NCBI RefSeq assembly: GCF_001306145.1
Contig: NZ_LGKO01000005.1
Location: 496,001-560,000 of the forward strand
Direction of reading: 5' to 3'
Origin: Thermanaerothrix daxensis
GTDB taxonomy: Bacteria; Chloroflexota; Anaerolineae; Anaerolineales; Anaerolineaceae
DNA: 64,000 nt
Positions 1 to 64,000 of the stretch are shown here, in pieces. The translations under genes and the position numbers were made by a program. The notes beneath the pieces were generated by a model. The model was not told the DNA's origin and ran no database searches. It worked only from the letters and a program-made list of their open reading frames with translations. Position 1 is the stretch's first letter; every line of letters begins with the position of its first letter.

Positions 1-584
1 TGTTGCTTGAGGTGTTCGATGAGTTCGGGAGTGAAGTGTAGACCGGCGGTAGGGGCAGCGGCTGAACCAGGTTGGCGAGCAAAGACCGTCTGATAGCGTT
101 CGGGGTCGCGCAAGGGTTCGTGAATATACGGGGGGAGTGGCATAAGCCCGATGTGAGGTAAATAGGGTTCAATGGGTTCGCTAAAACGGATCAGACGTCG
201 CGATCCGCCCAAATCGGCTACAACTTCTGCGGTAGGGCCGCCTTCGACTCGGAGACTTAAGAAGGGGCGGATGCGTTTTCCGCCTACCAGGGCCTCCCAG
301 GCCTCTTCGTTCATCTTTTTAAGCAACAGCAGTTCGACCCTCCCCCCGGATGGCTTACGCGCCCAGATGCGGGCAGGAATCACCCGGGTTTCGTTCACCA
401 CCAGCAAGTCTCCGGGGGCAAGATAGCGCCCAATGTCCCAAAAACGGGCATGCTCGAGATCGGGCCGATCTCGCCACATGACCAGCAGGCGGGCGTTGTG
501 GCGCGGTTCAACCGGGGTCTGAGCAATGCGCTCCGGGGGCAGGTCGTAGTCAAAGTCTGAGGTTTTGAGGGGCGATTTCGACAT
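1..584 (-). CDS. queA: tRNA ribosyltransferase-isomerase QueA, partial (C-terminus off the window)
   Basis: QueA transfers and isomerises the ribosyl part of S-adenosylmethionine onto 7-aminomethyl-7-deazaguanine in tRNA, the penultimate step of queuosine synthesis. Reading the minus strand from ATG at 584 gives an open frame of about 194 codons running off the left edge. It shows family landmarks: an N-terminal 'FDYDLPPERIAQ', then 'VVNETRVIPARI', then 'PTAGLHFT' near the edge, the conserved segment of the family. The family is usually about 340 residues, so roughly 150 are missing on the left. The stop of ruvB lies 43 bases upstream of this start on the same strand, so ruvB and queA probably form an operon. 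The family call is firm. Confidence 0.93.
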   Translation of the reverse strand, partial: MSKSPLKTSDFDYDLPPERIAQTPVEPRHNARLLVMWRDRPDLEHARFWDIGRYLAPGDLLVVNETRVIPARIWARKPSGGRVELLLLKKMNEEAWEALVGGKRIRPFLSLRVEGGPTAEVVADLGGSRRLIRFSEPIEPYLPHIGLMPLPPYIHEPLRDPERYQTVFARQPGSAAAPTAGLHFTPELIEHLKQ

Positions 585-627
585 GGGTTAGGTAGTTGTT
601 AGGCATGCATGGACCCGAGTGGTGGTA

Positions 628-1659
628 TCAGGTGAACAGCCGTGGCTGCGAATTTTCTTTCGTATAAGGAATGCCGAGGTGGGCATAAGCCAGGGGAGTA
701 GCAACCCGCCCCTGCGGGGTGCGGTCCAAGAAGCCCAGTTGAAGCAGGTAGGGTTCGACAACGTCCATGATGGTATCGGGTTCCTCGCCGATGGAAGCCG
801 CAATTGTGTTCAACCCCACCGGTCCCCCATTGTATTTCTCAATCACGGTACGCAATACGCGCTGGTCCACATCATCCAGCCCCAGGGGATCCACATTAAG
901 CAGATTTAGCGCCTCGCGTGCGATTTCAGCGGTAATTTGACCCGCCGCACGCACTTGCGCATAATCGCGCACCCGACGTAGCAGTCGCAGGGCCACGCGA
1001 GGTGTGCCACGAGAGCGGCGAGCAATTTCTTCAATTCCTGCGGGGTCCGCCTGAACGCCCAGTAACATGGCAGCACGCGTCAAAATCTGGCTGATGGCTT
1101 CGAGCTCATAGTAATCCAGGCGGTAGACCGCCCCAAAGCGTGCTCGCAGAGGTGCGCTCACCAGGGCCAGACGTGTGGTGGCACCGATCAGGGTGAAGCG
1201 AGGGAGCTTCAGGCGAATGGAACGTGCTGATGGCCCTTTGCCAATGACGATATCTAAAGCAAAGTCCTCCATGGCAGGATAGAGGACTTCCTCAACTGCT
1301 TTACCCAGGCGATGGATCTCGTCAATAAAAAGAATGTCACCGGCGCGGAGGTTGGTCAGAATTGCGGCCAGATCGCCAGCGCGTTCGATGGCTGGTCCCG
1401 CGGTTACTTTAATCTCCACCCCCATCTCGTTGGCCAGGACATGAGAAAGGGTGGTCTTGCCCAGGCCAGGGGGCCCATAAAACAAGACGTGCTCAAGCGG
1501 CTCGCCGCGCTGGCGGGCAGCGGCAATGAGGATGGCAAGATTCTCTTTTAGGGTGTCCTGGCCAATAATATCATCCAAACGCCGTGGACGCAGAGCCTGA
1601 TCCAGGCGGTCATCCGGTCGGCTTTCGGGTTGCACCAGGCGTTGCTTGATCTCGTCCAT
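628..1659 (-). CDS. ruvB: Holliday junction branch-migration helicase RuvB
   Basis: RuvB is the hexameric AAA+ motor that, with RuvA, drives branch migration of Holliday junctions. The 343-residue product has Walker A 'GPPGLGKTT' at about residues 62-70, Walker B 'DEIHRL' at about 113, the sensor 'GATTR', and the C-terminal winged helix ending '[12 protein letters not shown]'. The open frame extends 30 codons further upstream to 1749, but that would overlap the divergent upp start. The internal ATG at 1659 gives the normal 'MDEIKQRLV' beginning and family length, so I chose it. It lies upstream of queA on the same strand, a common bacterial pairing. RuvA and RuvC are not in the window. Confidence 0.95.
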
Positions 1660-1668
1660 GTCGGTTTG

Positions 1669-1706
1669 ATTATAACCGCTTTCGGCGGGGCGTTTGAGAT
1701 TATAAT
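1669..1706. promoter_or_regulatory. Divergent promoter region of ruvB and upp
   Basis: The 75-bp gap between the divergent ruvB (start 1659) and upp (start 1735) holds a TATAAT -10 hexamer on each strand: plus strand 1701-1706 toward upp, and minus strand 1674-1669 toward ruvB. No convincing -35 hexamers are visible at 16-18 bp. If the minus-strand -10 is real, the ruvB leader would be very short. This is inference from hexamers only. Confidence 0.4.
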
Positions 1707-1734
1707 AAGCAAAATTTGAGGGAAGGAGCCGCAC

Positions 1735-2361
1735 ATGTCTCTCGTTCACGTCTCAAAGCACCCTCTGGTGGCTCATAAACTAACGAAGTTGCGCTCGGTG
1801 GAGACCGAGCCCAAGCGATTTCGCGAGTTGGTGCGCGAATTGAGCGCGCTACTGGCCTATGAGGCAACAGCGGATCTCTTGACCCGTCCGGTCACAGTGC
1901 AAACGCCCATGGGTGTGGCGCAGGGGGCAGAACTGGTGGATACGATTGGGCTGGTCCCAATCCTGCGTGCCGGGTTGGGGATGGTGGAAGGCGTTTGGGA
2001 ACTCATGCCCACGGCAGAGGTCTGGCATTTGGGAATTTATCGGGACGAAAAGACGCTGAAACCCGTGCAGTACTATAACAAACTGCCCACCGAGCCGCGA
2101 GTGAGTGTGTGCCTGATTCTGGACCCCATGCTGGCCACAGGGGGGTCGGCGATTGCGGCAGTGGATATTCTTAAGCAGTGGGGGGTAAAACGGATCAAGT
2201 TTGTGGGGTTAATCGGCTCACCCGAGGGGATCCAGCGGCTGGAGACTCACCATCCCGATGTGGCCATTCATCTGGCAGCCATTGATGAACGCCTGAACAA
2301 CCAGGGTTATATTGTGCCCGGCCTGGGTGATGCAGGAGATCGTCAATTCGGGACGGGGTAA
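1735..2361 (+). CDS. upp: Uracil phosphoribosyltransferase
   Basis: The enzyme converts uracil and PRPP to UMP in pyrimidine salvage. The 208-residue length is normal. The family signature is seen in the N-terminal '[12 protein letters not shown]', the middle '[13 protein letters not shown]', the PRPP-binding loop '[11 protein letters not shown]', and the C-terminal '[15 protein letters not shown]'. A strong Shine-Dalgarno (GGAAGGAG) lies about 7 bases before the ATG. The gene is divergent from ruvB and convergent with the membrane-protein gene ending at 2419. The call is firm. Confidence 0.97.
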
Positions 2362-2418
2362 AGCCAACCTGCTTAATCCCCGCTGAGTTTTCACGCCCAT
2401 TGGGGGTGTGTTGGGGAT

Positions 2419-3171
2419 TCACACGCGGAGGGCATGCCGGGCGCGAGCAATCACTCGGTTGAGCCCCCACAGCGGGAGGACCAAAACCAGATGTACCGCC
2501 AGGGCAATTCCCAGAACGAGACCTAGCGTCAAAAGTCCTCGGTTAAGAAGAGGCCACAGCGTAAGAGCCAGCCACTGCTCAGCGCCAGCCAAAATGGCGA
2601 CCAGAACGACGATCCCCAGTACAGTCCCTACAGCCCACCAGGCACGGCGGTCAGCCGCAGAGGGAATCATGGTGCTGCTGATGGCAAAGGTAAGGTAAAA
2701 CCACAACCAGAAATCTGGTTGTTGCGTCAGGGCAAGGGCTTGTTGAGGAAGTGCCTGCCACTCGGCCCGGAGGAAGAGTGGAATCAGGGTTTTAAAGCCG
2801 AGCACATTCAACCCAAGATGAGCGACCAGGAGCGTCCCGGCAAGGAAAGGAGCCGCTCCGATAAGGGCATCGCGCAGAAAATCCGTTGGGGTGGTACGTA
2901 CATACCCCAATTCCAGTTGTCCATCCGGTAACAAGCGCGGCAGGAGCGAAACCCCCTGTACCGGCACGCGCAGTAGCCAGGCCACAAGTGCATGGCTGGT
3001 TTCATGCAAAAGTACTCCTGGAAAAAGCAGGATTGAGAACAGGGCCAGTGCCCAGCCCGGGCGCCCAGTTAGGAGGAAGAAAAACGCCTGCATCTCGTGA
3101 TGAAGCCAACGCTGGATCACGAGCAGCAGGACCAATGAAGAGATAAAAGCGGCTATGCCTTCAAATGCCAA
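2419..3171 (-). CDS. Multi-pass membrane protein with HExxH motif (M50-like)
   Basis: The roughly 250-residue product has about six hydrophobic segments and the sequence 'LLHETSHALVAWLL', a zinc-metallopeptidase-type HExxH placed inside a membrane helix, as in site-2-protease-like and related M50 proteins. No second conserved metal ligand motif (NxxPxxxLDG) is evident, so peptidase activity is uncertain. It starts 8 bases after the tpiA stop. No ATG is available near the natural start, and I propose TTG at 3171, because the frame upstream of that point is only the antisense-frame shadow of tpiA. It is probably co-transcribed with the glycosyltransferase and tpiA. Role unknown. Confidence 0.6.
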   Translation of the reverse strand: MAFEGIAAFISSLVLLLVIQRWLHHEMQAFFFLLTGRPGWALALFSILLFPGVLLHETSHALVAWLLRVPVQGVSLLPRLLPDGQLELGYVRTTPTDFLRDALIGAAPFLAGTLLVAHLGLNVLGFKTLIPLFLRAEWQALPQQALALTQQPDFWLWFYLTFAISSTMIPSAADRRAWWAVGTVLGIVVLVAILAGAEQWLALTLWPLLNRGLLTLGLVLGIALAVHLVLVLPLWGLNRVIARARHALRV

Positions 3172-3178
3172 ACCGTGC

Positions 3179-3937
3179 TTACCCGGCAGCGGCCTCAACA
3201 ATTTTGACGAACTCGGCTGCTTTGAGGCTGGCTCCACCAACCAGGGCACCGTCAATGTGGGGCTGGGAGAAGAATTCAGCGGCATTTGCCGCGGTGACCG
3301 AGCCGCCATAGAGCACTCGCACTGCTTCGGCCACTGCAGGGCCGAACATTCTGGACAAGGTGGGACGAATGACTTCGGCCACCACGCGGTTGGCATCCTG
3401 GCCGCTGGCTGCGCGCCCGGTGCCAATGGCCCAAACTGGTTCGTAGGCAATGACCAGTGCGCTCGCTTGTTCAGGAGTCAGGTCTTTCAGCCCCTGCTCA
3501 ATTTGGCGAGAGACGACCTCAGCGGTGCGGCCAGCCTCGTTTTCGGCCAGGGTTTCACCAATGCAAACAATCGGGGTCAGGGCGTTCGCAAGGGCGGCGC
3601 GCACTTTGCGGTTTACCGTTTCATCGGTTTCCCCAAAGTGGGTACGCCGTTCGGAATGGCCAAGGATCACGTACTGGCAGAACTCCTTAACCATTGCGGG
3701 GGAGATTTCACCCGTGAAAGCCCCGGCTGCTTCCCAATGCATGTTCTGAGCTCCCAACCCGATTTCGGTACCGCTCAGCATGGCGGCTATGGCCATCAAA
3801 CTGGTGAAGGGAGGGCAGAGGACACGCTCCACTTCACTGACTGCCTGCAATCCCGGCAGCATCTCAGAGACCAGGGCACGGGCTTGCTCAACGGTCTTGT
3901 TCATTTTCCAATTGCCGGCAACTAGAGGTTTACGCAT
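3179..3937 (-). CDS. tpiA: Triosephosphate isomerase (internal start within the GT2 frame)
   Basis: TpiA interconverts dihydroxyacetone phosphate and glyceraldehyde-3-phosphate in glycolysis. The 252-residue domain is complete: 'GNWKMNK' (catalytic Lys), 'GHSERR' (catalytic His), 'AYEPVWAIGTG' (catalytic Glu and flexible loop) and 'YGGSV' (phosphate binding). The ATG at 3937 is preceded by AGGAG about 8 bases upstream, a good ribosome site, so free TpiA is very likely produced even though the same frame is open from the glycosyltransferase upstream. A membrane protein gene follows 8 bases downstream. Confidence 0.95.
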   Translation of the reverse strand: MRKPLVAGNWKMNKTVEQARALVSEMLPGLQAVSEVERVLCPPFTSLMAIAAMLSGTEIGLGAQNMHWEAAGAFTGEISPAMVKEFCQYVILGHSERRTHFGETDETVNRKVRAALANALTPIVCIGETLAENEAGRTAEVVSRQIEQGLKDLTPEQASALVIAYEPVWAIGTGRAASGQDANRVVAEVIRPTLSRMFGPAVAEAVRVLYGGSVTAANAAEFFSQPHIDGALVGGASLKAAEFVKIVEAAAG

Positions 3938-5482
3938 GGTGGCATCTCCTGAAGGGAATAGTAAGGTCATTTGGTTAAGGGAAGAGAAATGGTGATGCGT
4001 GGACGAAGGGGTTGAGGAGACCGGTTGAGGTTCTTCTAAGAAGGCTCCCTGGGAGGTCAGCAGGAAGGCGGTGAAACCCAGAAATACCCAGGGCAACAGA
4101 GGTGCCTGAGCATGACGAGCCAAAAGCAAAGCAGAGCACAGAAGGTAAAGGCTCATTGCCTTTTCACCCCATTCCAAATAATTATAGGGGTTTTTAGCCG
4201 ACCGCGGCGAATGAGTGGCCGAGAATCCTTGATTCAAGGTCTTAGGCGTGCGATCAAATACCCCACCTTCGTGGAAAAGACCATCGAGGGCACCGACTGC
4301 ACAGGTCAGGCTGATCCCGATTCCCAGCAAAGCCATTCCGGGCAGTAATTTGAGGCGCTGCTGCCAGGTGGAATGGGTCTCGGTCTGGGCTGTCAGGTAT
4401 TCTACGGCAAGGCCGAGGCCGCCCAGCGCGCTCCAGAAGAAGAAATTGAAGTAAGAAGGGGACCACACTCCCAGAGGTAGGATGAGCGCAAATGCCAGCA
4501 CTGCAAAGGGAAAAGGCACGTACATTGAAAGATGCAGCAGCCCCTCTAGGCGGATCCGCCAGGGTAATGGGGCGCGCCACAAACGTGTTGCGAGTTTGCG
4601 CAACGTTTGGACACTTCCTTTTGCCCAACGATATTGCTGTCGCCGCAGTGCGGTCAGAGTCTCGGGGACCTCGGCTTGGACCGTGACATCGGGGAGATAG
4701 ACCCCCTTCCAGCCCAGCAGTTGGGCCCGGTAAGCAAGGTCCAGATCCTCGGTGAGGGTATCCCATTGCCAACCCCCGGAGGCCACAATACAAGTACGCC
4801 GCCAGATCCCTCCCGAGCCATCAAAACCGATGAAAAATCCGCCAGCAGCCCGACCGCCTTGTTCGACAATGGCGTGTCCGTCCATGGCCAGGGCAAGCAG
4901 GCGGGCAAGGAGGTTTGTGTGGGCGTTGTAGTGGACCCATCGCGTCTGGACAAAACCTATCTGGGGATCTTGAAAAACGGGGACAACGCGTTTGAGCCAG
5001 TTGCGGGGAGGGATGAAGTCGGCGTCGAAGATGGCAATTAGTTCGCCGGTGGCTGTTTCCAGGCCGGAGGCCAGATTGCCTGCTTTGTAGCCCTGGCGGT
5101 TGATGCGATGGCGGTAGACGATTTCAAATCCCTCGCGTCGATATCGTTCGACTAGCGTCTGTGCCAGTATCGAGGTCTCGTCGGTCGAATCATCCAGGAC
5201 CTGAATTTCCAGGCGATCGCGGGGATAGTCCAGGCGGGTCACGGCGTGGAGGAGGCGGGTGATCAATTGGCCCTCGTTATAGATAGGAAGCTGAATGGTA
5301 ACGCGAGGCCACGAGGGAGGGGGAATGAAGTCCGATGAGCGGGGGAGGCGGTGACGAAAGCGCAGATACGTGTAAGCGAGGAAGAGGCTATTCAGCCCAG
5401 GGAGAAGGACCATGAGCATGCATAGGGCATACAGGATTTTAAGGACAATCAAGAAAGTTTCCCAGGCAACTGCATTGGTCAT
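3179..5482 (-). CDS. Processive family-2 glycosyltransferase reading in frame into triosephosphate isomerase
   Basis: Residues 1-480 are a cellulose-synthase-like GT2: an N-terminal membrane helix, a GT-A domain with 'DDSTDE', the metal-binding 'FDADF', the acceptor-site 'TEDLDLAYR', a QxxRW motif ('QQYRWAKG'), then several C-terminal membrane helices. Such enzymes extend a polysaccharide at the membrane. After a Ser/Thr/His-rich linker (about 480-515), the frame continues without a stop into a complete TpiA from residue 516. The start ATG at 5482 has a weak AAGGGA ribosome site; an upstream alternative start at 5518 would add 12 residues. Whether a 767-residue fusion is made, or a translation break occurs at the internal tpiA start, cannot be told from sequence. 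See the separate tpiA entry. Confidence 0.75.
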   Translation of the reverse strand: MTNAVAWETFLIVLKILYALCMLMVLLPGLNSLFLAYTYLRFRHRLPRSSDFIPPPSWPRVTIQLPIYNEGQLITRLLHAVTRLDYPRDRLEIQVLDDSTDETSILAQTLVERYRREGFEIVYRHRINRQGYKAGNLASGLETATGELIAIFDADFIPPRNWLKRVVPVFQDPQIGFVQTRWVHYNAHTNLLARLLALAMDGHAIVEQGGRAAGGFFIGFDGSGGIWRRTCIVASGGWQWDTLTEDLDLAYRAQLLGWKGVYLPDVTVQAEVPETLTALRRQQYRWAKGSVQTLRKLATRLWRAPLPWRIRLEGLLHLSMYVPFPFAVLAFALILPLGVWSPSYFNFFFWSALGGLGLAVEYLTAQTETHSTWQQRLKLLPGMALLGIGISLTCAVGALDGLFHEGGVFDRTPKTLNQGFSATHSPRSAKNPYNYLEWGEKAMSLYLLCSALLLARHAQAPLLPWVFLGFTAFLLTSQGAFLEEPQPVSSTPSSTHHHFSSLNQMTLLFPSGDATMRKPLVAGNWKMNKTVEQARALVSEMLPGLQAVSEVERVLCPPFTSLMAIAAMLSGTEIGLGAQNMHWEAAGAFTGEISPAMVKEFCQYVILGHSERRTHFGETDETVNRKVRAALANALTPIVCIGETLAENEAGRTAEVVSRQIEQGLKDLTPEQASALVIAYEPVWAIGTGRAASGQDANRVVAEVIRPTLSRMFGPAVAEAVRVLYGGSVTAANAAEFFSQPHIDGALVGGASLKAAEFVKIVEAAAG

Positions 5483-5595
5483 GGCACATCCCTTGATGCG
5501 GGCTACAGGGCTTTGCAAGCGCTAATTCTACCACCATTGGGCTTGTAGTTATGTGGGTTTGAGCAGATAGAGAGGGTAAAAGAGGTCAGGGTTAC

Positions 5596-5624
5596 TTGTC
5601 GAACCGGTTGGGTTGTGTTAAAAT
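5596..5624 (+). promoter_or_regulatory. Sigma70-type promoter of tRNA-His
   Basis: TTGTCG (5596-5601), a 17-bp spacer and TAAAAT (5619-5624) lie 15 bp before the mature tRNA-His 5' end, which is the expected geometry. Confidence 0.6.
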
Positions 5625-5639
5625 CATAAGCGCAATACG

Positions 5640-5711
5640 GTGGCTGTAGCTCAAAGGCAGAGCACCTGACTGTGGATCAGGTGGTTGTGGGTTCGACCCC
5701 CATCAGCCACC
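5640..5711 (+). tRNA. tRNA-His (anticodon GTG)
   Basis: The 72-nt cloverleaf has acceptor arms GTGGCTG/CAGCCAC, the D-arm 'TAGCTCAAAGGCAGAGCA', an anticodon stem CCTGA/TCAGG with loop CTGTGGA (anticodon GTG), and a T-loop 'GGTTCGACC'. The extra base before position 1 is G (5639) and the discriminator is C (5711), as histidyl-tRNA synthetase requires. CCA is not encoded. The cas locus begins about 400 bp downstream. Confidence 0.96.
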
Positions 5712-5968
5712 CCTGTTTTTAAGGGGAAAGACAAACGTCAGCACCGATCCTAAGCGTTCTGAAGTCACGATGATAGTGCCCATCAGTGTGCCTGCTCAGA
5801 TTGAGCAGGAAATTCAGATGGCATTGCAAAGAGATGAGAGCGATGTCTCTTGCTTACCGTTATCCTATTAGAGCACTACGGTAAGTTTTAATCCGCGCCA
5901 GGGCGGAGGATGAACTCATGACCAGAAAAGAGACGCGCTGAAAGCCCTCTCAATTCTAAAAACTCTTT
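5712..5968. other. Intergenic stretch between tRNA-His and the cas locus
   Basis: No convincing gene. A 33-codon plus-strand frame starts at ATG 5770 ('MIVPISVPAQIEQEI') and ends at a TAG near 5871; it could be a remnant of a small antitoxin-like protein, but there is no ribosome site and I cannot support it. I saw no repeat units that would suggest a CRISPR leader or array. Confidence 0.4.
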
Positions 5969-5999
5969 AGCCCTTTTGAGGGCTCTTAAGCCCCGTTTT
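5969..5999 (+). terminator. Overlapping hairpins before the cas promoter
   Basis: Two mutually exclusive stems share bases: AGCCCT-TTTG-AGGGCT (5969-5984), and GGGCT-CTTA-AGCCC (5980-5993) followed by C, G and TTTT. The second looks like a weak intrinsic terminator for transcription coming from the tRNA-His side, insulating the cas promoter that follows. Confidence 0.45.
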
Positions 6000-6001
6000 A
6001 T

Positions 6002-6030
6002 TTGTATTTGGTTAGGCGATTGTTTATAAT
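6002..6030 (+). promoter_or_regulatory. Promoter of the CARF-HTH regulator / cas locus
   Basis: TTGTAT (6002-6007), exactly 17 bp, then a perfect TATAAT (6025-6030). The predicted transcript starts near 6037, leaving a 75-nt leader before the regulator ATG at 6112. It is the best promoter in the first 7 kb, and the cas genes lie downstream on the same strand. Confidence 0.65.
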
Positions 6031-6111
6031 GAGAATTGTTGATGGGGGACGATGGGTAGAGGGGTATAAGTTTAGTGTTATCTGCTTTCTCTGTAGGGGT
6101 GAGAGGTGCCA

Positions 6112-6987
6112 ATGAACGTTAGTGAAGGGTTTGCTAAGGAATTTTTCATCGCTATGTTGGGCACTGAGCCTCAAGGGGTGACCTGGCTGCTGGATTGGCT
6201 GTTAGCCCAGGGCTTTCCAATCAAAGAGGTACTCGTTCTTCACACTCAGGGGGAAGTTGTTCAGCCCGGACTTGAAAAATTAGATGCTGAGTTTTTACGG
6301 AGTTATCCCCACCTTCATTATCGTCGCGAGGCGGTGGTCGGAGATGATGGCCCTCTCCGGGATATTGCTTCGGAGAAAGATGCTTGGGCTTTCTTAAAAG
6401 CCATCTACCGGGCGATTCGGCGGGCACAACAGGCCGGATACAGTATCCACTTAAGTCTGACGGGAGGGCGAAAAACCATGGCCGTATATGCTATGGTTGC
6501 AGCCCAGTTGCTTTTTGGCGAAAAAGATCGCGCCTGGCATATGATCTCAGAAATTCAGTGGTCGGGCACCGAAAAACGTATGCATGCTTTGCCTTCCGAT
6601 CGCTTTCAGGTGGTTCCTGTACCGGTTCTACGCTGGAGCGATTCGGCCATTGCTCGGCTGCTTCTCTCGGAGGTAGACGACCCATGGGAAGCCATTCGCC
6701 GTCAACAGCGTTTTACTACCCAGGAGGCTTTACGTCGGCGCAGAGAGTTTTGGAATTACCGACTGACCCCTGCCCAGAGGCAGGTCGCCGAACTACTCGT
6801 CCGCGAAGGATTGGATAACGCGGCTATTGCTCGCCGATTGGGGAAAAGCGAGCATACCGTTGCCAATCAACTCACCCAAATTTACCGCGCCTTCGAAGAA
6901 TGGCAGGGGGAACGCGGAATCGTAGGGATGGCCAATCGGGCTGCTTTCGTTGCCGAGTTTGCTCCTCTGTTTGAAAAAGAGCGTTGA
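6112..6987 (+). CDS. CARF-domain protein with C-terminal LuxR-type HTH
   Basis: The 291-residue product has two parts. Residues 1-200 resemble CRISPR-associated Rossmann-fold (CARF) proteins, in particular the NE0113-type family: an early 'LGTEPQGVTWLLDWL' strand-loop and the ligand-loop motif 'LSLTGGRKTM' at about 113. Residues 217-270 form a LuxR/GerE-type helix-turn-helix ('LTPAQRQVAELL...NAAIARRLGKSEHTVANQL'). The inference is a transcription regulator whose DNA binding responds to cyclic oligoadenylate made by the Cas10 encoded 1.9 kb downstream. No nuclease or HEPN motif (RxxxxH) is visible. ATG 6112 is preferred over GTG 6106 because the GAGAGG ribosome site overlaps the latter. A 20-bp inverted repeat follows the gene. 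Confidence 0.75.
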   Translation: MNVSEGFAKEFFIAMLGTEPQGVTWLLDWLLAQGFPIKEVLVLHTQGEVVQPGLEKLDAEFLRSYPHLHYRREAVVGDDGPLRDIASEKDAWAFLKAIYRAIRRAQQAGYSIHLSLTGGRKTMAVYAMVAAQLLFGEKDRAWHMISEIQWSGTEKRMHALPSDRFQVVPVPVLRWSDSAIARLLLSEVDDPWEAIRRQQRFTTQEALRRRREFWNYRLTPAQRQVAELLVREGLDNAAIARRLGKSEHTVANQLTQIYRAFEEWQGERGIVGMANRAAFVAEFAPLFEKER

Positions 6988-6993
6988 GGATCA

Positions 6994-7013
6994 AATGGGA
7001 AGAAATTCCCATT
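6994..7013. promoter_or_regulatory. Perfect 8-bp inverted repeat before cmr1 (candidate operator)
   Basis: AATGGGAA, 4 bases, TTCCCATT: a 20-bp dyad between the regulator stop (6987) and cmr1 (7095). LuxR-type HTH dimers commonly bind dyads of about this size, so it is a candidate site for the adjacent CARF-HTH protein. A weak hairpin role is the alternative; no T-run follows. A 10-bp palindrome CCTATATAGG at 7059-7068 lies further downstream and could overlap a -10 element. Confidence 0.45.
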
Positions 7014-7094
7014 CAAAACGGGAAGTGTCAGCGATGACAAATGTGAAAAACGACTTAACCTATATAGGAGGAGCGTTCGTAGAAAGGAGAAACC

Positions 7095-8027
7095 ATGAGT
7101 GAGTGGATGCAGAGTGTGACGGTAGAAGTGAAAACGGTAACCCCCCTCTTTTTGGGTGGGGCGGACCCTCATGGCCAGCCGGAACTGCGTCCACCCGCCT
7201 TTCGCGGGGCGATGCGCTACTGGTACCGCGCTGTCCTTGGGGGAGTGATTGGAGATCAAGATCTAAAGAGCCTGAGGAAATTAGAGCAAGAAGTTTTTGG
7301 AGATACCGAGCGCGGTTCTCCCTTCTCGATTCAGATCCAGCAAGTTCCCCTTAAGACAGAACGCAAGCCCATTCTACCTCATAAAACCTCTTCAGGGAGC
7401 CGAATGGCTTTCAGTGAAGGCCAACAATTTCAGGTGATCCTCAGAACCTCTCGTCCGGTGGACCCACTGGTTTGGGTCAACATGTGTATGGCATTCAACC
7501 TTGCCATCTGGCTGGGCGGGCTGGGACTGCGTTCGCGGAGGGGGGCAGGAAGCCTGCAGGTCATTGGAAGTAGCGATCCATCCCTAATTCCGATTTTTCC
7601 TACGAAGACGGAGGAGATTCGTAAGTATATTGAGAGGATCCTGCGCTCTGCCCTCAAGCAGGCGAAGTCATTGGCTGAACAGAAGGGAGTTTCCTCATCC
7701 TCTGCTCTGCCTTTGCCGCCAACTCAGTTTCCCTGCGCCGCAAAAGGTGCAGAGATTCGTCTGGTGAAAGAATGGGCGGTTTCTCCTCAAGAAGCGCTTG
7801 CCAAACTAATGCGCAAAATGCCTAAAATCGTTGCGCTGGGGGGAATCTCGCCCCGTCAGGGATCGCCACTCTGGGCGCACCTTTTTTATACCCCCAATCA
7901 ATATCACTTACTGCTCACGCTCTTGCCCTCACGGCTAGCATCCGGAAGTCATGATTACAGGGAAGTGGCTAAGGTGCTCCAGTCTTTTGGTGGGGAAACC
8001 ATTGAGATAAAGGGGTGGAACGTATGA
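7095..8027 (+). CDS. cmr1: Type III-B RAMP protein Cmr1
   Basis: Cmr1 is the cap subunit of the Cmr complex and contacts the 3' part of the target RNA. The 310-residue product opens with the RAMP strand 'VTVEVKTVTPLFLGGAD', followed by 'LRPPAFRGAMRYWYRAVLGG', the classic Cmr1 helix, and a glycine-rich segment 'GLGLRSRRGAGSLQV' characteristic of RAMPs. The ATG has AGGAG about 6 bases upstream. Its stop overlaps the cmr2 ATG at 8024, indicating coupled translation. It opens the cmr1-2-3-4-5-6 run. Confidence 0.92.
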   Translation: MSEWMQSVTVEVKTVTPLFLGGADPHGQPELRPPAFRGAMRYWYRAVLGGVIGDQDLKSLRKLEQEVFGDTERGSPFSIQIQQVPLKTERKPILPHKTSSGSRMAFSEGQQFQVILRTSRPVDPLVWVNMCMAFNLAIWLGGLGLRSRRGAGSLQVIGSSDPSLIPIFPTKTEEIRKYIERILRSALKQAKSLAEQKGVSSSSALPLPPTQFPCAAKGAEIRLVKEWAVSPQEALAKLMRKMPKIVALGGISPRQGSPLWAHLFYTPNQYHLLLTLLPSRLASGSHDYREVAKVLQSFGGETIEIKGWNV

Positions 8028-9778
8028 AGAACGCGGTAATTCTCTTTACCTTCTCGCCGGTGCAGTCCTTCATCGCCGAAGCGCGCCGTGCCGAAGATTT
8101 GTTCAATGGATCGGCCATTCTTTCGCAACTGGCTCGTGCCGCTGGCGAGGTTTTCAAATCCAAAGGGGACTTGATCTATCCCGCTCAACTGGGGGAAAAT
8201 GATGCGCCTAATGTGCTGGTGGCGCGCGTCCCCGCCGATAAAGCCGAGACCACTGCCAGCCGGGCACGAGAGGTGCTCTTGAAACGGTGGCAAGAAATCG
8301 CCGAACAGGCTCGCAAAAGGGCCCAGCTTGACGAAGACGACACATGGCGGCAAATCTGGCAGCGCCAGATTGTGGACACCCCTCCGTGGCAGATTTACTG
8401 GGCTTATGCTGAAGAAGCAGAATCGTATGCCGAGGCATATCAACGGGCTCGCAATCTGCTCGAAAGCGTCAAGCACAGCCGCCTCTTTTCGCAAAGCCAT
8501 GAAGAGGGCGAAAAGGACAGTCTGAGCGGTCAGCGCAGTGCCCTTCATACAGCAGCCCATTCTTCTGCCCGGGAGTATTGGAAGAGGATGGCCAGCAAGC
8601 CGCACATCCTCCCTTCTCAGGTGCACCCGGAGGGACGGGAGATCCTCGACGGCATTGGGCTGGTCAAGCGCTTCTGGGAAGGGGCCGAGCGGGAATTCCC
8701 CTCGACCAGCACGGTGGCAGCGTGGGATTTTTATCAGGCGGCGTGTGCCCAAGCCCCGCAGGAACTGCAACGATACCGTGAATGCCTCGAAACGGTTTCC
8801 CCTCGCCTGTACCAAGCCCGGAAGCAGGACAAGATTTTCCCCTACGATGGTGATTTGTTCTTTGCAGAGACCCTCACCGCCCGGCGCCTGAAGGATAGTT
8901 ACAATGTGGAACTTCCACAGGCTGAACTGGAGAACGTCAGGAAACTTCTCAAAGCTCTGGTTGATAAAGTGGGCAAAGCCCCATCGCCGTACTACATGCT
9001 AATTCAGTTTGATGGCGATGGGATTGGAAAAAAGATTGACTACCTGCTAGCGCGGGACGACGCCGAAAACGCGCACCGCCGCTTCAGTCAAAACATTGGT
9101 GCATTCTCCAATGCGGTGAGAGGAACAATAAATCCAAACCAAGGGGGTTTTCTCATCTACAACGGTGGCGATGATGTGTTGCTGCTGGCTTCTCTCGAGC
9201 GCGGCTTGCAGCTGGCGATAGAACTGGCAAGGACCTATCAGGAAATGGTCGGGGACGGATTTAACGGTTTCACGGCAACGGCATCTGCAGGAATTGTGAT
9301 TGCCCATCACCTGACACCGCTTTCTAAAGCCCTGACCCTTCTGCGCAGTGCCGAGAGACGGGCAAAGGAGAGCCGAGCCGATTCGTTAGGCAACAAAGGG
9401 GTCGTGTGTCTCACCCTGGCAAAGCGCGGTGGGGAAGCCCTTTCTGCGCGCAGCGCTTGGGAAGATGTGGCGAACTTTCATCAATGGGTAAAAGCGTTCC
9501 GACAGAAAGATCTGGCAGGAGTTTTTCCCTACGCGCTGGCCCGCGAAGCCGCGACGTTGGAGGCGCTCCCGTCCGAAGCCACTCGCAGTCTGGTGCGCTA
9601 TCTGGTCCAGCGCCATACCGGCGAGCGCGTAGCCAAGGCAACCTGTGAACAGTGGGCTGATGCGTTGATCACATGGGCCGACAACATTCGGAAAAGGACA
9701 AATGACAAAAGTGGACTGACCGAAGTGGCTCACTGGCTGATCGCAGCCCGCTTTATTGCTTCTGGAGGTGCGGAATGA
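8024..9778 (+). CDS. cmr2: Type III-B Cas10 (Cmr2), palm polymerase without HD domain
   Basis: The large subunit of the Cmr complex, 584 residues. It starts directly at the first palm domain ('FSPVQSFIAEARRAEDLFNGS') and carries 'IQFDGDGIGKK' at about 328 and the cyclase motif GGDD at about 380 ('YNGGDDVLLL'), so cyclic-oligoadenylate synthesis should be intact. No HD (His-Asp) dyad of the N-terminal single-strand DNase domain is visible, and the protein is short for the family; DNA cleavage is therefore unlikely. ATG 8024 has AAGGGG about 8 bases upstream; GTG 8015 is the alternative. It overlaps cmr1 and cmr3 by a few bases. Confidence 0.92.
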   Translation: MKNAVILFTFSPVQSFIAEARRAEDLFNGSAILSQLARAAGEVFKSKGDLIYPAQLGENDAPNVLVARVPADKAETTASRAREVLLKRWQEIAEQARKRAQLDEDDTWRQIWQRQIVDTPPWQIYWAYAEEAESYAEAYQRARNLLESVKHSRLFSQSHEEGEKDSLSGQRSALHTAAHSSAREYWKRMASKPHILPSQVHPEGREILDGIGLVKRFWEGAEREFPSTSTVAAWDFYQAACAQAPQELQRYRECLETVSPRLYQARKQDKIFPYDGDLFFAETLTARRLKDSYNVELPQAELENVRKLLKALVDKVGKAPSPYYMLIQFDGDGIGKKIDYLLARDDAENAHRRFSQNIGAFSNAVRGTINPNQGGFLIYNGGDDVLLLASLERGLQLAIELARTYQEMVGDGFNGFTATASAGIVIAHHLTPLSKALTLLRSAERRAKESRADSLGNKGVVCLTLAKRGGEALSARSAWEDVANFHQWVKAFRQKDLAGVFPYALAREAATLEALPSEATRSLVRYLVQRHTGERVAKATCEQWADALITWADNIRKRTNDKSGLTEVAHWLIAARFIASGGAE

Positions 9779-10860
9779 TGCGGTTATTCATGGAAGCCGA
9801 AGATGTCCTGCTGTTTCGCGATGGACGCCCCTTCAATGCCGGGAGCGACCACCAGGCGCGCAGTCTCTTCCCCCCATCCCCCTCAGTGATGCAGGGAGTG
9901 ATTCGCTCGCACTATTTGCTCATCAAAAATATCCCCCTGAGCAACAGGGGAGCCATCAAAGAACTGGTGGGCGATACGGAAGACTACAAAGCATTGCGTT
10001 TGCGCGGTCCGTGGCTGGCGCGCCAAACGGGCGATGGGCGGGTTGTGCGCTATTTTCCCACCCCCACAGATGCCTATCCAGCCGATGAGAACGCCGAGAG
10101 GATTCTGCCCATGAAAGTGGTGCGCAACCCGGGTGGGAACGTCTGGGCCGGGGAATTGCCCTATCTGCTGGAAAAGCCCAACGAAATCATCACCAAAAAC
10201 GCTCCTGGAGCGTTTGTCAGCGAAGAAGATCTCATGTCTTACCTGGAGAAAGGTGTCTCTGTGAGAACGGAAAAAGCCGATGCGTTGTATGTTTCGGAAG
10301 TGCGGTTGGGCATTCAAACCGACTCACGGCGGCGTTCAACAGTAGAGGGAATGCTGTACGAGGTGGAGTTTATCCGCCCCCAAGCGGGCACCGGACTGTA
10401 TCTTGAGATGGATGGGTATCCGGATTTTCCAAAGGAGGGCCTCCTGCGCGCAGGTGGGGAGGGACGTGCTCTACACTACAAAACCCTTCGAGACAGCCAA
10501 ATCTCCCCGATCCGTTGGGGGTATAGCGAAGAACTCCCCCGCTTCTTCAAAGTGTATTTTGCTACACCGGCTTACTTCTCACAGGGCTGGAAGCCAGACT
10601 CGTGGACGAAATTTTTCACCAGAGAGGTTCGTTTGGAGGCTGTGGCGCTTTCGCGTTATCAGGTGCTGGGCGGATTTGATTATTGGAACCACAAACAAAA
10701 GCCCTCAAGGCGCTTGGTGCCAGCCGGGAGTGTGTACTACTTCTCTCACTCGGGAGGCGCAAGGTTGCGTCAGGATTTGGTTCAGCAAGCCATCACCGAG
10801 TGGGGCGCAGAAATTGGTTTTGGACAGGTGTTGGTTGCAGGGTGGAAACCTGTAGAATGA
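9775..10860 (+). CDS. cmr3: Type III-B RAMP protein Cmr3
   Basis: Cmr3 pairs with Cas10 at the foot of the complex and holds the crRNA 5' handle. The 361-residue product has the family start 'MEAEDVLLFRDGRPFNAGSDHQARSLFPPSPSVMQG' region (residues 5-40), the basic 'RLGIQTDSRRRSTVEGMLY' and a glycine-containing C-terminal RAMP strand 'IGFGQVLVAGW'. ATG 9775 overlaps the cmr2 stop; ATG 9778 is an equally good start. The call is firm. Confidence 0.92.
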   Translation: MMRLFMEAEDVLLFRDGRPFNAGSDHQARSLFPPSPSVMQGVIRSHYLLIKNIPLSNRGAIKELVGDTEDYKALRLRGPWLARQTGDGRVVRYFPTPTDAYPADENAERILPMKVVRNPGGNVWAGELPYLLEKPNEIITKNAPGAFVSEEDLMSYLEKGVSVRTEKADALYVSEVRLGIQTDSRRRSTVEGMLYEVEFIRPQAGTGLYLEMDGYPDFPKEGLLRAGGEGRALHYKTLRDSQISPIRWGYSEELPRFFKVYFATPAYFSQGWKPDSWTKFFTREVRLEAVALSRYQVLGGFDYWNHKQKPSRRLVPAGSVYYFSHSGGARLRQDLVQQAITEWGAEIGFGQVLVAGWKPVE

Positions 10861-10890
10861 TCCTATTTACAACGATTTCAGGAGGAAACG

Positions 10891-11790
10891 ATGTTTAAGG
10901 AGAAACGCTTACTTTTCCTATATGTCGAAACCCCCCTGCATGTGGGGGCAGGACGTGCCAGTGCCAATGTGGACTTACCCATTCAGCGCGACCGAGTCAC
11001 CCAGTACCCCATTGTGCAGGCTTCTGGACTTAAGGGTGCGCTTCGTTCAATCTATAGAGAAACAAAAGGGCTTGCAGACGATAGCAAGGAAATTGAAACC
11101 CTCTTTGGTAAGGCCGGTGATTCTGGCGAAAACTGGGCAGGCGCAATTTCCACCGGAGATGCCCGCATTCTCCTCTTCCCGGTGCGTTCGCTGGCAGGGG
11201 TGTTTGCGTGGACGACCAGTCTACATGCGCTGGAAACGTTCCGTCGCGCTGCCGAACTGGCAGGACAGTCCATTCCGTGGAAACTGCCGGGAGCCGTGGA
11301 AAAGAACGCGGGACTGCTGGCAAGCCAGAGCGAACTCGTCATAGACGACAAAGTGGTGCTGGAGGAGTTCAGTTTCTCCGCCAAGCATTCTCAGGAGGTC
11401 GAAGCGGTTGCAGAATGGCTGGCACAGAATGCCCTGCCGCAGGGGGAGGCTTATCAATACTGGCGGCAGAATCTCCCAGGACACCTGTGCATCCTCTCAG
11501 ATGATGCCTTCCGTGACTTCTGCCTCTACGGCACCGAGATTCAGACCCACATCCGCATTGACCCGGGCAAAAAGACCGTGGCGGAAGGTGCATTATGGAC
11601 CAGCGAAAGCCTGCCGGTAGATAGCCTGCTCTACGCTCCGCTCATGGCAACGGACGCGCGCTCAAATACCGAAACCATGGACGCCGCTCAGGTTCTGGAG
11701 AAGTTTGCTTTCCTCAACAACGCCCATGTGCAGTTGGGCGGTGATGAGACAACCGGTCAGGGTTGGGTGGCCGTGCGAATGTACCCGTAA
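10891..11790 (+). CDS. cmr4: Type III-B backbone RNase Cmr4
   Basis: Cmr4 (Cas7 family) forms the helical backbone and cuts target RNA at 6-nt intervals. The 299-residue product starts 'LLFLYVETPLHVGAGRASANVDLPIQRD', matching Cmr4, and continues 'YPIVQASGLKGALRS', the RAMP glycine-rich helix start. An Asp in the N-terminal loop (the 'DLPIQRD' region) is the likely catalytic residue, by comparison with the family. AGGAGG lies about 6 bases before the ATG. The C-terminus has the family strand 'VQLGGDETTGQGWVAV'. Confidence 0.93.
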   Translation: MFKEKRLLFLYVETPLHVGAGRASANVDLPIQRDRVTQYPIVQASGLKGALRSIYRETKGLADDSKEIETLFGKAGDSGENWAGAISTGDARILLFPVRSLAGVFAWTTSLHALETFRRAAELAGQSIPWKLPGAVEKNAGLLASQSELVIDDKVVLEEFSFSAKHSQEVEAVAEWLAQNALPQGEAYQYWRQNLPGHLCILSDDAFRDFCLYGTEIQTHIRIDPGKKTVAEGALWTSESLPVDSLLYAPLMATDARSNTETMDAAQVLEKFAFLNNAHVQLGGDETTGQGWVAVRMYP

Positions 11791-11804
11791 AGGAGGGAAG
11801 AGAA

Positions 11805-12194
11805 ATGGCAGAGTTGCAAGTTTCCCATCAGCGCTCATTGGAGCAGCAGCGCGCCGAACATGCCTGGAATGCGGTGCAAAGTGCAAAGCGAGCGTTGAAG
11901 GATAAAGAGAAAGAACTGCGGTCATTGGCGCGCAGTGCCCCCGCCAGCATTCAGAGCAACGGTTTAGGGCAAACGCTGGCGTTCTGGAAAGCCAAAAAAG
12001 AACCCCACCATTCAGCCCTGTATGATGCACTCTCCGATTGGTTAAAGAAGCAATTGGGTGTCCAGTCAGGTGATCTGGTGGAGTGGATTGCTACTACGGC
12101 CACAAGCCTGCAGTACCGCCATGCCACTGCCGAGGCCATGGCATACCTTAACTGGTACAAACGCTTTGCCGAGGCTGACCTCAAATCGGAATGA
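11805..12194 (+). CDS. cmr5: Type III-B small subunit Cmr5
   Basis: Cmr5 is the small all-helical subunit that lines the complex along the target strand. The 129-residue product begins 'SLEQQRAEHAWNAVQSAKRALK' and continues 'SAPASIQSNGLGQTLAFWKAK', both typical of Cmr5. The start is set at ATG 11805, with AAAGGAGGG about 9 bases upstream; the longer frame into cmr4 is not needed. It sits 14 bases after cmr4. Confidence 0.92.
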   Translation: MAELQVSHQRSLEQQRAEHAWNAVQSAKRALKDKEKELRSLARSAPASIQSNGLGQTLAFWKAKKEPHHSALYDALSDWLKKQLGVQSGDLVEWIATTATSLQYRHATAEAMAYLNWYKRFAEADLKSE

Positions 12195-12212
12195 TCAGGG
12201 AAGGAAACGCGT

Positions 12213-13208
12213 ATGAGTCCCAATCCTCACTATCCCAATCGAGGAGAACCTCTTTCCTCAAAACCCTCGCAGTCGGGCAAGAGGAGTGGCGATGCAAAGC
12301 CCTCTTCGGGTCAGACATTTGAATATCCTTTGCCCCGCGAAGTGGTAGAAGTGTTCAAGAAACAAAAGGAGGTGAGCAACCCCGGGCTGATTTTTGAGCG
12401 GTTTGTGCCTTTTCTGGGCGAACAAAAAGAAACCCGCCGAACGCAAGCCTTAGGGGCTGCCCAGAAAGCGCCCGATCGTGGGGCTCTCACCGCCGCCTAT
12501 CAGCGCTGGGAGGCGCTGGCACGGGCAAATGGAGCCGAAATCTTTACCCTCAAGACAGACTGGCGCTTCATCCCCGGTTTGGGGCGTAAAAATGCACTGG
12601 AGATTGGCTTCAGTTTCCACCGCTATGGGTTTCCTTACCTGCCCGGCAGTAGTGTCAAGGGAATTGCGCGCACATGGGCGCTGTACGAACTGGCTTCACG
12701 CCTGAAGAAGGACGCCAATACCCTCGACCTGAATGGGCTCGATCAAACCCTTGCCCTTGAAGAGAGCGAATTTAAGAAAGCGTTTCAAATCCATCATCCC
12801 GGAGAGGAAGAATGGCTTCTTGCCTCTGCCTTCCGCGACGTGTTCGGCACGCTGAAGTGCGTAGGTGGAGCGGTTTTCTTCGATGCCATTCCCATACAGG
12901 CTTTTGCCCTGGATTTGGACATTATGAACCCCCACTATACTCCCTACTATCAGGGCAAGGAACCCCCCGTCGATTGGCATCACCCCAACCTGATCACCTT
13001 TTTGGCAGTTCCGGCGGGGAAAGAATTTGCCTTTGCGGTCGCATGGCGCCGCGGCGCCCCCAACCCCGAGTTGCTCAAACGAGCCTGCGTTTGGCTGAAA
13101 AGTGCCTTAAGGGATCTTGGGGCGGGTGCCAAAACTAGCGCCGGCTACGGCTACTTCACGGCTACTTCAAGTGAGGAAACCGATGATGGTTCTCTGTCTG
13201 GTGGGTGA
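12213..13208 (+). CDS. cmr6: Type III-B RAMP protein Cmr6
   Basis: The 331-residue product has a roughly 60-residue polar N-terminus, then a RAMP domain with 'KTDWRFIPGLGRKNALEIGFSFHRYG', the glycine-rich 'YLPGSSVKGIARTWALYEL' and 'VFFDAIPIQAFALDLDIMNPHY', all Cmr6 landmarks. The C-terminal 'GAGAKTSAGYGYF' is the family signature. Cmr6 caps the Cmr4 filament next to Cmr1. It overlaps the start of the next CARF gene by 26 bases. Confidence 0.92.
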   Translation: MSPNPHYPNRGEPLSSKPSQSGKRSGDAKPSSGQTFEYPLPREVVEVFKKQKEVSNPGLIFERFVPFLGEQKETRRTQALGAAQKAPDRGALTAAYQRWEALARANGAEIFTLKTDWRFIPGLGRKNALEIGFSFHRYGFPYLPGSSVKGIARTWALYELASRLKKDANTLDLNGLDQTLALEESEFKKAFQIHHPGEEEWLLASAFRDVFGTLKCVGGAVFFDAIPIQAFALDLDIMNPHYTPYYQGKEPPVDWHHPNLITFLAVPAGKEFAFAVAWRRGAPNPELLKRACVWLKSALRDLGAGAKTSAGYGYFTATSSEETDDGSLSGG

Positions 13209-14100
13209 ACAACCCATTCCCAATTTGTTACCCGTGCGCTTCCTCAAGCCACAAGAAACCCTCCTCGTCCATACCAACCTACAGGCCTCTCAGCAGAGCG
13301 CCCGGCGTCTGGCAGGGCTGATCGAAAATGCCCGTTTGTTTTCAATCGGAGATGGCTATCGCATCCCGGGGATTGTGGAAAAACTGCGTCAGGCAGTTGG
13401 GAAGCAAGATGAGGTAGTTATCAACCTCACTGGCGGTACGAAGCCCATGGCGCTGGCAGCGTTCGAACTGGCACGTCAGCGCCGTTTCCCTGTGGTGTAT
13501 TATCAGACGGAAGGTCCCCGCGGTCGTGATCAGAAAAGCCTGATCTACCTCTATCGCTTCACTGATGAAGGTGAACTGTGCCTCGAGTCTGAATACCCCC
13601 AATCTGTACCCCCGTTAATCACGTTGGATGACTACCTCAAAGCCCATCTCGATAATTACCAAGTCAAGGGACCCTCTCAAGACTCCGGCGGGGAATTAGA
13701 ACGAGCAATCGCTAGGGTTCTTGGGGAGTATGTAGACGAGAGCCTGCAGGGGGTGGTACCCGGAGGCGTCAAGGACCAGGCCGAAATCGATTTGCTCATT
13801 CGTTGTGGCAACCATGTTGGGGTTCTGGAAATCAAAACCGGTGGTTCGGGGAGTGGCAAAAAGGCTGTGGATCAGTTAACCACGATTGCAGCGCGTGAGT
13901 ATCTGGGCACCTACGCAGCGCGTTTCCTCGTCACGCAAACCTCCATGGAAGACCGCTACAAACCCCTTGCTCAGGCCTTGCGCGTGACGGTGATCGAATT
14001 GCGAGAGTACCGTCCCGGAAGAGATTTAAGCCAGAACGACAAAGTCAGACTTCTTCAAGGAATTGCCCAATCCATCCCCATCCGTCAGGAGGGTGTATGA
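13183..14100 (+). CDS. CARF-PD-(D/E)XK nuclease, Can2/Card1-like (DUF1887)
   Basis: This 305-residue protein joins an N-terminal CARF domain, with the ligand loop 'INLTGGTKPMALAAFE' at about residue 80, to a C-terminal restriction-endonuclease-fold nuclease: 'DQAEIDLLI' at about 199 (Asp) and 'VGVLEIKTGG' at about 215 (ExK). The arrangement matches the Can2/Card1 family, dimeric nucleases activated by cyclic tetra-adenylate that cut RNA and nicked or single-stranded DNA. Start ATG 13183 has GTGAGG upstream and overlaps cmr6. It is probably the main effector of the cOA signal here. Ligand size and substrate are inferred from the family. Confidence 0.85.
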   Translation: MMVLCLVGEQPIPNLLPVRFLKPQETLLVHTNLQASQQSARRLAGLIENARLFSIGDGYRIPGIVEKLRQAVGKQDEVVINLTGGTKPMALAAFELARQRRFPVVYYQTEGPRGRDQKSLIYLYRFTDEGELCLESEYPQSVPPLITLDDYLKAHLDNYQVKGPSQDSGGELERAIARVLGEYVDESLQGVVPGGVKDQAEIDLLIRCGNHVGVLEIKTGGSGSGKKAVDQLTTIAAREYLGTYAARFLVTQTSMEDRYKPLAQALRVTVIELREYRPGRDLSQNDKVRLLQGIAQSIPIRQEGV

Positions 14101-14480
14101 TTCTGGTGAACTTCTCACACCCCCTTTCGGCGGAGCAAATCCATCAGCTGGAGATCCTTACCGGCCAGACAGTTGAGCGCATCATCGAGGTGCACAGTCA
14201 GATCGAACCCGATCAGCCCCTCGGCCCGCAGGTGACAGCCATGGTAGACCGGGCAGGGTTGACCATGGAGGAGTGGCAAAACGCCCCCATCCTGATCAAT
14301 CCACCCGCGCTGAATTTCAGCGCCGTTGTATTGATTGCCGAACTGCACGGACGCATGGGGTACTTCCCCGCTTGCGTGCGCCTGCGCCCGGTGAATGGCA
14401 GTATTCCACCCCGCTTCGAGGTAGCCGAAGTACTTAACCTGCAAAGCCAGCGGGATTCGGCTCGCCGCCGCAGAGGGTGA
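14097..14480 (+). CDS. csx15: CRISPR-associated protein Csx15
   Basis: The 127-residue product starts 'MILVNFSHPLSAEQIHQLEILTGQ', which I recognise as the Csx15 beginning, and continues with 'PILINPPALNFSAVVLIAELHGRMGYFP', a Rossmann-like end. Csx15 proteins accompany type III systems and have been suggested to be ring nucleases that degrade cyclic oligoadenylate; that role is not demonstrated by this sequence. The start codon overlaps the stop of the Can2-like effector (ATGA), so effector and putative off-switch are translationally coupled. Confidence 0.8.
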   Translation: MILVNFSHPLSAEQIHQLEILTGQTVERIIEVHSQIEPDQPLGPQVTAMVDRAGLTMEEWQNAPILINPPALNFSAVVLIAELHGRMGYFPACVRLRPVNGSIPPRFEVAEVLNLQSQRDSARRRRG

Positions 14481-14503
14481 ACCTTTTCTCCAGGAGGTTG
14501 AGC

Positions 14504-15979
14504 ATGTCTCCATCTTCTTACTTCCCCCCAGATTACACCGGACATCCCTTGCTGGATGTAGGGCTGGCAACGCTTACGGCATTTGCCGGAAAGAACCGCC
14601 CCACCGAATTGGTTAAGGAAGATTTAATCCATATGGCGGAGTACATCCGCGAGAATTACATCGTGGACCCGCTCAAATCTTTCCTGAATGTGGCCTTCCC
14701 CAATTCGGGGTTCACCAACCCGGCTTTTGAAAAGCAACCTGAAAAGCGCCGTAAGTACGCGAACATCATCTCGGAGGCGATTACAGCGCCTGTAGGGGAG
14801 GAGCGCGATCCTTTCACGGGGCATCCAGCGACTACCTTGCCGCTTAATCCCGAGGGTGATTTACTTCCTGGGCGAGCCTACCGTCAGCACATTCCTCTCC
14901 TGACAGGCGTGGATGTGATCAACTTCTACCCGTACGGCGAGGCAGGTATTCCCATCTCCGGAATCAATTTGCTGGCGTTCCAGGCGCTTCCCTTGGGGTG
15001 TGCTAAAGTAAGCGGTAGGTTGCTTGCCGTCCATAGCGATGACCCCGACTTACTACTCTACTTTGCACGAACTTTCCTCAAAGCCAACCTGCAAGGGGTC
15101 ACCTTAGCCCGGGTTACAGGCGACAAAAAGCTACCCGATACCAGCCCTTATCAAGCCCGAACCGTGCTTATCGAGCACCTGCTCAAAGCCGAGCAGGAAC
15201 TTACCCGGTATCGGCGGGACAATGAAAGCCCTCCACCCACCCTGACGGGCTACTACTTTACCAACAGTGGACAGGGGGTTGACCTGCAAATCTTCCCGCT
15301 TCCTCTCGAGGTAAGTGGTTTTCTCCGCACGGTCATGCACAACCCTACCCTGAAAAACGACTGGGAGGCACTGGCCCGGCGAGGCTGGCAGTTGACGCGC
15401 AGTGAGAGCGAGGTTGCGCGTTACAATCGCCTCTATGAGGACTTGTTCAACCTGCCGGAGTCGGCCTCTTTTTTCATCCGCGTGTATTTCTTGCGGAAAC
15501 CCCCGCGCCTAACCGCGAAAAGGGACAAACAAGACCCCATTCAAACGTATGATACCCGCCGTGAAGTCGATTTAGTCTCGTGGCGGTTAACTCAACGTTT
15601 CCTCAAGGAGGTGATGCTTATGGAAGAATCACGTATTCAAGCCATCCGCGCTTTGGGCGATGCGCTGGCGCAGTATATCTTTGAGCGCAACGATCGTGGC
15701 GTGTTCAACGGCTTTTGGATGGCTCGCAATTACACCGAATTGCGCGCAGTTTTGATTCGCGCCTCTACCGCCGAGGTGCGCGCCGGACGCAAGCCCCTCA
15801 TCACGCTGGATCAGTTCCTCTCTATTTTTGAGCAGTCGGAGGGAATCCCCAATGCCGATTGGCGTCTTGGGCGCGATCTGGTACTCATCCGCCTGCTCGA
15901 ACAGTTATATCAAAAGGGTTGGCTTCAGGCTCATGCTGAAGAACTACCCGAAGTACCCGCAGAAGAAGAATCCATGTAA
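14504..15979 (+). CDS. cas8b: Type I-B large subunit Cas8b1 (Cst1-like)
   Basis: The large Cascade subunit, expected to recognise the PAM. The 491-residue product has the Cst1-type N-terminus 'YTGHPLLDVGLATLTAFAGKNRPTEL' and 'FPNSGFTNPAF', followed by 'ISGINLLAFQALPLGCAKVSG'. The canonical zinc-finger cysteines of some Cas8 proteins are not evident. ATG 14504 is chosen because AGGAGG lies 6 bases before it; an upstream in-frame start at 14477 lacks one. Its Cas7-Cas5-Cas3 neighbours support the call. Confidence 0.78.
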   Translation: MSPSSYFPPDYTGHPLLDVGLATLTAFAGKNRPTELVKEDLIHMAEYIRENYIVDPLKSFLNVAFPNSGFTNPAFEKQPEKRRKYANIISEAITAPVGEERDPFTGHPATTLPLNPEGDLLPGRAYRQHIPLLTGVDVINFYPYGEAGIPISGINLLAFQALPLGCAKVSGRLLAVHSDDPDLLLYFARTFLKANLQGVTLARVTGDKKLPDTSPYQARTVLIEHLLKAEQELTRYRRDNESPPPTLTGYYFTNSGQGVDLQIFPLPLEVSGFLRTVMHNPTLKNDWEALARRGWQLTRSESEVARYNRLYEDLFNLPESASFFIRVYFLRKPPRLTAKRDKQDPIQTYDTRREVDLVSWRLTQRFLKEVMLMEESRIQAIRALGDALAQYIFERNDRGVFNGFWMARNYTELRAVLIRASTAEVRAGRKPLITLDQFLSIFEQSEGIPNADWRLGRDLVLIRLLEQLYQKGWLQAHAEELPEVPAEEESM

Positions 15980-16003
15980 TGCCTTGGAAAGGAGGAAAAT
16001 TCT

Positions 16004-17083
16004 ATGTCTTTCATCACTGGTTTACTGCTGATCGATGCGCCGGCATCTGCTCTAAACAATCTGGGCAACGTCCCCGGCAGTATGGCCGAAAACGCCGTAG
16101 GTGTCAAAGTCATCTCGACCCGTGAAGGCAGTTACCCCTATGTTTCGGCACAGGCGTTTCGCTACTGGTGGCGCACCACGCTGGAGCAAGGACATTGGGG
16201 CTGGAAAGCCGCGCCGGTTTTCCGTGAAACCAAAATCGCCTACACCGATGCCAACCCCATCCTCTACTGGGATGATGATTTGTTCGGCTACATGCGGGCA
16301 CCTTCTCAAAGAGCTGAAGCTGTTAGTGATCGCGAAGCCACTGGATTGGTGGCAGCGGCAACGCCCACAGCCAAGGCGGTGACCCGCCTTTCTCCCCTGC
16401 GGGTCTCCACGCTGGTTTCTGTGGCGCCTGTGCGTCTGGTCAATGATTTCGGCACCATGTCTCGGCACGAGGGCAACCCGGTGCCGCATGAACATCAATT
16501 TTACCGCGCTACCCTGCAGGGGCTCTTCTCGCTGGACTTGCATGCTGCTGGGACGTTTTCTTATGCCGACCGCACCGGCTATTTGAACCTGGATGAGCCG
16601 CGGCGAAAACTAGCCGAACAAATGGGGCTAGAGCATTTGGCGGAGGAAAAATCGTATCGCCTGCCACTCAAAGAACGTCTCCAACGCGTGCGTGCTTTGC
16701 TTGAGGGGCTGGCCGAACTCAGCGGGGGTGCTAAACAAACCTTGCACTACACCGACGTTAGTCCAGATATCCTGGTGATGGCAGTGACCCGAGGTGGAAA
16801 TCATATGTTCGGGCATATAATTGCGGCTCAAGGTGAACGGGCAGTGTTGAACTTACCCGCTCTTCAGGAAACCTTAGACGTGCATCGGGATGATCTGCTC
16901 TCCGACGTCTTTATCGGTTGGGTGCGCGGCTACCTCGATGCAGAGCGCGAGAGGCTTGAACAAGCCCTTGCGGAAGGCGGGGCCCTAGCTCCCTGGCACG
17001 GCCGGATTCACATTATGCATCCACGCGAGGCGTGTTTGCAGTTATCTCGGGAGTTAGAGACGCACCCGGATTGGTTGAAATAA
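16004..17083 (+). CDS. cas7: Type I-B backbone Cas7 (Cst2/DevR family)
   Basis: Cas7 polymerises along the crRNA in the type I effector. The 359-residue product has the Cst2/DevR start 'FITGLLLIDAPASALNNLGN' and 'KVISTREGSYPYVSAQAFRYWWRTTLE', which includes the family's tract that meets the crRNA. Midway, 'EHQFYRATLQGLFSLDLHAAGTF' is also typical. GGAGG precedes the ATG by about 9 bases. It follows cas8b by 24 bases. Confidence 0.88.
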   Translation: MSFITGLLLIDAPASALNNLGNVPGSMAENAVGVKVISTREGSYPYVSAQAFRYWWRTTLEQGHWGWKAAPVFRETKIAYTDANPILYWDDDLFGYMRAPSQRAEAVSDREATGLVAAATPTAKAVTRLSPLRVSTLVSVAPVRLVNDFGTMSRHEGNPVPHEHQFYRATLQGLFSLDLHAAGTFSYADRTGYLNLDEPRRKLAEQMGLEHLAEEKSYRLPLKERLQRVRALLEGLAELSGGAKQTLHYTDVSPDILVMAVTRGGNHMFGHIIAAQGERAVLNLPALQETLDVHRDDLLSDVFIGWVRGYLDAERERLEQALAEGGALAPWHGRIHIMHPREACLQLSRELETHPDWLK

Positions 17084-17101
17084 AAATCTATGGGGTGTGT
17101 T

Positions 17102-17821
17102 ATGCGTGCACTAAAAATCGTAGCCGAAGGGCTCACAGCATCCTTCCGCTACCCCCACTTTATGTTCGGCGTCCAGCCAACTTTTGAGATGCCCCCGCCT
17201 GCCACACTGTATGGGCACATTGCCAGTGCGTTAGGAGAGTGGTTTGATCCGCAGGGAGTACGCTTTGCCGTGCGTTTCCAGTTCCTCCGCAAGCAGGCAG
17301 ATATTGAAACCACTTACTTATTGACACCTGCTGGTGGTAGACTCCCTGGGAATAGAGCTTTCTCTAAGGTGTTGGAAGGCAACGCGAATCCATTTAAACG
17401 CGAGATCCTTTTCTTCCCGCGTATGACCCTCTATCTTAACCGCCCCGAGTGGCTGGATGCCTTTCGTCAGCCGCGCTATGCGGTTTGCCTTGGACGCTCA
17501 CAGGATTTATTCACCTACCGCAAAGTGGAAGTGGTGGACCTGCAGTCTGCCGAGGAGGTGGTTCTGGAGCACACCCTGCTGCCTTATACCTATGCTGCCT
17601 ATACCGCCGCAGGGCAGGCTGTGCTCATGCCACGACTGTTAGATTACACCCATAAACGCTATCCCACTTTTGAACGTTATATTATCCTGCATCGCCGCGT
17701 ACACACGCGCCACTTCACCCGTTATGAAGGACAGCCCGTCCTTGAACCCTGGTTGGCTGATCCAACTGAACCGGTAGGTGAGGGTGAGTTTTTGGGGGTT
17801 GTATGGCTTTCGTGGGTATAG
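17102..17821 (+). CDS. cas5: Type I-B Cas5
   Basis: Cas5 binds the crRNA 5' handle in Cascade. The 239-residue product begins 'LKIVAEGLTASFRYPHFMFGVQPTFEMPPPATLYGHIASALGEW', a textbook Cas5 N-terminus with the RAMP fold and the 'PPPATLYG' turn. ATG 17102 is preferred over ATG 17090: GGGGTG sits between them, and nothing like a ribosome site precedes the first. The stop is 3 bases from the cas3 start. Confidence 0.88.
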   Translation: MRALKIVAEGLTASFRYPHFMFGVQPTFEMPPPATLYGHIASALGEWFDPQGVRFAVRFQFLRKQADIETTYLLTPAGGRLPGNRAFSKVLEGNANPFKREILFFPRMTLYLNRPEWLDAFRQPRYAVCLGRSQDLFTYRKVEVVDLQSAEEVVLEHTLLPYTYAAYTAAGQAVLMPRLLDYTHKRYPTFERYIILHRRVHTRHFTRYEGQPVLEPWLADPTEPVGEGEFLGVVWLSWV

Positions 17822-17824
17822 GCA

Positions 17825-20206
17825 ATGGAAATTCCCTGTGTTCCAGACGGTTTGACCCATATATGGGCTAAAAGCCCTAAGTCTACCGATGTGCCACCTC
17901 AGACACTGGTGGAACACACGTGGGAAGCGCTGATGCGCCTGCGCGATCTGGCGCATCAGCGCCCCAATTTGCCTGCCAGCGCCGGGCAGCCCCGCCTGTG
18001 GCATCTGCTCTTTTGGGCGCTTTTCCTCCACGACTGGGGAAAAGTATCCCCGGGATTTCAAAAAATGTTGCGTGGCAAAGCACCTCGCTGGCAATATCGT
18101 CACGAAGTTCTCTCACTGGCTTTCCTCGATTGGGTAACCGATGGATTGACACAGGAAGAGACAACCTTTTTAGCGGGTGCAATTGCCACCCACCATAAAG
18201 ATTTTGATGAAATCGAAGAGGCTTACCTTGTTGAGTGGGAAGAAGACCTTGACCCACTGAACGAAATGCTGAAAGAAATTTCTCCTATAGATGTGCAGGC
18301 GCTGTATCGCTGGATCGAGACATGCGGCGATCGCTGGGTGGATGCTCTTGGGATGCGCTCATTGGGCGTTTTCTGCCCGTCCCTTCCCCCGGTTAATCGG
18401 GCATTTGCCATACTTACCCCTACGACGGTTCGTCGACACTTAGGACAAATCAAAGCCTCTTTACAGGCCTGGCAGGCGGGTGCGCCAGCGGATGTGATAC
18501 GGCCGGGGGTTTTAATGCGTGGTTTTCTGCTTCAATCGGATCATCTGGCTTCAGCAGGATGGGGGGTCTTGCCTAATCTAATGATCTCCCAAGAGGTGAT
18601 TTTGAAGGCGTTGAATCTTCCTTTCCGCCGACTATACGCCCACCAGCGCAGTGCGGCCCACACGGATGGACATGCCTTGCTCTTGGCTCCCACTGGTTCT
18701 GGTAAAACTGAAGCCGCTTTGCTCTGGGCACAGAAACAATGTCTGCCCCGCCTTTTTTATACCTTGCCCTATCAAGCCAGCATGAATGCTATGTATGACC
18801 GCCTGAATCGCATATTCCCCGGGCAAGTGGGCCTTTTGCATGGGCGTAGCACTATGGCACAATTCCAACGCTTGATGGAGCAGGCATACACTCCCCAAGA
18901 AGCAGCCAAGTTGGCTCATATGCTGCGCAACCGTTCCGGTCTGGCTTATTACCCCATTCGTGTGCTCAGCCCTTACCAACTACTCAAAGCGTCCTTTCAA
19001 CTCAAAGGGTACGAAGCCCTGCTTAGTGATTTTTCACAGGCCGCTTTTGTTTTTGATGAAATACATGCTTATGAACCTCATCGCTTGGCGATGATTGTTG
19101 CATCCGTAAAGTATCTGGCGCGCTACTATGGTGCACGATTTTTGGTGATGTCAGCGACTTTGCCAACCCCTATTCGGAAGGTGTTCGAACAAGCCCTTGG
19201 AGCCGTTTCTCTAATTCGAGCCCCTCACTCCTTCCTGAGACGTTTGCGTCGCCACCGCCTTAGCCTCAGGGAGGCGAACCTTGTGGATGAAGCCAGCCTG
19301 CGCGAAATCCTTGCACAGGCACTGAACGGACAGAAGGTGCTGGTAGTGGCAAACACCGTGCGCCGTGCTCAAAACATTTATCGGTGGATGCGGGCTCACC
19401 TTCCGGCCACCATTCCCCTGTTCTTACTGCACGGGCGCTTTAATGGGCGCGACCGCGTCCGCAAGGAGCGCGAAATGATTGCGGCGGCGGGCTTAAACTC
19501 AGGCCGGTGTTCTCCGCTAGTGGTTGTGGCTACGCAAGTAGTAGAGGTTAGCCTTAATCTTGACCTGGATATCCTGTTCTCCGATCCGGCCCCACTGGAA
19601 GCCTTGCTTCAGCGTATCGGGCGCATTAATCGCCTTGGGCAACGCGAACCAGCACCAGTAGTGGTGTTCCAAGGACTGGAAGACGTATTTGCCCGGGTTT
19701 ACTCACCTATAGAGCAGGTTACTCGAACCCTAGAGGTGCTCAAAGGAGTTCTTGCGGCATCTTCGGAAAAGGCAGTTTTGTTAGATGAACGCTTTTTGCC
19801 GAATTGGCTGGATGACGTGTATACCGACAGCGTGTTAGAAGCCTGGGAAAAGGCTTTTGAGTCTACCCGTGTGGATTTTGAGCGCGATTTTATTAATACG
19901 CTTCAACCTTTCCGTTCCAACCCAGCGTTAACAGCCCAATTTGAACGTCTCTTCAATGGCACTGAGGTCTTGCCGAAAAGCCTTTATGATGAATATTTAC
20001 AATTACGCGAAAGCGAGCGAGCGCTTGAGGCAGATAGCCTGTTGGTTCCACTCTCATGGGGAGTGCGCGCCATGCTGGCTCAGCGTGGGCAACTCCTGGC
20101 GGGTGATCGCGATTTCCCTGAAGTTGTTGATGTCCCTTATGACTCTGAGTGGGGTTTAGATCTAGAGACTCAATCCATCTCTCAAACTACAGAGGATGAG
20201 GCATAA
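17825..20206 (+). CDS. cas3: Cas3 nuclease-helicase (HD plus SF2 helicase)
   Basis: Cas3 unwinds and degrades DNA captured by Cascade. The 793-residue product has an N-terminal HD nuclease domain (His31; 'LHDWGK' at about 69; 'HEVLSLAFLDW'; 'THHKDF') and an SF2 helicase: Walker A 'APTGSGKT' at about 288, 'DEIH' at about 411, 'MSATLP' at about 441, and motif VI 'QRIGRINRLGQ'. All catalytic motifs are present, so type I interference should be functional if crRNAs exist. The cas6 ATG overlaps the stop (TAATG). Confidence 0.93.
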   Translation: MEIPCVPDGLTHIWAKSPKSTDVPPQTLVEHTWEALMRLRDLAHQRPNLPASAGQPRLWHLLFWALFLHDWGKVSPGFQKMLRGKAPRWQYRHEVLSLAFLDWVTDGLTQEETTFLAGAIATHHKDFDEIEEAYLVEWEEDLDPLNEMLKEISPIDVQALYRWIETCGDRWVDALGMRSLGVFCPSLPPVNRAFAILTPTTVRRHLGQIKASLQAWQAGAPADVIRPGVLMRGFLLQSDHLASAGWGVLPNLMISQEVILKALNLPFRRLYAHQRSAAHTDGHALLLAPTGSGKTEAALLWAQKQCLPRLFYTLPYQASMNAMYDRLNRIFPGQVGLLHGRSTMAQFQRLMEQAYTPQEAAKLAHMLRNRSGLAYYPIRVLSPYQLLKASFQLKGYEALLSDFSQAAFVFDEIHAYEPHRLAMIVASVKYLARYYGARFLVMSATLPTPIRKVFEQALGAVSLIRAPHSFLRRLRRHRLSLREANLVDEASLREILAQALNGQKVLVVANTVRRAQNIYRWMRAHLPATIPLFLLHGRFNGRDRVRKEREMIAAAGLNSGRCSPLVVVATQVVEVSLNLDLDILFSDPAPLEALLQRIGRINRLGQREPAPVVVFQGLEDVFARVYSPIEQVTRTLEVLKGVLAASSEKAVLLDERFLPNWLDDVYTDSVLEAWEKAFESTRVDFERDFINTLQPFRSNPALTAQFERLFNGTEVLPKSLYDEYLQLRESERALEADSLLVPLSWGVRAMLAQRGQLLAGDRDFPEVVDVPYDSEWGLDLETQSISQTTEDEA

Positions 20207-21243
20207 TGGTAGCATTTCCTTTAACTTTTATGCGTTTGCGCTTTGAATGCCAGGCTGAAACTCCTCTGCGCCTGGGAGGATGGCGGGCCGGCAACAATTT
20301 ACGCGGCGCTCTGGTGGATGTGATGCGTCGCGCCACTTGCCCCTACAGCGTTCCGGCGCTTGCAGGGATGTCTGTGCCCCCCGATCCCGAGCATGTTGCC
20401 ACCTGCCCGGTGTGCTGGCTGGTCGCGGCCAACGAAAAACCTGGCATGGAACGCCGTGGTTATGTCCTCACCCCACCCTTGGAGATTCCCGAATTATTAA
20501 AACCCGGGGAGCGTTTTGTCTTTCACCTGACTCTATTAGGGGAAGCTCAACGCTTTTTGCCCTACTTTGTACTGGCGGTACCAGAGATGGGACGAGACGG
20601 AGTGGGAGTGGGTCGAGGACACTTTACCTTGCGACGCATCACAGCCGATTTATTGAATGGAAAGGAGGAAGAGGTACTCCGTGAAGGCGAAACAATCCTG
20701 CGTCCTCCCAAAGTTTCTTTGAGCCATACTGAGATACAGAATTATGCTGAGAGGATGATGCAGGGATGGCAGGCAACCGATATTATGGAGATGCGCATAA
20801 CTTTCCATACCCCTCTTCGCCTTATATGGAATCAGCGGCTTATCAAAACTCCTGATTTTGCCATTTTCTTTGCCCGGCTACTAGAGCGAGTGGATGATCT
20901 GGCCAAGCAATTTTCTGGTGCCAACCAGCGTCCCTATGAGGAGCGCACTTATTTGCGAGACCTTTCTTTGCAAGTGCGCTTGATAGAGAATGATACCCGT
21001 TGGATAGAAGTTTCCAGTGGCTCCAGCCGTACGGGCAGGCCGACCTGGATCAGCGGGTTGGTGGGGTTTGCCCGGTACGCCGCCCCCACGAAGATATGGC
21101 GTGAACTCTTGCCCTGGCTCATCTGGGGAGAAATCGTTCAGGTAGGTAAGGATACAGTCAAGGGGAATGGCGTGTTTCGCCTCTCTTTACCGGGGGTCAA
21201 GAAAGGAGGCGGAGGTGGCTATTATTCAACATCTCATCGTTGA
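20206..21243 (+). CDS. cas6: CRISPR pre-crRNA endoribonuclease Cas6
   Basis: Cas6 cleaves pre-crRNA within repeats. The 345-residue product has the large-family layout: N-terminal 'LRLGGWRAGNNLRGAL', a cysteine pair 'CPVCWL', a central 'MEMRITFHTPLRLI', and the C-terminal 'GLVGFARYAAP...WGEIVQVGKDTVKGNGVFRL', the glycine-rich loop of the PF10040-type Cas6. It is the only crRNA-processing enzyme here, so it probably feeds both the III-B and I-B effectors. It overlaps cas3 by one base and cas1 by 29. Confidence 0.87.
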   Translation: MVAFPLTFMRLRFECQAETPLRLGGWRAGNNLRGALVDVMRRATCPYSVPALAGMSVPPDPEHVATCPVCWLVAANEKPGMERRGYVLTPPLEIPELLKPGERFVFHLTLLGEAQRFLPYFVLAVPEMGRDGVGVGRGHFTLRRITADLLNGKEEEVLREGETILRPPKVSLSHTEIQNYAERMMQGWQATDIMEMRITFHTPLRLIWNQRLIKTPDFAIFFARLLERVDDLAKQFSGANQRPYEERTYLRDLSLQVRLIENDTRWIEVSSGSSRTGRPTWISGLVGFARYAAPTKIWRELLPWLIWGEIVQVGKDTVKGNGVFRLSLPGVKKGGGGGYYSTSHR

Positions 21244-22264
21244 TGAATATGGCAGTTTCATTGGCAAGCACAGCGAACGCTTGATTGTCTATAAAGGGGA
21301 GGAGAAATTTATTCAGGCCCCCCTACTTCATCTCGAATCGGTGGTAATCGCCAACCAGGGTATCAGCATTAGTGCTGATGCTGTGCAGGTGTGTACGGAG
21401 CGCGGCATCCCGATTTTCTTTGTTAACTCAATTGGGGAGCCATATGCCAGTTTGTACAGCGCTGGATTAACAGGCACCATTGCGACTCGCCGCGCTCAGT
21501 TAGAAGCCTACCGCAATCGTCGTGGTTTAGAACTGGCGCTGGCTCTTGCTATTGGTAAAATCCAGAACCAGGCCAATCTTCTCAAATACATGAGTAAATA
21601 CCGAAAGGAGAGCGACCCCACGCTCTATGAGGAGTTACGCCGCCTTGCTGCCGAAGTCCTTGATGAACGAATAAAATTGGAGCACCTCTCTCGCTCGCCG
21701 GAGGTTAGGGAGGGCAAATTATCTATTGAGGATCTACGCCAATCTATTATGGGAATCGAGGGCCGGGCTGCCCAACGTTACTGGGATGCCATCCGTCTGA
21801 CCGTGCCTGAGAAATACGGATTCCCAGGGCGAGTAGGACGTGGAGCGGCAGATCCAATTAATGCTGCTCTTAATTATAGCTATGGTATCCTCTATGGGCA
21901 GGTCGAGCGCGCCATTGTCCTTGCGGGCTTGGATCCTTATGCCGGCTTTTTACATATGGACCGTCCTGGCAAACCCAGCCTTACACTCGATTTAATTGAG
22001 GAGTTTCGTCCCACTGTCGTGGATCGCACCGTTATTGGGTTGGCCAACAAAGGTGTGGCCTTTGATCAGGATAAGGAGAAGCGGCTCACACCGGAGGTAC
22101 GGCGCATGATTGCTGAAAAGATTCTGGAGCGCCTGGACACCCCAATTCCCTTTGAGAATAAACGTTATGCGATTCGTGCCATTATTCAAATACAAGCACG
22201 TCATATTGCTACTTTCTTGCGAGGTGAACGTGAGGCTTATCAGCCTTCTCAGTTAACGTGGTAA
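21215..22264 (+). CDS. cas1: CRISPR integrase Cas1
   Basis: Cas1 catalyses spacer insertion with Cas2. The 349-residue product shows the metal-binding triad in context: Glu in 'GIEGRAAQRYW', His in 'GFLHMDRPGKPSL' and Asp in 'TLDLIEEFRP'. GTG at 21215 is chosen as start because AGGAGG lies 5 bases upstream and the protein then begins 'AIIQHLIVDEYG', the normal N-terminus. It sits between cas6 and cas2. The call is firm. Confidence 0.95.
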   Translation: MAIIQHLIVDEYGSFIGKHSERLIVYKGEEKFIQAPLLHLESVVIANQGISISADAVQVCTERGIPIFFVNSIGEPYASLYSAGLTGTIATRRAQLEAYRNRRGLELALALAIGKIQNQANLLKYMSKYRKESDPTLYEELRRLAAEVLDERIKLEHLSRSPEVREGKLSIEDLRQSIMGIEGRAAQRYWDAIRLTVPEKYGFPGRVGRGAADPINAALNYSYGILYGQVERAIVLAGLDPYAGFLHMDRPGKPSLTLDLIEEFRPTVVDRTVIGLANKGVAFDQDKEKRLTPEVRRMIAEKILERLDTPIPFENKRYAIRAIIQIQARHIATFLRGEREAYQPSQLTW

Positions 22265-22277
22265 GGGGGTAATGACC

Positions 22278-22550
22278 ATGGGTGTTGAAAAAACGCCTAA
22301 TTTAATTCTGGTCTACGATATAGTAGATGATCGTAAGCGTGCGAAAATTGCCGATATCTGCCTGGATTATGGATTGGATCGCATTCAATTTAGTGCCTTT
22401 GTGGGGTGGCTGATCCCCTCAAAACAAAAAGAATTAATGATTAAGATCAAACGCACCCTGGGTAAGAGTCCAGGGAATGTGCAATTAGTGCCCATTTGCG
22501 CTGAAGACTGGCAAAAGCGCAAGATCATTGACCAGCGAGAGCAGAGATAA
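22278..22550 (+). CDS. cas2: CRISPR adaptation protein Cas2
   Basis: Small dimeric ferredoxin-fold partner of Cas1. The 90-residue product has 'LVYDIVDDRKRAKIADICLDYGLDRIQFSAFVG', including the conserved Asp of beta-strand 1. ATG 22278 gives the better spacing to GGGGG; ATG 22272 is the alternative. It lies 13 bases after cas1. Confidence 0.95.
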   Translation: MGVEKTPNLILVYDIVDDRKRAKIADICLDYGLDRIQFSAFVGWLIPSKQKELMIKIKRTLGKSPGNVQLVPICAEDWQKRKIIDQREQR

Positions 22551-22553
22551 AGC

Positions 22554-23165
22554 ATGTTTGATCCCTATGAAGAGATTTACACGTATCCTTTCAGGGTCAC
22601 CGATCTGAAGCAATGGGCTTACTGTCATCGTTTGCTTTACTTTCTGGTGTGTCTGCCGGACATTCGTCCACGTACTTACTTGATGGAAGCGGGGAAAGAG
22701 GCTGGCGAGGAAGAAGTCGGGCGTATTATGCGCCGCTCGTTACAGATATTTGGTGCTGTGCAAGGGCGGCGGGAGTTCAATGTTAGAGTCCGTTCGGCCC
22801 AATGGAATATGCGGGGCGTTGTAGATATGGTGATATGGGTGGATGAACCCGCACCTGGGGAGGTCATACCAGTGGATTTCAAGTTATCGCAACGCAGCGG
22901 CGAGCATGTCAAGCTTCAATTAATGGCCTATGGCCTCTTACTTGAGGAAATGAGTGGAAAGGTGACTTCCCGGGGTTATTTGTATGAAATTCCTCTGCGG
23001 CGGGTGGTGGAGGTTCCATTCGCTCCGTCATTACGGCGAAGTGTGCGGGAGGCACTGGAAGACATGAAGGCCATGCTGGAGAAAGAACAAATGCCCCAGC
23101 CAACCACCCAGCGTACTCGGTGTGTGGGGTGCGAATTTCGGCGTTTCTGCAATGATGTGTTTTGA
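22554..23165 (+). CDS. cas4: CRISPR adaptation nuclease Cas4
   Basis: Cas4 trims prespacers and selects the PAM during adaptation. The 203-residue product has the RecB-like nuclease core: Asp in 'MRGVVDMVIW', D-x-K in 'IPVDFKLSQ', and Gln/Tyr in 'LQLMAYGLLL'. The iron-sulfur cluster ligands are a Cys near residue 24 ('YCHR') and three C-terminal Cys in 'CVGCEFRRFC'. It is the last gene of the cas run and is separated from cas2 by 3 bases. Confidence is high. Confidence 0.93.
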   Translation: MFDPYEEIYTYPFRVTDLKQWAYCHRLLYFLVCLPDIRPRTYLMEAGKEAGEEEVGRIMRRSLQIFGAVQGRREFNVRVRSAQWNMRGVVDMVIWVDEPAPGEVIPVDFKLSQRSGEHVKLQLMAYGLLLEEMSGKVTSRGYLYEIPLRRVVEVPFAPSLRRSVREALEDMKAMLEKEQMPQPTTQRTRCVGCEFRRFCNDVF

Positions 23166-23265
23166 GACACGCATCGGCGGCGACCTCTAATACTGGGGAA
23201 GGATATAAACTGAGCCTACGGAGTACGAGGAGGAAAGGTCCGACCTGCTTGGAATTTACTTCTTA

Positions 23266-23850
23266 TCGCTGGAGGTGGTAAGGCACGTCAATGATGATCC
23301 GTTGAAAGCCCATACGGCGGCGCCGGTAGAGCAAAGCAATAAGGTATACGGGAATGGCCATTGCTGTTCCAGATTCTTTCAGGCCACGTAGGTTGATGAT
23401 CATGATGATACCCAACGTGAGCAGTGCCAATGTTACCTTAATAGGGTCAAAGCACTGGAAAAGCCGAAGCAATGGCGACTATTCCGGCGGTCAGGCTTAC
23501 AGCCGCGGTTAGGCTGTAATCTATGATGAGCGCAGTAGCGGCGACCAGACCAGGTAATGTGCCCAGATTCTCCCGCGCGACGACGTAGGATCCCCCTCCT
23601 GAGGGATAACCATGGATAGTTGGAAAGTAGGAAAGCGCCACAATGATTAGTAAACCCGTAATGGTCAACCCAATTGGCCAGGAATATTTCAGGCCAAGAC
23701 TCCCGGCTACGGCCAACCCTAGATAGATCTCCTGATCGGCGTAAGCAATTGAGGAAAATGCGTCCGGGGAAAAGCGGCCAGTGCCCGAATCTTGTTCAGA
23801 CGCTCGCCGGTTAAGTTCTGAGTGGGAAGAAGGGAACCCACTAACAAATG
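23266..23850 (-). pseudogene. Decayed APC-family amino-acid permease
   Basis: Minus-strand fragments in different frames add up to part of an amino-acid/polyamine permease. A segment near 23720-23800 reads 'FSPDAFSSIAYADQEIYLG' only after a frame change from the preceding 'ERLNKIRALAAF'. It continues as 'SLGLKYSWPIGLTITGLL...YPSGGGSYVVARENLG' (to about 23447), then shifts frame again to 'KVTLALLTLGIIMIINLRGLKESG'. Most of the C-terminal half is missing. At least two frameshifts and an internal deletion make this non-functional. It marks the right edge of the cas locus. Confidence 0.75.
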
Positions 23851-23971
23851 CCAGAGATGATCTAACGCACCAGATCTCCCGAAAGTGTGGGGTTTTTCTA
23901 ATTACAAGTATATGCCGCCAGGGTCTTGTCGTTTCCTAATCTTGACCAAATGCGAAAATTTGGGGGGTCCA
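23851..23971. other. Short intergenic stretch
   Basis: No gene or clear repeat seen. It separates the permease remnant from the regulator's promoter. Confidence 0.4.
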
Positions 23972-24006
23972 AAACGATTGGCCTATCGTTTGATTTCGGT
24001 TAAAAT
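23972..24006 (+). promoter_or_regulatory. Promoter with overlapping 20-bp dyad
   Basis: TTGGCC (23978-23983), 17 bp, then TAAAAT (24001-24006) precede the regulator gene at 24058. A perfect inverted repeat, AAACGAT-6 bp-ATCGTTT (23972-23991), overlaps the -35 element, the right place for a repressor operator. Confidence 0.5.
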
Positions 24007-24057
24007 CGAATTACCCTGAAACCCCGGTTCGTGACCTTTGTTAAGGTCATTTAAGTC

Positions 24058-24831
24058 ATGAATGATTCTTGCAGGCTCTTGATCCTGGAGCCCGACCAGG
24101 CACTTCGTCTCTGGTTGGTTGCGTTGATAGCACCGGCCGGGCATACCATCCATGCGGTTCCCTCCCTGGAAGTTATGGGTGCATCGCTGGCAATGGAAGA
24201 CTTCGGTTTTCTGATTGCTGATTTGCAGGATGATACCGCATGGGTAACTTTGGGCAAGGAGTTGGACCGTCTTGGCTTTCCGCCGAAAACCATCTTCCTT
24301 GCCCCTGCCGGTAGCCAGGGACCAACGACGAAATGGCCTTTTCCGTATATGACGCTGCATAAGCCCTTGATGCCACGAGATTTGATGATAGCCATTGCAA
24401 CACTACATAAAGGAGGTATGCGGCTTCCAGAAGCACCATTGGCTGTTCATGAGGTAGGGGCGCTTTATACGGCGCCCCTGGCACTGCCCTTTGAACGCCT
24501 GTGTGTGCACCTGGAGGAAGGGAGGGTCATAGATTGCCAGACACGCACACTCCGCGCTGGCAGCCAGAGGATACGGCTTTCGCTAACCGAATCTCACCTC
24601 TTGGAAAGTCTGTTATCCAACCATGGCCTGGTTGTGCCTTATGAAGACCTGGTAGGATTGATTTATGGTTTTTCAATCAGCCGGTCTGAAGCGGCCCAGT
24701 TGCTACGCTCGGTCGTGACTCGTTTGCGGCATAAACTGGCTCAAGTGGGTGGCGCGACATGGATTTATAATCAGCGCCATTTGGGGTATCGTCTTCAAAT
24801 AGCCCCGACTCCTGGGCCGTTGATCGAGTAA
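24058..24831 (+). CDS. Winged-helix regulator with degenerate receiver domain (OmpR-like)
   Basis: The 257-residue product has an N-terminal domain of about 120 residues resembling a response-regulator receiver ('LLILEPDQALRLWLVALI', 'FGFLIADLQDD', and 'LHKPLMPRDLM' with the Lys-Pro switch). The acidic pocket is reduced: 'LEPD' replaces the usual acidic pair, so phosphorylation is doubtful. The C-terminal 100 residues form an OmpR/PhoB-type DNA-binding winged helix ('LSLTESHLLESLLSNHGLVVPYEDL...RLRHKLAQVG...GYRLQI'). It stands alone, convergent with the EamA gene, and may autoregulate through the dyad over its promoter. Confidence 0.75.
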   Translation: MNDSCRLLILEPDQALRLWLVALIAPAGHTIHAVPSLEVMGASLAMEDFGFLIADLQDDTAWVTLGKELDRLGFPPKTIFLAPAGSQGPTTKWPFPYMTLHKPLMPRDLMIAIATLHKGGMRLPEAPLAVHEVGALYTAPLALPFERLCVHLEEGRVIDCQTRTLRAGSQRIRLSLTESHLLESLLSNHGLVVPYEDLVGLIYGFSISRSEAAQLLRSVVTRLRHKLAQVGGATWIYNQRHLGYRLQIAPTPGPLIE

Positions 24832-24843
24832 TCTGCTAAGCGC

Positions 24844-25788
24844 TCATCGCTGCCAGGGAAGATCAATCTCTGGAAGATGGGGTGGATTAAGCCAGCGTAG
24901 CCACCCGCTACTGGTTCGCTGTTCGGGGGATGATTGATCTAGTGCCATCAGGAGCATACTTCCCCCGATCAGGAATGCTCCTGCCCATTGGGCTGGGCTA
25001 AGGCGCTCGCCCAGCCACACCTGTGCCAGAAATACAGTGACCAGCAACTCGCTCAAACCCAGGAGGGCCGTTTGCAGTCCTCCCAGGTTTTTGACGCCGA
25101 GGAAAAGAGTCAGACGTGAGAGGAACGTGACTCCTGCCATCCCTAGCACAGGCCACCATGAAAGCGAAAAGGCCGGAAGCACCGGGTGGGCAATGGCAAA
25201 TGCTGCGCCCACGGTTAATGCCATAGCCAGCAAAGTGTAAAGCGTAACTGTAGGAGCAGGGGCTTCGTATAAAATGCGTTGATTGATAATGAGATGAAGG
25301 GCATAAAAAAGGGCTGCGAGCAACATCATGAATGCCCCGCTCAGATTGACGGGATCGTGCCCGGTGCGAATCAGCAGATAAATGCCAGGCAGGGCAAGGG
25401 TCAGGCGTAGCAGCGTGATGCGGCTGATTTGTTGACGGTCCAGCCAGAGCCAGAGGGCAACAAATAGGGGATAGAACGAGTAGATCAGGTGGCCCACACT
25501 GGCATCTAGGTGGCTTAGAGCAGTGTAATAAAAAATGGAGCCAATTCCATTGAGCACCCCTGCGATAAGGCATCCAAGTAAACCCACAGGATAAATATAG
25601 AAGAACTGACGTTGAAAGTTCATCACCCCCAGCATTAGAAGGGCTGCAATGGCACTCCGTAGGGCTACGACGGCCAGGGGCGAGAACCCCAGCGCGAAGG
25701 CTTGTTTGCCAAAAACGGGCATGGTGCCCATGAAGAGCGCCGAAGCAAGCGCCGCGACGACCCCCTGAGACCGCCGATTCACGTGCAT
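24844..25788 (-). CDS. EamA/DMT-family permease
   Basis: The 314-residue product has ten hydrophobic segments in two repeated EamA halves, with 'ALFMGTMPVFGKQAF' at the start of the first and 'GLSELLVTVFLAQVWLGERLSPAQWAGAFLIGGS' near the end of the second. Such proteins export metabolites or amino acids; the substrate cannot be read from sequence. It lies 24 bases downstream of the enzyme-receiver fusion, at the end of the signalling operon. The adjacent threonine-synthase-like gene makes an amino-acid-related substrate plausible, but this is a guess. Confidence 0.85.
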   Translation of the reverse strand: MHVNRRSQGVVAALASALFMGTMPVFGKQAFALGFSPLAVVALRSAIAALLMLGVMNFQRQFFYIYPVGLLGCLIAGVLNGIGSIFYYTALSHLDASVGHLIYSFYPLFVALWLWLDRQQISRITLLRLTLALPGIYLLIRTGHDPVNLSGAFMMLLAALFYALHLIINQRILYEAPAPTVTLYTLLAMALTVGAAFAIAHPVLPAFSLSWWPVLGMAGVTFLSRLTLFLGVKNLGGLQTALLGLSELLVTVFLAQVWLGERLSPAQWAGAFLIGGSMLLMALDQSSPEQRTSSGWLRWLNPPHLPEIDLPWQR

Positions 25789-25812
25789 GTTCCCCTTACC
25801 CCGGTTGAGGGC

Positions 25813-27501
25813 TCATTTCAGTAGCGCGCGGACCTCATCCAGCAAATCATCGCTCATGAAATCTCCTTTCTGCATCAGGGATTGGATGTGGCCGCGCAAA
25901 CGCTCCTTCTCGGCTGGGGTTAATTCCTTGGCCGTGACCACGATGATGGGAATCTCGGCGGTTTCGGGCTGAGCCTGAAGGGCTTCGATGACTCCAAAGC
26001 CGTCAACCTCGGGCATCATCAAATCCAGGATGATAAGGTCGGGGTGTTCACGTTGAGCCAATTCAATGGCTTCGCGGCCGCTGGCTGCTTCAAAGAGGGT
26101 GTAGTCTCCCTGAGATTGCAGAATGCGGCGAATCAGACGGCGAGCCTCGGGATGATCATCTACAATGGCAATGCGTGGGAAACGGTCAATGGTGATCTTA
26201 CTGAGCGCGGCTAGCAGGCCTTCCTCGGCACCGGCTTGCATGGCCTCTGACACCACCACGCTGCGTGACCACCCCTCTCCCAAGATTGTGCGTTCAACTG
26301 GCAGGGTGTGCCCGGAGATGTTCATGACCACGACTTCATGAGGCTTGATCTGACCACTGCGCACCAATTTGATCAATCCGGCGCAGGCTACGGCAGCAGC
26401 CGGCTCGACCGACATGCCTTCCATTTTGGCGAGGAAGTGAATGGCGCGAAAGGCCTCTTCATCGCTGACACTTTCGAAGGCTCCTCCAGATCCTTCTAGC
26501 ATCCAGTTGCGCAGGAGGGTATAGGTTCGTCCAGGATCGCCAGTGGCCAGGGTGGCAATATGGGTATGCGGTGATTGAATTGGGATGGCAATCTCGCGAC
26601 CCTGTTTCCAGGCATTGACCATGGGAGCGCAACCCTCAACCTGGATCACCCCGATCTTGGGTATCCGGTCAATCCATCCCATCTGGTACATCTCGCGGAA
26701 GCCCTTGAGCACTCCCAATGGCCCCATGCCACCACTTACCGCCTGAATGTACCAGTCCGGGGCTCGCCAGCGGGGTCGGGCGGCTCCCAAACCATTGGCC
26801 GGGGGCTCTAATAAAACCTCGCCCAGTTGTTCAGCGATCTCATAGGCGATGGTCTTCATGGATTCAATATTGGTAATGCTTCTGGCTCCAGCATCGAGGA
26901 AGATGCCTCGCTGACGCGCAAATTCCGCGGCGACCTGCTTGGCCTGGTCATAAGAGCCGGTGACTTTGATGACTTGGGTGCCGTAAAGCGCAACCTCTCG
27001 CATCTTAGCTGCCGGCACCAGGCTGGTCAGGAAGGCCCAGAGTTTTATCCCGGCGCGGGCTGCATAGGCAGAATAAGCAATGGCCACATTCCCTGTTGAA
27101 GCCAGCACCACTTCACGCACCCCGGCGGCCTTCAGAGCAGAGATACTCAGAGCGGCCTGACGGTCCTTGAATGATGACGTGGGTCCCTGGCGTTCATCCT
27201 TCATGAAAAGGTTGGAACATCCCAGCATCATGCCCAGGTTTAGGGCACGGATTAACGGCGTTCCTCCCTCTGACAGGCGCAACTCCGGTGCGGGTTGGGT
27301 GACCGGCAGCAGTTCGCGATAGCGCCAGAGGTCGAAGGGTCGTTCTTTTAGTTGAGGCGGGAGAGCAGAGGCAAGATGTGCGTAATCATAAATGGCTTGT
27401 CGCCACGCGCCTCCACATACCGGGCATACGGTTTCCAGGGGTTGATAGGGTGCCCGAAAACCACAATCTAGGCACTCAATTTGACAGCGGTCATTGAGCA
27501 T
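25813..27501 (-). CDS. Threonine-synthase-like PLP enzyme fused to a receiver domain
   Basis: The 562-residue product has three parts. There is an N-terminal zinc-ribbon-like segment with two CxxC pairs ('CLDCGF', 'CPVCGG'). A fold-type II PLP enzyme follows (about residues 40-420) with the Lys in 'TSSFKDRQA' and 'ASTGNVAIAYSAYAARAG', matching threonine synthase. The C-terminus is a complete CheY-like receiver (about 440-562: 'AIVDDHPEARRL', phospho-acceptor Asp in 'IILDLMMPEVDG', 'VVTAKEL'). The receiver suggests phosphorylation-linked control of the enzyme or its location; the 1,657-residue hybrid kinase is encoded immediately upstream (9 bases). The enzymatic reaction is inferred; related PLP enzymes such as cysteate synthase cannot be excluded. 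Confidence 0.85.
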   Translation of the reverse strand: MLNDRCQIECLDCGFRAPYQPLETVCPVCGGAWRQAIYDYAHLASALPPQLKERPFDLWRYRELLPVTQPAPELRLSEGGTPLIRALNLGMMLGCSNLFMKDERQGPTSSFKDRQAALSISALKAAGVREVVLASTGNVAIAYSAYAARAGIKLWAFLTSLVPAAKMREVALYGTQVIKVTGSYDQAKQVAAEFARQRGIFLDAGARSITNIESMKTIAYEIAEQLGEVLLEPPANGLGAARPRWRAPDWYIQAVSGGMGPLGVLKGFREMYQMGWIDRIPKIGVIQVEGCAPMVNAWKQGREIAIPIQSPHTHIATLATGDPGRTYTLLRNWMLEGSGGAFESVSDEEAFRAIHFLAKMEGMSVEPAAAVACAGLIKLVRSGQIKPHEVVVMNISGHTLPVERTILGEGWSRSVVVSEAMQAGAEEGLLAALSKITIDRFPRIAIVDDHPEARRLIRRILQSQGDYTLFEAASGREAIELAQREHPDLIILDLMMPEVDGFGVIEALQAQPETAEIPIIVVTAKELTPAEKERLRGHIQSLMQKGDFMSDDLLDEVRALLK

Positions 27502-27510
27502 TCATTCACC

Positions 27511-30500
27511 TCAATGCAATGATGGATAGCCTTTATGCCACTTTTGAAGGGCCGACTCCAGCAGAGCAAAGAGCTCTTTTTCCTGTAACTGGCTCTTGTT
27601 GAGCATGCGCTTGCTGAATTCGGCCAGTTGTTCGCGTTGCTCGGGGGTCAAATCTCCTCCGGTGATAATGATGACCGGGATGCGATTCCAGGTAGGGTGG
27701 GTGCGCAGGGCTTCAAGAACCTGGAAGCCATCCATGCCGGGCATAAACAGGTCCAGCAAAATAACATCCGGAGTGTGTTGTGCTAGGTGCTTCAGAGCCG
27801 CCTGTCCGTTCTGAGCCACCTGAGTGTGGAAGCGTCCATCTGCCTCGAGGATTTTCTGAAGCAGACGCACGTCCTCTTCCGAATCATCTACGATCAAGAT
27901 TTTTGGGTCGTTGCCGCCATTCTTGAGGCGATAAAGTGCGTGGATCAGGTCCTCAGGCAGGAATGGCTTAACCAGGTAATCTGCGGCTCCCAGGCTGAAG
28001 CCCTTTTCTTCTTCTTCCAGGATACTGCAAATGATCACCGGAATATCTCGTGTCTCGGGATCGTTCTTCAGATCGAGGAGCACCTGCCAACCATCTTTGT
28101 CGGGCATCATCAGATCCAGGGTAATGGCAAAGGGTTTGAGGCGTTTTGCGGCAGGAACGGCCTGATGAGGATCGTGGAGGGGTACAATGCGGTAACCGTT
28201 GGTTTCCAGGTAACGCTGGTAAAGTTGGGTCACTTGATGGTCATCATCAATGGCCAGGATCACCGGGGTGCCTTCCGGCAGAGGTACGGGCTGGGAAGCG
28301 CTCTCCTCGGCTGAGGGTTTTGGGACCGGCAGGGTGAAGAAGAAAGTGCTCCCCTTGCCCACCTCACTCCATAACAAACCGATGCGCCCTCCATGCATTT
28401 CCACAAAAGAGCGGCAGATGGAGAGCCCCAACCCCGTCCCCCCTGTGCGACGGGTAGGGGAATCATCCACTTGTGAGAAAGGCTGGAAGAGTTTGGCGCG
28501 ATCTTCTTCTGCTATTCCAATGCCCGTGTCGGTAACGGTGACCATGATCTCAGGAGTGCCCTTGGGCCCCTCGATCACTTTGGCTTCTACCGTGATGGAT
28601 CCTTCCTCGGTGAATTTGGCGGCATTGGAAAGGAAATTGAGCAGCACCTGGCGGATGCGAGTCGCATCTGCAATCACGGTTGGCAGGTCGGCAGGAACGT
28701 GATGATGGAGGGTGATGGGTTTATCCTTAACTAACCCTATGGCAGTGGACATCACACTATTGATCAGATCCCCCAGGTTTACCTCGCTAAATTGGAGTTC
28801 CATCTTCCCGGCCTCAATCTTTGAAAGATCGAGGATGTCATTGATCAACCCCAGCAGATGTTGGCCAGAGTTGTAGATGGAGGTCAGGTCTTGGCGTTGC
28901 AATTCGGTGATAGGCCCGTCAATGCCTTTGAGGATCACCTTGGAGAAACCAATGATTGAATTCAAGGGTGTGCGCAACTCGTGGCTCATATTGGCCAGGA
29001 ACTGGCTCTTGAGGCGGTCGGCGCGACGCATTTCCTCAACGGCTTGTTGGGACAATTCATAGGCGCGGGCGTTTTCAATGGCCACGGCGATCTGGTCAGC
29101 CAAAATCTGGAGGACGTGGAGATCCTCAGAGGTGAAGGCATTTTCGCTGCGGGCATGGATATCCAGAACCCCCATGACATTGTCGCCTGTCTTGAGCGGA
29201 AGCACCACTTCGGATCGCGTGTAGGGAAGGTTTGGATTGGGTTGATAGAGGGGATCTTCCAGGACACGGTTCAGCACCAGGGGCTCTCCTGTGGTTGCAA
29301 CTCGCCCGATGGGGGTACGCGAACCTCTCGCATAACGAACCGGATTGTTCAGCAGGTCCTCACGCCCTGCACCAGCCGCCTCGCGTAAAATCAAATAGGC
29401 CCCTTCTTCGTTAAACAGGTAAATGCCTGCATGGTAGTAGTTGAAGCGCTGGGTTACCAGGTGTACCATGCGTCCGAGCAGGGTGTTGAGGTCCAGTGTG
29501 CTCAGTGTGTCGCGAGCAATCTGAGCCGCCGTTTCGAGTTGGAGGGCACGGCGCTGGGCTTCACGCAGGAGGTTGAAACGTTCAACGGCAACGGTGATTC
29601 CGTTGCCAGCGGCTTGTAGAATCTGGAGGTCATCCGCAGAGAGTGTCATCGGATGAGAAGAGGAGACGGTCAGCAAACCCAGGAGACGTTCGCCACTGCG
29701 CAGGGGAATGAAGCATCCGGAATGAATCCCCAGCGTTTGCAGGGTATTGCGTGAGGTCGAGTCCAGAGCGCTTTGCTCAAGGTTGGCGAGCACCAGAATA
29801 TCCTGGCTCAGTTGGCTAAGGAGCGGGAAAGCCTGAGCCGGAAGTATCATCCCCTGGCGCTGCAGGGAGGGATTTGTGGAGCAAAAGCCTGCGATCTCGA
29901 GTGAGGTGACCTCACCTTCGGGGGTTTGATTGACCAGAATAATGGCCAGGTTTTCGGCGCTCGCGGGCATAGCGTGCCGGAAAAGCAAATCGGCCAACTC
30001 CTGAACCTCGCGGGCCTGGGCAATGCCATTACTGATAGTGTAGAGCAATTCGGTGCGGGCCAGAGCCTTTTGGGTCTGCTCGAAGAGGCGCAGGTTTTCG
30101 ACTTCGGTGGCCATCTGCCCGGCCAGTGGGGGATAGGTGCGCAACTCCCGTCCACTGAAGTGATGCGGCTCATCGCATAGCAGCAATAGGGCTCCTAATT
30201 GTTCGCGTGATGCCCACAAAGGCAATGCTGCAAGGGCCCGAACGGAGAGATCCAGCAAACGCTGGCGCATGTCTGGGTCGGTGATCTGCTCTAAAACATC
30301 CTCATAAAACTGTGGGGTGCGGGTGCGCGTCAGACGGAAATAGGGGTGATCGGGGCCGTATAGGGTGTCCACTGGGGGCGGTGGCGTGCCACGACCACTA
30401 TGCCAGTTAGCAGCGACGCGCAGGTAATCCTTCCCTAGTGTGGAGTCGCTCTCGCTGAGAAGCAAAACTGCCCGATTGATAGCCGGGATGCGCATCCCTT

Positions 30501-32484
30501 GGGGGATGACGGCTACCATCTCTTGCAGAGTGGCGGCGGTGGACATGCGCGTGCTGAGATGGTACAGGTTTTCAGTTTCGTCCAGCGAGGCTTGTAATTG
30601 CTCTAGCAGATCCTGACGCACCAGAGTGTTGGCGACGGCATCTGCGGCTAAGCGCAAGATATTGATCTCATCGGTTTGCCAGAGACGTGGAGTGGTTTGT
30701 TCAAACGCCAGGAAACCGGGCACAGAGGCTTTGCCAGGAACAGCCAGGAGCAGAATTGAAGCAGTGTTCAGATTGCGTAGAAAGTTCTGTTCAAAGGCTT
30801 CCAAATCATCCAGGGTAGCAGCAACCCATCCCTGATCGCGTAGTGGCCGGCTCCACGATGGGAAGAGTGCTATCGGCATGTGTTGGAGTTTGTTGCGCTC
30901 GAGTTGAAATTCGCTCTCCTGTTTAGACCAATCGGCGATGGCTGACCAGTAAAGCCCCTGCTCGTCCTCTTTGACAGTAGCGTAGAAAACATGATCGCAT
31001 TGAGCGGCTTCACCCAGCAGACTTAGCACCTCACGCAATGCCTTAAGCCCCGATTCGCTCAATAACGTCACTGCCCGCGCGACGCCTGCCTGGTACCGCT
31101 CGCGGGTTTCAATTGCACGCAAACCGGCAACGACTTCCTGGAACAGGTTAGCGTTCTGGAGTGAGATGCTCAACTGGGTAACCAGGGTGGAGAGTAGCTC
31201 GTACTGAACCCGTGAGTAAGCATCGGGCGAAGTGAAAGATTGAACCAACAAAGCCCCGATGATGCGTTCGCCGGTGCTCATTGGGAACGCCATCAAAGCC
31301 CGGGGGGTAGGTTTGGGAAGGCGAATGCCCCGGCGTTGAAGTTCTTCTTCCAGGTTTTGGCCCAACCAGAGCGACTTGCGTTCCTGAATGACATAACCGA
31401 GAAGATCATCTTTGAAAAGAGGGGAAGCGGGCCAATCCCGCAACTCGCCATTCTGAATCACCAACGGGAAGCGGAGCAAGCGGGGCTTTTCGTCGTAAAG
31501 CGCCAGTACCAGATTGGTATTATCGGCGATTTGCCCCACAGCCTGAGGCACCAGATCCAGAATTTCCTCTGCCTCTGTCAGCCGCGAGATTTGTTGACCG
31601 ATCTCGTTGAGGAGCGCCAGTTGTTGATTGCGGCGGAGCAGTTCTTGCTCGGCACGTGTGCGTTCGGCCAGTTCTTGCTGTACGGCGGCGTAAAGTTGAG
31701 CATTCTCAATGGCCAGACTGAGTTGCCGCAGTACTTCCTCTACCAGCAAAATCTCATCTTCTGTCCAGATTCGATCCGGGGTCTCATCCAATACTTCCAG
31801 CAATCCCTCGCCGAAACCGGGTAAGGTCAGGGGTGCGGTAAGGCGAGCCGGTTGAGCCAGCGAACGCTGATGCACGGCGGCTTTTGATCCGGAATCTCCG
31901 CGAGTGTTTATAGAAGAAGTGGAATGAGTCGGTCGAGAGGTAACCTTAACTGTGGGTGTGACCGGGCGGGTTTTTACATCGGCATTGGCAGGTCGGCGCG
32001 AAGGTGGAGCTGGAGGGGGAGATGGGGGGGCATCTATAGCCGATGTGGGAGCGGGTTGAGGTGTAGGGGTCTCTAATACCTGGATATAGCCGCGCCAGTG
32101 GCGATTGGGCTCAGAAGCGCTTCCCAGCGGGTACGCTGTTAGGCGTAGGGCGAGCGTTTGGCCGTATGAATTCTGCCAAGTGAATTCTTCCTCAAAGGGG
32201 GTTTCGGGGGCTTCTAGCCAGCGCTGGAGATGGGAAACTATATTGGCCGGCAGGAAGATCTCAAATAAGTTGCTCCCAATCCATTGTTCGGGAGAAAGAT
32301 CCAACCAGCGGGAAACTTCCGGGCTACAGGCCACGCAAATACCATTGACCAGGCAGGTGAACCCCCATCCCTGCGGAGTGGGTTCCGCTGAGGCCTGATG
32401 GCGAGAGGGTGTTTTTCCCTCTTGGAAGGAATTGAGTTGTTCGAAGAGAGCATCAAGCCGGCTGTGCAAGGGTTTCTTCGACAT
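27511..32484 (-). CDS. Giant hybrid histidine kinase (PAS, multiple GAF, HisKA, HATPase, two receivers)
   Basis: The 1,657-residue cytoplasmic sensor has an N-terminal PAS-like domain (about 45-150) and a Pro/Ser/Thr-rich linker (about 155-215). About five GAF domains fill 230-1140; one near 1000-1135 has 'FNYYHAGIYLFNEEGAYLILREA' and 'LPYTRSEVVLPL'. Then come HisKA with 'MSHELRTPLNSIIGFSK' (His about 1167), HATPase with 'RTGGTGLGLSICRSFVEMHGG', and two receivers (about 1405-1520, 'TLDLMMPDKDG'; about 1527-1645, 'LLDLFMPGMDG'). No membrane segment is visible. It is the only kinase in the operon and is likely to phosphorylate the stand-alone receivers at 42.3-43.2 kb and perhaps the enzyme-fused one. 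It overlaps parA. Confidence 0.92.
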   Translation of the reverse strand: MSKKPLHSRLDALFEQLNSFQEGKTPSRHQASAEPTPQGWGFTCLVNGICVACSPEVSRWLDLSPEQWIGSNLFEIFLPANIVSHLQRWLEAPETPFEEEFTWQNSYGQTLALRLTAYPLGSASEPNRHWRGYIQVLETPTPQPAPTSAIDAPPSPPPAPPSRRPANADVKTRPVTPTVKVTSRPTHSTSSINTRGDSGSKAAVHQRSLAQPARLTAPLTLPGFGEGLLEVLDETPDRIWTEDEILLVEEVLRQLSLAIENAQLYAAVQQELAERTRAEQELLRRNQQLALLNEIGQQISRLTEAEEILDLVPQAVGQIADNTNLVLALYDEKPRLLRFPLVIQNGELRDWPASPLFKDDLLGYVIQERKSLWLGQNLEEELQRRGIRLPKPTPRALMAFPMSTGERIIGALLVQSFTSPDAYSRVQYELLSTLVTQLSISLQNANLFQEVVAGLRAIETRERYQAGVARAVTLLSESGLKALREVLSLLGEAAQCDHVFYATVKEDEQGLYWSAIADWSKQESEFQLERNKLQHMPIALFPSWSRPLRDQGWVAATLDDLEAFEQNFLRNLNTASILLLAVPGKASVPGFLAFEQTTPRLWQTDEINILRLAADAVANTLVRQDLLEQLQASLDETENLYHLSTRMSTAATLQEMVAVIPQGMRIPAINRAVLLLSESDSTLGKDYLRVAANWHSGRGTPPPPVDTLYGPDHPYFRLTRTRTPQFYEDVLEQITDPDMRQRLLDLSVRALAALPLWASREQLGALLLLCDEPHHFSGRELRTYPPLAGQMATEVENLRLFEQTQKALARTELLYTISNGIAQAREVQELADLLFRHAMPASAENLAIILVNQTPEGEVTSLEIAGFCSTNPSLQRQGMILPAQAFPLLSQLSQDILVLANLEQSALDSTSRNTLQTLGIHSGCFIPLRSGERLLGLLTVSSSHPMTLSADDLQILQAAGNGITVAVERFNLLREAQRRALQLETAAQIARDTLSTLDLNTLLGRMVHLVTQRFNYYHAGIYLFNEEGAYLILREAAGAGREDLLNNPVRYARGSRTPIGRVATTGEPLVLNRVLEDPLYQPNPNLPYTRSEVVLPLKTGDNVMGVLDIHARSENAFTSEDLHVLQILADQIAVAIENARAYELSQQAVEEMRRADRLKSQFLANMSHELRTPLNSIIGFSKVILKGIDGPITELQRQDLTSIYNSGQHLLGLINDILDLSKIEAGKMELQFSEVNLGDLINSVMSTAIGLVKDKPITLHHHVPADLPTVIADATRIRQVLLNFLSNAAKFTEEGSITVEAKVIEGPKGTPEIMVTVTDTGIGIAEEDRAKLFQPFSQVDDSPTRRTGGTGLGLSICRSFVEMHGGRIGLLWSEVGKGSTFFFTLPVPKPSAEESASQPVPLPEGTPVILAIDDDHQVTQLYQRYLETNGYRIVPLHDPHQAVPAAKRLKPFAITLDLMMPDKDGWQVLLDLKNDPETRDIPVIICSILEEEEKGFSLGAADYLVKPFLPEDLIHALYRLKNGGNDPKILIVDDSEEDVRLLQKILEADGRFHTQVAQNGQAALKHLAQHTPDVILLDLFMPGMDGFQVLEALRTHPTWNRIPVIIITGGDLTPEQREQLAEFSKRMLNKSQLQEKELFALLESALQKWHKGYPSLH

Positions 32485-33235
32485 GGTGGATTATCTCCTG
32501 GGCCAATACACGGTATTGCAGCGCAGCCCGACTCTTGGGGGCATGCTGGATAATGGGGGTGCCAGCGATGGCGCTTTCGCGTAGCCGTGTGTCAATGGGG
32601 ATCACGGTTTCCGTGAGCCCCTCGGCGAAGTGGTCGTGCAAGTATTGGTAAAGTGTGCGGTGGATACGATTGCGCTGGTCGAACATGGTAAGGAGCAAGC
32701 GGTAGGAGAGGGTAGGATTATACTGCTCGCGAATACGACGAATTAGTGCCAGTACATTTCTTAAGGCATAAATTGAGAAAAACTCAGCCTGGGTAGGAAT
32801 CAGGGCTGTGTCAGCAGCAGCCAGTGCGTTGCTCATTAGAGCACCTAGAAACGGGGGACTATCGAGAATCACATAGTCAAACCTGGCACCTATAAAGGGA
32901 AGTTTCTTTTGGAGCAGGGTTTCATAACCTGGTTGGTGAGGGAGCAGGCGCTCGGCTAAATTTAGCGATGGGTTGCCGCCCAAGAGGTGAAGCCGTTCGA
33001 TTTTGGTGGGTTTCCAGAGTGCTTCTGCCGAGGGGTAATTTTCCAAAAGGATGTCCAGGATGGTAACCCTAATCTCCTGAGGATCTGCACCAACGGCCAG
33101 TGTGAGGTTGGCCTGGGCGTCCATATCCACGAGCAGAACGGAATACCCCATCTCAGCCAATGCAGCCCCAAGATTGACCGTGGTTGTTGTTTTAGCCACA
33201 CCGCCTTTCTCATTCGTTACCGCTATACATTTCAT
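32453..33235 (-). CDS. ParA/Soj-family ATPase (orphan)
   Basis: The 260-residue Walker-type ATPase has the deviant Walker A 'NEKGGVAKTTTTVNLG', 'DMDAQANLTLAVG' and 'YVILDSPPFLGALMSNAL', all as in Soj/ParA. No ParB gene or obvious centromere repeats lie nearby. In this signalling operon it could position a sensory cluster on the nucleoid, as orphan ParA proteins do for chemosensory arrays or carboxysomes; that is inference. ATG 33235 is preferred because AGGAGG lies 5-6 bases upstream; ATG 33238 and longer starts exist. It overlaps the hybrid kinase by 32 bases. Confidence 0.88.
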   Translation of the reverse strand: MKCIAVTNEKGGVAKTTTTVNLGAALAEMGYSVLLVDMDAQANLTLAVGADPQEIRVTILDILLENYPSAEALWKPTKIERLHLLGGNPSLNLAERLLPHQPGYETLLQKKLPFIGARFDYVILDSPPFLGALMSNALAAADTALIPTQAEFFSIYALRNVLALIRRIREQYNPTLSYRLLLTMFDQRNRIHRTLYQYLHDHFAEGLTETVIPIDTRLRESAIAGTPIIQHAPKSRAALQYRVLAQEIIHHVEETLAQPA

Positions 33236-33269
33236 CATGCCCTCCTGCGCGGTTGACACTCACGGTTGA

Positions 33270-36158
33270 CTATTGGTTTTTGCCGTTGCCGGGCACCTCA
33301 TCATTCGATGAGGGAGCAGGTGGACGGTTGAAGACGATTTGAACGTGCGAAGCACCCAGCGCGCGTTGGAGTTCTTCCATGGTGATATCCAGCATGGTCT
33401 GCGGATCTGTGGCAGCGCGGATCCGCCCGGTGATTTCCAGGGCCTTACGTTCGCGTTCAGCGCGGCGTAGGGTGGTTTCGAGCAAACGGGCGTTCTCCAG
33501 GGCTAGGGCCACCTGTGCCGCTATGGCTTTCAGGGCTTCGATCTCTTCCTCGGTCCAGTCTCGTTCGGGTGCCCCCACATCCTGGACCCGAATGACACCC
33601 AGAATTTCATCACGTAACTGAATGGGTACCGCCAAGACGGCTGCCTGCCCCTCCTCGGCTGGGGCAACTGTCACCTCACCCCGGCGGATAGCGGCTTCAA
33701 TTTCCGGCTGCGAAAGCGGGGGTTGAGTGAACAACCCCTGTGCGGTGTAGATATAGGCGCGGTGACGGCGAGAACGGACTTCTTTTTCCCATTCCTGCTG
33801 GAGGTAGCGCCGGTTCACGCGACGTGCCTCGTCCAGAGCACGCATGGTTTCTTCAAGCAACTGGTTGTTGACGATAGCAATAGCAATCTGATCAGCCAGC
33901 GTACTGAAGAGTTCAATATCTTCTGGGGTGAAGGCGTTGGGTTGAGTGCTCTGAACATCCAGAGCGCCAATGACACGATTATTGGCGATAAGAGGAAGCG
34001 CCATTTCAGAGCGCGTTTCGGGCAGGTCGGGGTTCTTAAAGTGCACTGCGTCTTCGCCCACGTCCGTGGCAATACGGGGTTGTCCGGTGGCTGTCACATA
34101 GCCTACAATACCCACCTTACCAACTGGCAGTTTATGCTGGCGCGCCAGCATGCGCTTGCCCCCTTCGCTATTAGCGGCACGCAACACCGCGTATTCGCCT
34201 TTCTCATCAAGGAGAAAAACGCCAACATGGTAGAAACCAAAGCGCTCGCTAATCAGGGTGGTCACTTGATTGAGCAGACTTTCAAGTGCCTGGGCAGACA
34301 CAATGCTCCGCGCGACATCGGCTACCGTCTGGAGCTGACGTGTGCGGTAGCGCAGGGCTTCATTTTGCTGAGCCAGTTCGCGGGTGCGTTCACGAACGCG
34401 GTCTTCCAGTTCGTTAATAAGGCTGCGCAGTTGCGCTGTCATCGTATTGAAGGCATTACCCAGTGTCCCAATCTCATCCCGGCTTTCTACGCTGGCCTCG
34501 GCTTCCAGATCCCCAGCCGTGATTCGCTCGGCAGTCTTTGTTAACTGAATCACCGGCGCGCTCAAGGCCCCTGAGACCCAGGAGGCTGCCAGACCCACAG
34601 CCGCAGCAAACAATGCGGCAATGATGACGGCTAGACGACCCTGGGCTTGAAGCAAAGCCAGGAGGGTACTCTGTTCGCGTACGAAGAGGACGTACCAGGG
34701 TTTGGTCTGTAAACGCACAGCCACACCACTTTCCAGGTGGCCGGGTCTATCCGGATGCACTTCCAAAGTAAAGTAGGTTACACTGGAACCGCGTTTTAGA
34801 ACATTGGCCAGGTCTGTCTGGTTGGTATAGTTTACGTAGGGATGGTAAGGTAGACGATTGAGTTGTGCTAATTCCAGAGTTTGTGAGTAAGTGGGGGGAG
34901 TGAGAAATTTATAGAGGTGGGTTGGCGTCATGACATCGGCGATGCGCATAAAGTTTTCATCCAGCAAAATGGGGTAGGAATGTAAGCCCAGGAGATTGAG
35001 TTTGGGCTCCAGCAGACGCTGGAATATCTGGGCGTCGTATTCAAGGCGCAAAACCCCAATAATCTGCTGGCGCTCGTCACGGATAGGCACGGCGAAGTAG
35101 ATATAAGCAACTTTGTTCTCCGGGTTAAATTCAATAGGGGAGATATACACCTGCCCGGTACGTGTCACCTGCATGAAATAGTCGCGTTTGCTCTCATTCT
35201 GACCAATTGCGGCTGGGTTACTATCGTAGATGTTCTGCCCACGTAAATTGAGTAGCCCGTAGGAAACCAGGTGGGTTTCGTGCTTTAATAACAGAGAGTT
35301 CAGGGTCACCCGCAGTTGTTCTTCTTGAGGGCTACCCTGCCGTTTGGTGGGATCCATAACCAGATAATCGTAGAAAACTCTTAGATTGGCCTCGGTGATG
35401 AGGGAGTCACGGTTGGAGGCGAGAAAGGTGTCAATTTCTTGAGCCACCTGCTGGGCAGCCAGGCGTAAAGCCTGATTACTCTGATTTTGCAGGCTGGTGA
35501 AGATGAAGCGCGTATCAACCAGCGAGAGCAGAATCAGAGGAGCGATGGCCATCCCCAATGCGCTGGTGACCAGTCGGACACGCAGGGTGACGGTCACGTA
35601 GTCCAGACTGAGCAGCACCAGGTAAACCATCGCCAACGTGCCTAAGAGGATGGGCAACGAATCAGCAATGACAGGAATTGAGACCTGGAGCTGGGGAAAT
35701 AGTGATCCTACTAGGGCGGTGGTTACGGCTATGAAGAAGGCGCGGGTGATTGCCGGTTCACGACTTTGCTCTTCCAAAACCCCGGTGGCAACCAGAATGC
35801 CGTAAAGGAAGGATAGAAGCGCGAGATAAACGGCGGTGGATTGGCTCAACGCTGCCAGGATCAAAAGAGAGAATTGGAAGGCAGGCGCGAGCCGGGGCAT
35901 TGCCTGGCGGTAGTCGGCTTGCTCGGGTGAGTTGGCAATGATGGAGAGGACAATCAATGAGGTCAGCCCGAACGTGATTGCCAGGACGTAAAGCTGCCAG
36001 AACTGCGGCTGGTAAAACATTCCGATCAGGAAGAGAGCGGCCAAAAGCCCCAGGATCAATGCCGTACTGAAGGTTATGGCGGTTGCCAATTGGCGCTGTT
36101 TGGTTTCAATCGGGATCTGTGTGGGATCAAACACAGGTAATGCCGCGGATGAAATCAT
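33270..36158 (-). CDS. Membrane sensor: multi-TM, Cache, HAMP, two GAF domains, no kinase
   Basis: The 962-residue product has about six N-terminal membrane helices (20-190) and an extracytoplasmic Cache-like region (about 225-500, 'VYISPIEFNPENKVAYIYFAVPI'). Next come a membrane helix, a HAMP domain ('LTKTAERITAGDLEAEA...DEIGTLGNAFNTMTAQL', about 525-580) and a coiled coil. A first GAF (about 615-770) has 'FGFYHVGVFLLDEKGEYAVLRAA' and 'FKNPDLPETRSEMALPL'; a second, weaker GAF lies at about 800-915. No output domain (HisKA, GGDEF, MCP hub) is visible, which is unusual for a HAMP protein. The start overlaps the stop of the next sensor gene (ATGA). Confidence 0.85.
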   Translation of the reverse strand: MISSAALPVFDPTQIPIETKQRQLATAITFSTALILGLLAALFLIGMFYQPQFWQLYVLAITFGLTSLIVLSIIANSPEQADYRQAMPRLAPAFQFSLLILAALSQSTAVYLALLSFLYGILVATGVLEEQSREPAITRAFFIAVTTALVGSLFPQLQVSIPVIADSLPILLGTLAMVYLVLLSLDYVTVTLRVRLVTSALGMAIAPLILLSLVDTRFIFTSLQNQSNQALRLAAQQVAQEIDTFLASNRDSLITEANLRVFYDYLVMDPTKRQGSPQEEQLRVTLNSLLLKHETHLVSYGLLNLRGQNIYDSNPAAIGQNESKRDYFMQVTRTGQVYISPIEFNPENKVAYIYFAVPIRDERQQIIGVLRLEYDAQIFQRLLEPKLNLLGLHSYPILLDENFMRIADVMTPTHLYKFLTPPTYSQTLELAQLNRLPYHPYVNYTNQTDLANVLKRGSSVTYFTLEVHPDRPGHLESGVAVRLQTKPWYVLFVREQSTLLALLQAQGRLAVIIAALFAAAVGLAASWVSGALSAPVIQLTKTAERITAGDLEAEASVESRDEIGTLGNAFNTMTAQLRSLINELEDRVRERTRELAQQNEALRYRTRQLQTVADVARSIVSAQALESLLNQVTTLISERFGFYHVGVFLLDEKGEYAVLRAANSEGGKRMLARQHKLPVGKVGIVGYVTATGQPRIATDVGEDAVHFKNPDLPETRSEMALPLIANNRVIGALDVQSTQPNAFTPEDIELFSTLADQIAIAIVNNQLLEETMRALDEARRVNRRYLQQEWEKEVRSRRHRAYIYTAQGLFTQPPLSQPEIEAAIRRGEVTVAPAEEGQAAVLAVPIQLRDEILGVIRVQDVGAPERDWTEEEIEALKAIAAQVALALENARLLETTLRRAERERKALEITGRIRAATDPQTMLDITMEELQRALGASHVQIVFNRPPAPSSNDEVPGNGKNQ

Positions 36159-37888
36159 GCCTCACCTCCCGGCTGGTCCTCGCTACCTTCCTGGTGCTCG
36201 TCGCGCAATTGTACCAGCACCTCAGAAACTCCCAGAGCACGACCGATTTCAAGCGCCGCGGCCCGCAGGATCCCATCCACATCCGTAGCGGCTTGCACAC
36301 GGCTGCCCAACGCACTCACCAGATGCTCCCGCTCGGCGCGTGTGCGCATCATCTCCAGCAGGCGCGCATTTTCAAGTGCAAGGCCAACACGTTCGGCGGC
36401 GCTGTTAAGCAAACGCAGGGTGTCTTCGGAAACGCCTCCTCCCCTGAACTTAACCGAGATGACCCCCACAGCCTCACCGCGTGCCCGGATGGGAAGATAA
36501 AGCACGTGCTGTGTTCCTTGTTCATCTCCAGAGGTTTTTAGGAGCGGCTGCGATTGGTGGATGATCTGTCCAATTTCTGAAGGGGGTGCAGTTACCGGTT
36601 CAAGCCGGTTAGCGCGCCAGCGGTAGCCGCGTGGCTTGCGAGAAGCGCGTAAATATTCCCGCCACTGCTGGCGAACAACCTGACGGTAGCGCGTTTCCAA
36701 TTCAGTAGCATACTCCTGCAGCCGATTGATCAATTGGCGGCGTTCCAGAGCTACGCCTAGCTGATCAGCAATGGTCTGGAGCACCTGAATATCTTCTTCG
36801 CTGAAAGCGCTCACTTCTGTGCTTTGAATGTCCAGAGCCCCAATGACTTCCTGCCCTACTCGAATGGGTAAGGCAATCTCGGAGCGTGTTTCTGGTAGGT
36901 AGGGGTTTTTGAAATGCACGGCGTCTTTCCCCACATCCAGGGCGATACGGGCTTCACCCTTTTCTACGACGTAACCCACAATGCCCTCGGCTCCTTTCTT
37001 AAGGCGGTGGCCTGCCTCAATCATGCGCTGGCCGGCTTCGCTACTGGCTGCCCGCAGGATTGCATATTCTTTGGCTTCGTCCAGGGTGAAGATACCGGCA
37101 TGATAGAAACCCAGGTAGCGCTGAATTAACGCCAGTGCAGAGCGGAAGAGCGTCTCTTCGTCTGCCTCGAGCGAGATCTCACGGGCGATCAGGCTGGCAA
37201 CTTCAAGATAGGTACGATGCCGCCGCAACTCGCGGGTACGCTGTTCAATGCGCACTTCCAGGGCAGCCCGTTCGGCTTCAAGGGTATATGTCAGCGCTTT
37301 TTCTTCCTGCAAGGCACGGTAGAGTTCCTTTTGGGCAACGCCGTATGAGGCCATAAGGAGGCCAACAACCAGGAGCCAGGCCACGGTAGCCGTGATCCAG
37401 GTGAGCAATGGGGCGTCCACTGGAGGAATGCCTAGTCGTGCAACCCATCCGGTTAGATGGATGGCAGCCAGGCTGCTTATTCCTAACAGCACGAGACTGA
37501 AAAGGACATAAGCACTTCGTTGCCCCAGGAAAGCATATGCCATCAGAATAAGTGCCAATAGCCATACCCAGGCAGTGCCTAGTGGTCCCCGGTAGAGGAG
37601 TTCAAGACCCCCCAGGACTCCCAGCGTTATCAGCAGGGCCGCAATGCGTAGTGCCTGGGGCTGGCGTTGAATCAAGACACTTGCGCTGAGCCAGAGTAGC
37701 ACCAGGGTCAGGACAAGAATGGGCAAGTACTGGCGCGCCTGAAAGAGGCTCAACGCCACCCATGCGTAGCCCAATGCCGCGCTAACCCATGCAATATAGA
37801 GTGCTCGTTGCAGAATGGTTTCACGGAGAGCAGTTATGTCTCCGGGAGCCGTAGAAGAGGTGAGAGACGAAGGGGGTAATTGGCTCAT
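36155..37888 (-). CDS. Membrane sensor with two GAF domains, no kinase
   Basis: The 577-residue product has six predicted membrane helices in residues 30-195, a coiled coil (195-228, 'LEAERAALEVRIEQRTRELRRH'), then GAF 1 (about 235-385, 'YLGFYHAGIFTLDEAKEYAILRAA', 'FKNPYLPETRSEIALPI') and a second GAF-like region (about 425-545). The GAF 1 core is nearly the same as in its neighbours, so these are tandem paralogues. No catalytic output domain is present. It overlaps the genes on both sides by 4 bases, so translation is coupled. Confidence 0.82.
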   Translation of the reverse strand: MSQLPPSSLTSSTAPGDITALRETILQRALYIAWVSAALGYAWVALSLFQARQYLPILVLTLVLLWLSASVLIQRQPQALRIAALLITLGVLGGLELLYRGPLGTAWVWLLALILMAYAFLGQRSAYVLFSLVLLGISSLAAIHLTGWVARLGIPPVDAPLLTWITATVAWLLVVGLLMASYGVAQKELYRALQEEKALTYTLEAERAALEVRIEQRTRELRRHRTYLEVASLIAREISLEADEETLFRSALALIQRYLGFYHAGIFTLDEAKEYAILRAASSEAGQRMIEAGHRLKKGAEGIVGYVVEKGEARIALDVGKDAVHFKNPYLPETRSEIALPIRVGQEVIGALDIQSTEVSAFSEEDIQVLQTIADQLGVALERRQLINRLQEYATELETRYRQVVRQQWREYLRASRKPRGYRWRANRLEPVTAPPSEIGQIIHQSQPLLKTSGDEQGTQHVLYLPIRARGEAVGVISVKFRGGGVSEDTLRLLNSAAERVGLALENARLLEMMRTRAEREHLVSALGSRVQAATDVDGILRAAALEIGRALGVSEVLVQLRDEHQEGSEDQPGGEA

Positions 37889-39555
37889 CGCCCGTTATCC
37901 TTTGTGGCGGGGGTTTCGGGGGGTATGAGGTGAATACTGGCCTCGGCAATGTTGGGGAGTTGAGCCAGGGCTTGTACGGCTGTTCGCAAAATCTCATCCA
38001 CACTTTCCACCCGCGAGAGCGTTGTACTGATTTCATTCAGGCGCTGTTCCAAAAAAGCCTGGCGTTGAGTTTCCTGAAAGAGGCGGGCATTCTCAAGGGC
38101 TGTGGCCGTTTGCATGGCCACTGCATCCAACCATGCGATCTCTTCATTGGTGAGGTTGGGTTGTTCCATCTCCAGGGTAATGGTGCCAATTATTTGATCG
38201 CGCAGTACCAAGGGGAAATGAGCCACATGGGCTGATGAATTGTTCTCCTGAGGTGCGGATGGGCTTTGGTAGGTCACTTCAATGGCACCGTGTTCTTTCA
38301 AAAAATCTCCCCATTCTTCGGCAACGTGCGTTCTGGACAAAACTCGCACCTCTTCACGTAATTGCTGGATGCGCTGGTAGAATTCGAGATTTTCCAAAGC
38401 CAAACCCAGGCTGTCAGCAATACCTTGAAGAACCAGGATATCGTCTTCCTCAAAGGCGCGCACCTGGGTGGATTGAACGCTTATGGCACCCAGGCACTGG
38501 CCCCGGCGTAGAATAGGGAGGGCCAGTTCAGAGCGCGTCAGCGGCAAATGTGGGTTGCTAAAGCGCACTAGTTCGACGCTGACATCCTGAGAAATGCGGG
38601 GTTCTTTACGCGCTGTGGCCCAGCCGATCATGGAGTTTCCACCTACGGCCAGCCGGTGCCCCTCCGCAAGCATGCGCCGCCCGGCTTCGCCCGTTCCGGC
38701 ACGCAGCACAGCAAGTTTGCCGCTCTCATCAATGAGAAAGATACCCACATAGTAAAGATCAAATTCCTGTTGAATCAGGTCAGCAACCTGTTGCAGCATT
38801 GTGGGTTGATCGGTGGCCGTATTAACCGTGCGCGCAATGGTTGAGGCCGTGTAGAGCTCGTGGATACGTCGTTGTAGGGCGTTGGTACGTTCTGCGAGTT
38901 CACGTTCAAATTCGATTCGAGTTGACCGCAGTTGACGCTCTAATGTGTTTTTATCAATGGAGATCTGATTGAGGCGCTCTTGCATGAAAGGCAGGGAGAG
39001 CACTCCCAAAACTGCTGTGTAGGCCAACAAAATCAAGGCACTTAACCAGTTAGCGAATGTGTTGAAAGCGAGGATGGTTTCGGGGAGAGGAGTGGGTAAG
39101 ATGCTAAGGCGCATGGCCCCGAGGATCCCCAGGGGGGTCAGAAAGGTTACCCCAACCCAGGGAAGCATCGCGGGCGGATCAAGTAGCAGGACCCCAATCA
39201 AGATGGTAGCGGCAAATGCGAGCATGCCGATGGGTTGTGGGCCATAAGTCAGGGTAATTTGAGTTCCCACGAGATACGGGAATGCCCCGAGAAAGGCCGC
39301 TCGAAGCCCAAAGGGCCAGTGGCGCAGGAAAGGCAGAAGGAGCCCCAGTGCAAATAAAATTGCCCAGATCCCTACGCCGGGCTCATTGGCTCCCTGAAGG
39401 GCTCCAATCAGATGAGGCAGGGCAAACCACCCGATCATGGGGACTTGGATCAGGAGGGATTGTTGGAGCAGATACTCTCGGAGCGTAGGAAGTTCGCCTC
39501 GCTCCAGCACCTCAGGGGGAATATTACGGGGTAAAACACGTTGCCACAGGCTCAT
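37885..39555 (-). CDS. Membrane sensor with two GAF domains, no kinase (paralogue)
   Basis: The 556-residue product has the same layout as the gene at 36155: about six membrane helices (30-190), a coiled coil, and GAF 1 (about 230-380) with 'FDLYYVGIFLIDESGKLAVLRAG' and 'FSNPHLPLTRSELALPI'. A shorter GAF-like domain (about 430-525) and a C-terminal helix ending 'ISTTLSRVESVDEIL' follow. The last segment recurs in the neighbouring sensors, suggesting a shared docking or dimerisation element. No output domain is visible. Confidence 0.82.
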   Translation of the reverse strand: MSLWQRVLPRNIPPEVLERGELPTLREYLLQQSLLIQVPMIGWFALPHLIGALQGANEPGVGIWAILFALGLLLPFLRHWPFGLRAAFLGAFPYLVGTQITLTYGPQPIGMLAFAATILIGVLLLDPPAMLPWVGVTFLTPLGILGAMRLSILPTPLPETILAFNTFANWLSALILLAYTAVLGVLSLPFMQERLNQISIDKNTLERQLRSTRIEFERELAERTNALQRRIHELYTASTIARTVNTATDQPTMLQQVADLIQQEFDLYYVGIFLIDESGKLAVLRAGTGEAGRRMLAEGHRLAVGGNSMIGWATARKEPRISQDVSVELVRFSNPHLPLTRSELALPILRRGQCLGAISVQSTQVRAFEEDDILVLQGIADSLGLALENLEFYQRIQQLREEVRVLSRTHVAEEWGDFLKEHGAIEVTYQSPSAPQENNSSAHVAHFPLVLRDQIIGTITLEMEQPNLTNEEIAWLDAVAMQTATALENARLFQETQRQAFLEQRLNEISTTLSRVESVDEILRTAVQALAQLPNIAEASIHLIPPETPATKDNGR

Positions 39556-39558
39556 AAG

Positions 39559-42279
39559 CTAGAGTTCCTCCCTGCGCTCATGGCCGTCATTGTCTGTTGG
39601 GGATTCGTTGAGGAGGGAACGACTTCTAAAAGGGTCAGAGGGCGGCGAAGGGGGCGTAATTCGGATGTTGACCCGCTGGGCTCCCAGCGCCCGCCCAATT
39701 TCAATGGCCGAGGTCTGGAGGATGTTTCCCACGTCAGTCAATGTGCGGATCTTGCTGGTGATCTCGTATAGGTGGCGCTGGCGTTCTGCCTGAACCTGGA
39801 TTTGGCGAACCAGGCGCGCGTTGGTCAGGACAGCAGCCAGGTTGGTAGCAAAAGTGGCGAACATTTCCTGATCCCTTTCGTCGAAAGCCGCAGGCCGCTC
39901 CGATTCGATGCAGAGCACCCCCAGAATCTCGTTTTGATAGCCAATGGGCAGTGCTAGCGCTGAACGTGCACCTGATGCCAGAGGCTGGAATTTCCCTTCG
40001 GGGGTGAACTCGCTAATTCGCAAAGGCTGCCGGTTTGCGGCTACCCAACCGGGGATCTCTTCGCCTAATTGCCAGAACACTCGGGAGAGCACATCGGTCT
40101 CATAACCGGCATGGGCTTTCAGTTCCAGTACTTGTTCGCGATTGAGCAGGAAGATCGCAAGGCGTTCCGCGGGCAAGGCCTCATGCAGGCCACGGAGAGA
40201 TTTTTCGATAATCTCTTCAACCACCAGACTGCCAGACGCCTCAGAAATGATCTGGTAGAAAAGGCGCTGCTGGTTAAGGTTCTGCTGAGTACGGGTGTAG
40301 AGTAGGGCATTATCCAGCGCGATTGCTAGCAGGCTGGCGAGGGTTTCCAGGATTTGTACATCTTCAGGCTGGAAAGCATCATAGGAGCGACTTTGCACAT
40401 CCAACGCTCCCAGCAGGCGGTCTCCTACTCGGAGGGGTACCACAATTTCGGAGCGGGTTTCAGGTAACAATGGGTTGGGATAATAATCCGGGTTTCCCTG
40501 AACGTTGTTGGCAACAATGGTGCGTCCCAATGCAGTGGCCTGACCCACCAGTGAGCGCGAACCAACGGCCAACTGATGCCCAGATTGTTTCATGATTTGC
40601 CCAATTTCGCCCGAGGCCTCTTGCAAAATGGCATATCGCCCAAGTGAGTCCAAAAGGAAAATCGAGGCGTGGTAATATCCCAGGCGTTCACGTATCTGGT
40701 TAGTGGCATTTCGGAGCATGAGGTCTATGTCGCGGGCGCTGATGGCTTCACGCGCGATCTCAGCCGAGGCCAGGAGCTGTTCGGCGCGGCGCTGGGCCAG
40801 TTGCTCGGTGCGGATGTATTCGCTGATGTCCTGGGCAATGCGAATCAGACGGGCGCTTTTCCCATCAGGCGTGGGAATGGGAATGCGTGACACCAGTTCC
40901 CACACATTCTCGCCTTGTAGGCTGAAGTAGTAGTTAGGGGTGTTAACTCGAGCCTCACCTGATTGAATCACTTCAAGGTCCTGGGCCAAATCCAGGCTGC
41001 CCATCTCTCCCCCCAGGTCTATATCCGTTTTGCCCGTAATTTGGGCGAGCGAATCCACCCCGTAGTGGCGTAGAAGAGCCTGGTTGGCGTATAAAAAGCG
41101 CCCTTCTGCATCTTTAATGGCAATACGCTCTGGCAGGCTTTCTAACAGCGTAGTTAGGAGAATGTGTTCCTGTTCGGCGTGACGTTGACCTTCCTCAACC
41201 TCCAATTGCAGGCGGTGGGTTTGAATCGCCCAGGCCACCAGAGGGGCTACGCCCTCTAGTGTGTGCTTGGTGTTTTCATCGAATCGGGCTTCGTGGTGCA
41301 GGTCCTGGAGGATGAGTGCACCGAGCGCTTCGTCTCCCCAGAGCACCGGAACACCTAGCCAGGACTTGGCCGGAGTGCCGATCAGGCGAACCCCCAGCGT
41401 GCGAGCAGTTTCTTCCACGTCATGCGTGATCAACAAGGGGTGTTTGTGGGTGATAATGTAAGAAGTAAGCCCCTCGCCGAGGGGGAGCGGATCCACCCTT
41501 AAGGGTTGGCCGTTTTCAAAGAGAGCAGGGAAGGTAATAACCTGCTGGTCGGAGTCCAGGAGCGCAAGAGCGAACGACAGGTCCGAACCGAAATGGTCAT
41601 GGATAAAATTGGTGAGAGCAGCATAGAAATTGGAGGGGGATGTTAGCGTTGGAAAGCAAGTTTTAAGGAAGGCTTCCGCCAAGGTGTAGAGCGACTCGGT
41701 GACCTCAATTTTTTGCGGCTTGGGGGTGCGAGGTTGTCTGGGTTGTTCAGGGGGATGGATCAAAAAACTTAAGGCCAGTTGGTCGGCCAGAGTGCAGAGC
41801 ACATTATAAAGGGCAGGAGGAAAGGCGTTTTTCTGCCCCGATTGTACATCCAGCACGCCATAAACCTGTGCGCCCGCTATCAAGGGGATGACCAGGATGG
41901 ATTGGGCATCGTTCCAGATATGATCCATTTGACGGTGCGGATTGTCGGCTTCCAAATGGGGGATGTAATAAGGGCGCTGGTTGGCGATAGCCCATCCGAA
42001 CAAAGTGTCGGAATGGATAGGGACGTGCACCTGGTGAAGGGGAAATGTGTTCGGTGCAGGGGTTTGAATTGCTCTTAAGGCAACCGAGGTTTCGTTTGTT
42101 TCCAAGACGTATACAGCCACATGGGGGATATTTAACCCCTGGGCAATTTTGTGTACGGCGCTGGACAGGAGTTCTTCACAATGGTTGACCACCGCAATGA
42201 TGCGGGCAACTTCTGAGATCACCTGGGTGTAGGGTAGAGGGGTATGGAGGGTTTCTTCTAGCGTTGATTCTCCGCTCAT
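39559..42279 (-). CDS. Soluble GAF-GAF-PAS-GAF-GAF sensor, no kinase
   Basis: The 906-residue product lacks membrane segments. GAF domains lie at about 30-170, 205-370, 520-680 and 690-850. A PAS domain lies between the pairs (about 385-505, 'ERIAIKDAEGRFLYANQALLRHYG' region). The third GAF has 'LGYYHASIFLLDSLGRYAILQEA' and 'LLPETRSEIVVPL', the motif shared across the operon. The C-terminus repeats the 'LTDVGNILQTSAIEIGRALGAQ' helix found in the other sensors. With no transmitter domain of its own, it probably works by assembling with the hybrid kinase. It lies 22 bases after the receiver gene at 42302. Confidence 0.83.
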   Translation of the reverse strand: MSGESTLEETLHTPLPYTQVISEVARIIAVVNHCEELLSSAVHKIAQGLNIPHVAVYVLETNETSVALRAIQTPAPNTFPLHQVHVPIHSDTLFGWAIANQRPYYIPHLEADNPHRQMDHIWNDAQSILVIPLIAGAQVYGVLDVQSGQKNAFPPALYNVLCTLADQLALSFLIHPPEQPRQPRTPKPQKIEVTESLYTLAEAFLKTCFPTLTSPSNFYAALTNFIHDHFGSDLSFALALLDSDQQVITFPALFENGQPLRVDPLPLGEGLTSYIITHKHPLLITHDVEETARTLGVRLIGTPAKSWLGVPVLWGDEALGALILQDLHHEARFDENTKHTLEGVAPLVAWAIQTHRLQLEVEEGQRHAEQEHILLTTLLESLPERIAIKDAEGRFLYANQALLRHYGVDSLAQITGKTDIDLGGEMGSLDLAQDLEVIQSGEARVNTPNYYFSLQGENVWELVSRIPIPTPDGKSARLIRIAQDISEYIRTEQLAQRRAEQLLASAEIAREAISARDIDLMLRNATNQIRERLGYYHASIFLLDSLGRYAILQEASGEIGQIMKQSGHQLAVGSRSLVGQATALGRTIVANNVQGNPDYYPNPLLPETRSEIVVPLRVGDRLLGALDVQSRSYDAFQPEDVQILETLASLLAIALDNALLYTRTQQNLNQQRLFYQIISEASGSLVVEEIIEKSLRGLHEALPAERLAIFLLNREQVLELKAHAGYETDVLSRVFWQLGEEIPGWVAANRQPLRISEFTPEGKFQPLASGARSALALPIGYQNEILGVLCIESERPAAFDERDQEMFATFATNLAAVLTNARLVRQIQVQAERQRHLYEITSKIRTLTDVGNILQTSAIEIGRALGAQRVNIRITPPSPPSDPFRSRSLLNESPTDNDGHERREEL

Positions 42280-42301
42280 AGACGGCCGCTTTCTAAGAAA
42301 T

Positions 42302-42787
42302 TCAACTTAATTCCCAGACAGATTCGCCGTTAAGGATGCGCTTAATCTGGTCGGGGAAGCGATCAGGATCCAGGGGCTTGCCCAAGAAGCCGTCAAAGCC
42401 GGCCTGGCGGGCTTTGTTCATTTGCTCCAGGCTGGCTTCTGCGGTAACGGCTACTACGGGAACGTTACGAAACCGGGGTGATTGACGAATCTTGCGCAGG
42501 GCGCCGTACCCATCCTCGTAGGGCAGGCGAATATCCATCAAAATAAGGTCCACCTTGGGCAATGAATCGGCGAACTCAGCCACCTCATAGCCTGAGGTTT
42601 TCCATTCACAATGAACCCCTAAATATCCCAGGAGACGTGCAATCAAAACAAAGTTGGAAACATTGTCCTCAACAACCAGCACCACCGTATCTTTGGTCAA
42701 AGGGCGGGTGCCGTGAGTTTGGCGAATGGAAAGCGGCGTTTGAGCCGGGTTTTCAGGTGAGGCGGTGGATGAAGCATTGGCATTCAT
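42302..42787 (-). CDS. Stand-alone receiver domain protein
   Basis: The 161-residue product has a roughly 35-residue polar N-terminus then one CheY-like receiver: 'LVVEDNVSN' (acidic pair), phospho-acceptor Asp in 'LILMDIRLPYEDG', 'AVTAEAS' and 'LGKPLD' (switch Thr and Lys). No output domain. It lies 4 bases after the first receiver gene and is a likely phosphate acceptor or shuttle for the hybrid kinase of this operon. Confidence 0.88.
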   Translation of the reverse strand: MNANASSTASPENPAQTPLSIRQTHGTRPLTKDTVVLVVEDNVSNFVLIARLLGYLGVHCEWKTSGYEVAEFADSLPKVDLILMDIRLPYEDGYGALRKIRQSPRFRNVPVVAVTAEASLEQMNKARQAGFDGFLGKPLDPDRFPDQIKRILNGESVWELS

Positions 42788-42791
42788 GTTG

Positions 42792-43178
42792 CTACTCCCT
42801 GTGGCCGTTTAGAAGAAATTCGGCGATCTGGTCGAGGAAGCGGTCTACATCAATAGGTTTTTCGATATAACCATCACAACCCGCTTGAAGGGTACGCTCT
42901 TTATCCCCGCGCATTACATTGGCGGTTAGTGCTACGACCGGCACCCCATGCAAGTGCTCCTGGGATTTGATGGTGCGGGTGAGGGTGTAACCGTCAATAT
43001 CCGGCATGTTGATGTCCATAAGAATCAGGTCCGGACGGTGGGCTTCAAGGATCCTGAGCGCCTCGGTAGCATTGGCGGCCTCAAGTACGTTATAACCGCT
43101 GGCTTGCAGCAGCCGCCGCACAAGGGTGCGATTATCCAGGTTATCTTCGACATAGAGGATGGTTTTCGGTGTTCCCAT
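42792..43178 (-). CDS. Stand-alone receiver domain protein (DivK-like)
   Basis: The 128-residue product is a bare receiver: 'LYVEDNLDNRTLVRRLL', phospho-acceptor Asp in 'LILMDINMPDIDGY', 'ALTANVMRGD' and 'IEKPIDVDRFL', which closely resembles DivK-type single-domain regulators. It is the first gene of the minus-strand signalling operon. Confidence 0.9.
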   Translation of the reverse strand: MGTPKTILYVEDNLDNRTLVRRLLQASGYNVLEAANATEALRILEAHRPDLILMDINMPDIDGYTLTRTIKSQEHLHGVPVVALTANVMRGDKERTLQAGCDGYIEKPIDVDRFLDQIAEFLLNGHRE

Positions 43179-43259
43179 GACTTGCGCCTGATTTATGGAA
43201 TAGAAAAGGGGAATGCCTTAAAAGCCACGGATGCCCTTAAAGGGGATGGTTTTCATAAA

Positions 43260-43265
43260 ATTATA
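43260..43265 (-). promoter_or_regulatory. -10 element of the signalling operon
   Basis: A perfect TATAAT on the minus strand (43265-43260) lies 82 bp before the first receiver ATG. I see no good -35 at 16-18 bp, so the promoter call is moderate. Confidence 0.4.
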
Positions 43266-43489
43266 GTGAGTTTTGCCTGGAGAAGTACCACTCCTTGCGA
43301 AACTGTAATGTAGTCGCAAGGTGTTTCTAACCGCTCACGGAAATTGCAAGGATTGTGCCGAAAGATTAGTGACCAAGGGAGAAAGTTGAACACAGGTTAG
43401 AGCATGCTGTGGTTGAGCCTAATGGCTTGGGTAGACTAAAAAACGTGCAGTTTGAGGTTGCGATTCGCGTGAGCGTATGCAAAGACATG
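43266..43489. other. Intergenic stretch before attL
   Basis: No gene seen between the signalling operon's promoter region and the hairpin next to attL. Confidence 0.4.
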
Positions 43490-43515
43490 AATACCGCCAT
43501 CTGCGTGGCGGTATT
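43490..43515 (-). terminator. Hairpin that originally followed tRNA-Gly
   Basis: A perfect 10-bp stem, AATACCGCCA/TGGCGGTATT, with a 6-base loop, 15 bp beyond attL. The tRNA-Gly is read on the minus strand, so before prophage insertion this hairpin lay just 3' of it. There is no good T-run; it may be a processing or termination hairpin. Confidence 0.45.
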
Positions 43516-43530
43516 TGAAATTATTAGAGT

Positions 43531-43562
43531 GGGCGACGGGATTCGAACCCGCGAATCTCAGC
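43531..43562. repeat. attL (32-bp core shared with attR)
   Basis: Identical to 61135-61166. Identity extends 6 bases leftward with one mismatch: T at 43530 against C at 61134. That position is in the tRNA acceptor stem, so this copy would no longer pair perfectly with the tRNA 5' half, as expected of a copy not under selection. Confidence 0.9.
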
Positions 43563-43721
43563 GGTAGGTTGATATTCATGGCTTCGGCTAATTTAACCTT
43601 CTAAGGTTGATGGTACGAATATTTCTTTTGCACTCTCTATTTATCCTCTGCAAACGTATAAATGGGTTGTTGACAACATGAGCTTCTGCTATTTTCGCAT
43701 TTTCCACCTCAGTTAACTGTA

Positions 43722-43741
43722 AATAGAAATTATGTTCTATT
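43722..43741. repeat. 20-bp dyad near the left prophage end
   Basis: AATAGAA-6 bp-TTCTATT, a perfect 7-bp inverted repeat in an AT-rich stretch between attL and the MuF remnant. It could be an operator or integrase-accessory site left from the deleted early region. A GC-rich hairpin, GAGCCGG-9-CCGGCTC, follows at 43758-43780. No intact gene lies between attL and the MuF frame. Confidence 0.4.
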
Positions 43742-43895
43742 ATCTATTAACACGCTTTGAGCCGGTTTCTCTTTCCGGCTCGGCGATTTGGTCTTGAAGG
43801 AGGACTTTTGACGCTCCACTTCGAAACGCAACAATTCAAGATACCGCCTTTGTTCGTCGGGTGGCAACTGCGAGAGCAGGTACAAGACTTCCCTC

Positions 43896-44741
43896 TTGAT
43901 ACTCAGTATCGGGGGGACGGGTGGCAGCAGCCCGGCGGCGCTGGAGTGGGCGCGTCAGAACGCAGGGAAGCTGGTTGCAGGGATCCTGCCCGATATACAA
44001 ACCGGTATCTCACAGATCATCACTGCTGGATTGAGCGAGGGCAAAACGATCTACCAAATCCGTGATGAGATTGCTCATCTGCACGAAGAGCCGGATCAAA
44101 CTATTTTCCCGGAATGGCGGGCAACCCGAATCGCGCGCACAGAGGTGATCCGTGCACATGCGCAGGGTGCAAAGTTAGGTTACCAGGAAAGCGGGGTGGT
44201 GCGAGGAATGCGCTGGCTGGATGGGCAAACCGGTGCCTGTCCGAAATGCCGTGAGTTGCACAATAAAGTTGTGCGTTTGGGTGAAACGTTTTATGTGGAT
44301 CCCAAATTCGGTGACGGGTTACCGCCGCGTCATCCGCATTGTCGTTGTGCAGTTGCGCCGGTGACGTTGGATGATGTGAAGTATCTGCCGGCGGATCATC
44401 CGTTGCGAGATAACCGGAGGAACAGCATTCAGGAACTGACTGATTGGCAAACTGTGACACAAATCAACGGTTTTATGATATCCGGTGAACGGCGCTGGCA
44501 TTATATTCGACGGCACTTTACGGGTTATGAAGGGAAGCCACCGCAGATAAAAGATCTGAAGCGGGCAGAAACCATGCTTGAGCAAATCCTTCAAGGCAAT
44601 TATGAGGGGATGAAATTGAGACGGGGCGCGATCGTTTATTATCGGGAATGGTCTCCGAAGTCATATCTTGTTGTCCCGGTGGTTGACGGGAAGGTTCGAT
44701 CACTTTATGTTAGAGAAAAAAGACAGGTTGATAAATGGTAA
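43896..44741 (+). pseudogene. MuF/SPP1-gp7-type head protein, frameshifted and 5'-truncated, with C-terminal extension
   Basis: The frame from TTG 43896 encodes the MuF (SPP1 gp7) minor head domain, seen in the helices 'ATRIARTEVIRAHAQGAKLGYQESG', the Cys pair 'CPKC' and the terminal 'PPRHPHCRCAV'. The natural start is missing. Upstream, another frame reads 'LTLHFETQQFKIPPLF...FPLDTQY' and joins this one if one G is removed from the GGGGGG run at about 43911. So the gene is frameshifted by a homopolymer and also cut off near attL. The last 95 residues go beyond MuF ('RRWHYIRRHFTGYEG...LVVPVVDGKVRSLYVREK') and resemble toxin-like extensions of MuF proteins. The sequencing-error alternative is open. 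Confidence 0.7.
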
Positions 44742-44832
44742 TAAAAAACCCCTTTCGGGGTTGGCGCCTGGGGGCCGGAAACTCCCCAGTCTTCCGCTTT
44801 CGCGGTATGCTCGTCCGGACTACATCCTCGCC
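44742..44832 (-). ncRNA. Candidate structured RNA 1, promoter to terminator
   Basis: A complete minus-strand transcription unit of about 91 nt lies between two plus-strand late genes. The promoter is TTGACA-17 bp-TATTAT. The terminator is AACCCC-GAAA-GGGGTT followed by TTTT (44762-44743). The predicted RNA has a closing stem GGCG/CGCC, an AGUC/GACU stem holding CCGC-GAAA-GCGG, and CUGGGG/CCCCAG. CCGGA in the first loop region can pair with UCCGG in the last loop, a possible pseudoknot. There is no open frame of note. I do not recognise the class. Pairing is by eye. Confidence 0.65.
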
Positions 44833-44838
44833 ATATCT

Positions 44839-44867
44839 ATAATAACAATTTTTAGGTGGATTGTCAA
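44839..44867 (-). promoter_or_regulatory. Consensus promoter of RNA 1
   Basis: Minus strand: TTGACA (44867-44862), exactly 17 bp, TATTAT (44844-44839). The -35 lies across the start region of the plus-strand gp10-like gene (ATG 44867), so the two transcription units overlap head to head. Confidence 0.7.
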
Positions 44868-45451
44868 TGAAAGTTTTACGCATTGAAGGATTGGATGAGA
44901 TTTTGAAATTCGTTGGGAAGACATCTAATCTCAATGACCAAATCTACGTTCCAATTTGGAACGCGATGGGACAAGCGGGCAAATTGCTGGAAGGCCAGAT
45001 CAAGCAAAACCTGACCGACAACGACAGCGTAGCCACCGGCGATTTGCGTGCCAGCGTGTCCTCGAGTGAAGTGCAAGTTACAAAAGATGCCATCTTTGTC
45101 GAAGTCGGCGCCGGGCGCGGTTTGCCGTACGCCAGAGCCGTTGAATACGGCTCGAAACCGCACACGCCGCCCTTGTCGATCACCGAACCCGGACAGCCTC
45201 TTTATGAGTGGGTGAGAATCAAACAGTTAGCCGCCACATACTCAGTACGAACGGGGAAACGATTGGGGAGCAAGGCCAAACAGATTGACGAGAATCGCCA
45301 AGCGGCGCGGGCCGTATGGGCAAAGATTCGCAGATCGGGAACGAAACCCCATCCGTATTTCGAGCCGGCGCTGGATCGGACACGGGACAGGATTGCTAAG
45401 TTGTTCGAGGAAGCAGTGGATAAAATCATCGATCAAATTAAAAAGGCTTGA
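44867..45451 (+). CDS. HK97-gp10-like head-tail/tail-completion protein
   Basis: The 194-residue product has the gp10-like pattern: an N-terminal helix, 'GDLRASVSSSEVQV', 'FVEVGAGRGLPYARAVEYGSKPH' and the C-terminal 'PHPYFEPALDRTRDRIAKLFEEAVDKII'. Such proteins sit at the head-tail joint or serve in tail completion. ATG 44867 has AGGTGG about 8 bases upstream; TTG 44861 is less likely. Its place before the protease and capsid genes is unusual, since gp10-like genes normally follow the connectors. Confidence 0.75.
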   Translation: MKVLRIEGLDEILKFVGKTSNLNDQIYVPIWNAMGQAGKLLEGQIKQNLTDNDSVATGDLRASVSSSEVQVTKDAIFVEVGAGRGLPYARAVEYGSKPHTPPLSITEPGQPLYEWVRIKQLAATYSVRTGKRLGSKAKQIDENRQAARAVWAKIRRSGTKPHPYFEPALDRTRDRIAKLFEEAVDKIIDQIKKA

Positions 45452-45477
45452 CTTTCGTAGTGAATCTGTTCTATAAT
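45448..45477 (+). promoter_or_regulatory. Strong promoter before RNA 2
   Basis: TTGACT (45448-45453), 18 bp, perfect TATAAT (45472-45477), starting right at the stop of the gp10-like gene. A transcript would start near 45484. Confidence 0.7.
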
Positions 45478-45483
45478 ACAAAC

Positions 45484-45634
45484 AACAAACGAGCGCGGAA
45501 GCGCAGGCTGTGAGCCGATTCTGTGGTAGAGCCCGGATAGGCAAGCAGTAACACTCTCAACGAGTCCGGTAGAGCCGGCGAGAGTAAGTGATACCCAAGT
45601 CATGGGATTACTTAGTCTCGCCGGTTTTTGTTTT
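45484..45634 (+). ncRNA. Candidate structured RNA 2 ending in a long terminator hairpin
   Basis: The gap between the gp10-like and protease genes carries a roughly 150-nt unit. Inside it are GCGC-GGAA-GCGC (45493-45504), GGCU-GUG-AGCC (45506-45516), CCGGA...UCCGG enclosing ACUC-UCAAC-GAGU, and two copies of GGTAGAGCC. It ends in a long near-continuous hairpin, CCGGCGAGA (45575-45583) with TCTCGCCGG (45616-45624), then TTTTTGTTTT. It could be an independent small RNA or an attenuating leader for the capsid genes; the protease ribosome site directly follows the U-run. Confidence 0.6.
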
Positions 45635-45646
45635 GGAGGTTTGAGT

Positions 45647-47005
45647 ATGCCATATCCAAACGAACATGCTGCTAGGCTGGTTGATCCAAGCCGCTTTGAA
45701 GAGGATTCATTCCGGCGGGTCAACGATAAATTTGGAGAAGGTATTCATGCTATTTTCGGTAGGTTAAAGGGCGAGGACTCATTAACTTTGCAGGCGATCC
45801 GCTTTGATGCGGATAAGTTTAGCGCCGAAGAGGCACGGCAGTGGTTGAGGGATCATGACTACCAACCGCTTGAGTTCGAGGAAGCCACGAACGAAAACGA
45901 AGCGGAAAAAAGCCTATCCTATTTCATCCCGCTGCAAAAGGTCATCGAGGCGCGCCGTGAAGTCTGGGGAGTGGCTGCAATCGAACAGCCTGATATGAGC
46001 GGGGAGATCATGGACTACGCCAAATCGAAGCCACACTTTTGGGCGTGGTCGAAACGGGTGCAGAAAGCCAGCCGCGGCAGGTCCTACGGCAACGTCCGCG
46101 ACAGCCATACCACCAGGGCGGTTGGCAAAGTCATCAAGATGATTTTCGATGATGCGGCGAAGGCCATCCGGGTCGGGGTAAAAGTCGTGGACAGCGAAGC
46201 CTGGCAAAAGGTAGTAGAGGGCGTATTTACCGGTTTTTCCATCGGCGGCCGATATGGCGAACGTTGGGAAGACCCGATAAACAAAGGTTATGTGCGCTAT
46301 GAAGCCATCCCGAATGAGATATCACTGGTAGATCTGCCCTGCATACCCGGGGCAACTTTCGAAGTCATCAAAGCGGATGGCAGTCGAATTGTTACACCAA
46401 TACTCAGTATGAAGGGAGTTGCGATGAAAGAACGGATTTTGAAACTACTCAAACAAGATGAGGGCAAGGAACTGGATGAAGAAAAAATCCAGGAAATTGC
46501 CGAAGAGATTGTCGCGATGCTGGAAGAACGATCCACGGCGAGTGAGGACGACAGCGGGAACGCAGAGGATGCAGTCGAAAGCGAAGAAACCCCGGAGGAC
46601 GGGGAAGAGCAGGTGGCTGAAGAGCAGCCCAAAACGCTGACGGCTGATGATGTGCGTGAGATCGTCTTATCCATCCTCGCCGAATTCGGATTGATCGAGC
46701 GGGTTGGATCCGATATGCAGCTGAGCGCTCGCATTCGCGGGATGGCGAAGTCCAAGAGTCAAATCGAGCAGCTTGTGCGAGATGTGGCGAAACTGGCTCT
46801 TGAAGTGGAAGCCCTCAGCAAACGCGGCGCAAGCGGGCCGGTTTTGCGTGAAATCGGATCATTGACGCCGCAGGCCAGCGCGGCACTGCAGAAAGCCGAG
46901 GTTTTGAAAGCGGCTTTGCAATCGGTAACCGATCCGCTGGCACAGCAGGCGTTGCGTAATGAAATTGCGCGCCTGGAAATTCAAGCCATTCAAACCAAGT
47001 CGTAA
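45647..47005 (+). CDS. Prohead protease with C-terminal scaffold domain
   Basis: The 452-residue product has an N-terminal half resembling XkdF-like/prohead protease proteins ('AEKSLSYFIPLQKVIEARREVWGVAAIEQPDMSGEIMDY', 'HTTRAVGKVI', 'VFTGFSIGGRYGERW', 'YEAIPNEISLVDLPCIPGATF'). From about 260 on, it is acidic, Glu-rich and helical, as scaffolds are. The protease would cleave scaffold and capsid during head maturation. ATG 45647 has TTGGAGG about 7 bases upstream; the apparent longer start at 45602 lies inside the terminator hairpin and is rejected. An internal scaffold start is listed separately. Confidence 0.78.
   Translation: MPYPNEHAARLVDPSRFEEDSFRRVNDKFGEGIHAIFGRLKGEDSLTLQAIRFDADKFSAEEARQWLRDHDYQPLEFEEATNENEAEKSLSYFIPLQKVIEARREVWGVAAIEQPDMSGEIMDYAKSKPHFWAWSKRVQKASRGRSYGNVRDSHTTRAVGKVIKMIFDDAAKAIRVGVKVVDSEAWQKVVEGVFTGFSIGGRYGERWEDPINKGYVRYEAIPNEISLVDLPCIPGATFEVIKADGSRIVTPILSMKGVAMKERILKLLKQDEGKELDEEKIQEIAEEIVAMLEERSTASEDDSGNAEDAVESEETPEDGEEQVAEEQPKTLTADDVREIVLSILAEFGLIERVGSDMQLSARIRGMAKSKSQIEQLVRDVAKLALEVEALSKRGASGPVLREIGSLTPQASAALQKAEVLKAALQSVTDPLAQQALRNEIARLEIQAIQTKS
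46424..47005 (+). CDS. Nested scaffold protein (internal start in the protease gene)
   Basis: Inside the protease frame, AAGGGAG (46412-46418) precedes ATG 46424 by 5 bases and begins a 193-residue segment that is almost wholly acidic and helical ('LLKQDEGKELDEEKIQEIAEEIVAMLEE', 'EALSKRGASGPVLREI'). This matches the lambda C/Nu3 arrangement, in which scaffold is made from an in-frame internal start. An exact copy of the prophage palindrome (46399-46411) abuts this ribosome site. Confidence 0.65.
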   Translation: MKERILKLLKQDEGKELDEEKIQEIAEEIVAMLEERSTASEDDSGNAEDAVESEETPEDGEEQVAEEQPKTLTADDVREIVLSILAEFGLIERVGSDMQLSARIRGMAKSKSQIEQLVRDVAKLALEVEALSKRGASGPVLREIGSLTPQASAALQKAEVLKAALQSVTDPLAQQALRNEIARLEIQAIQTKS

Positions 47006-47015
47006 GGAGTTTGTT

Positions 47016-48503
47016 ATGATCGAAAATCTGTCTCAATTGACCCAACAAGCAATTGCCGAATTCAAGAAGGCACTTGCTCAACCAATGGACCCAAACGCGC
47101 TGAAAAAGGCGGGGGTCACCCAAGCAACCGGGCTGGTTGCCTATGACCTGCAAGCGCCGGCCAAGAATCTGTTCCCGGTTCTGACTCCCATTCGCAACCG
47201 CACCCCGCGGGTTTCCGGCGGTGGCGGTACGTCAACCAACTGGAAAGCGGTTATTGGGATCAATACGGCCGGCTTGCGAGGGTTTGTGCCGGAAGGCGAG
47301 CGGAACGGCGTGATTACCACGCAAGTGGTGGATAAAAGCGCTCCTTATCGTACCCTCGGCCTTGAGGATAGCATTACTTTCGAAGCCGAACGTGCAGCGG
47401 TGGGGTTTGAAGACATTCGCGCTACTCAGGCACAGCGGTTGCTTTGGGCAACGATGATCGAAGAGGAACTTGCCGATTTGGGAGGCAACTATTCGGTTGC
47501 TTTGGGAACGCCGGACGCCCCCACGGTAACCACCGATAGCACGGGAGGCTCTATTCCTGCCGGTACGTACAATGTGATCGTGGTGGCTTTGACTCTGTAC
47601 GGTTACCTGGCGTCCTCCGTAACCGGTGGTGTAGTCGGACAAGTCAGCGTTACCCCGGCCGGTGGCGGTTCGGCGTTTACCTACGGCGGTGGTTCATCCA
47701 ATAAATCCAGCCCAACCAGCACCGGCGTGCTGACCGGTTCAACCAATGTCATCAAAGCCAGCGTCCCGGTTGTGCCCGGCGCGGTGGCATACGCCTGGTA
47801 TGTCGGGACCAGTGGCAACGAGCTTTTACAGGCGATTACCACGATTAACAGTGTGGTCCTGACCAGTTTGCAGACCTCTGGCCGTCAGAATGCCAGCGAG
47901 ATTACTGCCGACAACTCCAGGAATTTGCTCAGTTACGATGGCATTTTGTATCAGGCCTGGGCAAGCGGTTCGGGCGCCTACATCAAAAATATGCCCACCG
48001 GCACGCCCGGCAGCGGTACGCCCCTCACAGCGTCCGGCGATGGCGGTATCGAGGAGATCAACGAAATGTTCCGCTGGATGTGGGACAATTACCGGATATC
48101 TCCGACGCGCATTTACGTCAACGCTCAGGAAGCGGATAACATCACCAAGAAAGTTCTGACTGCGTCTGCTGCGCAGATTCCCTATGTAACCGGTTCGGAG
48201 TTCACTGCCGGCATGCGGGTGAAGAGCTTACTCAACCGCTTTGCAATGGGTGTTGCGCCGGAAGTGCCGCTGGAGATCCACCCGAATATGCCGCCCGGCA
48301 CGCTACTGGCGGTAACGGAGCAGCTGCCGTATCCTTTGAACGGTGTACCCAATGTGATGGAGATGCGTTTGCGTCAGGATTACTATCAGATCGAATGGCC
48401 GCAGCGCACGCGGAAGTACGAATCGGGCGTCTACTTCGACGGCGTGTTTGCCCACTACTTCCCACCCTCCATCGGGATCATCACCAATATCGGCAACGGC
48501 TAA
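47016..48503 (+). CDS. Major capsid protein (HK97 fold) with internal Ig-like insertion
   Basis: The 495-residue product starts 'MIENLSQLTQQAIAEFKKALAQP' and has HK97-type features: an N-arm, 'LFPVLTPIRNRTPRVSGGGGTS', 'ERAAVGFEDIRATQAQRLLWATMIEEEL' (spine helix) and a P-domain-like C-terminal half ending 'FDGVFAHYFPPSIGIITNIG'. Residues about 165-300 ('PDAPTVTTDSTGGSIPAGTYNVIVVALT...AYAWYVGTSGNELLQ') read as an inserted Ig/fibronectin-like surface domain. AAGGAG lies 8 bases before ATG 47016. The gene follows the protease by 10 bases. Confidence 0.88.
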   Translation: MIENLSQLTQQAIAEFKKALAQPMDPNALKKAGVTQATGLVAYDLQAPAKNLFPVLTPIRNRTPRVSGGGGTSTNWKAVIGINTAGLRGFVPEGERNGVITTQVVDKSAPYRTLGLEDSITFEAERAAVGFEDIRATQAQRLLWATMIEEELADLGGNYSVALGTPDAPTVTTDSTGGSIPAGTYNVIVVALTLYGYLASSVTGGVVGQVSVTPAGGGSAFTYGGGSSNKSSPTSTGVLTGSTNVIKASVPVVPGAVAYAWYVGTSGNELLQAITTINSVVLTSLQTSGRQNASEITADNSRNLLSYDGILYQAWASGSGAYIKNMPTGTPGSGTPLTASGDGGIEEINEMFRWMWDNYRISPTRIYVNAQEADNITKKVLTASAAQIPYVTGSEFTAGMRVKSLLNRFAMGVAPEVPLEIHPNMPPGTLLAVTEQLPYPLNGVPNVMEMRLRQDYYQIEWPQRTRKYESGVYFDGVFAHYFPPSIGIITNIGNG

Positions 48504-48512
48504 TTTGGTAAT

Positions 48513-48541
48513 GGGGAGGGGCTCGGAAGGGTCTCTCCCCC
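48513..48541 (+). terminator. GC-rich hairpin after the capsid gene
   Basis: GGGGAG and CTCCCC arms bracket a GC-rich loop, directly after the capsid stop. No T-run follows, so it may be an mRNA-stabilising or attenuating hairpin rather than a full terminator. Confidence 0.35.
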
Positions 48542-48554
48542 TGGTTGAGGTTTT

Positions 48555-48785
48555 ATGAAGTACCGGGTATTGGGGAACCTGTACAGCGTCGGCCGAGGCG
48601 ATTTCGTTGCCTATGTCGAAAACGGGCAGATTGAATTGCCCGAAGATCTTGCAGAAAGCATGATCGACACCGGGGTAATCGCACCCCTCGATACTGAGTA
48701 TGTTGTGGTGGAGCAGGTAACGAATGGATTACACAACGATCGCGGCAGTCAAGCGCGCACTCGGCAGCGGCGAAAACGCGGATGA
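48555..48785 (+). CDS. Small phage head-region protein
   Basis: The 76-residue product reads 'MKYRVLGNLYSVGRGDFVAYVENGQIELPEDLAESMIDTGVI', a small beta-strand domain often found between capsid and connector genes. I cannot name the family. It overlaps the next gene by 62 bases and carries an exact ATACTGAGTAT palindrome near its end. Confidence 0.55.
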   Translation: MKYRVLGNLYSVGRGDFVAYVENGQIELPEDLAESMIDTGVIAPLDTEYVVVEQVTNGLHNDRGSQARTRQRRKRG

Positions 48786-49287
48786 TGTCCTGCTTACCGA
48801 GTTGATCACCCAGGCAAGTCGGGCTATTGACCGGTATTGCGGAGGGGGTGATAACTATTTTGTGCGGGAGACGCTTTCCGATGTACTCCTACAAGGATTG
48901 ATCTCCTCTGATGGGGTTTTGTGGTGCTGGCCGCCCAAACCGGTTATCGAGAACGTCTCTTATCTGGCTTATCGGATTTCGGCCCGAGAGGACTGGCGCG
49001 AGCTCAATCCTGCTCATGCTGAAGTATTCAAGAATTCGGTACTGTACCACGGTGTAGATGGAAAAGGAAAGGTGTGGGTAAAGATTGCCTTCACCGGGGG
49101 TTTCTCGCCTCTTCCGGATGACCTGGTGAATGCTGCCACATTGCTGAGTGTGCGCTTTTACAAAGAGATCAAATCCGGTTTGACGGACAGCATTGGGGTA
49201 GCCGAACTGGGCATGTTGCAGTACACCAAGGCCTTGCCGGAGCGTGTGCAGCTAATGTTGAAACCATACAAACGGGTTGTGTTATGA
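48724..49287 (+). CDS. Head-tail connector protein (gp6-like)
   Basis: The 187-residue product begins 'AAVKRALGSGENADDVLLTELITQASRAIDRYCGG', the typical helical N-terminus of gp6/YqbG-type connectors, and ends in a helix with 'LVNAATLLSVRFYKEIKSG'. Such proteins form the ring below the portal. It overlaps the preceding small gene and the following one (ATGA-type). Confidence 0.72.
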   Translation: MDYTTIAAVKRALGSGENADDVLLTELITQASRAIDRYCGGGDNYFVRETLSDVLLQGLISSDGVLWCWPPKPVIENVSYLAYRISAREDWRELNPAHAEVFKNSVLYHGVDGKGKVWVKIAFTGGFSPLPDDLVNAATLLSVRFYKEIKSGLTDSIGVAELGMLQYTKALPERVQLMLKPYKRVVL

Positions 49288-49742
49288 GTGATATCCAACA
49301 GCGGCTAGTAGATATCCAAAAGACAATAAGCGGCATCAAACGGGCTTATCTATGGGCGCCTCAATCGCTGGCCGATTCGGATTTGCCGATCTTTTGCACG
49401 TTTGCCGGTTCGGCAACGGTTGCCCCGATCGGTGAGATCTTGGCCGAAGAGACCCGTACCTGGCTCATGCGGTTGTACGTCAAACCGATCTTTCAGGGTA
49501 TTGATGGCGAAGCGGAAAAGTCGGCCGAGCCGTTTTTGACAAGTGTACGCGATGTATTTTTGTCGCATCCCTTGCTCGGGCGGGGGACGAAGGATTCTAC
49601 CTTGCCCTGGGTAAAGAAGGTTGTCTGGTTGGGCGATAATGGCATCCAGGTCTTGAACTATGCAGGTCAAAGCTATGTAGGGATCGAATTCAGGATTGCC
49701 ATTACGACAATCGTCCCGATCTCGATTGCATTTTACGAATGA
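49284..49742 (+). CDS. Neck/tail-terminator-type phage protein
   Basis: The 152-residue product has an N-terminal helix 'MSDIQQRLVDIQKTISGIKRAYLWAP' followed by alternating strands ('TWLMRLYVKPIFQG', 'GIEFRIAITTIVPI'). Position between connector and tail genes and length fit a tail terminator or neck protein. The family is not identified by motif, so this is context-based. Confidence 0.5.
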   Translation: MSDIQQRLVDIQKTISGIKRAYLWAPQSLADSDLPIFCTFAGSATVAPIGEILAEETRTWLMRLYVKPIFQGIDGEAEKSAEPFLTSVRDVFLSHPLLGRGTKDSTLPWVKKVVWLGDNGIQVLNYAGQSYVGIEFRIAITTIVPISIAFYE

Positions 49743-49755
49743 AGTGAGGTGAAGT

Positions 49756-50031
49756 ATGGAGATCATCAGCGAAGCAATGATAAACGGAATACCATTGGTG
49801 TTAGTGGTTCTGGGCCTTGTGGAGTGGTCCAAGCGTTTAGGTTTGTCCGGCAAGGCGCTCCAGCTACTCAGTATGCTGGTGGGGATTGTACTGGGTGTGT
49901 TGTATCAGTACAGCGTTTTCCCGCTTGTTACATTTGCTGAATGGTTCGGAGCCGTGGTATACGGCCTGGCACTTGGCCTGATTGCCAGTGGTGTATATGA
50001 TGCCGTCCGCAGTGCCGTTACTCGAGGGTAG
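49756..50031 (+). CDS. Holin-like two-helix membrane protein
   Basis: The 91-residue product has two hydrophobic segments ('GIPLVLVVLGLVEW' and 'LSMLVGIVLGVLYQ', the second continuing toward 'VVYGLALGLIASGVY') and a basic tail. It stands directly before an XhlA-like gene and a lysozyme gene, which supports a holin role: permeabilising the membrane at lysis. Confidence 0.68.
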   Translation: MEIISEAMINGIPLVLVVLGLVEWSKRLGLSGKALQLLSMLVGIVLGVLYQYSVFPLVTFAEWFGAVVYGLALGLIASGVYDAVRSAVTRG

Positions 50032-50032
50032 C

Positions 50033-50386
50033 ATGACCGCTGAAGAACGGGTTAGCAACATCAGTCTCCAGCGTCAGATATCTGCTTTATCTGCACGTCT
50101 TGACCAAGTTGCAGCCGACGTTGTGGAGATCAAAACAATGCTCAAAGACATTGAAGCCCGTGTGCGCAGGTTAGAGAACCATGAAGCCGGCAGCCATCCG
50201 TTGCTTGAAAACCGTCTGGATGCTGCCTGGCGCAAACTCGAGGAGCATGACAGGCGCATTGACGACCTTACACGCATCGTGACCAGGCTCGACCAGGCAA
50301 ACCGGTTGATGGCGTGGCTGGGTGGTATTCTGGGATCAACCGTTTTGATTTGGTTGATCACTCAGATCTTGCAGGTTGTGAGATGA
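50033..50386 (+). CDS. XhlA-like coiled-coil membrane protein of the lysis module
   Basis: The 117-residue product has a heptad-rich helix ('QISALSARLDQVAADVVEIKTMLKDIEARVRRLE') and a single C-terminal membrane anchor ('LGGILGSTVLIWLITQIL'), the layout of haemolysin XhlA-type proteins that accompany phage holins. Start ATG 50033 is directly after the holin stop. Its stop overlaps the lysozyme ATG. Confidence 0.65.
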   Translation: MTAEERVSNISLQRQISALSARLDQVAADVVEIKTMLKDIEARVRRLENHEAGSHPLLENRLDAAWRKLEEHDRRIDDLTRIVTRLDQANRLMAWLGGILGSTVLIWLITQILQVVR

Positions 50387-51246
50387 ACGCTTTAGGCTGT
50401 GATGTGAGCCACTGGCAAGGCGAGATCGATTTTGCCCGGATGAAAGAGGCCGGTGCTAACTTCGTGTTTCTCAAAGCCAGCCAGGCGGAGTGGACGGATA
50501 GGCGCTTTGTCGTCAACTATCAGGCTGCTAAACAAGCCGGCTTGCTGGTGGGTATGTATCACTATTTGGATTGGACGACGCCGGCAGACAAACAGGCTCG
50601 CTACTTCGCCAAGCTTATTCAGGATTACCCACCGGATATCGAACCGGTGCTGGACTACGAGGAGCGAAGAAAAGCACCGCTACAGCGAATAGCGATTGTG
50701 GCCGCAAGGGAATTCGTCGATATCGTCGAGGAAAATACCGGCAGGGTTTGCATGGTTTACACTTCACCGGGCTATTGGCACGAATACGGCAGCGATGCCG
50801 CGTCCTGGGCAGAGTGTCCACTGTGGATTGCGCATTATCGGGTATCGAAGCCCATCGTTCCGGCCCCGTGGAAAGATTGGCTGTTCTGGCAATATACGGA
50901 CCGCGGTGATGGGAAACAATACGGCGTATCGAGCGCGCAAATTGATTTGAATTGGTACAACGGAACGGTGGATGAATTGTTGGCCCGCTACGGAAGGCCC
51001 TCCCCGGAGGAGCAAAACGGCGAACCTGCCCGGCGCGCACCGGTAATGTTGCGTGCTGTATCCCGGGTTAATATCAGAAGCGGACCGTCTACAAGCCATG
51101 CGCCCCTCGGCATACTGAGTAGTGGAGAACGCATTGAGGTAATCGGCATCAAAGTCGAGAGTGCCCAGCGAGTCTGGATACGCCACGAGCGTGGTTGGAG
51201 TGCAATGGTCTATGATGGATTAATTTTGATGCAGGAAGTCTCATGA
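50383..51246 (+). CDS. Endolysin: GH25 lysozyme with C-terminal SH3 domain
   Basis: The 287-residue product has a GH25 muramidase domain (1-200: 'GCDVSHWQGEIDF', 'FVFLKASQ', 'YHYLDW', 'EPVLDYE', 'WQYTDRGDG'), which cuts peptidoglycan glycan strands, and an SH3-type wall-binding domain (about 215-287, 'VNIRSGPSTSHAPLGILSSGE'). It is the expected lysis enzyme of the prophage. ATG 50383 overlaps the upstream stop. Confidence 0.9.
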   Translation: MNALGCDVSHWQGEIDFARMKEAGANFVFLKASQAEWTDRRFVVNYQAAKQAGLLVGMYHYLDWTTPADKQARYFAKLIQDYPPDIEPVLDYEERRKAPLQRIAIVAAREFVDIVEENTGRVCMVYTSPGYWHEYGSDAASWAECPLWIAHYRVSKPIVPAPWKDWLFWQYTDRGDGKQYGVSSAQIDLNWYNGTVDELLARYGRPSPEEQNGEPARRAPVMLRAVSRVNIRSGPSTSHAPLGILSSGERIEVIGIKVESAQRVWIRHERGWSAMVYDGLILMQEVS

Positions 51247-51413
51247 AACCGAAATTCAACGAATCTAGATCCTGTCCGTTGTGTGGTAAGCCACTGGACC
51301 CTCACTACGAAGAAAAAGGGGTAATTCGGTACTTTTGTGACTGTGCGGGTTTCTCCCGCCCGGTAATCGAAATTCTACAAGAAGGAGTGAAGGAAGATGA
51401 CAGCGCCGATTGA
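51243..51413 (+). CDS. Small zinc-ribbon phage protein
   Basis: A 56-residue product, too short for many gene finders, with two Cys pairs ('CPLCGKPLD' and 'FCDCAGF') that form a likely zinc ribbon. It begins at the lysozyme stop (ATGA) and overlaps the tail-tube start by 17 bases, so it is translationally coupled on both sides. Function unknown. Confidence 0.7.
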   Translation: MKPKFNESRSCPLCGKPLDPHYEEKGVIRYFCDCAGFSRPVIEILQEGVKEDDSAD

Positions 51414-52206
51414 GAGAACTCTGAATTACGGATTGCGTTATGCATGCGTCTACGAGCTGGATAGCAACGGGTACCCCAAAGCCAGCGGTACTACTGCTTA
51501 TGAGGGGATACAGTTCAAGGGAGCAACGGCATTCGACCTGACGATTCCGGATGCGCGTAAGCTGACCGGTCTTGGAGAGGACGGCATCACCCAGGTTGTT
51601 TATCTCCCACCGCAGGAAGGTGTAGACGCCAGGTTAAACGTCGAGGCGGCCGACCCGGTACTGGCGGCGTTGCTGGACGGAACGAAAGTAGCCACCGTTG
51701 GAGAGGCCACTGTGGTGGGTGTTGCGACCGATAAACAAGGGTTCGAACCCCGCGTAGCACTGCTGCTCTATCAAGCCGCGAAGGGCCTGGATACCGGCAA
51801 GACCTACTGGCATAGTTTCATCATCCCCTCAGCACAAGTGGTTCGCAAGACTCCGGGTATGGGCGCAGACAAAGCGGTTACTCAGTATCAGGTGGCACCC
51901 AATCGGGTACGCAGACACCTATGGGGTGTGGAGTTCTCGAACAGTACCGAAGGCTTTTTGGAGGCCCAAATCTTGGAAGTTTGGAGCAATTACCCCTTGC
52001 GAATTGCTTCGTATCTGGGAGACGGTACTACGACATCCTTCAACTTCCCGGCGAACTTCCCGGCAGTGTCGACCGATGGGATCAAGGTCTGGAAGAACGG
52101 TGTAGAAGTTACTGCGGGTCTGACCAAGACGGTTACCGGGATCACCTTCACGACTGCACCGGCCAACAACGATGTGATTGTTGTTCTACGCGAGGTTGCC
52201 GGATGA
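51397..52206 (+). CDS. Major tail tube protein
   Basis: The 269-residue product has a tail-tube pattern: 'LRYACVYELDSNGYPKASGTTAYEGIQFKGATAFDLTIP', a middle with 'YLPPQEGVDARLNVEAADPVLAALLDG', and a C-terminal add-on ('GDGTTTSFNFPANF...VWKNGVEVTAG') that resembles a small bacteriophage surface or carbohydrate-binding domain. Its place directly before the chaperone pair and tape measure is the normal siphovirus order. GGAAG precedes the ATG. Confidence 0.75.
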   Translation: MTAPIERTLNYGLRYACVYELDSNGYPKASGTTAYEGIQFKGATAFDLTIPDARKLTGLGEDGITQVVYLPPQEGVDARLNVEAADPVLAALLDGTKVATVGEATVVGVATDKQGFEPRVALLLYQAAKGLDTGKTYWHSFIIPSAQVVRKTPGMGADKAVTQYQVAPNRVRRHLWGVEFSNSTEGFLEAQILEVWSNYPLRIASYLGDGTTTSFNFPANFPAVSTDGIKVWKNGVEVTAGLTKTVTGITFTTAPANNDVIVVLREVAG

Positions 52207-52807
52207 TCGTACAAATGACGGTTGACCGGGTAACAGTAGATTTGATCGTACGCCACGCAACGGTAGCCGATGCGATGGATCAAGCGCTGTTGGCCAATAA
52301 GGCTGCAGAGCATACCTATCGGAGCGATGCAGAACGAGCCGTAGCCGTGATGATCTATCCACGTTGCGTGGCGTGCACCCAGGGTACGGTGGAGATCGAC
52401 GGCCAAACAAAATCCGTGAAGGAACTTACCCCCCAAGAATTTTGCAGCTTGCCGTATGAAATCGGCGAAGCTTGGTTGCAAGCGGTTATCGAGGAAAATC
52501 CCGGCTGGGCATTACAGGTTGAGGAACAGACCTCGGAAAAAAAATTCTAGAAGTCGTCAGGCAATTAGAGCGATTTTATTGTTCTACATCTGCGGGGGAT
52601 TTTCCGGATGAATGGTTTGGCTTAAAGGAAATCCCCGATTGTGTTCTCGGTCAGGCGCTGGATATTTTGCTGGTACTAGAGGCTATTGAATGGAAATGGG
52701 ACATCCAAACCATCCTCAATCAACCGGATGATTTGTTAAGGGCTGTGTTACGGCTAAAGGCAATTGGTGAGAAATTGCGCCGGCAGCAGTTACAAGAGAT
52801 GGAGTAA
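52203..52807 (+). CDS. Tail assembly chaperones G and G-T (-1 frameshift)
   Basis: The frame from ATG 52203 ends at TAG 52550 (115 residues, G-type). Just before the stop lies a run of eight A (52537-52544). A -1 slip there leads into a second frame, open to TAA 52807 and encoding 'LEVVRQLERFYCSTSAGDFPDEWFG...LRRQQLQEME'. That region has no start or ribosome site of its own. This is the conserved G/G-T design of siphovirus tail chaperones and sits directly upstream of the tape measure, as in lambda. Confidence 0.85.
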
Positions 52808-53017
52808 CTTAAGTGCCCAGAGGGTGTGAATGATGGCAGACGGAGGTAAGCAGCATAAAGCAATGAGAATACCCGGATTTGGGAAATATACGGCAAGTCC
52901 CACAAGAAGGAACGACGTAATCAACAAGGAACCAAACCAAATCGTTCCGGCGTTTGTACTGTGGACTCCAACTTGATCATCATCCTGTGGTTCGTTCTTA
53001 AACCAACTGCTGTACAT
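52790..53017 (-). CDS. Reverse-strand two-TM membrane protein (moron-type), probably leaderless
   Basis: The 75-residue product has a short charged N-terminus and two membrane helices ('IWFGSLLITSFLLVGLAVYF', 'ILIALCCLPPSAIIHTLWAL'). It is the only minus-strand protein gene between head and fibre genes and has its own promoter: TTGCTT (53052-53047), 17 bp, TATACT (53029-53024), which puts the transcript start at the A of its ATG (53017). Position and independent expression fit a lysogenic-conversion or superinfection-exclusion gene. Function is inferred from context only. Confidence 0.6.
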   Translation of the reverse strand: MYSSWFKNEPQDDDQVGVHSTNAGTIWFGSLLITSFLLVGLAVYFPNPGILIALCCLPPSAIIHTLWALKLLHLL

Positions 53018-53023
53018 ACTTCT

Positions 53024-53052
53024 AGTATAGGTGAAATATGGATGAAAAGCAA
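53024..53052 (-). promoter_or_regulatory. Promoter of the reverse-strand membrane protein
   Basis: Minus strand: TTGCTT (53052-53047), 17 bp, TATACT (53029-53024). The -35 is inside the first codons of the tape-measure gene. The expected start point coincides with the ATG, so there is no ribosome site. Confidence 0.55.
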
Positions 53053-55131
53053 TTAAGACTCTTGTTGATCTTCGGTTCTGATGCTGCGAAGGTCAATGAT
53101 GATATGAAAAAAGTGCAGAGCCGCGTTGAAGAGCTACAACGGCGGGTTAAGGCACTTCAAGAGACGATGAAACTTAACAAAGCGGTTGGGAAAGATATTA
53201 ACGAACTGGAAAGGGAATTGGAAGATGTAACACGGGAATTGGTAGAACTTGATCAACAGGCAAGAAAAGCTGAAGTAGCCATGCGCGGTATGGCGAACAG
53301 CTCACGTGATATTCGGGACAACCTATTTAACCTACGGGACATTGGCGAAAAATTAAACCAAGTTGGCGGGGCATTTCAACGGTTTGGCAGATCAATATTA
53401 TCGCCGATATTTGGTTCTGCTCAAGCGTATATTTCCACCAGTCCATTCAGTACTGCTGCCATGGCGTGGCAAAAGGCGCAAAATGATATACAGCAGTCGT
53501 TTTTGCGAATTGGCGCAGTAGCTACTGAGCAATTATTGCCGGCATTGCGTATAGCAGCGGAATTGGTAAATAAGATTGCTGATGTGATCGAACGAAATCC
53601 CGAGCTGGTCAAGGCAGCCGTTTTGATCGGAGGTGGTTTTGCAGCGATCGGCGGATTAACCCAGATCGTCGGGCAGATCACGATGTTAGTGGGGGTTGTC
53701 AAGGCATTAAATCTGCCGGCGATTTTGGGAGGGGTTGGAGGAGCTGTTAGTCGTCTTGGTCTACTTAATCCATATGTGGCAGTTACTGCAGCAGTTGGGG
53801 CAACTGCGGCTGCGGGTTACAGTGCGTTAGCGCGGACAGAGTTTGGCGCGCAGCGCAATCTGCAAGCGGCACCGGCACAATTGGCTACGATTCTCGGCTA
53901 TTATGCGGGACGATTATTTAGTGAGGATCGCGCCAGGGAGTGGGCATTGGCCGTTGGGAGGCTGACCGGCGCGATCAATGATCACATTACGGCTGTTCAG
54001 CGTGATACCGTGGTTACGCAACAACAACTCGAGGCGTACGAGGCTTATGAACAAGCTCAACGCCAGCGGGTCATGGTTGAACAACAATATCAAGTTGAAC
54101 GCAGTAGGATCATTGCAGAATTTGCCAACCAGCGGCTTGAAGTTGAACGCCGTTATGAAGCTTCGCGAAATGCATTGATTGCTCAGTATGCGGAACAGCG
54201 GCGGAAGATCATGCAAGCATACGCACAAGCCGAAAGACAGGCTGAGCAAGATTATTATCAAAATCGCTTGAAGGTTGCTCGGTCCTATCAGGTCGAAGTA
54301 CAACGGGCGGAAGAAGATCATCAGCGCCGCTTGCGGCAGCTACAGACCGAACATGAAGACCGGTTGCAAGAGTTGATCGATGCGCGAGACGCTCTTGGGA
54401 TCATCCGTGAACAACGGTCCTATGAACGCCGCCGACAGGAAGAGGAAGAACAATATCGTATTCAGGCCGCCAGGCGTTCCGAGGATTTTGCCAGGCAGAT
54501 TAGTGAAATGGAGGCCCAATTTGCTGTACAGCGTCAGCGGCGCCGGGAAGAATTCCAAATCCAAATGCAAGAACTGAGTAAACAACATCAGTTGAGAATG
54601 GCGCAACTTGCCGCAGAGCGTGCGGAAGAATTAAAGCGCTTAAACGAGAGTCAAAAAGCACGACTGAGACAACTCGATCAACAATATCAAAACGAACTGC
54701 AACAACTTCGCGCTGCTGAGCAAAACCGACTCAATATCCTAAGAGCATTGGCGCTGAACGATCAAGCGGCCCTTCAGCAAGCGGGCATGCAGTTGACTCT
54801 TCGTTATAAGGAATGGTTGAACCAACAGGTGCAATCTTTTTTGGGAACAAAATCTCCCCCTCGAGGAAGAGCTCTGGGAGGGCCTGTTATGGCAGGTATC
54901 CCGTACGTTGTTGGAGAACAGGGGCCAGAGCTGTTTATTCCGGAATCAAATGGATCGATCGTTCCTAATTCCTTAACGAAGAATTTGCTCACCTCTTCTT
55001 TCACTTCTACGGGAAAAGTTATCCAGATGCACATCGAGACCTCAACCCTGACGCTGAAGCAAGTCATGCATGAAGTAGAAAAATTGCTCAGTCGTCGGGA
55101 TCGAGCATTGATTGATGCCTTTGGAGGTTAA
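53038..55131 (+). CDS. Tail tape-measure protein
   Basis: The 697-residue product has an N-terminal coiled coil ('VQSRVEELQRRVKALQETM'), a hydrophobic middle (about 175-265) and a long Arg/Gln/Glu-rich coiled coil (about 330-590). The C-terminus is typical of tape-measure proteins ('GGPVMAGIPYVVGEQGPELFIPE'). It sets tail length, and at this size the tail should be short for a siphovirus. It follows the chaperone pair directly. Confidence 0.88.
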   Translation: MDEKQLRLLLIFGSDAAKVNDDMKKVQSRVEELQRRVKALQETMKLNKAVGKDINELERELEDVTRELVELDQQARKAEVAMRGMANSSRDIRDNLFNLRDIGEKLNQVGGAFQRFGRSILSPIFGSAQAYISTSPFSTAAMAWQKAQNDIQQSFLRIGAVATEQLLPALRIAAELVNKIADVIERNPELVKAAVLIGGGFAAIGGLTQIVGQITMLVGVVKALNLPAILGGVGGAVSRLGLLNPYVAVTAAVGATAAAGYSALARTEFGAQRNLQAAPAQLATILGYYAGRLFSEDRAREWALAVGRLTGAINDHITAVQRDTVVTQQQLEAYEAYEQAQRQRVMVEQQYQVERSRIIAEFANQRLEVERRYEASRNALIAQYAEQRRKIMQAYAQAERQAEQDYYQNRLKVARSYQVEVQRAEEDHQRRLRQLQTEHEDRLQELIDARDALGIIREQRSYERRRQEEEEQYRIQAARRSEDFARQISEMEAQFAVQRQRRREEFQIQMQELSKQHQLRMAQLAAERAEELKRLNESQKARLRQLDQQYQNELQQLRAAEQNRLNILRALALNDQAALQQAGMQLTLRYKEWLNQQVQSFLGTKSPPRGRALGGPVMAGIPYVVGEQGPELFIPESNGSIVPNSLTKNLLTSSFTSTGKVIQMHIETSTLTLKQVMHEVEKLLSRRDRALIDAFGG

Positions 55132-55132
55132 G

Positions 55133-55513
55133 GTGGCGGATTTCAAAATCGGTACCACTCTAAATGACATGGTCAACATTGAGTCCTTGAGTACGCCACT
55201 ACCCGTACCGCGAGCTATCTTTATCGATTACCCTGAACTCATCGTTGCGGCGAGTGGTCGATCGTACGGTCGAGGTTATCCCAGTTGTAAATGGATATTT
55301 TCATTGTTGACTTCTGAACAACGACAACAGCTGAAATCATTCTGCCCAGGGTCGTCATCGGTAGTCTATATTCGTACACTGACCAATGACGATACCTATG
55401 CTAACTATCAAGCCATTATACATTGGCCAGAAAATGAAGAGCGCGATCCGTCCAAAAGACGGGATCGATTAGAACTCACCGTCACGTTTACCCACTTGGT
55501 GAAACAAACATGA
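55133..55513 (+). CDS. Distal tail-type phage protein
   Basis: The 126-residue product starts with GTG 55133, chosen because TTTGGAGG lies about 7 bases before it at the end of the tape-measure gene. It reads 'DFKIGTTLNDMVNIESLSTPLPVPRAIFIDYPELIVAASGRSYGRGYPSCKWIF', a beta-rich small domain. Position between tape measure and the large tail protein fits a distal tail or tail-tip component. The family is not identified. Confidence 0.55.
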   Translation: MADFKIGTTLNDMVNIESLSTPLPVPRAIFIDYPELIVAASGRSYGRGYPSCKWIFSLLTSEQRQQLKSFCPGSSSVVYIRTLTNDDTYANYQAIIHWPENEERDPSKRRDRLELTVTFTHLVKQT

Positions 55514-58353
55514 CAAGGTCGGCAACCCCACAAGAAATTGCAATCTTGCGCTCAGACGGCTTGGCAACGCGACTATACGCGATCATCGATCAACCGGTTG
55601 TGGTGTATCAGTGCCGGGTGAATCAGAGTTTTAGCACTCATGATAAGGTTGTGCAGGTAACTTACAATAATGCTTCTGGAAATTTGGCGAATGTGCTACC
55701 CGGAATGACCGTTCTGGTTGGGACAACCCCCGGTGGAAGAGATCGTGGACGGGTACGTGTTCGTAAGACATGGACCTCCTCGATAGCATATATCGGCGAA
55801 ACTTCCGAAATTGCGTGGGAGAACGGCTTATATCTAACAGTGATCGATGAATTTTCCTTCTGGGCTCGCCACCCGCGAGTGGTAGGAACAACCACTTACA
55901 TGGACTATGATATCGCTTACTCAGACCAACATAGTGCTTTCACACCGGTAGTCTGTTTGGGTCCGGATCGCGTCCTCAAACTCACCGGAAGCAGTGTGTC
56001 AACCCAACTGGACGCATCCGCATCATGGGTAATCGGTTCAACGATTAGCAGTTACTCATGGAGTGTCATCCGTGGTCCTGCGACACTCAGTAACGCTAAT
56101 ACGGCTACACCGACTTTGACGGCCACTGCACCGGGTCGAATACTGATTGGATGCACCGTTACTGCCAGCAATGGCAAGAGTTCAACCGGATATCGAAATG
56201 TCTATGTGTACAGTGATACTTCTCCGGCGGTTGAGGTTGTGCTTGAATCTTTTCATGGCAGTTTCGATCGGGGAGGGTTTGAATTCAGCATTCGTTTACC
56301 ATCTGCAGTAGATTTGTACGAAAATAACAAGGTCATTTTGTTTTCGGAGGATCAACCTCAATCCATCGGTCCAATTGTAGGAGCAGAAAATATCGTAGCC
56401 GTTGGATGGGTAGATCTGTCCGAATGTGAGGTGGATGATAAAACCGGTACAGCAATACTCAGTGTCAAGGGGACACACCACTGGCTTTCAAACCTTATGG
56501 GATTCCCGGTCGGCCTTGAGAACGTCAGCAATACACCAACGCGATGGACGGAAATGCAATCATTGACTGTGGATAAAGCACTATGGCATTTATTTGTCTG
56601 GCGGTCAACGGTTACAAATTGTGTGGATGTTTTCTTGAGTGGAGATACTCGTCAAGCGTCTGTGCTACAAGATGCCAGTGGGGATTTATGGAAGCAAATC
56701 AAAACGATGGCAGAGGAAAGTATTCTAGCTTCTCCCATGTGTGATCCATACGGGAGAGTTTTTGTTCAGATTGATACGAATTACATTTTGGAATCGAATA
56801 GGGGCTCAATCCCGATCGTCATGACACTGAGTAAAGACGACTGTACCCATGTACAGGTTGACTTTTATGAGACTCCAAAGGTGAGTAGGGTTGATTTGTC
56901 CGGTGTAGCGGGGTCAAAACCGATCGTTTCATCTGCGCCGGGCTCGGTGTTCGGAAGGACGGGGAAAGTACTTACAAAGGAGCGTTTGCTTTTCAGCGAT
57001 CAGGAACAGGCAAACCATCTTGCTTCACTGATTTACAACCGCGAAAACCGAAAGTACGACTTTACTATTGAATTGGTAAGTGCTAATCGCTTGATCACAC
57101 TGGTTCCCAATCAGTATCTGTCGGTTTCAATTGCGGATGAAACACCGCGGAAGATAACTTACTCGGGGAAGATCGTCCCGCGTGGGTTGTCCATAGAACA
57201 CGATCCTAATAAGGGCGTGTTGCGCATGAGTGTTGTGGGAGAGCCTGAGGTATTTAAAAACCTCAGTCAGACCATTCAGACTCCGCTTGAGCCCCCAAAA
57301 TCGAACATTCCTCTCCAACCCGACCTATTCCCGGTCTTTCCGCTCTTGCCGGTATTACCGGGTGGTGGGAGTTATTTCCCTTTTCCCATTCCATCTACAA
57401 TTCCTTCTGAGCCTCCGATGACGGCCGTACCCGGCACGCCTTGCCGTGATGGCACAGATGCGTCCGCTAATGGGCCGTATCAGGCACTAAGTAAGGTGGT
57501 TTTGCAAATTCCGGGATGGGATCGAGTCCGGTCGTATTATAAGTTTTTTGCTCGACCGAGTAACGCTGATAATCCTACAATGTATATGATTAACGGCCGG
57601 TGGTTAACGCGTTCGTCACCCGCAGCAGCTTGGGTGGAAACTCAAGACGACGATTTTTATACCGTATATTTACTCAACGCTACAGGGCAACGTATCGCAA
57701 CCGGGATAAAAAATCCGGTAACAAATCCTTACCAGCGAACCGGATACTTCAACAACTCCAGCGGAGTAGATTGTTGGGGAATTGAAATCGAACTGAACGA
57801 CCCGGTGCTCTCTTTTGACGCTATATATTTTGAATATCTCGGGCACCCGTGGTCTAATTACAACCCGGCAACTTTCAATTATGGGTCGTCACCTAATTAT
57901 GGGTATTATTGGGCTTCTGTTGAAGGCACTTGGAACACGGGGTTTTATTCCTGGCATGGGTTCAGGGTTAATATGTACAAAGGGGGTGCCAATTTTTACA
58001 ATTGGCCGGTCAACGTGAGAGTTGTTGTCGAAACACAACTCAATGGGCAGTTAGAACCTAATCCCGTCAGCCCGCGCGGGATTCAGGCTCTAGTTGGGAA
58101 TACTATAATAGCGCACAAAGATGGGAACACAACCGGTGATAAGCTCTCGGCAACAGCTTCAGTAGCATATCCTAACATAAGCAATACAATGCAGTTTACC
58201 GGGCAAACCTGGATTGGTTATTTTGGGCTGGAGCCCGTTACAAATTTCAGAATCAAGACAACTTGGCAGGTCTGGTTGGAAGGGACTAAAAGGATCGAGA
58301 TCGACTCGGTATTTCTTTGGAACATCTGCCAACATATTGATTACATTACTTAG
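55510..58353 (+). CDS. Large tail/baseplate protein
   Basis: The 947-residue, mostly beta protein has a region at about 145-240 that resembles a PKD/Ig domain ('LDASASWVIGSTISSYSWSVIRGPATLSNANTATPTL'). A central part (240-590) resembles tail-associated gp27-like hub domains ('VVLESFHGSFDRGGFEFSI', 'YDFTIELVSANRLITLVPNQYLSV'). A proline-rich linker (about 595-640) leads to a C-terminal receptor-facing region rich in Tyr, Asn and Trp (640-947). It is likely to form the tail tip and part of the adsorption apparatus. It overlaps the upstream stop by 4 bases. Confidence 0.65.
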   Translation: MTRSATPQEIAILRSDGLATRLYAIIDQPVVVYQCRVNQSFSTHDKVVQVTYNNASGNLANVLPGMTVLVGTTPGGRDRGRVRVRKTWTSSIAYIGETSEIAWENGLYLTVIDEFSFWARHPRVVGTTTYMDYDIAYSDQHSAFTPVVCLGPDRVLKLTGSSVSTQLDASASWVIGSTISSYSWSVIRGPATLSNANTATPTLTATAPGRILIGCTVTASNGKSSTGYRNVYVYSDTSPAVEVVLESFHGSFDRGGFEFSIRLPSAVDLYENNKVILFSEDQPQSIGPIVGAENIVAVGWVDLSECEVDDKTGTAILSVKGTHHWLSNLMGFPVGLENVSNTPTRWTEMQSLTVDKALWHLFVWRSTVTNCVDVFLSGDTRQASVLQDASGDLWKQIKTMAEESILASPMCDPYGRVFVQIDTNYILESNRGSIPIVMTLSKDDCTHVQVDFYETPKVSRVDLSGVAGSKPIVSSAPGSVFGRTGKVLTKERLLFSDQEQANHLASLIYNRENRKYDFTIELVSANRLITLVPNQYLSVSIADETPRKITYSGKIVPRGLSIEHDPNKGVLRMSVVGEPEVFKNLSQTIQTPLEPPKSNIPLQPDLFPVFPLLPVLPGGGSYFPFPIPSTIPSEPPMTAVPGTPCRDGTDASANGPYQALSKVVLQIPGWDRVRSYYKFFARPSNADNPTMYMINGRWLTRSSPAAAWVETQDDDFYTVYLLNATGQRIATGIKNPVTNPYQRTGYFNNSSGVDCWGIEIELNDPVLSFDAIYFEYLGHPWSNYNPATFNYGSSPNYGYYWASVEGTWNTGFYSWHGFRVNMYKGGANFYNWPVNVRVVVETQLNGQLEPNPVSPRGIQALVGNTIIAHKDGNTTGDKLSATASVAYPNISNTMQFTGQTWIGYFGLEPVTNFRIKTTWQVWLEGTKRIEIDSVFLWNICQHIDYIT

Positions 58354-58366
58354 ATCAGGAGCGACG

Positions 58367-60097
58367 ATGGATCTTAAGCGTGCAATTCGGAAGATGTTTA
58401 ATAAAAAACAAGATATACCGTTTGCCGTGCCTGCGATTTTGGGAGATAAATCCGGGGTTGTCGACGCCGGTAATGGGTACGCATATGTACAAGTCGATAA
58501 TACGGTGCTGAAAGTACTCAATAACCGTGTGGCTGCGCAGCCGTTTCTGCCGGTATGGGTAGGATACGATCCGGCTCAACCCGGGCTGCTGCAGGTCTTA
58601 TCACCGCGAACCGTGGCCGGCGAGAATCCGAGATATAACGTCCCATCTCACGCCAAAAACCACGAATACCCGTTCGGAACCGATATTTTGTACATGCAGC
58701 TCAGACAGTTTTTGCCTCTAAGAATCACTCCATTAGGTGGGTTAAGAATCACAATTTATCCGGGGTTAGTCTGGGCGGATGGATATAAGCCGGTCTCGGG
58801 GACATTTGACTTAACTGAGTATTGCCCGCTCGAGGTGGGAAAATCATGCTACGTGCTAATCACAGTTGACAATAGCGGCGATGTAGTTATAACCAAAGGA
58901 AGTGAAGTAAATCTCGATACATTAAGTTTGACTCACCTTCCATCGATCCCTACCGGGACTGCATATGTATTGGGAGCCGTGCGCTTGTATGCCGGGCAAT
59001 TCAGCATCCAGGAAAGCGGAACGGATACGGATATTGTTGATTTACGCTTCCCGATCCCTCACACTCATAGAGGGGAGGAGATTACCGACGGTGTCCTTAG
59101 CCCCGAACGGCTTCCGGTATTCGGCCCTAGCCAAAATGGGGTTGTGCCTGCTCCGGGCTCAATATCGGGTAAAGTGCTGCGGGATGACGGAACATGGGTC
59201 AGTCCCAGCACCGGCGACATGCAGAAGTCGGTTTACGACACCAACAACAACGGAGTTGTCGATTCTGCGGAAAGTGTCCCGTGGGGCGGAGTGACCGGAA
59301 AGCCATCCCAGTTTCCACCGTCTGCGCATACCCACAGCGCGTCGGATGTAACGAGTGGGGTGTTCGACACTGCACGTATTCCAGATTTAGACGCAAGCAA
59401 AATCACAACGGGGACGATCAGCACGGATCGGTTCTCTGCTTACAGCGATTTGCAGGCGGAGAGTAAGATAGGGCAGATAACCGGGCGCATTCCGACCGCG
59501 GACGACATGCGCTTTTCGGGCTATTACCGCCCGGCCAACATCGAGGACTTCACCACTACCATCCCATCGGGATGGTCCTGGGCGGGGAGTCCGTTTGTGA
59601 CGCCGCCGAGCGTTCTTGTTAGTTATGGCACATACTTGAACATTAGCGGATTTACAAGTGCTTCTAGGGTTTTCTTCTGCCGTAGCGCGCCATCCACATT
59701 TTTCGCCATCGTCTCGATATGCGGAATGGAGACAGGCGTCAACGGGAACGAAGTCGGATTGCGCGTTGACGATGGCACAGACAACAATTACGCTGAACTT
59801 GTTTGGCAGTACAATGATGGCATTCGGCTTTTGGCGCGTTCGCGGGTAGGTGGGGGCACACCAACCGAAACCGCATCCGCCACTTTGTTCTTCCTTCCGC
59901 CGGCACCAATTGTGTTGTATCCGTCCGGTTCTCTATGGTCTGATTGGCAGGCTGTGTACACGACCAATTGGGCGGGGCGCGTATGTTTACCAAACTCGCC
60001 TTCTTTTACCTGGACACCTTCACGCATCGGCATAACAGCGCGTGCAACCGGAACATCCTGGATGCGCTACTACTGGGATTTGTTCGGGTGGTCTTAG
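58367..60097 (+). CDS. Tail fibre protein
   Basis: The 576-residue product has a conserved N-terminal attachment part and 'DAGNGYAYVQ'. It continues with an EF-hand-like 'DTNNNGVVDSAES' and a fibre-type segment, 'SAHTHSASDVTSGVFDTARI' followed by 'DLDASKITTGTISTDRF', common in phage fibres. The C-terminal 200 residues are the likely receptor-binding head. ATG 58367 has AGGAG about 6 bases upstream. The gene ends 4 bases inside the convergent integrase gene. Confidence 0.75.
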   Translation: MDLKRAIRKMFNKKQDIPFAVPAILGDKSGVVDAGNGYAYVQVDNTVLKVLNNRVAAQPFLPVWVGYDPAQPGLLQVLSPRTVAGENPRYNVPSHAKNHEYPFGTDILYMQLRQFLPLRITPLGGLRITIYPGLVWADGYKPVSGTFDLTEYCPLEVGKSCYVLITVDNSGDVVITKGSEVNLDTLSLTHLPSIPTGTAYVLGAVRLYAGQFSIQESGTDTDIVDLRFPIPHTHRGEEITDGVLSPERLPVFGPSQNGVVPAPGSISGKVLRDDGTWVSPSTGDMQKSVYDTNNNGVVDSAESVPWGGVTGKPSQFPPSAHTHSASDVTSGVFDTARIPDLDASKITTGTISTDRFSAYSDLQAESKIGQITGRIPTADDMRFSGYYRPANIEDFTTTIPSGWSWAGSPFVTPPSVLVSYGTYLNISGFTSASRVFFCRSAPSTFFAIVSICGMETGVNGNEVGLRVDDGTDNNYAELVWQYNDGIRLLARSRVGGGTPTETASATLFFLPPAPIVLYPSGSLWSDWQAVYTTNWAGRVCLPNSPSFTWTPSRIGITARATGTSWMRYYWDLFGWS

Positions 60098-61008
60098 AAC
60101 TTATCCACCGGGCTTGCCCGGCGATGGGCTTCTTTGAGATCAACCTGCGAAAGTTGCAAATATCGCTCTACCATTGCCAACGATGAGTGACCGAGTATGC
60201 GCTGGAGCGTGAAAACATCCCCACCGTTGCGCAAGTACTCGATTGCAAATGTATGACGGAAGCGATGGGGGTGAGTATGGGGGACTTCGGCGCTTTTCCC
60301 GATACTGAGTATGATCTGGCGGATGTACTGGGGCCTTAGCCCGAATAGCGGTAAAGCCGGATCGTCGTCTTCGAGAGAGTTTATATAGTGCCACAAGGCT
60401 CTGCGGGTTTTCTTGCCGATCGGGATCGTGCGTGCTTTGGTCTTGCGCCCGGTGCCGTAAGGAGCAACGCGGATTTCGCCGGTTTCCAGGTTGACATCTC
60501 CGATCCGCAGCCGGGCAAGCTCGCCCAGGCGAATGCCGGTATCCAGGAGGAGCAGCACAATGGCCAGGTCGCGCTTGGCCTTGCCGCGCTTTTTGGCAAC
60601 GATTCGATCTCCGCGTCTGGTCTTCGCATACTGAGCATGATAGATCAAGCGAGAGATTTCCTCTTTGCTGAAGGGTTGAATTTCCGGCCTGGCAAAGTGC
60701 GGACGGGGCAATTCCAAAGCGGGATTGTGCTTGATCAGTTTCGTTGCAGCACACCAGCGAAAGAACGAACGCAGCGCTTTCCAGTGATTATCCACCGAGT
60801 ATCCGCTTAGGCGCTCACCCTGACGGGTACTGGTCGGGATACGCTGAGGTACATATTCCGTCTGAATATAGGCTAGAAACTTTTTGAGCATCTCCGGCGT
60901 GACGGCAGCGATATCAATGTCCCCCACGTAGCGGATGAAATGTCGCAAAATGGGATGGTAGGTTCTGTAGGCCGTGTTGGGAGAGTGTTGCAGGGAAAAG
61001 TCCAACAA
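60094..61008 (-). CDS. int: Tyrosine-recombinase integrase
   Basis: The 304-residue product has an N-terminal SAM-like core-binding domain (1-105) and a catalytic domain with Arg160 ('TGIRLGELARL'), His248-x-x-Arg251 ('HRFRHTFA'), His274 ('LGHSS') and nucleophile Tyr283 ('ERYLQLS'). All catalytic residues are present. It faces away from attR with about 125 bp of attP-arm DNA between, the normal place for a phage integrase, and should act on the tRNA-Gly core repeat. The prophage palindrome occurs twice inside it (60301, 60627). Confidence 0.93.
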   Translation of the reverse strand: MLDFSLQHSPNTAYRTYHPILRHFIRYVGDIDIAAVTPEMLKKFLAYIQTEYVPQRIPTSTRQGERLSGYSVDNHWKALRSFFRWCAATKLIKHNPALELPRPHFARPEIQPFSKEEISRLIYHAQYAKTRRGDRIVAKKRGKAKRDLAIVLLLLDTGIRLGELARLRIGDVNLETGEIRVAPYGTGRKTKARTIPIGKKTRRALWHYINSLEDDDPALPLFGLRPQYIRQIILSIGKSAEVPHTHPHRFRHTFAIEYLRNGGDVFTLQRILGHSSLAMVERYLQLSQVDLKEAHRRASPVDKF

Positions 61009-61043
61009 AAAAACCTTCGACGGCTTTACTGATCAGCATAACA

Positions 61044-61125
61044 GGATGATATTCACTCCTTTCGCGCGGTATTCGGCGAAACCATGAATATCATCCTATT
61101 GATTTTGGCGAGGTTGATATTCGCG
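61044..61125. repeat. Integrase arm-type repeats beside attR
   Basis: Three TGATATTC copies: GGATGATATTCAC (61044-61056), inverted at 61082-61096, and direct at 61112-61125 (GGTTGATATTCGCG). A fourth, GGTTGATATTCATGG, lies at 43568-43582 on the other side of the prophage, 5 bp inside attL. Short direct or inverted repeats flanking the core on both arms are the usual arm-binding sites of tyrosine integrases. Confidence 0.6.
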
Positions 61126-61131
61126 AGTTAG

Positions 61132-61203
61132 AGCGGGCGACGGGATTCGAACCCGCGAATCTCAGCTTGGAAGGCTGATGCCTTACCCCTTGGCCACGCC
61201 CGC
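61132..61203 (-). tRNA. tRNA-Gly (anticodon TCC); contains attR
   Basis: A 72-nt cloverleaf on the minus strand: acceptor GCGGGCG/CGCCCGC, D-arm 'TGGCCAAGGGGTAAGGCA', anticodon stem TCAGC/GCTGA with loop CTTCCAA (TCC), T-stem CGGG/CCCG with loop TTCGAAT, discriminator T. CCA is not encoded. Its 3' half (61135-61166) is the att core, so the intact tRNA is rebuilt by phage-derived sequence. The promoter is at 61243-61215. Confidence 0.95.
61135..61166. repeat. attR (32-bp core)
   Basis: Identical to 43531-43562; forms the 3' half of tRNA-Gly. Crossover must lie in this block. Confidence 0.9.
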
Positions 61204-61214
61204 TTGTGTTTTAT

Positions 61215-61243
61215 ATTCTACTCGGCCCAAGCGTTGTGGTCAA
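61215..61243 (-). promoter_or_regulatory. Promoter of tRNA-Gly
   Basis: Minus strand: TTGACC (61243-61238), 17 bp, TAGAAT (61220-61215), 12 bp before the mature 5' end. Confidence 0.6.
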
Positions 61244-61316
61244 GGATGGTAAAATTTGCTGCTTTGTTGGGGTGGCTTTCTGATCGTCGCTACACCTACC
61301 TCTACCTTTTATAGGG

Positions 61317-61322
61317 TATAAT
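61317..61322 (+). promoter_or_regulatory. -10 element before mreB
   Basis: A perfect TATAAT 58 bp before the mreB start. No good -35 is visible (ACCTAC region). Confidence 0.4.
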
Positions 61323-61379
61323 TTGCGCGGAAGGATATAGAATTCCAATTGACACTCATGTGAGTAAGGAGTAGCAAGG

Positions 61380-62441
61380 TTGGCAATTAACCCCTTAAAC
61401 TGGCTTTTGGGCTTGTTTTCCCTGGATATTGGGATTGACTTGGGAACAGCCAATACGCTCGTCAATGTTCGCGGCAAGGGGATTATTATCAACGAACCTT
61501 CATGGGTAGCGATTGATAAGCGCACCAAAAGGCCACTGGCTATAGGTTTGCAAGCCAAGGAAATGGTGGGGCGAACTCCCACAAATGTCATTGCCGTCCG
61601 CCCGTTGCGCGATGGGGTGATTGCGGAATTTGAAATTACCCAGGCGATGTTGGGGTATTTTATTGGCAAGGCTCACCAGCAAACTATTGTGCCCATGCCG
61701 CGTCCGCGGGTGGTGGTTGGGATTCCTTCAGGGGCAACGGAGGTTGAAAAGCGTGCGGTCTACGATGCGGCCATGGCGGCTGGAGCGCGTGAGGCCTATC
61801 TGATTGAGGAACCCAAAGCCGCTGCTCTCGGAGCCGGTCTCCCGGTGGCCGATGTGCGTGGAAGTATGATCGTGGATATTGGTGGTGGGACAACCGAAGT
61901 GGCGGTGCTTTCTATGGGGGGAGTGGTGGTCTCGCGCTCGTTACGAGTGGCAGGGGATGAGATGGATCAGGATATTATCCAGTACATTCGCAACAAGTAC
62001 AACTTGTTGATCGGGGAGCGCATGGCTGAGCAGGTGAAGATTAATATCGGCTCGGCCTATCCCTTACCTACCGAGAAGACCATGGTGGTGCGCGGTCGTA
62101 ACCTGATTAATGGCTTGCCAGAGTCGGTGGAGATTTCCTCGGTGGAAGTTCGCGAGGCGATTGCGGGCTCGGTTCAGGTCATTGTGGATACGATCAAGGA
62201 TGCTTTGGATGAAGCCCCACCCGAAATTGTGTCCGATTTGATGGAGACCGGTGTGTGCTTGGCCGGAGGTGGAGCGCAACTTCAAGGGCTTGCCGAGCGC
62301 TTGAGCGATGAACTCAACCTGCGGGTTTGGGTGGCCGAAGACCCTATGACGTGTGTGGTACGGGGCACGGGAATCATCCTCGAAGATCTGGATCGCTTTG
62401 CCGAATTCCTGGTGGATTTAGATCGCAATAGCCGGGGCTGA
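61380..62441 (+). CDS. mreB: Rod-shape protein MreB
   Basis: The bacterial actin that directs lateral wall synthesis. The 353-residue product has 'DIGIDLGTANTLV' (phosphate 1), 'PKAAALGAGLPVADVRGSMIVDIGGGTTEVAVLSMGG' (phosphate 2) and 'LAGGGAQLQGL' (adenosine). It starts with TTG 61380, with AAGGAG 8 bases upstream. mreC and mreD follow in the same direction, the standard mre operon. Presence of MreB implies rod or filamentous cells. Confidence 0.95.
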   Translation: MAINPLNWLLGLFSLDIGIDLGTANTLVNVRGKGIIINEPSWVAIDKRTKRPLAIGLQAKEMVGRTPTNVIAVRPLRDGVIAEFEITQAMLGYFIGKAHQQTIVPMPRPRVVVGIPSGATEVEKRAVYDAAMAAGAREAYLIEEPKAAALGAGLPVADVRGSMIVDIGGGTTEVAVLSMGGVVVSRSLRVAGDEMDQDIIQYIRNKYNLLIGERMAEQVKINIGSAYPLPTEKTMVVRGRNLINGLPESVEISSVEVREAIAGSVQVIVDTIKDALDEAPPEIVSDLMETGVCLAGGGAQLQGLAERLSDELNLRVWVAEDPMTCVVRGTGIILEDLDRFAEFLVDLDRNSRG

Positions 62442-62498
62442 GTCAGTATTCGGAACATTGGAATTGGCAGAAAGGCGATTTGACGTTATCCTAATCCT

Positions 62499-63344
62499 AT
62501 GAAAACGCTGGTTTCGCGGTTTTGGCAAACCGCTCTGGTGCTCATCATTGCCAGTGGGCTCATTCTGCTGGCATTGAGCGGCTACTTGCAACCCCTGTTG
62601 CATGGGGTGATGTCCCCGTTGGTGGGAATTCAGCAGTGGGTTTCAAGCCGCTATATTGCGGCCTATCAGTTTCTCACTGCCCCGCGGGATATGGCCACAC
62701 TTCAACAGCGTAATTTTGAATTAGAACGGCAGGTGGCCGAGTTGCAGGCGCAAGTAATCGAACTCCAACAGCAACTTCGGGAAGCCCAGGTCATTTATGC
62801 TCTCCTCGACTTTGCCCGTGCTCACCCACAGAATCAGTATGTGGCTGCTAATGTCATCGGCCGTGATCCAAGCCCTTTTCTTCATTACGTGATCATTGAC
62901 CGAGGCTCCGATGATGGGATTCGTCATGGGATGCCGGTAGTCACCAATCAAGGACTGGTGGGGCGTGTAGATGCGGTAACGGCGGGTGCGGCCCGGGTGC
63001 AATTGATCACAGATGCCAGCGCTATTGTCAACGTGCGCCTTCAAAACAGCAAAGTGGAAGGTCAGACCCATGGCTCGATAACCGGGGAAATCAGCCTGGA
63101 GATGATCCCGCAAGATACGGTTATCCAGTTGGGAGATCTGGTGTTGACCTCAGGCTTGGGTGGTACCTACCCCCCAGACATTTTGGTGGGGCAGGTCAGC
63201 GATATTCGCAAGCAGCCCAATCAATTGTTCCAGACGGCTGTGGTGCAGCCGGTGGTGGATTTCAGCACCCTTCAGGCAGTGCTGGTGATCACAAACTTCC
63301 GTCCGATTCAACTTGCGCCCCTGATCCCAACCCCCATCCCGTGA
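62499..63344 (+). CDS. mreC: Rod-shape protein MreC
   Basis: The 281-residue product has one N-terminal membrane helix ('ALVLIIASGLILLALSGYL'), a coiled coil (about 65-95, 'LERQVAELQAQVIELQQQLREA') and the paired beta-barrel domain ('VAANVIGRDPSPFLHYVIIDRGSDDGIRHGMPVV', 'LVTSGLGGTYPPDILVGQV'). It links MreB filaments to the periplasmic wall enzymes. ATG 62499. Confidence 0.93.
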   Translation: MKTLVSRFWQTALVLIIASGLILLALSGYLQPLLHGVMSPLVGIQQWVSSRYIAAYQFLTAPRDMATLQQRNFELERQVAELQAQVIELQQQLREAQVIYALLDFARAHPQNQYVAANVIGRDPSPFLHYVIIDRGSDDGIRHGMPVVTNQGLVGRVDAVTAGAARVQLITDASAIVNVRLQNSKVEGQTHGSITGEISLEMIPQDTVIQLGDLVLTSGLGGTYPPDILVGQVSDIRKQPNQLFQTAVVQPVVDFSTLQAVLVITNFRPIQLAPLIPTPIP

Positions 63345-63351
63345 GGTGAGT

Positions 63352-63861
63352 ATGCTGGCGGATTGGCTGGCTTTTCCGGTGCTTGGGGGGTTGCTGATGA
63401 TCCAAACTGCCATTATCAGCCGCCTGACCTTGCTGAACGGGAGTGGTGATCTCATTTTGCTGGCGTTGGTTGCCTGGGCACTGCATGAACGCGTTCGATC
63501 TGCTCTGGTGTGGGTGCTGGTGGGGGGGCTCTTGGTGGGGTGGATTTCCGGGGTGCCTCTGTTGGTGCCTATAATTGGATATGGGCTTGCCGTAGCTCTG
63601 GCCAGGATAATCCGTCGCCAGGTTTGGCAGATCCCTCTGCTGGCAATGCTATTTGTGACTTTTTGGGGTACTTTGATGTATCACGCTTTAACAATTGTGA
63701 CATTGCAGTTTAGTGGCACTCCCCTATCTTGGGAAAACGCATTAACCCATGTGACTTTGCCTAGCCTAGTTCTTAATGTGGTGCTGGCTTTTCCGGTGTA
63801 TGCCTTATTAAACGATCTGGCGAACTGGTTGTATCCCGAGGTGGTGGTGAAAAATGCATGA
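63352..63861 (+). CDS. mreD: Rod-shape protein MreD
   Basis: The 169-residue product has about five membrane helices and the usual MreD length and position between mreC and the transpeptidase gene. ATG 63352 is preferred; GTG 63346 also in frame. Sequence conservation in MreD is low, so the call rests mostly on topology and context. Confidence 0.82.
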   Translation: MLADWLAFPVLGGLLMIQTAIISRLTLLNGSGDLILLALVAWALHERVRSALVWVLVGGLLVGWISGVPLLVPIIGYGLAVALARIIRRQVWQIPLLAMLFVTFWGTLMYHALTIVTLQFSGTPLSWENALTHVTLPSLVLNVVLAFPVYALLNDLANWLYPEVVVKNA

Positions 63862-64000
63862 ACCGATGGAACACCCGCATCCATTTGAACACTGGCGATT
63901 GACCGTATTTTATGCGGCAATCGCGTTTGTGATCGGCTTTTACCTCCTGCGCCTTTTTAACCTCCAGATTCTTCAGGGGGCGAATTACCGGATTCGTGCC
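63854..64000 (+). CDS. mrdA: Penicillin-binding protein 2, partial (N-terminus)
   Basis: The frame from ATG 63854 runs off the right edge with 49 codons: a cytoplasmic His/Glu/Pro-rich start, a membrane helix ('LTVFYAAIAFVIGFYLLRLF') and 'LQILQGANYRIRA', the conserved beginning of the PBP2 dimerisation domain. It overlaps mreD by 8 bases. The rest of the class B transpeptidase is outside the window. Confidence 0.82.
   Translation, partial: MHEPMEHPHPFEHWRLTVFYAAIAFVIGFYLLRLFNLQILQGANYRIRA

Follow-up and report, generated by a model that had tools for sequence, protein, structure and literature searches.

Phage genomes carry several kinds of small structured RNA. The prohead (packaging) RNA of phi29, pRNA, forms a ring on the portal or procapsid through loop pairing between molecules, and the c4 antisense RNAs of P1 and P7 and the CI RNA of P4 are prophage-borne, roughly 70-80 nt long, built of stem-loops and involved in immunity. 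Rfam contains a pRNA family and a C4 family. Moron-type autonomous cassettes are defined by a promoter and terminator of their own, a position between phage genes and replaceability. RNA anti-CRISPRs (Racr) are reported to be short promoter-driven non-coding units of prophages that act in trans by mimicking CRISPR repeats (PMC10651486), and EHEC prophages are reported to encode anti-sRNAs (PMC4104026). Here we describe a putative small RNA gene in a prophage remnant of the window, the whole stretch of 64,000 nucleotides that was analysed.

The remnant spans 17.6 kb (43531 to 61166), is flanked by a 32-bp direct repeat (43531 and 61135) at the 3' end of a tRNA-Gly gene, and has an integrase gene (60094-61008) at its right end. 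It begins inside a 5'-truncated Mu gpF-like head gene (43896 to 44741, plus strand; Pfam PF04233), the 5' part being absent by comparison with the homologue in genome G004; in the G004 prophage, terminase and portal genes precede the gpF-like gene. The next gene, also on the plus strand, is HK97-gp10-like (44867 to 45451; tail completion / Neck1; Pfam PF04883, and PHROG 5 for the G004 homologue). The RNA is predicted on the minus strand between the two and is antisense in direction to these flanking late genes, as the first-pass annotation of the window had stated.

Read along the minus strand, 44742-44867 holds in order TTGACA, 17 bases, TATTAT, six bases, a 70-base core (GGCG...GCGCC), CCCC-GAAA-GGGG and a T run; the TTGACA-17-TATTAT promoter and GAAA-capped terminator that had been claimed here were thus both found. 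The -35 hexamer (44862 to 44867) reaches into the gp10-like gene by the first base of its ATG (44867), the -10 hexamer (44839 to 44844) is preceded by TG, making it an extended -10, and the promoter as a whole (44867 to 44839) matches 11/12 consensus bases. A promoter scan of 40000-58000 returned two sites at this level, this one and 45448-45477 on the plus strand; at the looser 9/12 level there were 16 sites against 15.2 expected. The intrinsic terminator (44742 to 44762) has its stem at 44762-44747 and abuts the stop codon of the gpF-like gene. As the -35 overlaps one gene start and the terminator abuts the other gene's stop, the unit occupies the whole gap between two head/neck genes. From the distance to the -10 and the end of the terminator we infer a 91-nt transcript (44742 to 44832, minus strand) that starts at G44832, the seventh base past the -10. 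It contains a single start codon, an ATG followed immediately by a stop, in keeping with the earlier claim of no coding potential, and a 74-aa mechanical open reading frame (44710-44934, minus strand) begins upstream of it. A coding gene was rejected on the grounds that the transcript lacks an open reading frame and that copies of the RNA measure 68, 70, 72 or 75 nt. Inspection of the letters confirmed 44742-44832 (minus strand) as a predicted autonomous non-coding unit consisting of promoter, 70-nt folded core and terminator.

Four helices were assigned within the core by segmentation and with a fold descriptor (all positions on the minus strand). P1 joins GGCG (44829 to 44832) to CGCC (44763 to 44766), and an extension by U44833-A44762 is possible. 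P2 joins AUGU (44822 to 44825) to GCAU (44807 to 44810) around loop 2, which contains CCGGA (44814 to 44818). P3 is the hairpin CCGC-GAAA-GCGG (44794 to 44805), and P4 joins CUGGGG (44784 to 44789) to CCCCAG (44768 to 44773) around loop 4, in which UCCGG (44775 to 44779) can pair with the CCGGA of loop 2. The GAAA tetraloop hairpin, the closing stem and the loop complementarity had all been pointed out before, and all were recovered. Across copies the core is 68-75 nt long and contains P1, P2, usually P3, and P4. From the 5' end, P1 (4-7 pairs) is followed by 2-3 nt, P2 (4 pairs) with a loop 2 of 11-15 nt, 1-2 nt, P3 (3-4 pairs, loop of 3-4 nt), 1-5 nt, P4 (5-6 pairs) with a loop 4 of 9-13 nt, and 0-1 nt before the closing strand of P1. 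The more constant part of the RNA, judged by eye, is GUGUAGU...GAGCAC around loop 2.

Relatives were sought in samples of genomes (1999 genome-searches in total, with many genomes covered repeatedly). A looser profile of 148 positions without structure, run over 396 genomes of the class, led to G004 (E 5e-4), where the corresponding gap of a homologous prophage holds, in the same orientation, an RNA of strongly diverged sequence; for this profile the best six matches over 33 non-self genomes were inspected by eye, and one (L101) was real. When 147 genomes of the family were searched with the gp10-like protein, eight loci were returned, seven of them (window included) at least 70% identical, and a gp10 alignment search of IMG/VR gave two additional loci, 72 and 77% identical to the first row, besides the window's own phage. 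The RNA unit was present in the gap between the gpF-like and gp10-like genes in 9/9 phage or prophage loci with a gp10 at least 70% identical (G000, the window genome; G004; G092; G051; G032, cut by the contig end; G027; G026; L127; L129). The RNA type varies at this same site, the gp10 proteins being 69-81% identical in the pairs compared, and in G027 two types follow one another in tandem, of which the first lacks its own terminator. Two kinds of ending occur, each marking a subtype: the window, L129 and the G004 type have a separate terminator hairpin, and in G026, L127 and the second G027 copy the T run comes directly after P1. In G027 the phage stretch (L125:1300-3477) stops at a tRNA-Pro gene, close behind a shortened gp10-like gene. 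No RNA unit was seen beside the distant gp10 of G050 (28% identical), and a gp10 profile run on 251 genomes of the order returned three known loci only. Phages and plasmids searched by BLAST with the RNA and with the G023 array described below gave no match, nor did named phages searched with the gp10 protein; viral pattern matches in L131 and L145-L149 were judged by eye to be chance.

The next gap of the window holds a second autonomous structured unit (45448-45634, plus strand), in which TTGACT-18-TATAAT is followed by about 150 nt and a very long terminator hairpin just before a protease gene (fold z -7.2). It is kept in the same gap of L120, L122, L127 and L129, with both partners replaced in some sequence at 7/42 consensus pairs; G004 and G092 have a different leader at that place. 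No Rfam family reached threshold for this second unit, which may be a late promoter subject to attenuation.

Outside phage genes, the RNA was found six times in three genomes (once each in G195 and G146, four times in G023). BLAST of 201 related genomes gave a match at E up to 1 in 135, and the one strong match beyond the window was in G195 (E 3e-31; next best E 0.0016 over 20 bases), which belongs to the same order as the window genome and to another family. The two cores are identical at 67/70 bases; of the three differences, two together restore a single pair (the outer one of P3, C-G to U-A), and the remaining one falls in loop 2 but not in CCGGA. The RNA in G195 comes with a promoter and terminator of its own, and its flanks are not conserved. 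It lies on the same strand as a CRISPR array (L061:98-4190; 47 repeats at up to 2 mismatches), in the array tail, with a degenerate repeat on one side and the final repeat-like sequence on the other, and adjoins a gene resembling mobB by eye. The tail of a second array (L096) is similar and ends directly in a hairpin terminator.

The third copy, in G146 (E 3.6e-10, 51/70 bases), came from a two-sequence structural model run on 301 genomes of the order; the next match (3.7e-4) and one other inspected were no homologues by eye, and 38 genomes of the family of G195 held no further copies by this model. The G146 copy occupies a chromosomal gap in a region with rpoC and hrcA-grpE-dnaK-dnaJ (by eye), beside a gene with PMP repeats. 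It has no recognisable promoter, and its poor fold fails the descriptor, so it may be decayed. A query of the G004 type led to the four copies of G023, each with promoter and terminator, in an array (L142:5855-10232) that lies between a serine recombinase gene (beside tRNA-Asp) with an HTH gene and a helicase gene; the helicase, cut by the contig end, best matched PADLOC DruE3 (6e-44), with weaker matches to the DpdJ and BrxH models. Among 131 relatives searched with the 651-base array, only G023 itself and four known phage loci were returned. The gp10 profile found a match in 0/3 of G195, G146 and G023, an empty answer that is weak evidence. An 18-base pattern had 26 matches in genome contigs, none of them surrounded by this RNA as judged by eye. 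A pattern search of 396 genomes of the class that allowed up to 3 mismatches returned one more match, non-homologous by eye.

The promoter form TTGNNN-17-TANNNT with TGN before the -10 was present in 12/13 copies examined, G146 being the exception, and these 12 promoters match 9 to 11 of 12 consensus bases. The promoter spacers of the window and G195 agree at 6/17 bases and those of the window and L129 at 11/17, despite the more diverged RNA of L129. The window and G195 share the body and not the promoter, and the window and L129 have more of the promoter spacer in common; this suggests that RNA bodies may be swapped between elements as units. A promoter and a terminator of its own, a place between phage genes and replaceability, the marks of a moron-type cassette, were all found for the RNA.

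Covariation was assessed on a segmentation made by eye after the RNA family had been seen. In seven types, 134 cells were paired, compared with 95.9 (sd 6.6) when the 3' halves were dealt among the types, and 0/20000 deals reached 134. The permutation left out S (G195) and F51 because they are near-copies of W (window) and F4 (G004), and the G023 copies were also absent. Pairing within and across the seven types was 0.94 and 0.53 for P1, 0.96 and 0.90 for P2, 0.96 and 0.67 for P3, and 0.95 and 0.55 for P4; with a cross pairing of 0.90, the nearly invariant P2 adds little to the covariation. P1 appears as GGCG/CGCC, GCGCUUG/CAGGCGC, UUGACAC/GUGUCAA, ACUCCGG/CCGGAGU, UACCGUA/UACGGUA and others. 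The loop 2/loop 4 pairs are CCGGA/UCCGG in the window, CUGGG/CCCGG in L129, CGCCC/GGGCG in G004 and CGGGG/CCCCG in G023 copy 1, with 4 pairs in the G026 type. Within a molecule 5, 4, 5 and 5 of 5 loop positions pair (window, G146, G004, L129), against a cross mean of 0.48. Loops of the G004 type pair at 0 to 0.2 with others, and those of the window, L129 and G146 mutually at 0.6 to 1.0; the specificity of the loop pairing is clear for the G004 type only. Over the helices and loop pairs of the permutation set, G.U pairs outnumber A.C mismatches by 11 to 3, as expected if the minus strand is the RNA strand. Compensatory changes in the stems and in CCGGA/UCCGG, which the first-pass annotation had named as a check on homologues, were found: the predicted helices P1, P3 and P4 and the loop pair change in a compensatory way. 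Taken across copies, this comparison showed a conserved, apparently autonomous unit whose predicted fold is under selection while its letters diverge.

The fold descriptor is mechanical, allows no helix mismatch and was likewise written after the RNA family was seen. Seven of the first ten sequences pass it; G146 and copies 2 and 3 of G023 fail. Dinucleotide shuffles reached the observed descriptor score in 0/3000 cases for each of nine sequences, namely the seven that pass plus the G195 and L127 copies, all of which have the descriptor fold (the three that fail were not shuffled). Over 14 copies there were 11 strict passes and 2 passes without P3, with G146 giving neither, and the opposite strand of these 14 stretches gave no strict fold. 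The best score on both strands of the 64-kb window fell on the RNA site (65), followed by 56, and the reversed window reached at most 54. Presumed chance matches in other loci reach 64, so the descriptor alone cannot find new copies.

The plain folding energies of the eight copies evaluated are only modestly unusual, with z from -0.1 to -3.6: window -2.2 for 99 nt and -2.6 for 91 nt, L129 -2.3, G004 -0.4, L127 -1.8, G026 -1.1, second G027 copy -3.6, and G023 copies 1 and 3 -0.1 and -0.9. The lowest-energy nested fold of the window has P1, P3 and P4, and an alternative pairing instead of P2. Nested folding favoured the cloverleaf in 0/7 copies evaluated; its energy against the minimum was -24.1 versus -28.1 kcal/mol in the window, -16.1 versus -27.3 in G004 and -20.4 versus -30.6 in G27b, and in the remaining four it lay 2 to 5 kcal/mol above their own minimum. 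The pairing between loops would contribute roughly 4 to 11 kcal/mol, penalties uncounted.

The first-pass annotation had recognised no class for the RNA, and our Rfam search likewise gave no family match. Against Rfam 15 the whole window yielded, at threshold, two tRNA genes elsewhere only. Low-threshold scans of the RNA site, seven further loci and the G023 array yielded one genuine neighbouring tRNA, the rest being far below gathering scores; sX7 over the G004 copy reached 22 bits against a gathering score of 55, and the best sub-threshold match, MIR156 in L127 (E 0.004), fell on the counterpart of the second unit at 45448-45634. No Rfam model of a phi29-type pRNA or a c4/CI antisense RNA matched the copies scanned. 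ARAGORN called no RNA copy a tRNA in eight loci, and with no tRNA model or ARAGORN match in the copies scanned a tRNA identity was rejected. Searches of open-licence full texts found no account of the RNA as described here.

These results would be explained by a new class of small structured RNA, an autonomous cassette carried by mobile elements, and we put the probability of this reading at about 0.5. Host polymerase would transcribe the RNA constitutively, in the lysogen as well, from its sigma70-type extended -10 promoter, in the manner of a moron cassette. Because copies exist outside the late operon, the RNA would act in trans, as a folded molecule. It would probably bind a protein through its constant parts, GUGUAGU...GAGCAC around loop 2, and the variable, self-complementary kissing loops may lock the fold, set specificity or mediate pairing between molecules. 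The settings in which it occurs, namely phages, the vicinity of a DruE-like helicase gene and the tail of a CRISPR array, suggest that it takes part in conflict or regulation among phages, other mobile elements and the host; neighbours in two loci (G023 and G195), too few for proof, point to a phage-defence setting. A more far-reaching view of its function is a tRNA-shaped kissing-loop RNA, an interchangeable trans-acting cassette common to temperate phages and defence islands (for the most part one copy per phage, four in a row next to a Druantia-like helicase, and one caught in a CRISPR array) that would serve as a decoy or inhibitor in conflicts of phages with the host or with each other. 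We hold this view tentatively, as one with the odds against it.

An antisense-type immunity or regulatory RNA like c4 or CI, whose loops pair with a short target and whose scaffold is a platform, would account for the loops being the most variable part, for different types at one locus and for the tandem types of G027. We consider it doubtful, as the loop sequences are largely explained by the complementarity of loops 2 and 4 and no copy scanned matched Rfam. Somewhat more doubtful is a tRNA mimic or decoy, a cloverleaf that occupies a tRNA-binding host or defence enzyme: helix and linker sizes are near those of tRNA and the loop contact recalls that between D-loop and T-loop, but the P3 loop has 3-4 nt, there is no CCA end, and tRNA searches came back empty for the copies scanned. 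A packaging or prohead RNA, with loops 2 and 4 pairing between molecules to form a ring on the portal or procapsid, agrees with the complementary loops and with a place in the head module, in the gpF-like/gp10-like gap of nine phage loci; the changes in the loop pair fit intramolecular and intermolecular pairing alike. Against it, large terminase and portal are of the ordinary kind in the related phage of G004, six copies of the RNA are found away from phages, and no Rfam match was obtained; we regard this role as improbable.

Silencing of the late operon in the lysogen by antisense action in cis is less probable again. The minus strand, the host-type promoter and the recurrence in the same operon of nine phage loci speak for it, but the predicted transcript is confined to the intergenic gap, and structure is kept on the RNA strand with no strict fold opposite. 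The first-pass annotation had offered late-gene silencing, and it is disfavoured as the main role because six copies, spread over three genomes, are located away from phage late operons; what stands of that reading is a predicted structured non-coding RNA gene of unrecognised class with its own promoter and terminator. Mimicry of a CRISPR repeat, as by an RNA anti-CRISPR, was tested because the window genome has two CRISPR arrays with repeats resembling those of G195, whose RNA copy lies in an array tail. The string shared with three repeats is only AAGAC, 1560-1653 of 2000 shuffles score as high, and G146, L129 and the G026 type have not retained AAGAC; the arrays of the window genome are about 375 kb away and on another contig. 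With up to 6 mismatches allowed, none of the spacers fetched from the arrays of G000, G195 and G001 had a counterpart in the window or in the four loci compared. We rejected the repeat mimic, and an RNA anti-CRISPR of this kind is very improbable. That the unit has no function, being a chance promoter with hairpins, is hardly credible: the promoter scan overall was at chance level at 9/12 and the fold energies are modest, but place and promoter form are conserved, paired positions change together, and shuffles failed in each of nine sequences to reach the descriptor score.

One phage lineage retains the RNA at a single site, and copies turn up again next to bacterial defence genes. Should it act in trans, it would offer a small, tractable RNA for the study of phage-host or phage-phage conflict, and a scaffold with swappable kissing loops would be a handle for identifying its partner. 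Phage head operons may conceal host-type antisense RNA genes.

Among known RNAs, tRNA is nearest in shape, with its cloverleaf topology, similar stem and linker sizes and a contact between the second and fourth loops. The RNA differs in having a 3-4-nt P3 loop and not a 7-nt anticodon loop, a terminator or T run after P1 in place of a CCA end, and loops joined by 4-6 standard pairs. With phi29 prohead RNA it shares a phage head setting and complementary loops, but it is a 70-nt cloverleaf that also has copies outside phages and comes from a lineage in which a related phage has an ordinary terminase. It resembles the c4 and CI RNAs as a prophage RNA of about 70-80 nt with stem-loops and a possible immunity role, and differs from them in its lack of an Rfam match and in having its own promoter and terminator. 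The anti-sRNAs of EHEC prophages reportedly act by base pairing with host sRNAs, whereas the conserved feature here is the fold and not an exposed seed. What the two have in common is that a small RNA is encoded in a prophage (PMC4104026). Racr units are likewise short, promoter-driven and non-coding and reside in prophages (PMC10651486); in contrast to them, our RNA does not resemble a CRISPR repeat and has a four-helix kissing fold. The RNA class is apparently new, matching no Rfam 15 family, and the newness we claim is that of the class and not of a mechanism.
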